The translations under genes and the position numbers were made by a program. Under the pieces are notes generated by a model. It did not search any database. It had not been told where the DNA came from and saw only the letters and a program-made list of their open reading frames with translations. Below are positions 1 to 36,662 of a stretch of 36,662 nucleotides of DNA, in pieces (within the stretch, counting starts at the first letter, position 1; each line of letters starts with the position of its first letter). This DNA is from Prosthecobacter sp. (GTDB lineage: Bacteria > Verrucomicrobiota > Verrucomicrobiia > Verrucomicrobiales > Verrucomicrobiaceae). The DNA is taken from NCBI RefSeq assembly GCF_029946185.1, contig NZ_JAQSEA010000156.1, positions 1 through 36,662 of the forward strand, read 5' to 3'.

Positions 1-4
1 AGGA

Positions 5-1027
5 ATGAAGATCGCACTGGATGTCATGGGGGGCGATTACGCCCCGAAAAACCCCATCGCAGGCGTCAAGCTCGCCCTCGAAACGCTGCCCGCCATCACC
101 AAAATCTTTTTGGTGGGCGTTCCCGATGCCATTGAGAAAGAGCTGAAAGCGCAGGGCCTCTCCAGTCCCAAGCTGGAAATCGTCTCCGCCACCCAGATCG
201 TCGAAATGTCCGACAGCGGCATCGACGCCGTGCGCAAGAAGAAGGACAGTTCCATCAGCGTCGCTGTGGACATGGTCAAAGATGGCCGGGCAGATGCCGT
301 GGTCAGCGCCGGGCATACGGGTGCCGCCGTGACGGCCTCCCTGATTAAAATGCGCACTCTGGGGCATATCGAGCGGCCTGCCATTGCCGCCATTATGCCA
401 TCGCTGACCAAGCACTGGCTGCTGATTGACGCCGGGGCCAATCCCGACAGCGAACCCTCGCATCTGGTGCAGAATGCCATCATGGGCAGCGCCTTTGCCC
501 GTCATGTGCTGGGCCGGGAAAATCCTACCGTCGGCCTCATGTCCAACGGCACCGAGGAAGAAAAGGGCAATGCCTTGTGCAAAGAGACCGGCAAGCTGCT
601 GCGCCACACCGCAGGCATCAATTTCATCGGCAACGTCGAAGGCCATGACGTGTGGGAAACGCCTCCGGACGTCGTCGTGTGCGACGGCTTCACCGGCAAT
701 GTCATTTTGAAAAACGCCGAAGCGCTCGCGCACACCATCTTCAGCATGGTGAAGAGCGAAATTAAGAGCGGCTTCTGGACCAAGATCGGCGGCCTGCTGG
801 CCAAGCCCGCCTTCAAGCGCGTCCACTACCGAACCAACCCCGACGAGGTCGGCGGCATGCCGCTCCTAGGCCTGCGCGGTATCACCATCATCGCCCATGG
901 CAGTGCATCTCCGCTTGCCATGAAGAATGCCATCCGTCAGGCTTGCGAATCCATCCAACACCAGGTCGGGCCACACATTGAGGCCGCCGCCACTGCCCAC
1001 TCCATTTCCCTCCATGCCCGCTCTTAG
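5..1027 (+). CDS. plsX: Phosphate acyltransferase PlsX
   Basis: PlsX converts acyl-ACP and phosphate into acyl-phosphate, the donor used by PlsY to start phospholipid synthesis at the inner face of the membrane. The 340-residue product has the usual family length and begins with the conserved PlsX N-terminus MKIALDVMGGDYAP. Other family signatures are SAGHTGA (about residues 102-108), the LLIDAGANPD segment near 140 and VCDGFTGNV near 225. The ATG at 5 is chosen because it gives this conserved start; only AGGA is visible before it because the window begins there. The 3' end overlaps the fabH start by 14 bases, the plsX-fabH order common in bacteria, so the two are probably co-transcribed and translationally coupled. 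Nothing odd is seen in the sequence. Confidence 0.97.
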   Translation: MKIALDVMGGDYAPKNPIAGVKLALETLPAITKIFLVGVPDAIEKELKAQGLSSPKLEIVSATQIVEMSDSGIDAVRKKKDSSISVAVDMVKDGRADAVVSAGHTGAAVTASLIKMRTLGHIERPAIAAIMPSLTKHWLLIDAGANPDSEPSHLVQNAIMGSAFARHVLGRENPTVGLMSNGTEEEKGNALCKETGKLLRHTAGINFIGNVEGHDVWETPPDVVVCDGFTGNVILKNAEALAHTIFSMVKSEIKSGFWTKIGGLLAKPAFKRVHYRTNPDEVGGMPLLGLRGITIIAHGSASPLAMKNAIRQACESIQHQVGPHIEAAATAHSISLHARS

Positions 1028-2033
1028 TTCCCAGCCCTTTTGCACCTCCAGCATCATTGGCACCGGCAGCTACATGCCTGAAAAAGTGCTGACCAATGAG
1101 GATATGTCCAAGATCGTCGATACCTCTGACGAGTGGATCACCTCCCGCACTGGCATCAAAGAGCGTCGCATCGCCGCCCCGGATCAGGCCACCAGCGATC
1201 TCGCCTCCGAGGCCGCACGCCGCGCCATGGCCGACGCCGGAGTCGCCCCTGAGGAGATCCAGCTCATCATCGTCGCCACCGTCACGGCGGACATGTTCTT
1301 CCCCTCCACCGCCTGCTTCGTGCAGAAGAAGATCGGTGCCGTCAATGCCGTCTGCTTTGACATCTCGGCCGCCTGTTCCGGCTTTTTGTACGCCCTGCAG
1401 GTCGCACGTCATTTCATCAACACGGGCAACCGTACCACCGCCCTCGTGATCGGCGCGGAAAAGCTCAGCAGCCTCATCAACTGGACCGACCGCAACACCT
1501 GCGTGCTGTTTGGCGATGGCGCAGGTGCCGTGGTCATCCGCCGCGCGGATGAATCGGACACTGATGCCCCCGGACGCGTGCTGTCCACCGTCATGGGCAC
1601 GGACGGCACCCTCGCGGACGTACTCAAAGTCCCCGGCGGCGGCTCCGCCTGCCCGATCACGCTTGAAAACGTGGCATCGTTTCCCAATACGATCCACATG
1701 GAAGGACGCGAAACCTTCAAGCACGCCGTCACCCGCATGCTTGAGGCGTCCCAGCAGGCCCTCGCAATCGCCGGACTCACCGCCGCCGATGTGTCCCTCG
1801 TCATTCCCCATCAGGCCAATGCCCGCATCATCAGCGCCATCGCCGATCGCCTGAATCTGCCTCTGGACCGCGTGTTCATGAATCTGGACAAATACGGCAA
1901 CACCAGCGCCGCAACCATCCCCGTCGCCCTCGACGAAGCCAACAAAGCCGGCCGCCTCAAAAAAGGCGATGTCGTCCTCCTCGTCGCCTTCGGCGGCGGC
2001 TTCACCTGGGCGAGTTCGGTCGTGCGTTGGTAA
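1014..2033 (+). CDS. fabH: 3-oxoacyl-ACP synthase III (FabH)
   Basis: FabH condenses acetyl-CoA with malonyl-ACP to start type II fatty acid synthesis in the cytoplasm. With the ATG at 1014 the protein has 339 residues, the normal size. The catalytic triad is visible: Cys121 in SAACSGF, His266 in IPHQANAR and Asn296 in YGNTSAA. An upstream in-frame ATG at 927 would add 29 residues of low-complexity sequence that merely read plsX in another frame, so the later start is preferred. It places the start inside the last 14 bases of plsX, which suggests coupling. No Shine-Dalgarno is seen; the leader is C/T-rich (TTTCCCTCC). A strong terminator follows at 2135-2164. Confidence 0.97.
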   Translation: MPALSSQPFCTSSIIGTGSYMPEKVLTNEDMSKIVDTSDEWITSRTGIKERRIAAPDQATSDLASEAARRAMADAGVAPEEIQLIIVATVTADMFFPSTACFVQKKIGAVNAVCFDISAACSGFLYALQVARHFINTGNRTTALVIGAEKLSSLINWTDRNTCVLFGDGAGAVVIRRADESDTDAPGRVLSTVMGTDGTLADVLKVPGGGSACPITLENVASFPNTIHMEGRETFKHAVTRMLEASQQALAIAGLTAADVSLVIPHQANARIISAIADRLNLPLDRVFMNLDKYGNTSAATIPVALDEANKAGRLKKGDVVLLVAFGGGFTWASSVVRW

Positions 2034-2044
2034 GACACTAATTA

Positions 2045-2189
2045 GCCGCAAAGAGACGCAAAAAAGCACAAAAATTTGGATCTGATCTGATCCTTTGATC
2101 TCGTCGCTGAAACACGTTTCGTATTCGCGTGCCCAAGAGCAGCCACACGCGCGGCTGCTTTTTTGAACCTCTTTGCGTCTTTTTGCGGC
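2045..2189. repeat. Inverted-repeat element with GCCGCAAAGAGACGC ends
   Basis: The gap between fabH and proB is bordered by an imperfect inverted repeat: GCCGCAAAGAGACGCAAAA at 2045-2063 and, reading the opposite strand from 2189, GCCGCAAAAAGACGCAAAGAG. The interior holds a Rho-independent terminator and no open frame of note. The general look (runs of CGCAAAGACGCAAAG) is typical of short dispersed repeats in Verrucomicrobiota and related phyla, as I recall, but that comparison could not be run here. No clear target-site duplication is visible. It may be a small non-autonomous element or a decayed gene-flanking repeat. Confidence 0.5.
2135..2164 (+). terminator. Rho-independent terminator after plsX-fabH
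   Basis: A 10-bp stem (AAGAGCAGCC at 2135-2144 with GGCTGCTTTT at 2153-2162, one G-T pair) encloses an 8-base loop and runs into six T residues. It lies about 100 bases after the fabH stop and should end the plsX-fabH transcript. Confidence 0.85.
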
Positions 2190-2264
2190 CATCTCCCCGG
2201 CTTTTGCCCTTTGCATAAGAGCTCACCCCGCCATATTCGCCGCCCTTCGTTTTCCCCCTGACTC

Positions 2265-3041
2265 ATGGCCCCCAAGCGCATCGTTCTCAAATTCGGCACC
2301 GGTATTCTCACGCGCAAAGACGCGCCTGAACCCGATCCCGTGCAACTGCGCAAACTCATCGAAGCCGTCGCGCTGCTGAAACGCGCAGGTCATGCCGTCA
2401 TCGTCGTCAGCAGCGGGGCCGTGGCCTCCGGTTTGAAGCCGCTCGATTTCAAACAACGGCCTTCGGACGTCACCACCCTGCAGGCGCTCGCCGCCGTGGG
2501 CCAGACGCATCTCATGCACACCTATGAGTCGCTCCTGCGGGACCATGGCCTGCATGTCGCGCAGTTGCTTGTGACCCACGAAGACTTTGAGAACGCGGAT
2601 CGTGCGCCGCGCGTCAAGGCCGTGCTTGACCGCCTCATGGAGTTCTCCCAGGTGGTTCCGATCATCAATGAAAACGACTCCGTCGCCGTCGAAGAACTGC
2701 GCTACGGCGACAACGACAAGCTCTCCTCCCGCGTCGCCCGCTTCTGGGGGGCCGACGTGCTCATCCTCCTCACCAGTGCTCCTGGACTGCTGCGTGACAC
2801 GAAAAAGCCCGAAGACGGCCCGATCCCCGTCGTCGAAAATGTCGATGACGTGATCCACCACGCCGAAGAGGAAAAAACCACCCTCGGCACCGGCGGCATG
2901 ATCTCCAAGCTGCGCGCCGTGCAGGACGCCGTGCGTGGCGGTGTGCAGTGCATCATCGCCTCCGGCCGGCATACCGAGCAGATCCCCAGTTTGATCGAAG
3001 GCCAAGGCATTTGTACACGTTTCCCGGCCTCACGTTCGTAA
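2265..3041 (+). CDS. proB: Glutamate 5-kinase, short form without PUA domain
   Basis: ProB phosphorylates glutamate to glutamyl-5-phosphate, the first step of proline synthesis. The 258-residue protein is an amino-acid-kinase fold: VLKFGTGIL at the N-terminus, VSSGAVASG near 48-56, ALAAVGQTH near 75, IINENDSVA near 132-140 and GTGGMISKL near 210. Full-length ProB (about 365 residues) carries a C-terminal PUA domain; it is absent here, and the stop follows directly after the kinase domain. Forms of this length are known in other bacteria, so this need not be a truncation. No proA lies beside it. The start ATG has a C/T-rich leader and no Shine-Dalgarno. purU follows 12 bases later, so the two may be co-transcribed. 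Confidence 0.92.
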   Translation: MAPKRIVLKFGTGILTRKDAPEPDPVQLRKLIEAVALLKRAGHAVIVVSSGAVASGLKPLDFKQRPSDVTTLQALAAVGQTHLMHTYESLLRDHGLHVAQLLVTHEDFENADRAPRVKAVLDRLMEFSQVVPIINENDSVAVEELRYGDNDKLSSRVARFWGADVLILLTSAPGLLRDTKKPEDGPIPVVENVDDVIHHAEEEKTTLGTGGMISKLRAVQDAVRGGVQCIIASGRHTEQIPSLIEGQGICTRFPASRS

Positions 3042-3053
3042 TCCCAACTCACT

Positions 3054-3914
3054 ATGGCCTCTACTGACATCGCTACGCTGCTCATCCACTGCCCGGACCG
3101 TCCGGGTCTCGTGCATGACGTCACCGGTTTCATCTTCTCGCATCAGGGGAATATCATCGACCTGCAGCAGCACATTGATCCTGAGCAAAACGCCTTTTTC
3201 ATGCGCCTGGAATGGAGCTTGGAAAACTTCACGCTCGACAATGAAGAGATCGAGTCCCGCCTGCAGCCCATGGCACGACGCCATGAAATGCAGATGCGCC
3301 TGAGCTTTGCCAGCCAGCGCAAACGCATCGCGCTGTTTGTCACCAAGGAGAGCCATTGCCTCTACGATCTTCTCGCCCGTCATGAATCCGGCGACCTGCC
3401 GGTGGACATCCCTCTCATCGTTGCCAATCACGAGACCCTGCGGCCTGCGGCAGAGCGCTTCGGCATTCCGTTCCATCATTTTCCAATTACGAAAGACAAC
3501 AAACTCGCGCAGGAGGCGGCGCAGATCGAACTGCTGCGTCAGCACCGAATCGACACCGTCGTGCTGGCCCGCTACATGCAGATCATCAGCCCCGCGATGA
3601 TCGCTGAGTTTCCGCATCGCATCCTGAACATTCATCACAGCTTCCTGCCTGCCTTCGTCGGCGCGAAGCCCTACCACCAGGCCTTTCAGCGCGGTGTGAA
3701 GATCATCGGTGCCACCAGCCACTACGTCACGGCCGATCTAGACGAAGGGCCGATCATCCATCAGGACGTCATGCGCGTCAGCCACGAAGACAGCGTCCAA
3801 GACCTCGTCCGCCTAGGCCGCGATCTGGAAAAAACCGTCCTCGCCAAAGCCCTCTGGTGGCACGCCCGCGACCGTGTTCTCGTCGTAAAGAACAAGACCG
3901 TCGTGTTTGATTGA
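3054..3914 (+). CDS. purU: Formyltetrahydrofolate deformylase PurU
   Basis: PurU hydrolyses 10-formyltetrahydrofolate to formate and tetrahydrofolate, balancing the one-carbon pool and supplying formate for purine synthesis. The 286-residue protein has the two expected parts: an N-terminal ACT domain (LLIHCPDRPGLVHDVTGFI, residues 8-26) and a formyltransferase fold. The hydrolase residues known from the GART/PurU family are present: Asn192 and His194 in LNIHHSFLPAF, and Asp230 in ADLDEGPII. The end of the protein, with KALWWHARDRV and a terminal VVF, is also typical. It starts 12 bases after proB with no Shine-Dalgarno. After it lies the foldback element at 3957-4182. Confidence 0.96.
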   Translation: MASTDIATLLIHCPDRPGLVHDVTGFIFSHQGNIIDLQQHIDPEQNAFFMRLEWSLENFTLDNEEIESRLQPMARRHEMQMRLSFASQRKRIALFVTKESHCLYDLLARHESGDLPVDIPLIVANHETLRPAAERFGIPFHHFPITKDNKLAQEAAQIELLRQHRIDTVVLARYMQIISPAMIAEFPHRILNIHHSFLPAFVGAKPYHQAFQRGVKIIGATSHYVTADLDEGPIIHQDVMRVSHEDSVQDLVRLGRDLEKTVLAKALWWHARDRVLVVKNKTVVFD

Positions 3915-3956
3915 GGTCGGCAATGAATCGCGGGCGGCCAGGCTGCCCCCGCTTAC

Positions 3957-4182
3957 TAGACTTGTTCTCGAATAGCTCGGTGCTCTGGTCGTAGGTTGGA
4001 TGTGGTTGGCGTCGAGACCCTTTTAAGCCCCAGCCCTTGCTCCGCCAAACCGTCCGACTGCGAGGGTATTCGCACGCAATAGAGTCGGCGGTAGGCTGGC
4101 AGACGGACGGGCTGTCGCCACATCCATTGTACACTCAGGCATGCTGCACCGGGCTCGAAGACTCTATTCGAGAACAAGACTA
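3957..4182. mobile_element. MITE-like foldback element, about 226 bp
   Basis: The segment is bounded by near-perfect 19-base inverted repeats: TAGACTTGTTCTCGAATAG at 3957-3975 and its complement at 4164-4182 with one mismatch. Shorter inverted matches continue inward (GGATGTGG near 4000 against CCACATCC near 4120; CAGCCC near 4031 against GGGCTG near 4108), so the whole piece could fold into a long imperfect hairpin. CTTA occurs just outside both ends (3952-3955 and 4183-4186) and may be a target duplication. There is no plausible gene inside. It separates the convergent purU and the GH75-like gene, and its right end supplies the stop codon of the latter. Confidence 0.6.
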
Positions 4183-5790
4183 CTTATTCTTCGTTTTCAC
4201 GCCGCCGGATTTCGTCGCTGCTGCCGGTGGCTCGATAGGCGTGAGAATGATTGGTGCAGTGGCCGGTGCGGGCAGGGGAGGAGTCGCGGCAGAGGGCGAT
4301 GCCGGTGGGGTCGTGATCGTTCCTGGGGTGCCTGGAGTGGCGGCGTCACCGGCTGCGGGTGGCTGGACAGTGACAGGCGGCAACTCCGGTTTCTTGAATG
4401 GATCTTCCCAAGTGTGCAGCTCAAAACCTGCACCTACGCCGCCGACTTCTCCCAGCAGGGCCAGACACTTTTCCCGCCATTTTGCGAGGTCGGGCGCGCT
4501 ACGCACTTTCTCGGCCGTGCCGGGAAAGACGAGATAGGTGACCTTCAGATCGCTCTCGGGACGGATGTAGGGCGTTGCCTTGGGGTTGATGGTTTTCGCC
4601 ATCAGGAGCGATGCTTCACCCATTTTGAAGCTGGGGCCGTAGTCGCCGCAGATGGCGGGATAGATTTTGCCTTCGTGAATGACGGCGGCGTAGTCGCCCA
4701 TCTGCGGCGTGAATTTGTTCTGATCCCCGTAGCCTAGAAACAGCAGCGAGAGGACGATGAAGGGGTCCTTGTCCGCGATGAGGCTGCTGCGCACCTTGAA
4801 GTCGGCGACCTCGAGCTTGAGCTGGTCGATCATGACCTTGAGGTCCCGGTTGCGTGATGAGCTCAGGCCTTTTTTGGCGTATTCGTCCTGCGCTTTCTGC
4901 AGGCGGTCCTCCCATTTGGAGAGGAGCGGGTTGGGCGTCTTCGTCGTCTTCGCCCACGCATAGCTGGTGAAGGGCTGGTAGTAGTCGGAGAGGTAGATGT
5001 ACTCCTCCAGCGTAGGCATGCGGTCGCCGTCCGAGCCGTCGGCCACCACGTCCATTTCAGACTGAATGAGCAGGGCGCGGCGCTGGGTGGCCGGGTGAGT
5101 CAGTTCGAGGATGGTTTCGGTGTCGTAGAAGTTGTGACGGTCGAGAATCTTGCTCAGCCGTGTGAGGTCGTTCTGCACGCGGTTGGTTTTGTTTTCGTAG
5201 AGCTTGTGGTAGAAGCCGCTGACCTTCGCCGCAGGCAGCATGACATCGAGGCCGGGGAGGATGGCGGGCAGGTTTTTGTTGATGCGGGAGAGCTCCTCCA
5301 GAGTCTGGTTTGCCTTCGGCACGCGGATGCTGAGCTGAAACTCCGCCTTGTAGGCTTCGGGATCGAGGCGTTCCAGACTTGCGAAGCTGCCTTGTTCGGT
5401 GATCAGATTCGTTTTGACGGTGATGCCGTTGAAGAGCGTGGCCACGTCGATGTCCTTGCGCGGGATGTATTTGTCCGGCAGGGGGGGGCGGACTTCGCGG
5501 ATGACCTCGATCTCCTTGGTCACTTCTTTAATGACGGGAATTTCTTTGATCACATCACGCATCACTTCACGCGTGACGATGCGCTCCTTCGTGCTCCGTG
5601 CGGAGGTCACGATGTCCTGAATGCCCTGTTTGATCTTTCCGGCAAAAGGCGTGAACGGCAGCACCAGTGCGATGATCAGGGTGAGCAGAAACAGCAGGCG
5701 GAGGAGCGAGCCAAAGCAGCCGCGCTTCCGGCGCGGCGATTCATACGGGGAAGGGGAGGTCGTGTCGGGCATGGGAGATTCCGAAGGCAT
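4180..5790 (-). CDS. Membrane-anchored GH75 chitosanase-like protein
   Basis: The 536-residue protein has a short basic N-terminus, one membrane segment (about residues 27-50), a V/I-rich heptad-like stretch with repeated E-V/I pairs (71-100), and a long extracytoplasmic part. Residues 240-430 resemble the glycoside hydrolase 75 (fungal chitosanase) fold: EMDVVADGSDGD around 245-256, PFIVLSLLFLGYG at 343-355, GDYAAVIHEGKIYPAICGD up to 383, then GPSFKMGEASLLMA. By family analogy Asp247 and Glu392 would be the acidic catalytic pair. A helical insert (about 290-330) interrupts the domain. The tail (470-525) is Pro/Ala/Thr-rich. The stop TAG lies in the terminal repeat of the adjacent foldback element. 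It is probably the last gene of the minus-strand group with gtrA, trmL and the ABC gene. The fold assignment is by motif recall, and the substrate is unknown. Confidence 0.75.
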   Translation of the reverse strand: MPSESPMPDTTSPSPYESPRRKRGCFGSLLRLLFLLTLIIALVLPFTPFAGKIKQGIQDIVTSARSTKERIVTREVMRDVIKEIPVIKEVTKEIEVIREVRPPLPDKYIPRKDIDVATLFNGITVKTNLITEQGSFASLERLDPEAYKAEFQLSIRVPKANQTLEELSRINKNLPAILPGLDVMLPAAKVSGFYHKLYENKTNRVQNDLTRLSKILDRHNFYDTETILELTHPATQRRALLIQSEMDVVADGSDGDRMPTLEEYIYLSDYYQPFTSYAWAKTTKTPNPLLSKWEDRLQKAQDEYAKKGLSSSRNRDLKVMIDQLKLEVADFKVRSSLIADKDPFIVLSLLFLGYGDQNKFTPQMGDYAAVIHEGKIYPAICGDYGPSFKMGEASLLMAKTINPKATPYIRPESDLKVTYLVFPGTAEKVRSAPDLAKWREKCLALLGEVGGVGAGFELHTWEDPFKKPELPPVTVQPPAAGDAATPGTPGTITTPPASPSAATPPLPAPATAPIILTPIEPPAAATKSGGVKTKNK

Positions 5791-5835
5791 ATGCGTACAG
5801 AAGTTTAATCTCGTTTCAGTCCCATGGCGGGTGCA

Positions 5836-6513
5836 TCAACCTTCTTCCAACTTTCCTTCTTTGAGAAGAAGACGGCGGTCGCCGCGCTTGGCGAGGGTTT
5901 GATCATGAGTGACGACAATGAGTGTTTTTTTGGCCTCATCGACCACCTGCATCAGCATATCGATGACGCCGCTGCCGGTGCTTGCGTCGAGATTACCGGT
6001 GGGCTCGTCGGCGTAGATGATGCCGGGGTTGTTGATGAGTGCGCGAGCAATGGCGACACGCTGCTGCTCGCCTCCGGAAAGTTCGGTGGGCAGGTGCTGG
6101 AGACGCGCGGTGAGACCCACTTTGTCCAGCAGTTCACGGGCGCGAGCCTCGGCTTTTTTACCGCCGATCATGGCTGGCAGCATCACGTTTTCGAGCGCGG
6201 TGAGTTCCGGCAGCAGGAAGTAATGCTGGAAAACAAAGCCCATGACTTCATTGCGCGTGCGTGCACGCTCCGCCGCCGCAGCCTGATACAGCGAGCGGCC
6301 ATGCACCAGCACATCACCCGAAGTGGGCTGCTCCAGCCCGCCGAGGACGTAGAGCAAAGTGGTTTTGCCTGCGCCGGACTGGCCGCAGAGGAACACCTTT
6401 TCACCGGCGGCAACTTCGACATTCACGCCGCAAAGCACGGGCAGATCATGCCCGGCAAGGTGGTAGGTACGGTGCACATCGTGTGCGGCAAGTGGGGCTG
6501 CTTCCTGGCTCAT
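5836..6513 (-). CDS. LolD/FtsE-type ABC transporter ATP-binding protein
   Basis: This is the cytoplasmic ATPase of a MacB/LolD-type ABC system. The 225 residues carry every nucleotide-binding element: Walker A GQSGAGKTT (44-52), Q-loop Gln96, signature LSGGEQQR (145-152), Walker B IIYADEPTGNLD (165-176) and switch His203 in VVTHD. The sequence is closest to LolD, which drives release of lipoproteins from the inner membrane. No LolC/E-like permease lies beside it, so the partner must be elsewhere or the assignment is only to the wider family. It sits 38 bases after trmL and 45 bases before the GH75-like gene, consistent with one transcript. No Shine-Dalgarno is seen. Confidence 0.9.
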   Translation of the reverse strand: MSQEAAPLAAHDVHRTYHLAGHDLPVLCGVNVEVAAGEKVFLCGQSGAGKTTLLYVLGGLEQPTSGDVLVHGRSLYQAAAAERARTRNEVMGFVFQHYFLLPELTALENVMLPAMIGGKKAEARARELLDKVGLTARLQHLPTELSGGEQQRVAIARALINNPGIIYADEPTGNLDASTGSGVIDMLMQVVDEAKKTLIVVTHDQTLAKRGDRRLLLKEGKLEEG

Positions 6514-6551
6514 GTATAGTTAGGTGTACGCTCCGCAGATGCCACGCGGCG

Positions 6552-7013
6552 TCAAGACATGATGCCCGATTGCGTGCGTTGTCTGAGCGCCTCATACATG
6601 ACGATGCCTGCTGCGGTGGCCAGATTCAGGCTTCGCGTGCCCTGCATTGGGATGCGCAGGCAGCGCTCCGGCTGAATAATCGTGGCCGGGATGCCGCGCG
6701 TTTCCGGGCCGAAAACGAGGAAAATTTCTCCGGCTGTGAGGTCGGCCTCCCAGTAGGTGTGTTCGCCCTGGCATTCGATGAAGTAGCAGGCTGCCCCGGC
6801 AGGGATCTCCGCCGCCAGCGCATCCCAAGTCTCCCAGACCCGCACATCCACCTCTGGCCAGTAGTCCAGACCGGCGCGTTTGAGCTGCTTGTCCTCCAGA
6901 CTGAAGCCGAGCGGCTTGATCAAATGCAGCCGCGCATGGGTGGCCAGGCACAACCGCCCGATGGCGCCCGTGTTGTGCGGGATCTCCGGCTGAAAGAGGA
7001 CGACGTTTAGCAT
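6552..7013 (-). CDS. trmL: tRNA (cytidine(34)-2'-O)-methyltransferase TrmL
   Basis: TrmL methylates the ribose of the wobble base (C34 or cmnm5U34) in tRNA-Leu isoacceptors using S-adenosylmethionine. The 153-residue protein is a minimal SPOUT enzyme of the usual size, with the three knot motifs: PEIPHNTGAIGR (9-20), FGPETRG (about 101-107) and the cofactor loop RSLNLATAAGIVMYE near the C-terminus. It starts only six bases after the GtrA-like stop, with GAGG four bases ahead of the ATG, so coupling to the upstream gene is likely. Confidence 0.95.
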   Translation of the reverse strand: MLNVVLFQPEIPHNTGAIGRLCLATHARLHLIKPLGFSLEDKQLKRAGLDYWPEVDVRVWETWDALAAEIPAGAACYFIECQGEHTYWEADLTAGEIFLVFGPETRGIPATIIQPERCLRIPMQGTRSLNLATAAGIVMYEALRQRTQSGIMS

Positions 7014-7019
7014 GCCGCC

Positions 7020-7469
7020 TCAGCCTTTGAAAACAAAGAGCTTCCGGCAAATGAAATTCACCAGGGTGGACGAAATGATCAGCAGCAACTGCGCTGTCAA
7101 TGTGCTGATGCCGTACCACTTGATGAGATACGGCCCGGAGAGCAGGCCGATGGCAAATCCCGTCGAGCTGACCACTGAAAAATAAACAAACTCCAGCACC
7201 CTGTGATGTCGTCCGGGGGTGAACACCCACAACGAATTGGTGACATAGGCGAAAATATTGCCAAAGAAAAAGGCGACGATGTTATTGTAGATGCTGTGCA
7301 GCGCACGCACCTCATCGCTCACACCACTGCTGACAAGTGCAGGATACGTTCCCCATCTGGACAGGGCATAAAAGATCACCGTGGTGAGGGTCAGCGAACC
7401 GACTCCACAGATGCCATACTTGATGAACTGGATAAGCGGATGTGTGTCACGCGTGTTCAGACGCGTCAA
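7020..7469 (-). CDS. GtrA-like four-helix membrane protein
   Basis: GtrA-family proteins are small membrane proteins thought to flip polyprenyl-linked sugars for cell-surface glycan synthesis. The core beginning at HPLIQFIKYGICGVGSL shows the family pattern, with four hydrophobic segments, FFFGNIFAYVTNSLWVF in the middle and NFICRKLFVFKG at the end. The frame stays open back to an ATG at 7562, but the first residues of that longer form (MSKIGEAFLFF) merely translate a Rho-independent terminator at 7495-7539. A TTG at 7467-7469 has GGAG seven bases ahead (7477-7480) and gives 149 residues, the normal GtrA length, so I prefer it. trmL follows six bases after the stop. The start remains the uncertain part. 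Confidence 0.8.
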   Translation of the reverse strand: MTRLNTRDTHPLIQFIKYGICGVGSLTLTTVIFYALSRWGTYPALVSSGVSDEVRALHSIYNNIVAFFFGNIFAYVTNSLWVFTPGRHHRVLEFVYFSVVSSTGFAIGLLSGPYLIKWYGISTLTAQLLLIISSTLVNFICRKLFVFKG

Positions 7470-7494
7470 AATCGAGCTCCAGTCGTTCTGGCGG

Positions 7495-7539
7495 AAAAAT
7501 AGAAAAGCCTCACCGATTTTTGACATCATCGGTGAGGCT
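7495..7539 (-). terminator. Rho-independent terminator after the glycine-zipper genes
   Basis: On the minus strand a perfect 12-bp stem (AGCCTCACCGAT and ATCGGTGAGGCT, plus-strand arms 7506-7517 and 7528-7539) with a 10-base loop is followed by TTTCTATTTTT. It lies 41 bases past the stop of the glycine-zipper gene ending at 7580 and overlaps the beginning of the longest GtrA-like frame. Confidence 0.85.
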
Positions 7540-7579
7540 CTCCGGGGATCATTGCTCTGCAAGCAAAGATGAGATGCGC

Positions 7580-7885
7580 TTAATAATAGTGGTAGTTGCC
7601 GTTGCGGTCGTAGTAGCCCTGCTGGCGGCCCCGCTGCTGCTGTCCTTGGTAGTATTGCTGCTGGTTGCGCTGGTCGCGGGAATTGCCAATGGCGTTGCCA
7701 CCGAGGGCACCGATGCCGCCACCGATGAGCGCGCCTTCCAGGCCACGACCACTTTGATTGCCGATGATGCCACCGACTGCGGCACCGCCGAGGCCGCCGA
7801 GCACAGCGCCCGTTTGGGCATTTGGACCCGAGGCACAGGAGACCAGTGAGACGGCTGTTAAGAGAGTGAGTAGGCTATTTTTCAT
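7580..7885 (-). CDS. Glycine-zipper lipoprotein, longer copy
   Basis: This is a 101-residue predicted lipoprotein. The signal peptide MKNSLLTLLTAVSLVSC ends in a lipobox (LVSC) with Cys17 as lipidation site. Residues 26-67 are a glycine zipper with repeated GGxxG/GxxxG spacing (GAVLGGLGGAAVGGIIG, then GALIGGGIGALGGNAIG), a pattern that packs helices in or against membranes, as in the YMGG/OmpA-like glycine-zipper families. The tail (68-101) is Gln/Arg/Tyr-rich and ends in YYDRNGNYHYY. It is a close tandem copy of the gene at 7930-8166 and differs mainly by this tail. The exact role is unknown; an envelope structural or stress role is inferred. A terminator follows. Confidence 0.85.
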   Translation of the reverse strand: MKNSLLTLLTAVSLVSCASGPNAQTGAVLGGLGGAAVGGIIGNQSGRGLEGALIGGGIGALGGNAIGNSRDQRNQQQYYQGQQQRGRQQGYYDRNGNYHYY

Positions 7886-7929
7886 GTTTGTTGTTGGGAT
7901 GTGTGAGATGAAATGGATGGTTGGAGTGA

Positions 7930-8166
7930 TTAATAGTAGTAACCGCGACGACGGTCCTGGGCATTGCCAATGGCGTTGCCGCCCAGCGCACCGAGGCCGC
8001 CACCGATGACCGCGCCTTCAAGGCCACGACCACTTTGAGACCCAATGATGCCGCCTACAGCAGCTCCACCGAGGCCGCCAATGACTGCCCCCTGTTGAGC
8101 ACCTGGGCCGGTGGCACAGGATGAAAGGGTGGCAGCAGAGAGGATGGAGAGGATGAGGTGTTTCAT
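7930..8166 (-). CDS. Glycine-zipper lipoprotein, shorter copy
   Basis: This 78-residue lipoprotein has the signal MKHLILSILSAATLSSC with Cys17 in an LSSC lipobox, and a glycine-zipper core (residues 26-67) nearly identical to that of the downstream copy at 7580-7885. It ends soon after the zipper with AQDRRRGYYY. The two genes are 44 bases apart and remain similar at the DNA level through the zipper, so they arose by a fairly recent tandem duplication. The 191-base divergent gap toward the plus-strand gene at 8358 should hold its promoter. Confidence 0.85.
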   Translation of the reverse strand: MKHLILSILSAATLSSCATGPGAQQGAVIGGLGGAAVGGIIGSQSGRGLEGAVIGGGLGALGGNAIGNAQDRRRGYYY

Positions 8167-8306
8167 AATGTTGTCATGTAACAGTCAGCTTTGTCGTTAA
8201 ATAGGCCCGAATTGTTCACAAAGAAAAGTAAAATCCTTCGGAAGGGGGCAACGTGGCATCCTCTATACGCAGTACACCGCCTCTCCGGCCGTCCGGCTTT
8301 CTTTAT

Positions 8307-8335
8307 TTGACGGGCATTCCGCAAGCGGTTACAAA
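8307..8335 (+). promoter_or_regulatory. Candidate sigma-70-type promoter
   Basis: TTGACG at 8307-8312 and TACAAA at 8330-8335 are separated by 17 bases, and the start codon at 8358 lies 22 bases after the -10 box. The -35 matches the consensus at five of six positions, the -10 at four. It fits a promoter for the secreted protein at 8358-8966. Confidence 0.45.
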
Positions 8336-8357
8336 GCCTTCGACTTCCAACTTCTCT

Positions 8358-8966
8358 ATGCACGTTCGTTTTTTCCTTCGTTCCCTCTTCGCTGTCTCCC
8401 TGCTCAGCCTCACCGTTTTGCCGGTTCAGGCGGAGCAGCTGCCGCTGGATCACCCCTGCGCCGCTCTGGTGAAAAAGTACCTGACCGCCGTTGTGCAGCA
8501 GGACTGGAAAACCGCCTCGCAGTTGCTGGTTCCGACCTCACTGGAACGCCGTCAGCGTGAAACCGTCAACATCATCAAGTCCGCTCCCACGATGTCGGAC
8601 GAGGAGAGCATGCTTGCTGGTTACAATGTGAAGGGCGTTGGCGAATTGGAGAAGATGTCGCCGCAGGAGTTTTATCAGGTGGATCGCGAAGCCTGGCACA
8701 AAAAGCTCAAACTCACCCCTGAGGCTACGAAGCGGAAGCAGGAGACACTCAAAGTCATCGTGCTCGGTCTCGTCCAAGAGAAAGACAAGGGCTACGTCCA
8801 CGCCACCGTGCGCACTTCACAGGAAACACTCACAGACAAGATCGAAGAGCTCTTCCTCATCTCCTTCATCACGGATCCGGCCAACTCGAAAAACTACCTC
8901 ATCTCTCCCGAGATGAAAGACCGGCCCGTCATCACCCCGCTGGATGGCTCGGCTCCGAAGGAATAA
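8358..8966 (+). CDS. Secreted protein of unknown function
   Basis: I do not recognise a family. With the ATG at 8358 the protein has 202 residues and a clear signal peptide (MHVRFFLRSLFAVSLLSLTVLPVQA, cut after Ala25; stated in two parts: basic start, then a hydrophobic core). The frame is open back to 8253, but that extension lacks a signal-like start. The mature part begins with LDHPCAALVKKYLTAVVQQDWKTASQLL, resembling small periplasmic proteins in which a cone-like domain counts residues for a ligand pocket, but this is only an impression. It is rich in charged residues and has one mature cysteine. It stands alone between its own candidate promoter and a strong terminator, so it is probably a single-gene unit. 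Confidence 0.8.
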   Translation: MHVRFFLRSLFAVSLLSLTVLPVQAEQLPLDHPCAALVKKYLTAVVQQDWKTASQLLVPTSLERRQRETVNIIKSAPTMSDEESMLAGYNVKGVGELEKMSPQEFYQVDREAWHKKLKLTPEATKRKQETLKVIVLGLVQEKDKGYVHATVRTSQETLTDKIEELFLISFITDPANSKNYLISPEMKDRPVITPLDGSAPKE

Positions 8967-9000
8967 AAGCTGAGTCACTGACAGTGATTAACAAACTTTG

Positions 9001-9030
9001 AAGGCTCCAACGAAAGTTGGGGCCTTTTTT
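9001..9030 (+). terminator. Rho-independent terminator with GAAA loop
   Basis: An 11-bp stem (AAGGCTCCAAC at 9001-9011 with GTTGGGGCCTT at 9016-9026, one T-G pair) closes on the stable tetraloop GAAA and continues into a T run to 9030. It lies 34 bases after the stop of the gene at 8358-8966. Confidence 0.9.
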
Positions 9031-9091
9031 GTCTCTTGGCAGAAGTGCGATTTTCTTGATCTCATCCGCTCCGCCTCGTTTGTTGTGGTCT

Positions 9092-10969
9092 TCAATCATC
9101 ATCCAACATGCCCAAGGCCCGGAAGGGCAGGGTGAGTCCGGTGCTGAGAGCTTTGCTGCTGAACTGCACGCCGTCGCTGGCTGCTTTAACGGTCTTTTTC
9201 AAGGCTGAGGTGGGACCCTGGGGGGATATGCGGATGTTGTTGAGCGGACCGCTGATGTCCATGTCAGTGAGGACGTAGCTGAGGGGGGAGGTGGCGAGGC
9301 CAACAATGCCGCGAAGGTTTGCGCGCGCATGACCGTCCACCTGCTTGCGGACAAGGTCCACGGTGCCTTTGGCGGTGACGGTGACGGCTTCGCTGCGTGC
9401 TTTGAAAGGATCAATGGTGGCGACTCCCTTGGTCATGACGAAGGACACCTGAAACTCGCCTGTGCCGTCGCTGCCTTTGCTTGGCAGCAGCTTGGGGAAC
9501 AGCGAGTAAGCCTGGTCCAGAATCGGGATGTGCACCACGGGTGCGTTCGTCAGCACCACCGTGCCTCTGCCGGTGGAGATCTCGGGATCGCGGCCACAGA
9601 TGGCCCCCTTGTAGGCCATGGTGAGCTCAGACTTGTCGAGCTTTGAGCTGACCTTGCCAGCCCATGGGGAAAAATGAGAAATGTTGAGCGACTTCAGCTC
9701 GATGTCCGCCTTGCTCAGGACGCTGCCATTGTAGCTGCCATCGAGTTCAAAGCTGCCGCCGAGAAGCTGGCCCTTCAACCTCTTGATGTCCCACGCACGG
9801 TCCTCATACGAAACGTGGCCGGTGATGTCATCGACGCTCAGCGGATGCTTCTGCACACTCACCACAAGGTCGGCAGGGCTGCGAGTTTGCAGACTGGCGA
9901 GCGTCCAGGTGGGCGGCTCGTCGCGCTCATCCCAGACGCAGACGAAGTCCTTGGCTGCAATGTCGGGAAAGGTTTTCACATGGACGGACTGCGGCAGTTT
10001 TTTTGCCACGGCTGGCACATTGCCCATGAGCTCGAATAGATCTGCCTTGCCGGTGAGGCGGTCGATGCGCAGTGTCCTCGTTGGGGTTTGGAAGTTGCCG
10101 GTGAACTCGTCGCTATGACCTTGGGTGTCGGTGGCCGTGCCTTCAATGAGCAGCGGCGTGCCCTTCCATCCTCCCTCCCGCTTGAGTTTTATCCTGGTGC
10201 TGCCCTTGGCGAATTTGACCTGGCTCGTGGAGTCCATGCCGTTCTGGTTCACCTCGGCATCGCTGACGGCTTCATCCATTGGCACGCCGCGCGATTCCAC
10301 CGCGCGGCCCTCCCCATGCAGTTTCGCGCTCCAGGTCCAGGGCTTCTCTCTCACATCCATGGTGAAGGTTCCGGTGACCTTGAACTCGCCCTGATCGGGA
10401 GAAAAATTCAGCGTGTCGAAGACCCCGCGCAGTGCCTTGAGGCGAAGCTGGAACTCAGGTTTTGGCCCGGTGCTTTTGGGCGCGGTGATGATGTCGCCGG
10501 TCACATCAATCGTCAGCCCGCCCTGATGAACGACGAGGCGCTGCATCGTCACCTTGCCTTCCTGTACGATGAACTCGGTGGTAAGATGATCCAGGGTTAC
10601 TGCTCCATCCGCATCGTTGACCACCAGGGTGGTTTCCTTCGCCGACCAGTGGGTGATGGCAGACCGTGCATCCCACGAGGCCCACCATTGCAGGTCAATG
10701 TGTACGTTGGCGATGGAAGCCACGGGCTCCCGTTCGGCGCTGCGGCGGGTCAGCGCGGCCTCATGCAAGGTGATGCCGCCCCACGGCGTCCACGTTTCGC
10801 TCTTGTAAGTCAGTTCCAGGCCGCGATCCGCGAGACGCTGGTCCAGTTTGGAGCGGGCCTTACCCACCAGCCACTCGACGCCACCCCAAAGCAGCAGAGG
10901 GAGCAAGGCCGCAATGATGAGCAGCCAGCGGAATCTGTGGAAAAACGTGGGGTGCGGCGGGTGGGACAT
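9092..10969 (-). CDS. AsmA/YhdP-like envelope protein
   Basis: The 625-residue protein has one N-terminal membrane helix (about residues 13-33), then a long beta-rich extracytoplasmic region. Patterns such as repeated LxxGxxxLDGSY (KGQLLGGSFELDGSYNGS near 420) and a C-terminal ALVxLVxKQVDGHARANLRGIVGL-type segment (about 545-570) match the AsmA-like/DUF3971 group, whose larger relatives bridge the periplasm and move phospholipid to the outer membrane. The last 40 residues (GPLNNIRISPQGP onward) are also typical of the AsmA_2 end. It starts 76 bases after menE on the same strand, so it could be read through from the men genes, but no functional link is obvious. Confidence 0.75.
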   Translation of the reverse strand: MSHPPHPTFFHRFRWLLIIAALLPLLLWGGVEWLVGKARSKLDQRLADRGLELTYKSETWTPWGGITLHEAALTRRSAEREPVASIANVHIDLQWWASWDARSAITHWSAKETTLVVNDADGAVTLDHLTTEFIVQEGKVTMQRLVVHQGGLTIDVTGDIITAPKSTGPKPEFQLRLKALRGVFDTLNFSPDQGEFKVTGTFTMDVREKPWTWSAKLHGEGRAVESRGVPMDEAVSDAEVNQNGMDSTSQVKFAKGSTRIKLKREGGWKGTPLLIEGTATDTQGHSDEFTGNFQTPTRTLRIDRLTGKADLFELMGNVPAVAKKLPQSVHVKTFPDIAAKDFVCVWDERDEPPTWTLASLQTRSPADLVVSVQKHPLSVDDITGHVSYEDRAWDIKRLKGQLLGGSFELDGSYNGSVLSKADIELKSLNISHFSPWAGKVSSKLDKSELTMAYKGAICGRDPEISTGRGTVVLTNAPVVHIPILDQAYSLFPKLLPSKGSDGTGEFQVSFVMTKGVATIDPFKARSEAVTVTAKGTVDLVRKQVDGHARANLRGIVGLATSPLSYVLTDMDISGPLNNIRISPQGPTSALKKTVKAASDGVQFSSKALSTGLTLPFRALGMLDDD

Positions 10970-11045
10970 GGGGATTCGCGTGGAGGGCGTGGCCTGATAT
11001 GGCCAAGTTCTATCGCGCCACCGGGGCGCAGCGGCCCCCTCTCAT

Positions 11046-12170
11046 TCAAAGCATGGCCCGCAGTTCGGCCAGCCGCACCTTGCCAAGCTCGCTGCGGGGG
11101 ATCGCCGGCACGCTCTGCAAACGGTCAATGTGCTCCAGCGGGCGCAGGGTCTGATTCAGCTCGTGCTGCAGTCGCGCAGCGTCTTCGTCTTTCATATGGC
11201 TGACGACCAGCACCAGCGCGTGCTCCTTGCGCGCATCGGGCACATCACACACGACGGCGTCTGCGAAGAGGCCGAACTTCAGACGCAGGGCGTCGATGCG
11301 CTCCTGAATGGGACCCAAGGCGACGAGTTCGCCCAGGATTTTAACGATGCCGACCTCGCGTCCCACAAAACGGAGGCAGCGACTGCCTGCCGCGTTCTCC
11401 AGCACTTCCACGCGGTCCCGCGTGAGCAGGCCCTCCACCGGGATCGGCTCCCAGCGCCACACACCTGCGGTACACACGGCATAGCCCTTGGCCAGCGCCT
11501 CTCCGCGCACACGGAGCAGACCCTCCGCATTCGTGCTCACCTGCCAGATGGGCAGCACCTCCATGTCTGCGCCGGCCACCCGCTGCGCAGCCACGCCTGA
11601 AGCCGTTTCCGTCATCCCATACGTGCGGTGAATGGGCCAGCCGAGTTGCCGCGCGGCAGCTTCCAGCTCGCCATTCAGTGCGCCCCCGCCCACCAAAACG
11701 GCACGCATGGATTTGGGCGCAGCCAGTTTCGCCGCCACCAGATCAAAGACCTGCGTGGGCACCAGCGAGGCGAGTGTGGCCCCCACTTCATCACACTTCT
11801 GCACAAACACGGTTGCATTCCATTTGCCCAGCAGTTCAGTGACACGGCTGCCGCAGACAAACGAACGGGCAAGCACCCCGAAACCACCCACATGGTGAAT
11901 CGGCAGCGCCAGCAGCCAGTGATCGCATGCGGTGATGTTGAAGTGCCCATTCACCGCGCGTGCGGAGATCAGCAGCGCCTCCTTCGTCAGCCCCACCCAT
12001 TTGCGTGTGCCTTCCGTGCCGCTGGTTTGAAAAAAACACGCGTCCTGCATCTGCAACTCATGCCGTGCGAACTCAGCCAGCGCACGCCCTTCATCGGAAG
12101 GCGCAGACTCTGCGATCCATACGCTGCCGTCATGCCAAAACTCAGGCGGCAGGATCAAAGCCGTCTCCAT
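11046..12170 (-). CDS. menE: o-Succinylbenzoate-CoA ligase MenE, short form
   Basis: MenE activates o-succinylbenzoate to its CoA thioester in menaquinone synthesis. The 374-residue protein belongs to the acyl-adenylate (ANL) superfamily: phosphate loop TSGTEGTRKW (49-58), PIHHVGGFG (90-98), adenylate-binding YGMTETAS (184-191), a TRDRVE segment at 250-255, the hinge KILGELV (277-283) and Lys364 in ELGKVR as the adenylation lysine. Most MenE proteins are 440-490 residues; here about 80 N-terminal residues before the phosphate loop are missing, with no longer frame available, so this is a compact form. The start overlaps menC by 16 bases and has GGAGG seven bases ahead, so translation is coupled. 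Gene order with menA and menC supports the assignment. Confidence 0.9.
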   Translation of the reverse strand: METALILPPEFWHDGSVWIAESAPSDEGRALAEFARHELQMQDACFFQTSGTEGTRKWVGLTKEALLISARAVNGHFNITACDHWLLALPIHHVGGFGVLARSFVCGSRVTELLGKWNATVFVQKCDEVGATLASLVPTQVFDLVAAKLAAPKSMRAVLVGGGALNGELEAAARQLGWPIHRTYGMTETASGVAAQRVAGADMEVLPIWQVSTNAEGLLRVRGEALAKGYAVCTAGVWRWEPIPVEGLLTRDRVEVLENAAGSRCLRFVGREVGIVKILGELVALGPIQERIDALRLKFGLFADAVVCDVPDARKEHALVLVVSHMKDEDAARLQHELNQTLRPLEHIDRLQSVPAIPRSELGKVRLAELRAML

Positions 12171-13120
12171 GGCAGCGCCTCCAGAACTTCGCCAAATCCC
12201 AACCCGCCGCCGCTACGATCCGCCGACAAATAGCCGCCATGAGAAGTCACACGTTCAAAAAAGGAGTCCTTATCAAACAGATGCTCCGTGCACAGCCCGC
12301 AGAAGTCCAGAGCCTGCCCCTCGGACAGCGCCACCGCCGCTTCATAAGCAGCAAACATCTGGCCAAGCGCATGGTCCATCGCCGTGGTGAGCACCAGCGG
12401 ATGCTGCGGGTGGGTTTGTGCCACGAGACGCCAGTCACGCCGCGCCGGTTTCACCACCACCGCATCAAAGCCCTGAGTGCCGTCCTTCCAGCCCTTGTCC
12501 AGTGCCAGCTTCACACCCCACTTCTTCCGCAGGGCCTCCCATGCTTGCGCATCATACGGAAAGGGGTCCTCCACGAAATCCAGCGCGCGGTACACCCGCA
12601 GCGGCATGAATTCGATGAATTTTCCAAATGTAAGCCTGTCCAGCACGCCATTGAAATCCACGCGCAGCCGCACGCCCTGGGCTTCAAATCGCTTCGCGCA
12701 GCCTTCGAGGAAGCGTGTTGTTTCACCGTAGTTCGCAAACCCCTTCGCCTTGATCGCAGGCCAGCCTTCCGCCATCACGCGCTCCATTTGCGTTTCGGTG
12801 TCCGTGGCAAAGCTCCAGGAATAATGGCTGCGTGGAATCTCCAGCCCCTCGAACAAACTCACGCCCGCGCGGCGTGCCGCACCGTCAATCTCCGCACAGC
12901 GCAAAGCCATCGCCGTCACCGGAGTCGTGACACCCTCGCTGAGCAGGCGCAGTTGCTCCTCCACCGGCGCATCGCCAAACTCCGGCCAAGGATGCACGCA
13001 GCCATAGCCGCCATCCACACAGATCAGCGCTCCCGCAAAAACCCGCCGCATCGACACTGCATTCAGCGCCACACCGCTGCGCAGGAGGTATTCGTGGACG
13101 TAAATGGAGGGGGTGGTCAT
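12155..13120 (-). CDS. menC: o-Succinylbenzoate synthase MenC
   Basis: MenC dehydrates SHCHC to o-succinylbenzoate, an enolase-superfamily step in menaquinone synthesis. With the ATG at 13120 (MTTPSIYVHEYLLRSGV) the protein has 321 residues. The active-site set is complete: Lys124 and Lys126 (AIKAKG), metal ligands Asp155 (RVDFNG), Glu184 (FVEDPF) and Asp208 (LALDKG), and Lys224 (VVVKPAR). The frame is open up to 13216, which would overlap menA; an ATG at 13144 is a possible alternative. The gene lies 56 bases after menA and overlaps menE by 16 bases, so the three form an operon. The sequence is divergent from enterobacterial MenC but the residues and neighbours agree. Confidence 0.93.
   Translation of the reverse strand: MTTPSIYVHEYLLRSGVALNAVSMRRVFAGALICVDGGYGCVHPWPEFGDAPVEEQLRLLSEGVTTPVTAMALRCAEIDGAARRAGVSLFEGLEIPRSHYSWSFATDTETQMERVMAEGWPAIKAKGFANYGETTRFLEGCAKRFEAQGVRLRVDFNGVLDRLTFGKFIEFMPLRVYRALDFVEDPFPYDAQAWEALRKKWGVKLALDKGWKDGTQGFDAVVVKPARRDWRLVAQTHPQHPLVLTTAMDHALGQMFAAYEAAVALSEGQALDFCGLCTEHLFDKDSFFERVTSHGGYLSADRSGGGLGFGEVLEALPWRRL
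12178..12182 (-). promoter_or_regulatory. Strong Shine-Dalgarno for menE inside menC
   Basis: GGAGG on the minus strand, seven bases before the menE ATG and within the last codons of menC. It stands out because most genes in this window lack such a site, and it fixes the menE start at 12170. Confidence 0.75.
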
Positions 13121-13176
13121 TCGGGTAGAGGTCCTATACGTCATATACGACCCATGGGCCTGTTCCAGATGGTTTC

Positions 13177-14073
13177 TCAGGGCATTACATCGCGTGCCTT
13201 GACGATGGCCCAGCACATCAGTCCCGCAAAGAGCAGCAGTTGCCCCCCGCTCATCGCCAGCAGGCGGTTATGCCCCCGGCTCGGCGGTTCGGCAATCACC
13301 CGCCAGCCTACAAAAAGCCCGATGGGCAGCGTGATCAGCGGCAGCGTGAAGGCGCGCGGCCAGCCCTGCTGAAACCAGTAAATGCCCGCCGCATGCGCTG
13401 CGACGATGAGCAGCACGATCTCTGTCCTTGCAAATCCCACGCCGAAGCGCACGGCCAGCGTTTTCTTCCCGGTCAGCCCGTCTTCCGCGACATCGCGCAA
13501 GTTGTTGATGGCAATCAAGACCGTGCTCAGGCAGCCGATTTGGAATCCTGCCACCACCGCCGCCTCATACCACTCGCCCGTTTGCACAAAGGCCGTGCCC
13601 GTCACCGCCACGAAGCCGAAGAACACAATCACAAACAGCTCCCCCAGCCCGCGATACGCCAGCGGCAGCGGCCCTCCGGTGTAGCCAAAGCAGAAGTACA
13701 GCGACGGAATCCCGATGAAAAGAATGGGCAGCCCCCGCGCCTCAAACAACGGCACCGCCAGCAGCGTCGCCACCGCCAGCATCAGCCACGCGGCGATGCT
13801 GACCGCCCTGGCCGAGGCCACGCCACTGGCCGTGATCCGCCGTGGGCCGATGCGTGCCTGCGTGTCCGCCCCTTTGATCGAATCCAGCGCGTCATTGAAA
13901 AAATTCGTCGCGATCTGCAATGCCCCGCAGCTTCCCAGTGTGCAAAAGGCCAGCCACCAGTCGAACTTCCCCGAAATCTTCGCCGCCAGCGCACAACCCA
14001 CAACCACAGGCGCAATGGCCGCTCCAAGAGTTTTCGGGCGTGCAGCGGCGATCCAGTCGAAGAGGTGAGGCAT
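13177..14073 (-). CDS. menA: 1,4-Dihydroxy-2-naphthoate polyprenyltransferase MenA
   Basis: MenA joins dihydroxynaphthoate to a polyprenyl diphosphate in the inner membrane, giving demethylmenaquinone. The 298-residue protein from the ATG at 14073 (MPHLFDWIAAARPKTL) is a UbiA-fold enzyme with about eight or nine membrane helices. It shows the first aspartate motif NFFNDALDSIKGAD (57-70) followed by the MenA-type GPRR, and the second, INNLRDVAED, in the middle. A TTG at 14103 could add ten residues, but it falls in the GTCAAG box array. Only menA, C and E are here; menF, D, H and B are not in the window. It is the first gene of the men group, and the box array directly ahead may control it. 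Confidence 0.93.
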   Translation of the reverse strand: MPHLFDWIAAARPKTLGAAIAPVVVGCALAAKISGKFDWWLAFCTLGSCGALQIATNFFNDALDSIKGADTQARIGPRRITASGVASARAVSIAAWLMLAVATLLAVPLFEARGLPILFIGIPSLYFCFGYTGGPLPLAYRGLGELFVIVFFGFVAVTGTAFVQTGEWYEAAVVAGFQIGCLSTVLIAINNLRDVAEDGLTGKKTLAVRFGVGFARTEIVLLIVAAHAAGIYWFQQGWPRAFTLPLITLPIGLFVGWRVIAEPPSRGHNRLLAMSGGQLLLFAGLMCWAIVKARDVMP

Positions 14074-14098
14074 AGAGAGAGGACGAATGACGAGGGCC

Positions 14099-14173
14099 GT
14101 CAAGAGGTCAAGCCATGGTCAAGAGGTCAAGGCGGGACACTTGACCCATCTTGACAACACTTGATCTTTGACC
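14099..14173. repeat. Array of GTCAAG / CTTGAC boxes upstream of menA
   Basis: Two identical 14-base direct repeats GTCAAGAGGTCAAG (14099-14112 and 14118-14131, period 19) are followed by inverted copies of the core: CTTGAC at 14140 and 14150, CTTGAT at 14160 and TTTGACC at 14167. The first three inverted cores are exactly 10 bases apart, one helical turn. The two halves can also pair as a hairpin. The array fills the gap between the minus-strand CxxCH gene (ends 14209) and menA (starts 14073). An operator cluster or a processed RNA structure are both possible. Confidence 0.6.
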
Positions 14174-14208
14174 TGCCCGACCGCAGTCCACGCTCCTCAA
14201 TCGCTCCC

Positions 14209-16959
14209 TCACTTCGGCATCTCCACCTGTCCGTTCGACATCAGATAAGCGATCAGATTTTTCACATTCTCATCTCCCAGCGCCGACAGCAGCCCTTCCG
14301 GCATCAGCGACACGGGAAGCTGCGACTGCTTCACGATCTGCGTCCGCTCAATCGTCAGCCTCTCGGCAGGTGTCTGCACTGTGACCGTGCGCTCCGTCTG
14401 CTCGGGGATCACGCCGGTGATGGTGCGGCCGTCCTTCAGATTGAACACGCTCACCCGGAAATCCGCAGGCACCACAGCGCTGGGGTCCAGGATGTTTTCA
14501 AGCAGGTACTTCAGGTTGTGGCGGTCGCTGCCTGTCAGCTCGGGGCCGATGGCACCTCCCTGGCCGTAGAGCTTGTGGCAGGCGCTGCACGCCGCCATGA
14601 AGATCATGCGGCCCTTGGCTGGATCCGCCTTCTTCAGCGTGTCCGCCGTCAACACGCCTTCCCACTTCGCGAACTCCGCTTTCTTCGCCTCCGGCGTGTC
14701 GCGAATCTCACCCCAAACTTCGGTAAGCAGCGTGTTCACCGATTCATCGCCCAGGCTGCGAATCTGCCGCGCCTGGAAAGGAGAGATCGCCGTCGCTGGC
14801 ACCTTCTTCGCCTTGATCGCTTCCAGCAACGCCTTTGCGTAGCTCGGGCGTGAGGTCAGTGTCGCCACCGTCGCCGCCTGCTGCTCTTCGCTGCGACCCG
14901 GCCATGGGCTGATCATCGCTTTGGGGATGTTCGGATCATCATACGCCGCCAGCGCGCTGCGGGCGACGGTGCCCAGCACCTTGTCATTGATCAGTCCGCG
15001 AATGACAGTCAGCAGCTCCGGCTTGGCCGTGCGCGTGACACTCTTGAACGCATTCAGTCGCGCATTCGCATCGCCCTCGATGTTCTTCACAATCGCGATC
15101 AGCTCATCAGCAGCCCGCCCGCTGCCAAACACGACCGAGAGACCGCGAACAAGTTTAATCGTCTGCTCGCTGCCGTCGCCCGTCAGAGCCTTTTCGAGTT
15201 CATCCCACCCCTTCGGCTTCTTCGCCGTGCTAAACCCATCCAAGCCAGCGGAAAGCCCTTCGAGAATATCGGTGAGGACATGATCCGTTTTGGCTGTGCT
15301 CATCAGCGCCATCAGCGCATCCACCCCTTCCGGCTTCGCTTCAATCATCTCCGCAATCCGTCGCGCCACCAGACGCCGCACCGTGGGGATATTCGCCTCA
15401 CGGATCAACTCCACGCCCTTCATCGGCTCCGCCGCCACCGCCTGCTCGATGCCATACCAAATCATCAGCGGCTGCTGCCGGTCGTTCGCGTCTTCCTCAT
15501 GCTTCGCCAACGCAGTGGCGATGGGCCAGCGCGCCTCAAGGGGAAGTTGCTGGAGATCCGAAGCGGTATGCAGTCGGACGAGTCCATCCTTGCTGCTGGC
15601 ATCCGCCAGACCAAGCAGCGCACGCGGCTTGGGGCCTTTTCCTTGCTCATACTGCTGCTGCAGATCCATGCGTGCCCACCAGTTGTTGGTGGCGGTGCGC
15701 TCCGCTTTCTTCGTCTCCCCATACACGATCTTATAAATGCGTCCGCTCGTCCGGTGTACGCCATCGTTGTCATGGCACTCACCGCTGTCGCTCCAGTCCG
15801 ACACGACGACGTTGCCGTCGGGGCAGGTGAGAAGGTCGATGCCACGGAACCATTTGTCCTTGGCCTGCATGAAGTCAGGCGCGTGCTTGCCCACGTAGCC
15901 GCAGCCCAGGCGCTCCAGGTTGTCGATGTTGATGCGGTTGCCGTGCAGGTTGCAGGTGAGCATGGCCCCCTCGTATTCCTTCGGCCACAGGCCACCTTGA
16001 TAAATCAGCATGCCCACATGCGCATGTCCGCCGCCGAGTGCGAGGGTCTTGTTGCTGATGCCTTTGCGGATGTCGCTCCAGCTTTCCGCGCCGGTGTCCC
16101 AGTGGAAGTGGTCGGCGGTCTGCTCGATGACCTCATACGCATGCGAATTCAAATGCGTGCCAAACATCCGGCGATAATACGCGCCGGGAATCACATGCCA
16201 CAGATGGCCGATGACCGTGTTGATCATGAACAACTCCCCGTCCGCATTCCAGTCATGCCCCCAGGAGTTCGTGCCGCCGTGGGCCACAGTCTCCACAATT
16301 TTCAAAGTCGGGTGAAAGCGCCACATCGCGCAGTTCATCTTCACGCGCTTGTCCGCAGGCGTGCCCGGTGCTCCCACACTCGACGTGTCCGTGATCCCAT
16401 GCCGGCCATACAGCCAGCCGTCTGGCCCCCAGCGCAATCCATTGACGATGTTATGGCCGATGGTCTTCACATTAAAGCCGTCCAGCAGTACCTCCGGCTC
16501 GCCATCCGGCACGTCGTCGCCGTTTTTATCAGCGATGAAGCCCAGCGTGCCATTGTTCAGCACCCACACGCCGCCGTAGCCAACCTCCACACTCGTCAGG
16601 TAGCTGCCGCCCTCCCAGAACACCTTCCGCCCGTCGTGCTTGCCGTCGCCGTCCTTGTCTTCCAGGATGATGATGCGGTCCCGCAGCTTCGTATCCCAGC
16701 GCATGGGGGTTTCCGCAAACGTGTAGTTTTCCGCCACCCACAGCCGCCCCTTGCTGTCCCAGTTCATCGCGATCGGCTGCTGCACATCCGGCTCGGAAGC
16801 AAACACCACGCACTTGAAGCCCTTGGGCAGTTCCATCGTCCGTGCCACCTCCTCGGCCGGCATCGGCTCGCCCTTCTCAGTGTTGAAAGGTTTCGGGAAA
16901 TCCTCAGCGTGCACAGACGTAAAGATGGCGAGACAGGAGAGAAGCGTGGTCGGGCGCAT
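14209..16959 (-). CDS. PVC-type membrane-bound dehydrogenase-like CxxCH protein
   Basis: This is a 916-residue secreted protein typical of Planctomycetes-Verrucomicrobia. The signal peptide MRPTTLLSCLAIFTSVHA precedes a sugar-dehydrogenase-like beta-propeller (about 40-440) with calcium-type loops DKDGDGKHD (101-109) and DKNGDDVPD. A helical HEAT-like region (about 460-750) follows, then a cytochrome c domain with heme motif C791-SAC-H795, GGAIGPELTGSDRH after it and a candidate Met ligand in SLMPEGLLSALGDE. Such proteins are thought to oxidise a sugar or alcohol in the periplasm and pass electrons to a heme; the substrate is unknown. The frame stays open to 17034, but the ATG at 16959 gives the signal peptide. 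It stands alone with hairpin-bearing gaps on both sides. Confidence 0.9.
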   Translation of the reverse strand: MRPTTLLSCLAIFTSVHAEDFPKPFNTEKGEPMPAEEVARTMELPKGFKCVVFASEPDVQQPIAMNWDSKGRLWVAENYTFAETPMRWDTKLRDRIIILEDKDGDGKHDGRKVFWEGGSYLTSVEVGYGGVWVLNNGTLGFIADKNGDDVPDGEPEVLLDGFNVKTIGHNIVNGLRWGPDGWLYGRHGITDTSSVGAPGTPADKRVKMNCAMWRFHPTLKIVETVAHGGTNSWGHDWNADGELFMINTVIGHLWHVIPGAYYRRMFGTHLNSHAYEVIEQTADHFHWDTGAESWSDIRKGISNKTLALGGGHAHVGMLIYQGGLWPKEYEGAMLTCNLHGNRINIDNLERLGCGYVGKHAPDFMQAKDKWFRGIDLLTCPDGNVVVSDWSDSGECHDNDGVHRTSGRIYKIVYGETKKAERTATNNWWARMDLQQQYEQGKGPKPRALLGLADASSKDGLVRLHTASDLQQLPLEARWPIATALAKHEEDANDRQQPLMIWYGIEQAVAAEPMKGVELIREANIPTVRRLVARRIAEMIEAKPEGVDALMALMSTAKTDHVLTDILEGLSAGLDGFSTAKKPKGWDELEKALTGDGSEQTIKLVRGLSVVFGSGRAADELIAIVKNIEGDANARLNAFKSVTRTAKPELLTVIRGLINDKVLGTVARSALAAYDDPNIPKAMISPWPGRSEEQQAATVATLTSRPSYAKALLEAIKAKKVPATAISPFQARQIRSLGDESVNTLLTEVWGEIRDTPEAKKAEFAKWEGVLTADTLKKADPAKGRMIFMAACSACHKLYGQGGAIGPELTGSDRHNLKYLLENILDPSAVVPADFRVSVFNLKDGRTITGVIPEQTERTVTVQTPAERLTIERTQIVKQSQLPVSLMPEGLLSALGDENVKNLIAYLMSNGQVEMPK

Positions 16960-17284
16960 GATGGGATTCTTTGAATGGGAACCTGGCAAACCGCAAACGG
17001 GAACACGTAGGCTGCCAAAAGAAGAAAATGTCATTTATTTTGAAAGGTGCTCTCAATGCCATTCAAAGAGTGGCCTGAAAATGCCCCGGCAGATCGACGA
17101 CGATTTGTCGGAAATGCTGGCGGCACGGCATCTTCCGATGTGCCGTGCCGCCATCATTTCTGCGAGCGTCTCTGGTCCAGTTCGGTCAGACCTCAGAAGG
17201 CATATTGCGTGTCTCCCTCGCGGAGCACTGCGGACTAAAGCTGCATGCTCCAAAGACTTTGGGGCCGCGAACATTCCTCGCGCC
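16960..17284. other. Non-coding gap with a long hairpin
   Basis: This 325-base gap between hrpB and the CxxCH gene, both on the minus strand, holds no convincing gene. At 17111-17160 lies a 20-bp stem with one mismatch (core GGCGGCACGGCA and TGCCGTGCCGCC at 17119-17130 and 17141-17152; loop TCTTCCGATG). The base of the stem is A/T-rich but no long T run follows, so it may be a weak bidirectional terminator or an RNA-stabilising hairpin. The rest should contain the promoter of the CxxCH gene; I could not single it out. Confidence 0.6.
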
Positions 17285-19834
17285 TTATCTCCACAGCAGC
17301 CCCGAAAATTTCTTCGCCACCAGTTGCCGATGCTTCGGCCATTCCCGGGCTACAAAAGCGGGCCAGTCCTTCGTGCTAGCCAGCCGCTTCCCATCCGGTG
17401 TGCAGAGGATGAGTAACACCGGCAAGCGGCCTTCGCAGAGGGTGGGGTGCGCCGTGAGGGCAAAGCATTCGTGGAGCTTGACCTGGACTTCGGGGGTGTC
17501 GTTGGCGTAGGAGACTTTGAGGGTGCCCCCGGCGGGCCATGGGATGGAGAGCGGGACGAGTTCATCGAGCCAGCTCACCTGCCCTTGGGCGAGGTGCTGG
17601 TGGAAGGCGGCGAGAAGTGGGACGGCCTGGGCTTCCTTGACCAAGGAGAGGCCTTTGAAGGCGCGGGCGAGGCATGTCATGATTGCTTCGGCATCGAAGC
17701 GGGGGAACTCGAGTTCGGGGAGGGGGGCGTGGACGAGATCGACGCGGGCGATGAACTGTTTGAGCCGGTGATCGAAGAGCGGGAGATCGAAGGCTCCGGC
17801 GCGGTGGGCTTCGGCGAGGCAGCGGCCGGAGGCGATGGGATCGAGATCGCGCTGCTGGGCTTTTTGCTCGATTACCAGATCGTGGTAGCGCACGACTTTC
17901 ATAACGGCGACGCGCTTGTTTTGCGCATCGAAGAGATGCTCCACGGTGGTGGTGAGGTGCTGGGGAAACATCTCGGCGATCCACGCGGGCTGCACGGCGG
18001 TGGCGAGGCTGAGGAGAGTCAGTGGTGTGGGGCCGCGCGAGGGTGCCTGGCGTAGATTGGCGGCGACGAAAAAGGCGGCCTCCTGCACGACGCTTTCGCG
18101 GACGAGCATGCCCTGGCGCTGCTCGGTGAGATCGCACTCGGGCTTGCCGGGGCTGCGGCGCTTGGCGAGCTGATCGACGAATCCGGCCATAAGGCAGCGG
18201 AGGAGGGATTCGTCCGTGGATGAGGTGGGTGGGGCCTCGCGATTGTAGAGGCGCTGCTGCTGGGCTGCGTGGAGGATCTGCTGGCAGGTTTGCTCGACCT
18301 GCCGGGCGACTTGGGCATTGATGCCGTGGCTGCGGCAGCGCTCGAAGCTGAAGCTGTTGTCTTTGGCGAAGTCGTAGGCACGCATGAGCGTGATGAAGTC
18401 GGAGTCGGCGCTGTCTTCGAACATCTCGCGCAGGCCTTTCATTTGCGCGTCATCGCGGTCGAGGCGCACGAGGAGATCTCGCCCGCTGACCAGGGCGGCG
18501 CAGAGGGCGGCCTCTGGAACGCAGCCGCGCTGGCTGGCCTCGATGAGCATGCGTGAGTAGCGCGGGTGCATGGGCAGGCGCAGCATCTGGCGGCCCACGG
18601 GAGTGAGCTCGGCTTTGCCTTCGTGCAGGGCACCGAGCATGGTGAGGAGCCTCTCGGCGCGCTCCACGGCCTGGGGGTCGGGTTTGTCGAGCCAGTCAAA
18701 GGTCGCGGCCTGCTGAATGCCGAGGGAGTGGAGGAGGAGCACGACCTCGGCGAGATCGCTGCGCTGGATCTCGGGGGTGTTGCGCTCTTCGCGAGTCTGA
18801 TGGCCGATGGATGTCCAGAGGCGGTGGCAGGTTCCGGGCGCGGTGCGGCCTGCGCGGCCTTTGCGCTGGTCGGCGCTGGCGCGGCTGATTGGTTCCAGCA
18901 TGAGAGTGCCGATGCCCCGCTCGGCATCGTAACGGGCCACGCGCGCGACGCCGCTGTCCACGACGTGGCGGATGCCGTCGATGGTGATGCTGGTCTCGGC
19001 GACGTTCGTGGCGACGATGACTTTGCGCAGGGAGTTCGGGGCAAAGGCGCGGTCCTGCTCCTGGGGCTCCAGTTCGCCATGCAGGGGAATGCAGGCCACT
19101 CGCTCTTGCGTGCGGAGACCGCGCAGCGCATCCAACGTGCCATTGATCTCACCGCGCCCTGGCATGAAGACGAGGATGTCACCGGGATCGCCTTCATCAA
19201 TGATGCGCTCCACGGCCTCCGCCGCCTGCACCGTGAACGGTCGCTGGTCAGGCACTGGCAAATAGCCCACCTCCACCGGATAGCTCTGCCCTTCGGAGAT
19301 GAGGATGGGGCACGGGTTTAAATAGGCGGCCACGGGCTCCGCATCGAGCGTGGCAGACATCACGAGCATGACCAAATCGGGCCGCTGGCTCTGCTGCAAA
19401 TGCTTCACCAAAGCCAGCGCCACATCGCTGAGCAGGTTTCTCTCATGGAACTCATCAAACACCACCGCACCAATATTCCCCAGTGTGCGATCATCCTGCA
19501 GCCAGCGCAGCAGGATGCCCTCGGTGACAAAGCAGATGCGGGTGCCGACGCTGGTGTGGTCATCGAAGCGGATCTGATAGCCCACCTCTGCGCCGAGCTT
19601 GCCGCTGCGCTCTGAGGCCACGCGTGCGGCCACGGTGCGCGCGGCAACGCGGCGCGGTTGCAGCACCACGATCATTTTGTCTCCCGCGATGCCGGCATCC
19701 AGCAGCATCTGCGGCACTTGCGTGGTCTTGCCGGAGCCGGTGGGGGCCACCAGCACGAGGCGATTGCCGCCCTGCAGGGTGCGCAGGATGTCGGCGTGGA
19801 TTTTCCAGATGGGGAGCGCGGTGGGGGCAGGCAT
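17285..19834 (-). CDS. hrpB: ATP-dependent helicase HrpB
   Basis: HrpB is a DEAH/RHA-type helicase of uncertain role in RNA metabolism. The 849-residue length is normal for the family. Visible motifs are Walker A APTGSGKTT (30-38), DEFH (127-130) followed by ER, SAT (160-162), TNVAETSIT (276-284) and motif VI QRKGRAGR (323-330). The C-terminal half has the HrpB-specific domain, ending in EGRLPVLLILCTPDGK, TKDWPAF and REWPKHRQLVAKKF. The ending KKFSGLLWR is a little shorter than the usual KxRYPKHPWP-type end. It is not obviously in an operon; the non-coding gap at 16960-17284 follows. The upstream gap of about 100 bases to the divergent gene at 19938 should hold both promoters. Confidence 0.95.
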   Translation of the reverse strand: MPAPTALPIWKIHADILRTLQGGNRLVLVAPTGSGKTTQVPQMLLDAGIAGDKMIVVLQPRRVAARTVAARVASERSGKLGAEVGYQIRFDDHTSVGTRICFVTEGILLRWLQDDRTLGNIGAVVFDEFHERNLLSDVALALVKHLQQSQRPDLVMLVMSATLDAEPVAAYLNPCPILISEGQSYPVEVGYLPVPDQRPFTVQAAEAVERIIDEGDPGDILVFMPGRGEINGTLDALRGLRTQERVACIPLHGELEPQEQDRAFAPNSLRKVIVATNVAETSITIDGIRHVVDSGVARVARYDAERGIGTLMLEPISRASADQRKGRAGRTAPGTCHRLWTSIGHQTREERNTPEIQRSDLAEVVLLLHSLGIQQAATFDWLDKPDPQAVERAERLLTMLGALHEGKAELTPVGRQMLRLPMHPRYSRMLIEASQRGCVPEAALCAALVSGRDLLVRLDRDDAQMKGLREMFEDSADSDFITLMRAYDFAKDNSFSFERCRSHGINAQVARQVEQTCQQILHAAQQQRLYNREAPPTSSTDESLLRCLMAGFVDQLAKRRSPGKPECDLTEQRQGMLVRESVVQEAAFFVAANLRQAPSRGPTPLTLLSLATAVQPAWIAEMFPQHLTTTVEHLFDAQNKRVAVMKVVRYHDLVIEQKAQQRDLDPIASGRCLAEAHRAGAFDLPLFDHRLKQFIARVDLVHAPLPELEFPRFDAEAIMTCLARAFKGLSLVKEAQAVPLLAAFHQHLAQGQVSWLDELVPLSIPWPAGGTLKVSYANDTPEVQVKLHECFALTAHPTLCEGRLPVLLILCTPDGKRLASTKDWPAFVAREWPKHRQLVAKKFSGLLWR

Positions 19835-19937
19835 GCAGTGGGGCGCTCGTTATAGACGAGATTTCAACTTTTTCGACGAACGTTGGTGGAATCGATGCAC
19901 GGGCGGCGTTTCGTGGGGGCAACCACTCCAACCGACT

Positions 19938-20570
19938 ATGCATCGCTTTTCCCCAGCCACTCTCCTTCTTGCTCTCACCCTTTGCGTCGCAACGACCTCT
20001 CAAGCGGAGGATTTGAAGGCGGTCGCGGCCAGTCTGAATGGGTATCGTTTTGAATTTGCCTGCAAGGACCCGATGCCGGAAAATCCGAAGCCCGGTGCTG
20101 ACGGTATCTCTGCGCGGGCGACGACTGATCCTGCGACGAACGACAAGTTCACGAATGTGCGCAAGTTTGGCGGCGAGCCTGGCAAACGCTATAAGGTGAC
20201 CCTGCGCGTGCGCGGCGTGGTGGAGCCGATGATGTACAAGGACGGGCAGCAGGTGGGCGAGTACTTCTACATCGGTGGAACGCCGAACAACGCGACGTAC
20301 AACATCTATCAGCTCACGGTTTCCGCTCCGGCGCAGCATGTCTTCTTCAACCGCCAGGACAAAGTGGGGCACAAGATTTTCACGATGGATTACACGGCCA
20401 CCATCGAAGTCGAAGGCGGCGCGACGCTGACCCTGCATGGCGACGGTCAGAATGGTCACATGATCACGAACTTCGCGAAGCTCGTGGTGCCCGAGGTGCC
20501 CCCTGCGCCGAAGCCGTTCAATGGCCAGTTTATTCAACTGGATGTGGTGGGGGTGGAGGAGGTGAAGTGA
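19938..20570 (+). CDS. Secreted protein of unknown function
   Basis: I do not recognise a family. From the ATG at 19938 the protein has 210 residues with a signal peptide of about 23 residues ending TSQA before EDLKAV. The mature part looks all-beta: FEFACKDPMP, then YKVTLRVRGVVEP, YFYIGGTPNNATYNIYQLTVSAP, FFNRQDKVGH, and YTATIEVEGGATLTLHGDG, a layout like a jelly-roll or carbohydrate-binding module. The motif FxFACKDPMPENPKPGADG near the mature N-terminus stands out. The frame is open upstream to 19599 but that part is antisense to hrpB. It precedes the sulfatase on the same strand with a 318-base gap. A polysaccharide-related role is only a guess. Confidence 0.8.
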   Translation: MHRFSPATLLLALTLCVATTSQAEDLKAVAASLNGYRFEFACKDPMPENPKPGADGISARATTDPATNDKFTNVRKFGGEPGKRYKVTLRVRGVVEPMMYKDGQQVGEYFYIGGTPNNATYNIYQLTVSAPAQHVFFNRQDKVGHKIFTMDYTATIEVEGGATLTLHGDGQNGHMITNFAKLVVPEVPPAPKPFNGQFIQLDVVGVEEVK

Positions 20571-20888
20571 GACGAATTTTTGGGAGCACCGAAGGACGGA
20601 ACGGCGGACAGCCTGTTCCTCACTGCGCAACTGCAGCCCCTATAGGAGCCTCTTTGGAGCGCGGCGCTTTAGCCCGCAGCTCTCCGCCGAAACAGCAGGC
20701 TCTTAGTTGCGAATGATTCGCTTCAAGCCAAGCCCCCTCTTGTCTGCCGCACGCAATGTGGATTGGCAGCCTCGTTTGAGCTGCGGCGCTGGGTCTGCTG
20801 CGCGTTTTGTCGTCTTGATGTGAAAATGAGTTTGGCGTGAGAACGGCGCTGCCTGTTCGTTTGCACCGGTTCATTCTCATTCCCTCCC
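20571..20888. other. Non-coding gap before the sulfatase
   Basis: No gene is visible in these 318 bases. They contain the repeat at 20656-20701 and a small palindrome GCGAATGATTCGC at 20709-20721. The promoter of the sulfatase is expected here, but I could not assign one with confidence. Confidence 0.6.
20656..20701. repeat. Dispersed repeat, copy A (GGAGCGCGGC...ACAGCAGGCT)
   Basis: The segment starts GGAGCGCGGC, passes through GCCCGCAGCTC, which can pair back on GAGCGCGGC as an imperfect hairpin, and ends ACAGCAGGCT. The same opening, a CCGCAG block and the same ending recur at 31162-31249, also just ahead of a plus-strand gene for a secreted protein. Two copies in one window suggest a family of intergenic repeats. 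Confidence 0.5.
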
Positions 20889-22604
20889 ATGCCCAACCGC
20901 TTTTTACTCTCGTTTTTGTCCGTCGTGCTGAGTGTGGTGCCTGCCATGCTTCACGCTGCCCAGCCGAATATCATTTTAATCATGTCAGACGACATGGGCT
21001 TCTCAGACCTGGGCTGCTACGGCGGGGAGATTCAGACGCCTCATTTGAACCAACTGGCAAAGGGCGGCGTGAGGCTTAGCCAGTTTTACAACGCCGGGCG
21101 GTGCTGCCCGACGCGGGCTTCGTTGCTCACGGGGTTGTATCCGCATCAGGCGGGGATCGGGCACATGATGGAGGATCGTGGGCAGGAGGGGTATCGGGGG
21201 GATTTGAACGGGCGCTGTGTGACGATCGCGCAGGTGCTGAAGCCTGCGGGGTATCGGACGTATGCGGTGGGGAAATGGCATGTGACGAAGCATGCGGTGC
21301 CGAAGGGGCCGAAGACAAACTGGCCGCTGCAGCGTGGGTTTGACCGTTTCTATGGGACGATCACGGGTGCGGGCAGTTTTTATGATCCGGGTACACTGAC
21401 GCGGGATGACTCTATGATCTCGCCCTTCGCGGATGCGGAGTACCAGCCGAAGCAGTATTATTATACGGATGCGATCAGCGACCATGCGGTGCGCTTCATT
21501 GATGAACATGCGCGTGAGAAAAAGCAGCAGCCGTTTTTCATGTATGTGGCCTACACAGCGGCGCACTGGCCGATGCATGCGCTGGCGGAGGATGTGGCGA
21601 AGTACAAGGGCAAGTATGATGCGGGCTATGAATCCATGCGGCAGGCACGGCTGCTGCGGATGCGGGAGATGGGGCTGATCGCGAAGGACGCGGAGCTTTC
21701 GCCGACGTTTGGGGACTGGTCGCAGGTGAAGGACAAGGAGTGGGAGACGCGCTGCATGGAGACGTATGCGGCGATGATCGATCGCATGGACCAGGGCATC
21801 GGCCGGGTGGTGGGGTCGCTGGAAAAAAACGGGCTGCTGCAAAACACGCTGATTCTTTTCCTTCAAGACAATGGTGGCTGCCAGGAGGGCATCGGGCGGC
21901 AGGCCACGCCGCCTGCGTTCAATGAGAAGACTTTTCCTGTGATCGCGCAGGATGCGATCCGGGTGGAGGTGATCCCGAAACAAACGCGCGATGGGCAGGC
22001 GGTGAAGCAAGGGCAGGGGACCATGCCCGGCGGCCCGAACGACTACATCGCCTATGGTGAAGCGTGGGCGAATGTATCGAACACGCCGCACCGAGAATAT
22101 AAACATTTTGTGCATGAGGGCGGGATCAGCACGCCGCTGATCGCGCACTGGCCGGCGGGGATTCCAGTGGCACAAAACGGCAGGATCGAAGCGCAGCCGG
22201 GGCACCTCATTGATGTGATGGCGACGTGTGCGGATGTGGCTGCAGCGAAGTATCCGGCGGAACTCAACGGGCAAAAAATCCAGCCGATGGAGGGCGTGAG
22301 TTTGGCACCGGCCTTGCAGGGACGCAGTGCTGAGATGCGGCCGATCTTCTGGGAGCATGAAGGCAATCGCGCGCATCGTGCGGGGCCGTGGAAGCTGGTG
22401 TCGAAGGAGAACACCCCGTGGGAGCTCTACCAGATCGACCAAGACCGTGCGGAGTTGCATGATCTGGCGGCGGCGGAACCGGAGCGCGTGAAAGTGATGG
22501 CTGCGGCCTGGGAAACGTGGGCGGCCCGGTCGCACGTGCTGCCGCTGGGGAGTTGGAGAAGTCCCAACAGTGTCAAAAATGCGAAGGCCAGGCGGCCTAA
22601 ATAA
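20889..22604 (+). CDS. Secreted type I sulfatase (arylsulfatase-like)
   Basis: This enzyme would remove sulfate from a sulfated sugar or aryl ester in the periplasm or outside the cell. The 571-residue protein has a signal peptide (ending LHA before AQPNII) and the sulfatase start NIILIMSDDMGFSDLGCYG with metal-binding Asp34 and Asp35. The active-site signature is C72-C-P-T-R76 followed by ASLLTGLYPHQAG; Cys72 should be converted to formylglycine by a maturase encoded elsewhere. GKWH (about 128-131), AHWP and DNGG (about 329-332) are further conserved catalytic-site motifs. The C-terminal WELYQIDQDRAELHDLA block is normal. The leader is C/T-rich without a Shine-Dalgarno. Sulfatases like this are abundant in PVC bacteria; the substrate cannot be told from sequence. 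Confidence 0.95.
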   Translation: MPNRFLLSFLSVVLSVVPAMLHAAQPNIILIMSDDMGFSDLGCYGGEIQTPHLNQLAKGGVRLSQFYNAGRCCPTRASLLTGLYPHQAGIGHMMEDRGQEGYRGDLNGRCVTIAQVLKPAGYRTYAVGKWHVTKHAVPKGPKTNWPLQRGFDRFYGTITGAGSFYDPGTLTRDDSMISPFADAEYQPKQYYYTDAISDHAVRFIDEHAREKKQQPFFMYVAYTAAHWPMHALAEDVAKYKGKYDAGYESMRQARLLRMREMGLIAKDAELSPTFGDWSQVKDKEWETRCMETYAAMIDRMDQGIGRVVGSLEKNGLLQNTLILFLQDNGGCQEGIGRQATPPAFNEKTFPVIAQDAIRVEVIPKQTRDGQAVKQGQGTMPGGPNDYIAYGEAWANVSNTPHREYKHFVHEGGISTPLIAHWPAGIPVAQNGRIEAQPGHLIDVMATCADVAAAKYPAELNGQKIQPMEGVSLAPALQGRSAEMRPIFWEHEGNRAHRAGPWKLVSKENTPWELYQIDQDRAELHDLAAAEPERVKVMAAAWETWAARSHVLPLGSWRSPNSVKNAKARRPK

Positions 22605-22636
22605 ATACTCATGCCACATTGATTTTGGAACGGATC

Positions 22637-23092
22637 ATGCTGACAATCTTGCTTATGGACCTTTCCCAAATTGCTGTCGATATTCCCACGTTGAAGCTGT
22701 GCTTATCCGTCGTCGGCGGACTGCTGGCACTTTCGATGGTGCGCATTCTGTTTCTGTTGCGCAGCAACGCACGCCTGCGTGAAAGCACGGCCAAAATGGA
22801 GCAGCAGGTGCTCAATCAGCAACAGGCGCTCCTCTCGGTGCGCTCGGATTCCAATGCGTGGCGCGGCGATCTGCAACGCATGTTTGATTCCTTTCGGGCG
22901 GAGTTTTCCAAGCGGCTGGATGAGTCCGAGCAGCGCTACCAGAACATCCAGCAGCGTTCAGAAATCATCAGCAAACCGGCCAAGCCGTTTGCGATGTCCA
23001 CGCCTTCCATGCCGCCATCGTTCGCGATGGCCAGGGATGAGGAGCCGGAAGACAAATCGGTGCTGCCGGTCCCTGCGCTGAACATCTCCTAG
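22637..23092 (+). CDS. Single-helix coiled-coil membrane protein, paralog 1
   Basis: I do not recognise a named family. The 151-residue protein has one membrane helix (about 18-42, LCLSVVGGLLALSMVRILFLL) and then a charged, Gln-rich helical region likely to form a coiled coil (45-110), ending in a loose Pro/Ser tail. Residues 75-99 (AWRGDLQRMFDSFRAEFSKRL onward) align with 64-88 of the next gene, so the two are tandem paralogs. The frame can start at a TTG at 22619; the ATG at 22637 is preferred, and an ATG at 22655 is also possible. It begins 32 bases after the sulfatase. Topology suggests a short outer end and the coiled coil in the cytoplasm or periplasm. Confidence 0.75.
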   Translation: MLTILLMDLSQIAVDIPTLKLCLSVVGGLLALSMVRILFLLRSNARLRESTAKMEQQVLNQQQALLSVRSDSNAWRGDLQRMFDSFRAEFSKRLDESEQRYQNIQQRSEIISKPAKPFAMSTPSMPPSFAMARDEEPEDKSVLPVPALNIS

Positions 23093-23205
23093 CTCGCAAC
23101 TGAGCAGAGAGTCACCGGCGGCAGTGACCTGCTGCCTTGGCGAAGCACCGCCCCTAGCTTTGGTTTGGAACAACGTTTGCAGCATCAACATTCATCAACA
23201 GCGCA

Positions 23206-23757
23206 ATGACTCAGGAACATCAGATTTTGCTTTTTGGCATCACCCTCGTCAGCGGCCTGTTTTTGATCTCCCTGATTCGCCTTTTTAGGCTCTCTCGCGC
23301 CAACCGCCGCATGGGGGCTGAAAGCATCAAGATGGAAAAGCAGGCGGCGCTGAAGGACATGGAAGTCACCGCCATCCACCATGATGCGATGTCATGGCGG
23401 GCGAAAACGCAGCGTCAGTTTGAGGCGCTACGCGGCGAGTTTTCACACCGGTTGCAGCAGTCTGATCAAGGCGGCATGCATGTCCTGAAGGAATGGGAGG
23501 AGGCGCAGAAGAAGGAGATATCAGCGGCACTCGCGAAAATTTCAGAGCTGGAGGCGGCGCTTTCCGCCAAGCCAGTCGCCGAGCTGCCCGCGAAGGAGAT
23601 TTTGCACATCCAGTCGCTGGAGTCCGAACTGGCGGCGGCGAAGGCTGAAATCGCCAGCGGCAGGCAGCAGAATGTGGTGCTGCAGCGTGACTTGCTGCTG
23701 TCACGGCGCAAGGGGGCTGCGCCTGCCGTGCGGAAAAGCAGTCTGCGCAGCGCCTGA
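23206..23757 (+). CDS. Single-helix coiled-coil membrane protein, paralog 2
   Basis: The 183-residue protein repeats the layout of its upstream neighbour: one N-terminal membrane helix (about 8-28), a basic stretch (FRLSRANRR), and a long Ala/Glu/Lys-rich coiled coil (40-165). The shared block SWRAKTQRQFEALRGEFSHRL (two pieces: SWRAKTQRQFEA, LRGEFSHRL; from residue 63) matches AWRGDLQRMFDS, FRAEFSKRL in the first protein. The C-terminal coiled coil is longer here, and the end is basic (RRKGAAPAVRKSSLR), which could touch nucleic acid or lipid. The start is an ATG with a weakly purine-rich leader. Function is unknown; a scaffold for the nearby PilT ATPases is one possibility based on location only. 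Confidence 0.8.
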   Translation: MTQEHQILLFGITLVSGLFLISLIRLFRLSRANRRMGAESIKMEKQAALKDMEVTAIHHDAMSWRAKTQRQFEALRGEFSHRLQQSDQGGMHVLKEWEEAQKKEISAALAKISELEAALSAKPVAELPAKEILHIQSLESELAAAKAEIASGRQQNVVLQRDLLLSRRKGAAPAVRKSSLRSA

Positions 23758-23825
23758 GGGAAGAAAATCACCCGATTGCTTTTTTTCTCGCCAACGGTGA
23801 GAGAACGTCTTTAATGCATGTAAAG

Positions 23826-23841
23826 CAGGTGCCCCCACCTG
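23826..23841. promoter_or_regulatory. Short perfect hairpin upstream of the YqjD-like gene
   Basis: CAGGTG and CACCTG form a perfect 6-bp stem with a CCCC loop, 29 bases ahead of the start at 23871. An operator or a leader structure is possible; there is no T run for a terminator. Confidence 0.35.
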
Positions 23842-23870
23842 AATGCCCACCACCACACCCTTTTCGTACC

Positions 23871-24257
23871 ATGACTGAGAACCCCTCCGCAGAGTCTGCC
23901 TTCGGCAGCAGTCCGTCGCATGATCCATTTCAGGCCGCGAAAGCCAGCGCGATGAAGGCCGCTGAAGAACTGCGTGCCGCAGCAGCGCAGAAGGCGTCCG
24001 AATTCCGCAACGCCGCCGAAACGCGCGCGCAGCAGTTCCGCAGCACTGCGGAACAGAAGGCGAGTGACTTCAAGGAAAAGGCCAGCGATCTCAAGGAGAA
24101 GGCTGGCGAATTTGCCGACCACACTTTCAGTGAAGCCCGGGTGCGCTGTGACGATCTGCGGGCCGAGGCTGAAAAATTTGCCCGTGAGAAGCCGCTGCAG
24201 GCGCTGCTCACGGCATTTGGCATTGGTTTTGTCGTCGGGGCCATCCTGCGCCGCTAA
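23871..24257 (+). CDS. YqjD/ElaB-like (DUF883) membrane-anchored helical protein
   Basis: The 128-residue protein is a long amphipathic helix with 11-residue-type repeats (KASEFRNAAETRAQQFR, EQKASDFKEKASDLKEKAGEF; about 40-82) and a C-terminal membrane anchor LLTAFGIGFVVGAILRR preceded by REKPLQA. This ending is the hallmark of the ElaB/YqjD family, inner-membrane proteins that in E. coli bind ribosomes in stationary phase. The start ATG at 23871 removes a Pro-rich upstream extension (frame open from 23814). The next two genes have the membrane character of YqjE and YqjK, so this is a yqjD-yqjE-like cluster. Confidence 0.8.
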   Translation: MTENPSAESAFGSSPSHDPFQAAKASAMKAAEELRAAAAQKASEFRNAAETRAQQFRSTAEQKASDFKEKASDLKEKAGEFADHTFSEARVRCDDLRAEAEKFAREKPLQALLTAFGIGFVVGAILRR

Positions 24258-24276
24258 TACGCGCCCTCTTCCCGAC

Positions 24277-24678
24277 ATGAACTCAGGCCTGCCGCCCGAC
24301 CCCGAGGAACGCGCCAGTGCAACAGGATTGTTGCGCGCCGTTGCCTTATACATTGAGGCGCGTGGGCGCCTGCTGCACATCGAAGTCCAGGAAGCAGGCA
24401 GCCGCATCGGGGGTCTGTCCGGCATGTTCATGCTGTCCCTGGCCGCCTTCGTCATTGGCTGGATGCTGGCCACTCCCGCGCTGGTCTGGATCATCGCTGA
24501 TGCCAATGGCTGGCACTGGACGCGCGTGGCCCTCGCCGGCGCTGGCATTCATCTTTTTCTCGGACTGTTGCTGCTCGCCGGACTGAAGTCCAGGCTGCGC
24601 GGCATGAAGCTCTTTGAGGAATCATTCAATCAACTTCACCGCGACCGCGAATGGCTAGCCCGCAACAAGAACAACTGA
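24277..24678 (+). CDS. Holin-X/YqjE-like membrane protein
   Basis: The 133-residue protein has two central membrane helices (about 48-70 and 82-105) flanked by charged helices, with ALYIEARGRLLHIEVQEA at 23-40, a pattern of the Holin-X/YqjE (phage holin superfamily III) group. Despite the family name there are no phage genes nearby; in many bacteria this is a chromosomal partner of YqjD. The start at 24277 is 19 bases after the previous stop; the stop overlaps the next gene by 28 bases. The precise role is unknown. Confidence 0.75.
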   Translation: MNSGLPPDPEERASATGLLRAVALYIEARGRLLHIEVQEAGSRIGGLSGMFMLSLAAFVIGWMLATPALVWIIADANGWHWTRVALAGAGIHLFLGLLLLAGLKSRLRGMKLFEESFNQLHRDREWLARNKNN

Positions 24679-25052
24679 CGCCCAAGCAGCAGGCTTTGTA
24701 TGACCTCGAGTACGCCCGTGCTTCACTGGCGCACCATGCCGTGCATGCGGCGGAGGAGTGGAGTCCGAAGGCCATCATCACCCGCAGTGTGGAAAAGCAC
24801 CGTGGGCTTTGGATTGGCGCTGCCGCCATCGCAGGGCTGGTAGTGCTGAAAGCCGTGTGGCCCTCGCGGCGCTCGCGCTTCCAACCTGAACCTTCCCTTA
24901 GTGGCGCGCAGAGAAGTGGTTTGTTTGCTCTCATGCTCAGTCCGCTGCTTGGTCTCGCGCGTAAATCCCTGATGAGTTACGGCAGCCAAATGGTTCAAAG
25001 TTATCTGCGCCAGAAAATTTCTCCGAACGTTCCAGATTCCGAAGCAGTCTAG
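24651..25052 (+). CDS. Small membrane protein in the YqjD-YqjE-like cluster
   Basis: This 133-residue product occupies the place of YqjK in yqjD-E-K clusters, but the sequence does not clearly belong to that family. It has a charged N-terminus, a membrane helix (about 53-68, LWIGAAAIAGLVVLKAVW) and a second, weaker hydrophobic stretch (about 88-105). It overlaps the previous gene by 28 bases, suggesting coupled translation, and ends 15 bases before the first PilT gene. Thus the YqjD-like trio and the PilT pair may share a transcript. Confidence 0.7.
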   Translation: MASPQQEQLTPKQQALYDLEYARASLAHHAVHAAEEWSPKAIITRSVEKHRGLWIGAAAIAGLVVLKAVWPSRRSRFQPEPSLSGAQRSGLFALMLSPLLGLARKSLMSYGSQMVQSYLRQKISPNVPDSEAV

Positions 25053-25067
25053 CTTCATCTCTTTTTC

Positions 25068-26171
25068 ATGTCCGATTCCAACCAACCCCCACAAGATACT
25101 CTTCCGGTCTTAGGCTCCGTTGATGACTACCTGCGTTTTTGCATGGAGTATGATGCATCTGATCTGCATCTTGCCACCGGCTCACAACCTGTCTGGCGGC
25201 GCTATGGCAATCTGCAGCCCATCTGGGACAATGCCTCCATCCTGACGCCTGAGGACACCCGCCGCCTGGCTTATGGCTTCCTGGGAGAGCCGCAAGTCAA
25301 ACAGCTTGAAGCACGCGGCGATGTCGACTTCGCCTACTCGCCGGCCTTCGGGCGTTTCCGCTCTTCTGTCGTCCAGCAGCGCTTGGGCATCGACATGGTT
25401 TTCCGTGTCATCAAAACCAGCATCAAGTCCGTTGAAGACCTCGGCCTGCCAGCCACGGCCAAAACGCTCACGCGTTTCCACAACGGCCTGATTCTCGTCA
25501 CCGGCCCGGTGGGCTGCGGCAAATCCACCACGCTGGCGGCGTTGGTTGACTCCATCAACCAGGAGCGGCAGGACCACATCATCACACTGGAAGACCCGAT
25601 TGAGTACATCCTCGAGCCCAAGGGCTGCCATGTGAATCAGCGCGAAGTACACACGCACACCGCCTCGTTTGCCGCCGCGCTGCGCGGGGCATTGCGCGAA
25701 GATCCGGACGTGATCATGGTCGGTGAAATGCGTGACCTTGAGACCATCTCCCTGGCCATCACCGCTGCGGAAACGGGACATCTTGTGCTCGGTACCCTGC
25801 ACACCGGCAGCGCCGCCCGCACCCTGGACCGGGTGCTGGATGTGTTCCCCATTGATCAGCGGGACCAGATCCGCATCATGGTGTCTGAATCCCTGCGTGG
25901 CATCCTCTCCCAGCAGCTGGTGCCCAGACTCGACGGCAACGGCCGTGTGATGGCGCTCGAAGTGCTCGTCAACACGCCCGCCGTCGGCAACTGCATCCGT
26001 GAAGGCAAGACCTACATGCTCGCGGGTGTCATGCAGACCGGCAAAAGTGTCGGCATGATCACGATGGATGATTCATTGCGCAATCTCTACACGGCCGGAG
26101 AAATCAGCCGTGAGGAGTGTGAGTTCCGCTCTGAGGACAAGATCATCATGAAAAAATTCTTTGAATCCTGA
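25068..26171 (+). CDS. PilT-type ATPase, first copy
   Basis: This 367-residue protein is a retraction-type secretion ATPase that powers type IV pilus disassembly at the inner membrane. It shows the PilT set: EYDASDLHLATGS (27-39), Walker A GPVGCGKSTT (146-155), Asp box TLEDPIEY (173-180), Walker B VIMVGEMRD (215-223) and His box GTLHTGSA (242-249). Walker A reads VGCGK where most PilT have TGSGK. The C-terminal AIRNLIRE motif of PilT is altered to AVGNCIRE. It differs well beyond orthology from the second copy and may be PilU- or PilT2-like. No PilB, PilC or pilin is in the window. Confidence 0.92.
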   Translation: MSDSNQPPQDTLPVLGSVDDYLRFCMEYDASDLHLATGSQPVWRRYGNLQPIWDNASILTPEDTRRLAYGFLGEPQVKQLEARGDVDFAYSPAFGRFRSSVVQQRLGIDMVFRVIKTSIKSVEDLGLPATAKTLTRFHNGLILVTGPVGCGKSTTLAALVDSINQERQDHIITLEDPIEYILEPKGCHVNQREVHTHTASFAAALRGALREDPDVIMVGEMRDLETISLAITAAETGHLVLGTLHTGSAARTLDRVLDVFPIDQRDQIRIMVSESLRGILSQQLVPRLDGNGRVMALEVLVNTPAVGNCIREGKTYMLAGVMQTGKSVGMITMDDSLRNLYTAGEISREECEFRSEDKIIMKKFFES

Positions 26172-26209
26172 GGCCTTCAGCCACGCCAACCGACCACTGC
26201 GAACGTCTC

Positions 26210-27313
26210 ATGCCAATCATTGATCAATATTTCCAGAAGCTCATCGAACTGGGCGGCTCTGACCTCCACCTCAGCCAGAAGCAGCCGCCCAAGGTGCGCG
26301 TGCATGGCAGCATCAAGCCCATCTCCGACCAGATCCTGGACGATCGCCTCATGGAGACCATGATGCGTGAAATCTGCGAGCCCCGCGCCTGGGACCGCTA
26401 CAAGGAAAAGGGAGATCTCGACTTCGCGTACGAGATGGACCAGGACAACCGCTTCCGTTGCAACTACCTGCGCCAGCAGCATGGCTACGCCGCCGTGTTT
26501 CGTATCATTCCCACCAAGATCGCCAGCCTGGAGCAGCTCGGCATTCCTCAAGTGGTGAAGGAATTCGGCCACTTGCGCAGCGGCTTGGTGCTCGTCACCG
26601 GCCCGACCGGTTCGGGCAAATCCACCACGCTGGCCGCCCTGCTGGACTACATCAACACCAACTTCCGCCGCCACATCATCACGATCGAAGAACCGATCGA
26701 GTTCGTGCACCGCAACAAGAAGAGCATCATCACCCAGCGTGAGGTGCCCATCCAGACTCCTTCATTCGCCGACGGTCTGCGCGCCGCGCTGCGTCAGGAT
26801 GCGGACATCGTTCTCGTGGGGGAAATGCGCGACCTTGAAACCATCTCGCTGGCGCTGACGGCGGCAGAGACCGGCTTGCTCGTCTTTGGCACCCTGCATA
26901 CGAACAACGCCCGCAAGACGGTTGACCGTATCATTGACGTCTTTCCATCCGATCAGCAAAGCCAGGTGCGCACCATGCTCGCCGCCTCCCTCAAAGGCGT
27001 GGTGGCCCAGCTCCTCATGAAAAAGTCAGACGGCAAGGGCCGTGCCGCCGTGAATGAAATCATGGTGTCCAATCCCGCCGTCAGTGCCATCATCCGTGAA
27101 GGTGCCACGCAAAAGCTCTACGACGTCATCATCGGCGGCAAATCCCAGGGCATGCAGTTCATGGACGAAGCCATCTGGCAGAAGCTGCGTGACGGCTACG
27201 TCACGCCGATGGAAGCCTACATGAAGGCCATCGACAAGAACCGCTTCAAAGCCTTCCTTCCCCCCGAAGATGCCGGACTCGCCGTCGCCAGTGGTGGCGA
27301 CGCCAACAAATAG
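26210..27313 (+). CDS. pilT: PilT-type ATPase, second copy
   Basis: A second retraction ATPase of the same length (367 residues), 38 bases after the first. Motifs are the canonical ones: ELGGSDLHLSQ (13-23), Walker A GPTGSGKSTT (131-140), Asp box TIEEPIEF (158-165), Walker B IVLVGEMRD (200-208) and His box GTLHTNNA (227-234). The C-terminal motif reads AVSAIIRE, also relaxed. It lacks the extra 15 N-terminal residues of the first copy and has a longer C-terminal tail. The pair may act as a PilT/PilU team, as two-ATPase retraction is known in other bacteria. The start has no Shine-Dalgarno (leader CGAACGTCTC). Confidence 0.93.
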   Translation: MPIIDQYFQKLIELGGSDLHLSQKQPPKVRVHGSIKPISDQILDDRLMETMMREICEPRAWDRYKEKGDLDFAYEMDQDNRFRCNYLRQQHGYAAVFRIIPTKIASLEQLGIPQVVKEFGHLRSGLVLVTGPTGSGKSTTLAALLDYINTNFRRHIITIEEPIEFVHRNKKSIITQREVPIQTPSFADGLRAALRQDADIVLVGEMRDLETISLALTAAETGLLVFGTLHTNNARKTVDRIIDVFPSDQQSQVRTMLAASLKGVVAQLLMKKSDGKGRAAVNEIMVSNPAVSAIIREGATQKLYDVIIGGKSQGMQFMDEAIWQKLRDGYVTPMEAYMKAIDKNRFKAFLPPEDAGLAVASGGDANK

Positions 27314-27366
27314 CCCGACGCAGACAGGCAAGTGAAGCAGTTGAATCTTGCCGCAGCGCACGCGGT

Positions 27367-27387
27367 GAATTAACATCGCTTTAATTC
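27367..27387. promoter_or_regulatory. AT-rich hairpin at the start of the Pro-rich gene
   Basis: GAATTAA (27367-27373) and TTAATTC (27381-27387) form a perfect 7-bp stem with loop CATCGCT, ending four bases before the ATG at 27392. It could be an operator or could mask the start in the RNA. It is one of the few AT-rich spots in this region. Confidence 0.4.
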
Positions 27388-27391
27388 AAAG

Positions 27392-28798
27392 ATGAGCACG
27401 GCTTCCGAGGACAGTTCATCAGACCAGCCGCAACGCACCAGTCATCAGCCTGGCCCGTTGGCAATTCTTGCTGCCACGGCGATGGGTGGTGTCCTGGCCA
27501 CACGCCTGGGCAAAGCGCCTTTGATTTTCGCCGCCGGTGCTGCGGCACTGGCGCTGCTGCGGCAGAAAAAGACGGCGGCTCCGCCACGGGCCGAGCCGCA
27601 AGACCTGCCCCCTCCAGAGCCCCCGCTAGAAATTCCTGAGCAGAGCGCGCCGCCGCTTGAGAGTCCTGAGCAGAGTTTGCCGCCACCTGCTCCGCCACCC
27701 GAAATCTCCGCACAGAGCCAGGTCGAGCAGTGGCTTTCACGCCAAATCAGCCGCGAAGCCCAGGCCCCGGTCGTGGATTTTTCCACGCTCACAGTCACGC
27801 AGCGAGAGCGTGAAGATGATTACCGCCCCGGCTCCTTTCTGTTGGATGAATTTGACGACACCGCCAGCGCAGCACCCTTCGACAACGATTCCTATGCCAG
27901 CCTGACTGAACCCGCGTCTGAAGCGCTTTGGGTGCCTGAGCCCTTGATCGCTGAGGATGAACCGACGTTCGCGGCGGCGGAGCCGATGAATGCAGCGGAA
28001 GAGGAGGAACTGGAGACACCTCCCGCAGCACCCGCCGTGGCAGATGCCTTGGCAGATGCCTTGGCAGATGCCTTGGCAGATGCCGCGTGGACTCTCGGTG
28101 TCGATCCCATGCCGAGCCTGAGCGACCCTGCGCCCCACGCCCCCCCGGCCGACAGCATGATCTTCAACCCATCGGCAGCGCAAGAAGACGTCAGCAGCCC
28201 GCAAGAAGCTCCGCGCTCAAACATGTTTTCCTCGGCACCGGCTCAATACGAAGAGGCCGAGCCACCGCCCTTTTTTTCCACTTCAGTTTTCCAAGGCGCA
28301 GCACTCCCGGATGAAATCCAGGTCGCTCCCCCCGTTGAACCCGTGGCCGTCATGCCGGCACCGCCACCGCCTCCCGCCGAAATGGTCCCTGCATGGGAGC
28401 CTGAGCCCCCGGTGATCGAGTCTCCACCCGCTGCGCTAGCCGCCCCGGAGATCCCGCTGGAGCTTGCGGCAGATGGCGACGCCTCCTTTGATCCACCCCT
28501 GGCCGCCGCGCCCGCCAACCCCTGGCAGCTTGCGCCGGATGGCTTTCCAATGACGCCCGCAGTTCCTTTTCAGGTGCAAACGACAGGCGCCGTGGTCGAA
28601 GCCGAGATCATCCTGCGCCCGCGCGCACCGATGCAGAACTCGGTGCCCCCGAAATCTAAATTTGCCACGTCGAATTTCAGCAACCCTTTCTCTGACGAAA
28701 GCCACAACACCCCGCCTGCCCACTTTCCCGGCGCGCCCCTATCTCCGCGTGAGCCCAAACCTCGCACGACCTGGCGCTCCTGGTGGCGGGGGGACTGA
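27392..28798 (+). CDS. Pro/Ala/Glu-rich membrane protein
   Basis: I do not recognise a family. The 468-residue protein has a short N-terminus, two adjacent hydrophobic segments (about 21-37 and 42-57) likely to form a membrane hairpin, then about 400 residues of low-complexity Pro/Ala/Glu-rich sequence with scattered acidic and aromatic positions, predicted disordered. A 12-bp tandem repeat at 28039-28084 gives a run of ALAD units in the middle. The extreme C-terminus turns basic and aromatic (KPRTTWRSWWRGD), which could be a binding site. It follows the second pilT gene by 78 bases and ends eight bases from a convergent gene. A spacer or tether in the envelope is possible. Confidence 0.75.
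   Translation: MSTASEDSSSDQPQRTSHQPGPLAILAATAMGGVLATRLGKAPLIFAAGAAALALLRQKKTAAPPRAEPQDLPPPEPPLEIPEQSAPPLESPEQSLPPPAPPPEISAQSQVEQWLSRQISREAQAPVVDFSTLTVTQREREDDYRPGSFLLDEFDDTASAAPFDNDSYASLTEPASEALWVPEPLIAEDEPTFAAAEPMNAAEEEELETPPAAPAVADALADALADALADAAWTLGVDPMPSLSDPAPHAPPADSMIFNPSAAQEDVSSPQEAPRSNMFSSAPAQYEEAEPPPFFSTSVFQGAALPDEIQVAPPVEPVAVMPAPPPPPAEMVPAWEPEPPVIESPPAALAAPEIPLELAADGDASFDPPLAAAPANPWQLAPDGFPMTPAVPFQVQTTGAVVEAEIILRPRAPMQNSVPPKSKFATSNFSNPFSDESHNTPPAHFPGAPLSPREPKPRTTWRSWWRGD
28039..28084 (+). repeat. 12-bp tandem repeat (3.8 copies) in the Pro-rich gene
   Basis: The unit GGCAGATGCCTT is repeated exactly three times and then for ten more bases. It is a multiple of three, so copy-number change would lengthen or shorten the ALAD run without shifting the frame. 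The absence of third-position changes points to recent expansion. Confidence 0.9.
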
Positions 28799-28806
28799 GG
28801 CTGTTT

Positions 28807-29337
28807 TCAGGGAAATGCCGAACGAACACTGCTCTGCTCATAAAATGAGGGAACTGCATCGTAGTGACCAGTCACCGGCTCAAAGCGTCCATTTTTGCAG
28901 TGTTTGAGATAGGCCAGCCAAGTCGGATGATAGGCAGGCCAGGTTGCGGTTCCTTGTCCCACGCCGTTCACTTTCACCATGGCCTCACGCTCAACGGGGC
29001 CAATCGTAAATCTCACGAACTGAGCTCCATTATAGCTGCCGCGCACGCGGTCCGAGTAAGTGAAGTGAACGATTTTCAGAGGCTCTTCAGTCTTAGCCGA
29101 GCCTTTGAAAACAGTAAGGACTTTGAAGGTGGTGACCCACGCCTGATAGTCTTCTTTGGAGAGCTTTGAATTTTTGAGGAAGTCCGGTTCCAAGTCTGTT
29201 TTCTCGGTGCTTAACGCCTCGATCACAACCACCGTATCAGCTGCGGCCGTCAGTTCGGCCTGCGTCCAATTTCTCACCAGCCGTGCCTGTGCCCAGCAAG
29301 CGATTCCAACCAGAGTAATAGTCAGCAGTTTTTTCAT
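28807..29337 (-). CDS. Small secreted protein of unknown function
   Basis: I do not recognise a family. From the ATG at 29337 the protein has 176 residues with a signal peptide (MKKLLTITLVGIACWAQA). The mature part has ADTVVVIEAL near its start, VTTFKVLTVFKG, LKIVHFTYSD and GPVEREAMVKVNG, and ends WLAYLKHCKNGRFEPVTGHYDAVPSFYEQ. The pattern (a value-bearing beta domain in which a cost or exposure to a secreted ligand is read, then a W-Y-L-K-x-x-x-x-G-R-F-E-P-V-T-G motif) recalls short conserved secreted proteins of Verrucomicrobiota, but this is an impression. The frame is open to 29439, inside lnt; the ATG at 29337 is chosen for the signal peptide. It lies 56 bases after lnt on the same strand. 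Confidence 0.75.
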   Translation of the reverse strand: MKKLLTITLVGIACWAQARLVRNWTQAELTAAADTVVVIEALSTEKTDLEPDFLKNSKLSKEDYQAWVTTFKVLTVFKGSAKTEEPLKIVHFTYSDRVRGSYNGAQFVRFTIGPVEREAMVKVNGVGQGTATWPAYHPTWLAYLKHCKNGRFEPVTGHYDAVPSFYEQSSVRSAFP

Positions 29338-29393
29338 GACGCTTTCAAGATATGTAATCCGAACAGTTCTCGTCCAGCTTATAATGACATCGA

Positions 29394-31100
29394 TCAAACC
29401 TTGGTCGCAACTTTCCGCCTCAGCAGGCTGCGGCCCCAAACCAGCACGCAGAGGCCGAGCAGCGTCAGCGCAAACCAGTCGCCAAATCGTGCATAGAGCG
29501 TGAGGTGCCCTGCACGCGGAACCTTGACCTCCCCGGGCAGCGTGCCTTCGATAAAGGAAGAGCCGGTCTCAGGATCTTTAAGCCGGGCGGTGACGCGGCC
29601 GCAGGTGTCGATGAAGCAGCTCTCACCGGTATTGGTGGCGCGCACCATAGGCCGGCCCAGTTCGATGGAGCGGAAGAGGGCATTGATCATGTGTACTTCG
29701 GGTTCTTCGCTTTGCAGGAACCAGCCGTCATTGGTGATGTTCACGATCATCTGCGGTGCCTCGCGCACAAACTTGCGCGCCAGACTGCCCACCGTGTCTT
29801 CAAAACAGATGAGCGGGATGATCTGCACCTGCGGCTGTGCCAGCAGCAGGGGCTCGGTTTTGACTCCCGGAGTGAAGGAGCCCTCAAACATGCTTTGAAA
29901 AAAGGAGAACGGCGGGATGTCGCGCAGCGGCAGGTATTCGCCGAAGGGGACGAGGTGCACTTTGTGGTACTCCTGACGCTGGTCGGTACTGCCATGAAAC
30001 AGCACGGCAGAGACGTGGCCGATGACATCGCTCTCATACAGATCCGTGCCGAAGAAGAGGCTGAAGTCGCCTGATTCCAGCATGTCATTGAAGTAATTTT
30101 TATGAAAATCCTTGGGAAGATAGCGATACCGGTCCTCCAGATTCACCGGCAGCGCGCTCTCGGGCCAGATGATGAGATCGGTGGCGGTCTTGCCCTCCTT
30201 CGCCGTGCCGTACATGCGGGTGAACTGATCGAGGTGCTGATAGGTTTGCTCCGCGAGCCTGCCCGTCGCCGCATCCACCAGCGACACATTGGGCTGCACG
30301 AGAACGGTGCGTACGGTGATGCTGTCCTGCTCCTTGGCGCTCATCTTGAGCATGCCGTAACTGGCGGTGACAAGAAGGAGGATCAAAGCGAGGGTGAGAT
30401 CGAGCCGCGTCCTGCAGGTGCCCTCTCCGCGAAAGGCGATGATGAGGCGGGTGACGGTGTTCCAGAATGTGCAGGCGAAGAACACCGGCAGAAAGGACAG
30501 GCCAAAGACGCCGACCAGATCCGCCGCCTGAGCGAGCGGCAGATTGCCATGCATCGCCACACCGAGGCCGTTCCAACCAAAGCCGGTGAAGACGGTGGTG
30601 CTGCGCAGCCATTCGCAGGCGACCCATGCGGATGCGGCAAGAAATGAGCAGGCGAGGGAATGGAGCGTGCTGGGCCACCACGCATCCTTGGTCAGCGTGG
30701 TCACATTGGGTCGGGCAAAGCGGTGCGTGAACCAGGCCCACAGGCCAAAGTAAACGGCGCAGTAGCCGGACAAGCCAATGAGCGCGCCCCAGCCCAGCAG
30801 CTCTGGCCCCAGCCCCACCCAGGAGTCATCGATGGCACCGCCCATCCTCACTCGTGCGGAATGATGCACCCATTTCAAATTCGGCAGGAAGAATGCCAGT
30901 CCGGCCAGGTAGCCCCGCCAGAACGGGCGCACTTTGACACCTTCAACATCCTTCCATGGCCACAAGACAGCCAGCAGCGGGAAGAGCCACAGCCAGACCG
31001 CGAGATTTGAATTCCAGCGTGGAAAAGCAAACATCAGAATCACACCGCTGAGCAGCGGGGCGATGAACATGAACAGGCGCAGGCGTTTGGTATCAGTCAC
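29394..31100 (-). CDS. lnt: Apolipoprotein N-acyltransferase Lnt
   Basis: Lnt adds the third acyl chain to lipoproteins in the inner membrane, the step before Lol sorting. The 568-residue protein has about seven membrane helices in the N-terminal half and a nitrilase-type periplasmic domain, then a last helix near the C-terminus. The catalytic triad is visible: Glu314 in WPESALP, Lys380 in YHKVHLVPFGEYLP and Cys432 in LICFEDTV. The usual ICYE is ICFE here. The start is a GTG at 31100; a later ATG would cut the first helix. It agrees with the presence of lipoproteins and a LolD-like ATPase in this window. Confidence 0.95.
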   Translation of the reverse strand: MTDTKRLRLFMFIAPLLSGVILMFAFPRWNSNLAVWLWLFPLLAVLWPWKDVEGVKVRPFWRGYLAGLAFFLPNLKWVHHSARVRMGGAIDDSWVGLGPELLGWGALIGLSGYCAVYFGLWAWFTHRFARPNVTTLTKDAWWPSTLHSLACSFLAASAWVACEWLRSTTVFTGFGWNGLGVAMHGNLPLAQAADLVGVFGLSFLPVFFACTFWNTVTRLIIAFRGEGTCRTRLDLTLALILLLVTASYGMLKMSAKEQDSITVRTVLVQPNVSLVDAATGRLAEQTYQHLDQFTRMYGTAKEGKTATDLIIWPESALPVNLEDRYRYLPKDFHKNYFNDMLESGDFSLFFGTDLYESDVIGHVSAVLFHGSTDQRQEYHKVHLVPFGEYLPLRDIPPFSFFQSMFEGSFTPGVKTEPLLLAQPQVQIIPLICFEDTVGSLARKFVREAPQMIVNITNDGWFLQSEEPEVHMINALFRSIELGRPMVRATNTGESCFIDTCGRVTARLKDPETGSSFIEGTLPGEVKVPRAGHLTLYARFGDWFALTLLGLCVLVWGRSLLRRKVATKV

Positions 31101-31161
31101 GGGCCGGGATCATGCCGTCACCTGACGAAAAGCCAAATGTGAATGTGGGTGAGTTTAAGCC

Positions 31162-31249
31162 GGAGCGCGGCAGCGCGACCGCAGTCCCTATCGGAGGGGG
31201 GCGTCAGGCACTGTCCGATTCCTCCCAAAAGTTGTCCGCACAGCAGGCT
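31162..31249. repeat. Dispersed repeat, copy B (GGAGCGCGGC...ACAGCAGGCT)
   Basis: GGAGCGCGGC at 31162-31171 is followed by GACCGCAG and, after an insert with its own stem (ATCGGA at 31190-31195 with TCCGAT at 31214-31219), by CACAGCAGGCT to 31249. The beginning and end match copy A at 20656-20701. It occupies the divergent gap between lnt and the second CxxCH gene. Confidence 0.45.
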
Positions 31250-31292
31250 GGTCAAACGGTGTTATTTCGAGCGATAATCCAACTCATCCACC

Positions 31293-34220
31293 ATGAAAGC
31301 ATTCCTGCTACTTTTGATCTCTGCCGTTTTCGCCCATGCTGCGCCCACCGGCCCCATCCGTGTGCTCTACCTAGATGCCGAGGGCAAGGAGCAGACCACC
31401 GTCGGCCCCCTGCATGCAGCGATGCGTGATCTGGGCCGCGATGCAATCTGGTTTGATTATGCCAAAGAAGAACTTCCTGCCGGTGACTACGACCTCATCC
31501 TCAAGCCCGGCAGTGATTTGAGCCGCGACGCGATCCTCTCCAAACTCAGCCCCGAGCGCAAAGCCAGCTACGAGGCCTTCCTGGCCCAACGCGACCCCGA
31601 GGTGCGCGAGAAACACCCGCAGGTGGCCAATTACGAAAAGCGCCCGGAGCCGCTCACACTGCAACTGCCCATGAGCGTGAAAGGCAGCATGGCGCGCACG
31701 CAGGTTCCTGCCGATTGCGAGCTGAAACTCTTCGCCAGTGAGCCGGACATCGCCAAGCCCATCGCCTTCGCATGGGATGAGCGCGGCCGCTGCTGGGTGG
31801 TGGAAACCCGCGACTACCCCCATGGCGTCACCGACAGTGGCGAAGGCCAGGACAGCATCAAAATTTGCGAAGACACCGATGGCGATGGCAAAGCCGACAA
31901 ATTCACCGTCTTTGCCGACAAGCTCAATCTGCCAACGGGCATTGTGTTTGCGCGTGGGGGCATCATTGTGAGTCAGCCGCCGAAGTTCATCTTCCTGAAG
32001 GACACCGACGGCGACGATAAAGCCGATGTGCGTGAAACCGTGATCGACGGCTGGGGCATCCGCGACACGCATGCTCAGGCCAGCAACCTCCACTACGGCT
32101 TCGACAACTGGATCTACGGCTGCGTGGGCTACAGCGGCATCGAAGGATACGTCGGCGGTAAAAAGCACCAGTTCTCCATGGGCACCTATCGTTTCAAAAG
32201 CGACGGCAGCGCCCTTGAGTTCCTGCATCAGTTCAGCAACAACTCCTGGGGGCACAGCACCAATGACGCGGGAGATCAGTTCGGCGGCACCGCGAATGGC
32301 GCGCCCCTCTTCTTCGGCGGCATTCCCGCCACCGCCTATACCGAAGGCTCACGCGGCATGACGGCAAAGAAGATCAATGTCGTCGATACCTGCCACACCA
32401 TCACGCCGAATTTCCGGCAGGTGGACGTCTTCGGCGGCTACACCTCGGCAGCAGGCAGCAATTTTATTTATAGCGACAAATTACCGAAGCGGTTCCAAGG
32501 CAAAGCCATGGTCTGCGAGCCGACCATGAAAGTCGTCGCACTCTTCGATCTGCAGCCCGACGGCGCCGGTTGGAAGGCGCTCGACTTCATGAACATCTAC
32601 GCCAGCAGCGACGAATGGAACTCCCCCGTCCATGCCGAAGTCGGCCCCGATGGCGCAGTGTGGGTGGCCGATTTCGAAAACTTCATCATTCAGCACAATC
32701 CCACCCCCAGCGTGGAGCGCGGCGGCTTCGTCGCCACCACCGGCAAAGGCGGCGCTCATGAGAATGACATTCGTGATCACTCACGCGGGCGGATTTACCG
32801 GATCGTGGCGAAGGGTGCTGGCAAAGCTCCCGTTTACCATTTTGCAGTCCAGGAGACCAAGGAGAAGGGTGTAAGCTTTCTCGGTTCTTCGCCTGATCTG
32901 GTGATGGCATTGAGTGACCCCAATCCATTCTGGCGTCTCACCGCACAACGGCTGCTTGTTGAAGGACATGCCCACGGCATGAGAGGAAACATCATCATTG
33001 GCGGTGCCCCCGGCAATCTTGAGCCAAAGACCATTTTGGGACTTGGTGGGGACATAGATTTAGCGTTAAACAAACTAGTCTCCACAAGTGACAGTGGCCT
33101 TGCTGCGATTCACGCATTGTGGTCTCTTGATGGTCTTGAATTTTTAGATAAATCAACTCACCAAGCCGCGCTCATCTCCAAAGACGCCAAACTGCGCCGC
33201 AATGCCATCCGCGCCCTCGGCTCTGACAAAATAGCCCAGGATCTGTTCTTCGGCTCCGGCACATTCAACGACCCCGATCTCCACACCCGCCTCGCCGCCT
33301 TCGTCAAACTCTCCGACTTCACCACCACCCCCGAGATCCAGACGCTCGTCAAAAAGCTTGCCGCTGATCCCATCGTAAAAAACGACGAATGGCTGGCCGA
33401 AGCTGCGAAGATGCTGGGCAAGAAGCACAAGGCGCTGAACTACAAGGAAGGCCCGAACCTCCTGCCCAACCCCGGTTTTGAAGAGATAGCCGCAGGCACG
33501 AAGACACCGACCGCATGGAAGCTGCGCAACTACGGCAAGAAGCCCGGTAATGCGGGGGCGGAGTGGAGCATCGTCACCGATGGGAAAATGGTCCACAGCG
33601 GCAAGCAGGCTTTCCGCGTCATCACCCGCGATGACGCCGACACCAGTTTCTTTGCCGACCTGCCGCTCAAGCCGAACACCGAATACAAGCTCAGTGCCTG
33701 GATCAAGACCCACGGCTTCAAAGGCAAAGCCAGCCTCAATGACCACCTCGGCCGCGCGGAGACCACCACGATCAAGCGCACCCAGGACTGGACCGAAGTG
33801 GAAGTCACCTTCAACAGCAAGACCCGCGACAAAGCCAGCATCAACCTCCTGCATGTGGCGAAGGGCGATACCTACTTTGATGATATGCGCCTGGTGGAAC
33901 TGATCCCCGAAATCGAAGAAGATGAATCCAAGCTGGCGGGCGATGTGAAGCGCGGCGAGAAAATCTTCTGGGAGCACCCCGTCGCCGCCTGCAAAAACTG
34001 CCACATGCTCAAAGGCCAGGGCAGCGCTGTGGGGCCTGCACTGGATGGCATAGCCACGCGCAAAGACGCCGCCTACATCCTCGAAAGCCTCGTGAATCCG
34101 AACGCCAGACTCGCCGAAGGCTACACCGCCACACCGATCTCCCCGATGCCGCCGATGAATCTCATTTTGAAGCCGCAGGAGTTCGCCGATGTGAAGGCGT
34201 TTATTCTGAGTTTGAAGTGA
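31293..34220 (+). CDS. PVC-type CxxCH protein with ThuA-like and carbohydrate-binding-like parts
   Basis: The 975-residue secreted protein (signal MKAFLLLLISAVFAHA) has several parts in order. Residues 20-130 resemble a shortened ThuA-like domain (IRVLYLDAEGKEQT..., then a linker NYEKRPEPLTLQLP known from this family). A sugar-dehydrogenase-like propeller follows (about 140-520) with calcium-type loops DTDGDGKAD and DTDGDDKAD. Then come HEAT-like helices (about 545-700), a galactose-binding-like module (about 722-870; NLLPNPGFEE to YFDDMRLVE) and a cytochrome c domain with C900-KNC-H904. The substrate is unknown, but the added module suggests a polymeric sugar. The segment coded at about 32820-33170 has lower G+C and different codon use. 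The next gene starts 133 bases on. Confidence 0.9.
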   Translation: MKAFLLLLISAVFAHAAPTGPIRVLYLDAEGKEQTTVGPLHAAMRDLGRDAIWFDYAKEELPAGDYDLILKPGSDLSRDAILSKLSPERKASYEAFLAQRDPEVREKHPQVANYEKRPEPLTLQLPMSVKGSMARTQVPADCELKLFASEPDIAKPIAFAWDERGRCWVVETRDYPHGVTDSGEGQDSIKICEDTDGDGKADKFTVFADKLNLPTGIVFARGGIIVSQPPKFIFLKDTDGDDKADVRETVIDGWGIRDTHAQASNLHYGFDNWIYGCVGYSGIEGYVGGKKHQFSMGTYRFKSDGSALEFLHQFSNNSWGHSTNDAGDQFGGTANGAPLFFGGIPATAYTEGSRGMTAKKINVVDTCHTITPNFRQVDVFGGYTSAAGSNFIYSDKLPKRFQGKAMVCEPTMKVVALFDLQPDGAGWKALDFMNIYASSDEWNSPVHAEVGPDGAVWVADFENFIIQHNPTPSVERGGFVATTGKGGAHENDIRDHSRGRIYRIVAKGAGKAPVYHFAVQETKEKGVSFLGSSPDLVMALSDPNPFWRLTAQRLLVEGHAHGMRGNIIIGGAPGNLEPKTILGLGGDIDLALNKLVSTSDSGLAAIHALWSLDGLEFLDKSTHQAALISKDAKLRRNAIRALGSDKIAQDLFFGSGTFNDPDLHTRLAAFVKLSDFTTTPEIQTLVKKLAADPIVKNDEWLAEAAKMLGKKHKALNYKEGPNLLPNPGFEEIAAGTKTPTAWKLRNYGKKPGNAGAEWSIVTDGKMVHSGKQAFRVITRDDADTSFFADLPLKPNTEYKLSAWIKTHGFKGKASLNDHLGRAETTTIKRTQDWTEVEVTFNSKTRDKASINLLHVAKGDTYFDDMRLVELIPEIEEDESKLAGDVKRGEKIFWEHPVAACKNCHMLKGQGSAVGPALDGIATRKDAAYILESLVNPNARLAEGYTATPISPMPPMNLILKPQEFADVKAFILSLK

Positions 34221-34353
34221 GGTGACTTCGTGGGGAAAGGCGGTCGCCGCTGACGGACATCGCTATCGCCTGCTGCGCCATGCGGCGAGGTGCCAGTTAA
34301 TCTCTGATGCATGGAAAAGCTCGCGTGGCGCGTTTCCTGCATCATCCTCTGCC

Positions 34354-36576
34354 ATGCGAACAGTTTCCCTCCTGCTCCTCACCTGCCTCATGATTGGTCA
34401 GGCAGACGCGGCCTCGAAATCAAAGGCTGAGTCCCAGCCAGCGGCTCCCGCCCAGACCGCCACCGAACTGGCAGCGACCATCCGTCCGTCGCTGGTCAAA
34501 ATCACCCAGATCGGCCGCGAAGGCACCGACGGCATCGGTTCCGGTTTCATCGTGAGCGAGGACGGCCTCATCGCCACGAATCTGCACGTCATAGGCGAAG
34601 CACGCCGTCTGCAAATCGAGATGCACGATGGCAAAACTTACAATGTCACCGTCGTCCAGGCCAGTGACAGCCATCACGACCTCGCCCTGCTCAAAATTGA
34701 CGCCAAGGGCCTCAAACCTCTGCCGCTAGGAGATTCCAGCACAGTCCGCCAGGGCGATCCCATTGTCGCCATGGGCGCCCCGGAAGGTCTGGGTTTTAGC
34801 ATCGTCCAGGGTGTGCTCTCCGCCACCCGTGATGTGGATGGCCTGGAGATGCTGCAGGTCGCCGTGCCCATCGAAAAAGGCAACAGCGGCGGTCCGTTGC
34901 TCGACATGCAGGGAAATGTGCTGGGCCTGCTCACCCTAAAGTCGCTCAAGACTGACAACCTCGGCTTCGCCATGCCGGTGAACGACCTCAAATCCCTCAT
35001 CGAAAAACCCAATCCCGTGCCCATGTCCCGCTGGCTGACCATTGGCGCGCTGAATCCCAAACAGTGGCAGGCCCATCTGGGGGCGCAGTGGACGCAGCAT
35101 GCCGGCGTCATTCGTTCCGAATTTTCAGGCGCAGGCTTTGGCGGTCGCGCGCTCTGCCTCTCGACCCAGAAGGTGCCCGAAGGCACTTTTGAGATCGCCG
35201 TGAATGTGCGGCTCGAGGATGAATCCGGTGCCGCCGGCCTCACCTTCTGCTCCGATGGCGCGGACAAGCACTACGGCTTCTACGCCTCGGGTGGGAAGCT
35301 TCGCCTCACCCGCTTTGACGGCTCCGACGTCTATTCCTGGACCATCCTCGCCGATGTCCCGAGCGATGCCTACAAATCCAGTGAATGGAACACGCTGCGT
35401 GTCCGCGTCGAGCCTGGGCGCATCGTCTGCTTTGTGAATGGCCAGCAGATCATTGAAAGTGACGACACCGGCCTGCGCGGCGGCTCTGGCGGTCTGTGCA
35501 AATTTAGGACGACCGTGGCGCAGTTTCGCAATTTCCGCATCGGCACCGACCTCGCCGAGAAGCCGCTGCAACCCGAGGTCGCCTCCCAGCTCCGCTCCAA
35601 GTTGGAAGAATACATCGCCGCAGCGGCCACCGCCGACAAAACGCTGGACGGCCTGCTGGAAAACCCCGCAGCAGCTAGGCGCGTGCTGGTGGAACAGCGT
35701 CGCAAGCTTGAGGAAGAAGCCGCAAAGCTGCGCGATCTCGAACACGAACTGCACCGTCGCGCCATGACGAAGGAAATCCTCGCCGAACTCGCCAAACCCG
35801 AGCCGGAGATCAATCTGTTGCGCTGTGCTCTGCTACTGGCACGTCACGACAACCCGGAGATCGACATCGCCACCTACATGAACAGTTTCAAGTCCATGGT
35901 GCTTGATCTCAAAGACGATCCCGAGATCAGCAAGGGCACCATCCCGGCCGTGAAACGAATCAGCCGCTATCTCTTTGAAGAGAATGGCTTTCATGGCAGC
36001 CGGGGCGACTACAGCAGCCGCTCCAACAGCTACCTCAACGAAGTCATTGATGACCGCGAAGGTCTGCCCATCACACTGAGCGTGCTCTACGTCGAGCTGG
36101 CTTCCGCCCTCGGCGTACAGGGCGTGTTTGGCGTGCCGCTGCCCGGCAAGTTCATGGTCGGCTATCGCGATGGCCCCGAAGGCGAGCTCCAGCTCGTCGA
36201 TGTCTTTGAGCACGGGAAACTCGTCACCGTGGAGGAGGCGGCGCTGGATCTCACCGAGGACGGTCATTTCCCCGAAGGCGCGCTCTCACCCACCACCAAG
36301 CAGGCCATCCTGCTGCGCATGCTGCGCAATCTGATGAGCAGCGTGTTTGATGCCAGCCGCTCGCTGCGCGAGTCGCTGCCGTATTTGAATCTCGTCCTCG
36401 CCATTGATCCCCAGTCCACTGGGGAGCGTCTTACCCGTGCGCAGATGCGTCAGCGTCTTGGTGAAAAAGCCGGTGCCCGTGAAGACGTGACCTGGCTGAT
36501 CGAAAATTTCCCCGCCGATGGCCCGCCGGAACTCATCCAGCAGCTCGACCGCTGGATGCAGTCGTTGCAAGACTAG
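34354..36576 (+). CDS. Secreted HtrA-type protease / LamG-like / SirB1-like fusion
   Basis: The 740-residue protein from the ATG at 34354 has a signal peptide (cut near ADA-ASK) and three parts. Residues 35-230 are a trypsin-like HtrA/DegP domain with a full triad: His78 (TNLHVIG), Asp109 (HHDLALLKI) and Ser178 (KGNSGGPLL). No PDZ domain follows. Residues 245-425 look like a LamG/3-keto-disaccharide-hydrolase-like beta-sandwich (YGFYASGGKLRLTRFDG, WNTLRVRVEPGRIVCFVNGQ). After a coiled coil (430-500), residues 505-740 match the SirB1/Transglut_core2 type (RYLFEENGFHGSRGDY, SNSYLNEVIDDREGLPITLSVLY) with TPR-like helices. The family motif PGHF reads PGKF, with Lys599 in place of His. The frame is open to 34222, but that part lacks a signal. 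Confidence 0.88.
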   Translation: MRTVSLLLLTCLMIGQADAASKSKAESQPAAPAQTATELAATIRPSLVKITQIGREGTDGIGSGFIVSEDGLIATNLHVIGEARRLQIEMHDGKTYNVTVVQASDSHHDLALLKIDAKGLKPLPLGDSSTVRQGDPIVAMGAPEGLGFSIVQGVLSATRDVDGLEMLQVAVPIEKGNSGGPLLDMQGNVLGLLTLKSLKTDNLGFAMPVNDLKSLIEKPNPVPMSRWLTIGALNPKQWQAHLGAQWTQHAGVIRSEFSGAGFGGRALCLSTQKVPEGTFEIAVNVRLEDESGAAGLTFCSDGADKHYGFYASGGKLRLTRFDGSDVYSWTILADVPSDAYKSSEWNTLRVRVEPGRIVCFVNGQQIIESDDTGLRGGSGGLCKFRTTVAQFRNFRIGTDLAEKPLQPEVASQLRSKLEEYIAAAATADKTLDGLLENPAAARRVLVEQRRKLEEEAAKLRDLEHELHRRAMTKEILAELAKPEPEINLLRCALLLARHDNPEIDIATYMNSFKSMVLDLKDDPEISKGTIPAVKRISRYLFEENGFHGSRGDYSSRSNSYLNEVIDDREGLPITLSVLYVELASALGVQGVFGVPLPGKFMVGYRDGPEGELQLVDVFEHGKLVTVEEAALDLTEDGHFPEGALSPTTKQAILLRMLRNLMSSVFDASRSLRESLPYLNLVLAIDPQSTGERLTRAQMRQRLGEKAGAREDVTWLIENFPADGPPELIQQLDRWMQSLQD

Positions 36577-36662
36577 CCCTTAAATCCCGCCAGCCGCACA
36601 CCGAACAGCCAGCGAAAGGGTGGTTTGAGAGCGAGTGCTTTGCGGAGGCCATGTGGCAGCAG
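36573..36662 (-). CDS. Possible 3' end of a convergent gene
   Basis: The minus strand stays open from the window edge to a TAG at 36573-36575, giving 29 residues ending RWLFGVRLAGFKG. It overlaps the plus-strand fusion gene by four bases, a common convergent layout. The piece is too short to name; the basic, aromatic character fits the C-terminus of a cytoplasmic enzyme. The only evidence is the open frame and spacing. Confidence 0.35.
   Translation of the reverse strand: MLPHGLRKALALKPPFRWLFGVRLAGFKG

Follow-up and report, generated by a model that had tools for sequence, protein, structure and literature searches.

Is a protein that joins an HtrA-type serine protease to a beta-sandwich and a SirB1 module real, and if so, what would such a combination do? 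The window that we analysed (the whole of contig C156, 36,662 bases) encodes a protein of this kind close to its end (Table 1). The initial annotation, which was made from the sequence, proposed the order protease, sandwich, SirB1, and Pfam finds the matching families in just that order: Trypsin_2 (residues 62-192, E = 8.4e-32, 111.3 bits against a cut-off of 27.6), 3keto-disac_hyd or DUF1080 (PF06439; residues 237-396, E = 6.7e-8, 33.2 bits against 26.8), and Transglut_core2 (PF13369; residues 529-658, E = 8.3e-30, 103.7 bits against 23.5). The last of these falls within residues 505-740, which had been assigned to the SirB1 family. TPR_9 matches residues 670-722 with 26.9 bits, under its cut-off of 35. 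In NCBIfam, HtrA-type models match the protease and SirB1 the C-terminus, each under its curated cut-off, so no named NCBIfam family covers the fusion. PADLOC lists three defence models, all of them on the protease part.

An in-frame GTG at 34222 lies 5' of the ATG at 34354, but we prefer the ATG because a hydrophobic stretch follows it. Within the first 60 residues, a 12-residue hydropathy peak of at least 1.8 (a threshold of our own choosing) is found in 47 of 47 fusions (L071 and L086, which are cut at a contig end, were left out of the 49), as against 1 of 28 stand-alone SirB1 frames, which were scanned over a longer N-terminal stretch. Because of this difference, we think that the fusion protein, unlike ordinary SirB1, is probably exported. 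A scan for promoters and terminators gave one promoter-like site (0.6 expected) and five terminator-like sites (2.3 expected, standard deviation 1.6), none of the five being behind the fusion gene.

Table 1. Parts of the fusion gene and its protein, in positions of the window
Feature	Position	Strand	Basis
Fusion gene, 740 aa, stop codon included	34354..36576	+	Open frame, translation, relatives
Hydrophobic N-terminus, probable Sec signal peptide, residues about 1-20	34354..34413	+	Hydropathy; cleavage site by eye
HtrA-type serine protease domain, residues 46-218	34489..35007	+	Trypsin_2, HtrA1 fold match, triad
Protease H78	34585-34587	+	Triad
Protease D109	34678-34680	+	Triad
Protease S178	34885-34887	+	Triad
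Linker PNPVPMSRWLTIGALNP, residues 219-235, at the place where the HtrA PDZ starts	35008..35058	+	Conservation
DUF1080/3keto-disac_hyd beta-sandwich, residues 236-398	35059..35547	+	PF06439, strands in model
Helical spacer, poorly conserved, perhaps coiled coil, residues 404-480	35563..35793	+	Model, conservation
SirB1 module, transglutaminase-like part, residues 484-628	35803..36237	+	Transglut_core2, module model
Pro572 at the transglutaminase Cys place	36067-36069	+	Alignment, spacing
Lys599 at the His place	36148-36150	+	Translation
Asp616	36199-36201	+	Residue counts
SirB1 module, C-terminal TPR-like helices, residues 645-740	36286..36573	+	Sub-threshold TPR_9, model, TPR structures

Conservation, age and surroundings of the fusion

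The fusion is a conserved architecture in two phyla and not a local oddity. In the window's family, 64 of 68 genomes match the protein at E up to 1e-60 (protein search), some of the copies being partial; the four genomes without a match are two fragmentary ones from the window's genus and both that were sampled from another genus. An alignment search of the order found matches in 148 of 386 genomes at E up to 1e-80. In a second phylum, which we take to be Planctomycetota on one record only (L083), 21 of 294 genomes match at E up to 1e-60, a count that includes the search centre itself (G728, the genome behind L083) and one match in the C-terminal part only. The order and second-phylum searches scored 2 or 3 candidates per genome, so a missing match there is no proof of absence. 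All three Pfam families were found in each of the relatives that we scanned, 28 of 28 in one set and 11 of 11 in another. The copies are many and independent, some of them on contigs of 7-8 Mb (G447, G780, and G801), and we found nothing that favours an assembly artefact or two genes joined by chance; both are ruled out for practical purposes.

As for plasmids, no record contained 80% or more of the query at a single location. In the open-licence PMC literature that we searched, we found no description of the fusion architecture or of a link between SirB1 and menin. Two relatives deviate: in L053/L080 the C-terminus differs and the match stops near residue 671, and L054/L075 is spread over two frames. 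We read both deviations as sequencing error or decay.

How old is the fusion? With a profile of the C-terminal part, a search of 236 genomes of the class gave 72 matches, which form two groups. The 23 stronger ones (E up to 4.2e-74) lie in frames of 732-915 amino acids, and the other 49 (E from 3.4e-44 up) lie in frames of 279-520 amino acids. Because the groups are separate in both E value and frame length, the fusion-type SirB1 domain forms a distinct subfamily. When 40 fusion domains and 27 stand-alone ones are placed in one tree, each set falls on its own side of one branch (support 100/99, with a warning about long branches). The stand-alone sample began as 31 loci (L001 and L090-L119); L119 turned out to be a fusion, and the motif did not match L001, L102, and L114, which left 27 proteins. 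In a tree of 24 fusion proteins, one branch (98/94) separates the 10 rows from the second phylum from the 14 from Verrucomicrobiota, and rpoB from 13 genomes gives the same two-group split (100/100); the genome behind L089 (Planctomycetaceae) gave no rpoB match and is not in that tree. The window's fusion is 42-45% identical to those of the second phylum, and rpoB is 48-52% identical between the two groups. Since the fusion splits the two phyla on one branch, as rpoB does, the trees fit old vertical descent, which seems to us the simplest reading of the fusion's spread. The midpoint root of the 24-protein tree falls within Verrucomicrobiota, and there may instead have been an old transfer out of that phylum.

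Every segment that we tested is under purifying selection (pairwise dN/dS for five segments in six pairs; these are simple estimates, and a few cells have dS above 1). In four of the six pairs, dN/dS is lower for the transglutaminase-like part than for the protease, and in three pairs no other segment has a value as low. In the three closest pairs, its values are 0.027, 0.035, and 0.053, compared with 0.049, 0.049, and 0.048 for the protease. We also counted the positions that are at least 90% conserved in 38 of 40 rows (L080 and L086 were left out). Among the seven segments counted, the linker PNPVPMxRWLTIG comes out on top (13 of 17 positions), and the others include the protease (74/173), the sandwich (68/163), the transglutaminase-like part (46/145), the TPR-like part (20/96), and the helical spacer (7/77).

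Among the loci that we compared, including ten in a blast comparison, we found no neighbour common to distant fusion loci, so the neighbours do not point to a client. Even the gene directly 5' of the fusion in the window (31293-34220) differs from the fusion's neighbour in close relatives. In two of these (L063 and L074), the fusion adjoins the ortholog of a DUF7133/cytochrome gene that lies at 14212-17034 in the window. Here, about 17 kb (17288-34220) separate the two, so the region has been rearranged or an insert has been gained. The intervening DNA encodes a helicase, a sulfatase, two PilT-like ATPases (PilT/PilU-type pilus ATPase genes in tandem, at 25068-26171 and 26210-27313), Lnt, and another DUF7133/cytochrome protein. 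Elsewhere in the window, the protein encoded at 4183-5790 matches GH75, a family of fungal chitosanases (E = 2e-9). In L165 (412-7632) and L170 (867-8109), from two genomes of the second phylum that are similar to each other, the fusion gene heads a run of genes on the same strand; in L165, the rest of the run encodes an unknown protein, a rhomboid protease, and an M16 peptidase (Pfam). The ten-locus comparison joined this run between L165 and L170 only and did not locate the fusion in L083.

The protease and the sandwich

The protease triad is complete, as had been proposed. Across 49 distinct fusions (L142 was dropped as the same gene as L083, and truncated rows were kept with gaps), H78 is present in all 48 rows that cover it, and D109 and S178 are present in all 49. 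The protease part of the structure model matches the HtrA1 catalytic domain with Z = 28.6 over 190 residues (rmsd 3.2; VIA).

The claim that there is no PDZ domain also held up: we found no PDZ family in the window's protein at E up to 0.01 (Pfam), in the 28 relatives of the first set at E up to 0.01, or in the 11 of the second set at E up to 0.001. The highly conserved linker lies at the place where the PDZ would start, and PNPxx[MLI]xxW recurs in 48 of 49 fusion rows. The full-length HtrA model TIGR02037 gives 145.1 bits, under its curated cut-off of 416.2. By fold and triad, the fusion is nevertheless best filed with the HtrA-like proteases, though no PDZ was found and the curated scores were missed. 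In L068, about 5 kb from the fusion gene, there is a second protein (15618-17012) that shares about 37% identity with the fusion along 158 residues, presumably those of the protease part.

The middle domain had been described as a LamG-like sandwich. It belongs to PF06439, which matches 28 of 28 and 11 of 11 members of the two sets. A LamG-type model, Laminin_G_3, matches just 9 of the 28 members at E up to 0.01. A sequence search for solved relatives of the sandwich found none at E up to 1. According to an excerpt of PMC9007349, characterised single-domain DUF1080 proteins include a 3-ketotrehalose hydrolase and an endo-xanthanase/lichenase. Because members of PF06439 can be enzymes, the sandwich may be more than a binder. 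It is followed by the spacer, which the model builds as helices at 407-424, 430-434, and 438-479, with the first partly at pLDDT below 50.

The SirB1 module and its probable resemblance to menin

Does the SirB1 module catalyse anything? The initial annotation suggested that it may bind rather than catalyse, on account of Lys599 in place of the usual His of the PGHF motif. Lys599 is there, and His is indeed the usual residue in stand-alone SirB1 (20 of 27 rows; the other 7 have Arg), but among the 49 fusions, 30 have Lys at position 599, 3 have Arg, and only 16 have His. Lys or Arg is confined to the window's family and its near relatives, and the other fusions have His. As the sole cause of lost catalysis, Lys599 fails, because the place of the transglutaminase Cys is taken by Pro in all 49 fusions. 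All 27 stand-alone rows also have Pro there, as do L001, L102, and L114 when read by eye. We assigned the Cys place to Pro572 by the spacing to the following LG motif and by a weak profile alignment (P = 0.015, probability 3%), which only two transglutaminase proteins, of 12 loci, entered. From these alignments, it appears that the non-catalytic state of the module does not rest on Lys599 and that loss of the Cys place is general. The window's own genome also encodes a stand-alone SirB1 (L001, 1150-2028; 292 amino acids), with the PGHF His and with Pro at the Cys place.

Other positions are more constant. All 49 fusions have Asp at position 616, and conservation is strong on the motifs of the transglutaminase fold (DREGxP, HG, NS, and D616). 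Asp567 and Glu581 are invariant in the fusions and occur in 0 of the 27 stand-alone rows. The SirB1 equivalog model NF008188 gives 32.3 bits, under its cut-off of 391.

Because the structure matches listed for the full-length model were HtrA-type protease chains, we modelled the SirB1 module alone (mean pLDDT 88.8, pTM 0.85). With Foldseek, the best 50 matches listed from the PDB were all human menin (best E = 1.3e-4), and 14 of these 50 reached E up to 0.001. With VIA, the first 39 matches listed were menin as well, with Z of 12.2-13.4 and 217-239 of 261 residues aligned end to end, at rmsd 5.1-6.4 and 10-17% identity. The best of these has Z = 13.4 and rmsd 5.3 over 227 residues, which is close to the doubtful range: VIA warns that among helical folds, Z under about 13 can stem from a common arrangement. 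The VIA matches below menin were TPR-type or other helical proteins with Z of 10.5 or less; the TPR-like part itself is helical in the model, and TPR structures match it at Z up to 10.5. No transglutaminases were among the 50 matches listed for the module model, though the module may still be related to them.

Sequence searches of Pfam and of PDB sequences at E up to 10, with filters that drop most weak matches, did not list menin. Against solved structures, the module matched TPR-type proteins or chaperones and nothing else at E up to 1, and a wider alignment of the module gave just four matches at E up to 10, all of them coiled-coil or lectin chains. We conclude that the predicted module probably resembles menin in fold, and the two may or may not share common descent. 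In a library of viral folds, the only match to the predicted fold at E up to 0.001 is a giant-virus protein, from a Solivirus (BFVD A0A3G5AFW4, E = 2.5e-5).

An excerpt of PMC13256885 describes the palm of menin as having a deep peptide pocket beside a transglutaminase-like thumb. In excerpts of PMC10318531, human menin has no catalytic Cys and is probably inactive, menin and Transglut_core2 are treated under the same cluster, and the function of Transglut_core2 is given as unknown. The same excerpts place FBXO21, an F-box protein for the ubiquitylation and degradation of EID1, in this Pfam family and call its domain inactive and transglutaminase-like. Also, a figure legend from PMC8889267 names SirB1 and Transglut_core2 in connection with plant families around the plastid CLP protease, with the carrier family unstated in that excerpt.

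What the fusion may do, and its place among known systems

Our preferred reading, to which we give a probability of about 0.5, is that the fusion is an HtrA-like envelope protease in which a menin-like, peptide-binding SirB1 module and a glycan-docking sandwich take the role of the PDZ. The HtrA-type serine endopeptidase would be exported to the cell envelope, where the DUF1080 sandwich would dock, perhaps, on envelope or extracellular glycans. The non-catalytic, menin-like SirB1 module would then capture a peptide segment of the client across the helical spacer and present it to the protease or switch the protease on, and the protease would cleave. What the sequences show directly is the order of the domains, the conserved triad, the hydrophobic N-terminus, Pro in the Cys place, purifying selection on the tested segments, and the wide spread of the fusion; the compartment, any oligomer, glycan docking, peptide capture, and the link from capture to proteolysis are all things that we infer. 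The suggestion, made at the outset, that substrate choice may rest on the two domains beside the protease gains support to this extent.

Several points count against this reading. For a module with a conserved peptide pocket, conservation of the TPR-like part is weak. It is doubtful how strong the fold match to menin is, we found no gene neighbour common to the distant loci compared, and enzymes exist in PF06439 (excerpt of PMC9007349).

The existence of such enzymes leads to an alternative that we consider unlikely, namely that the fusion is a bifunctional degrader of glycosylated proteins, with DUF1080 acting on oxidised sugars or glycans, the protease acting on the protein core, and the SirB1 module being only a holder. 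That the sandwich exceeds the PF06439 cut-off and is conserved about as well as the protease would fit this idea, as would the sugar-cleaving activities of its characterised relatives. Nevertheless, the neighbours seen form no consistent cluster for sugar degradation, and a lower dN/dS in the SirB1 part than in the protease, in most of the pairs, is unlike a passive holder.

Alternatively, the SirB1 module might be a regulatory or oligomerisation part that, for example, shields the active site or forms a cage, with no say in substrate choice. HtrA proteins are regulated via extra domains, and both the helical spacer between sandwich and module and the weak conservation of the TPR-like part would suit such a role. 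But the strong conservation on DREGxP, HG, NS, and D616 looks like that of a site, and we doubt this explanation too.

Could the module be an enzyme after all, with an unusual active site (Ser/Thr or other) that acts on proteins or on peptidoglycan cross-links? The 16 fusions with His599 and the invariant D616 speak for this, and it is suggested in an excerpt of PMC10318531 that some papain-like proteins without the Cys, among them menin, might still be active. But every fusion and stand-alone row has Pro at the Cys place, and 33 of the 49 fusions have Lys or Arg where the His would be, which makes an enzyme improbable.

If the preferred reading of a peptide-selecting envelope protease is taken further, a broader idea is possible, which we offer tentatively. 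SirB1 modules could be the bacterial counterpart of menin, as non-catalytic transglutaminase-TPR peptide clamps that have repeatedly come to serve degradation machines. In the lineage of Planctomycetota and Verrucomicrobiota, one of them would long ago have replaced the PDZ of an HtrA, and the resulting glycan-docked, peptide-selected envelope protease would have been kept by both phyla. Whatever its role, the fusion to a protease, under selection in two phyla, offers an experimental handle on Transglut_core2, as the activity of the partner can be measured in the same chain. If the resemblance to menin is true, the fusion would also be a bacterial model of a medically interesting peptide clamp and an example of an HtrA-like protease whose PDZ has been replaced.

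How does the fusion compare with known systems? HtrA, DegP, DegQ, and DegS make up peptidase family S1C. The fusion shares with them the protease fold, a complete triad, and probable export, but it is far under the curated cut-offs of the HtrA models, and where they have a PDZ, we found a DUF1080 sandwich and a SirB1 module instead. With the SirB1 family, it shares a Transglut_core2 match over the cut-off, with TPR-like helices predicted behind it; unlike stand-alone SirB1, it is fused, has a hydrophobic N-terminus, and sits on the other side of a tree branch. The PF06439 sandwich, over the cut-off, is common to the fusion and the DUF1080/3-keto-disaccharide hydrolases, but the characterised examples in the excerpt of PMC9007349 are single domains and the fusion's is the middle domain of a protease. 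FBXO21 resembles the fusion in having a Transglut_core2 domain that is called inactive in a setting of protein degradation (excerpt of PMC10318531), although it has F-box-related and YccV-like domains, works via ubiquitin, and is not a protease. Finally, menin has a transglutaminase-like part followed by TPR helices, which align end to end with the module model, and it too is missing the catalytic Cys (excerpt of PMC10318531). Menin is nevertheless a nuclear scaffold of 610 amino acids (excerpt of PMC13256885), and it has 10-17% identity and no detected sequence relation to the module.
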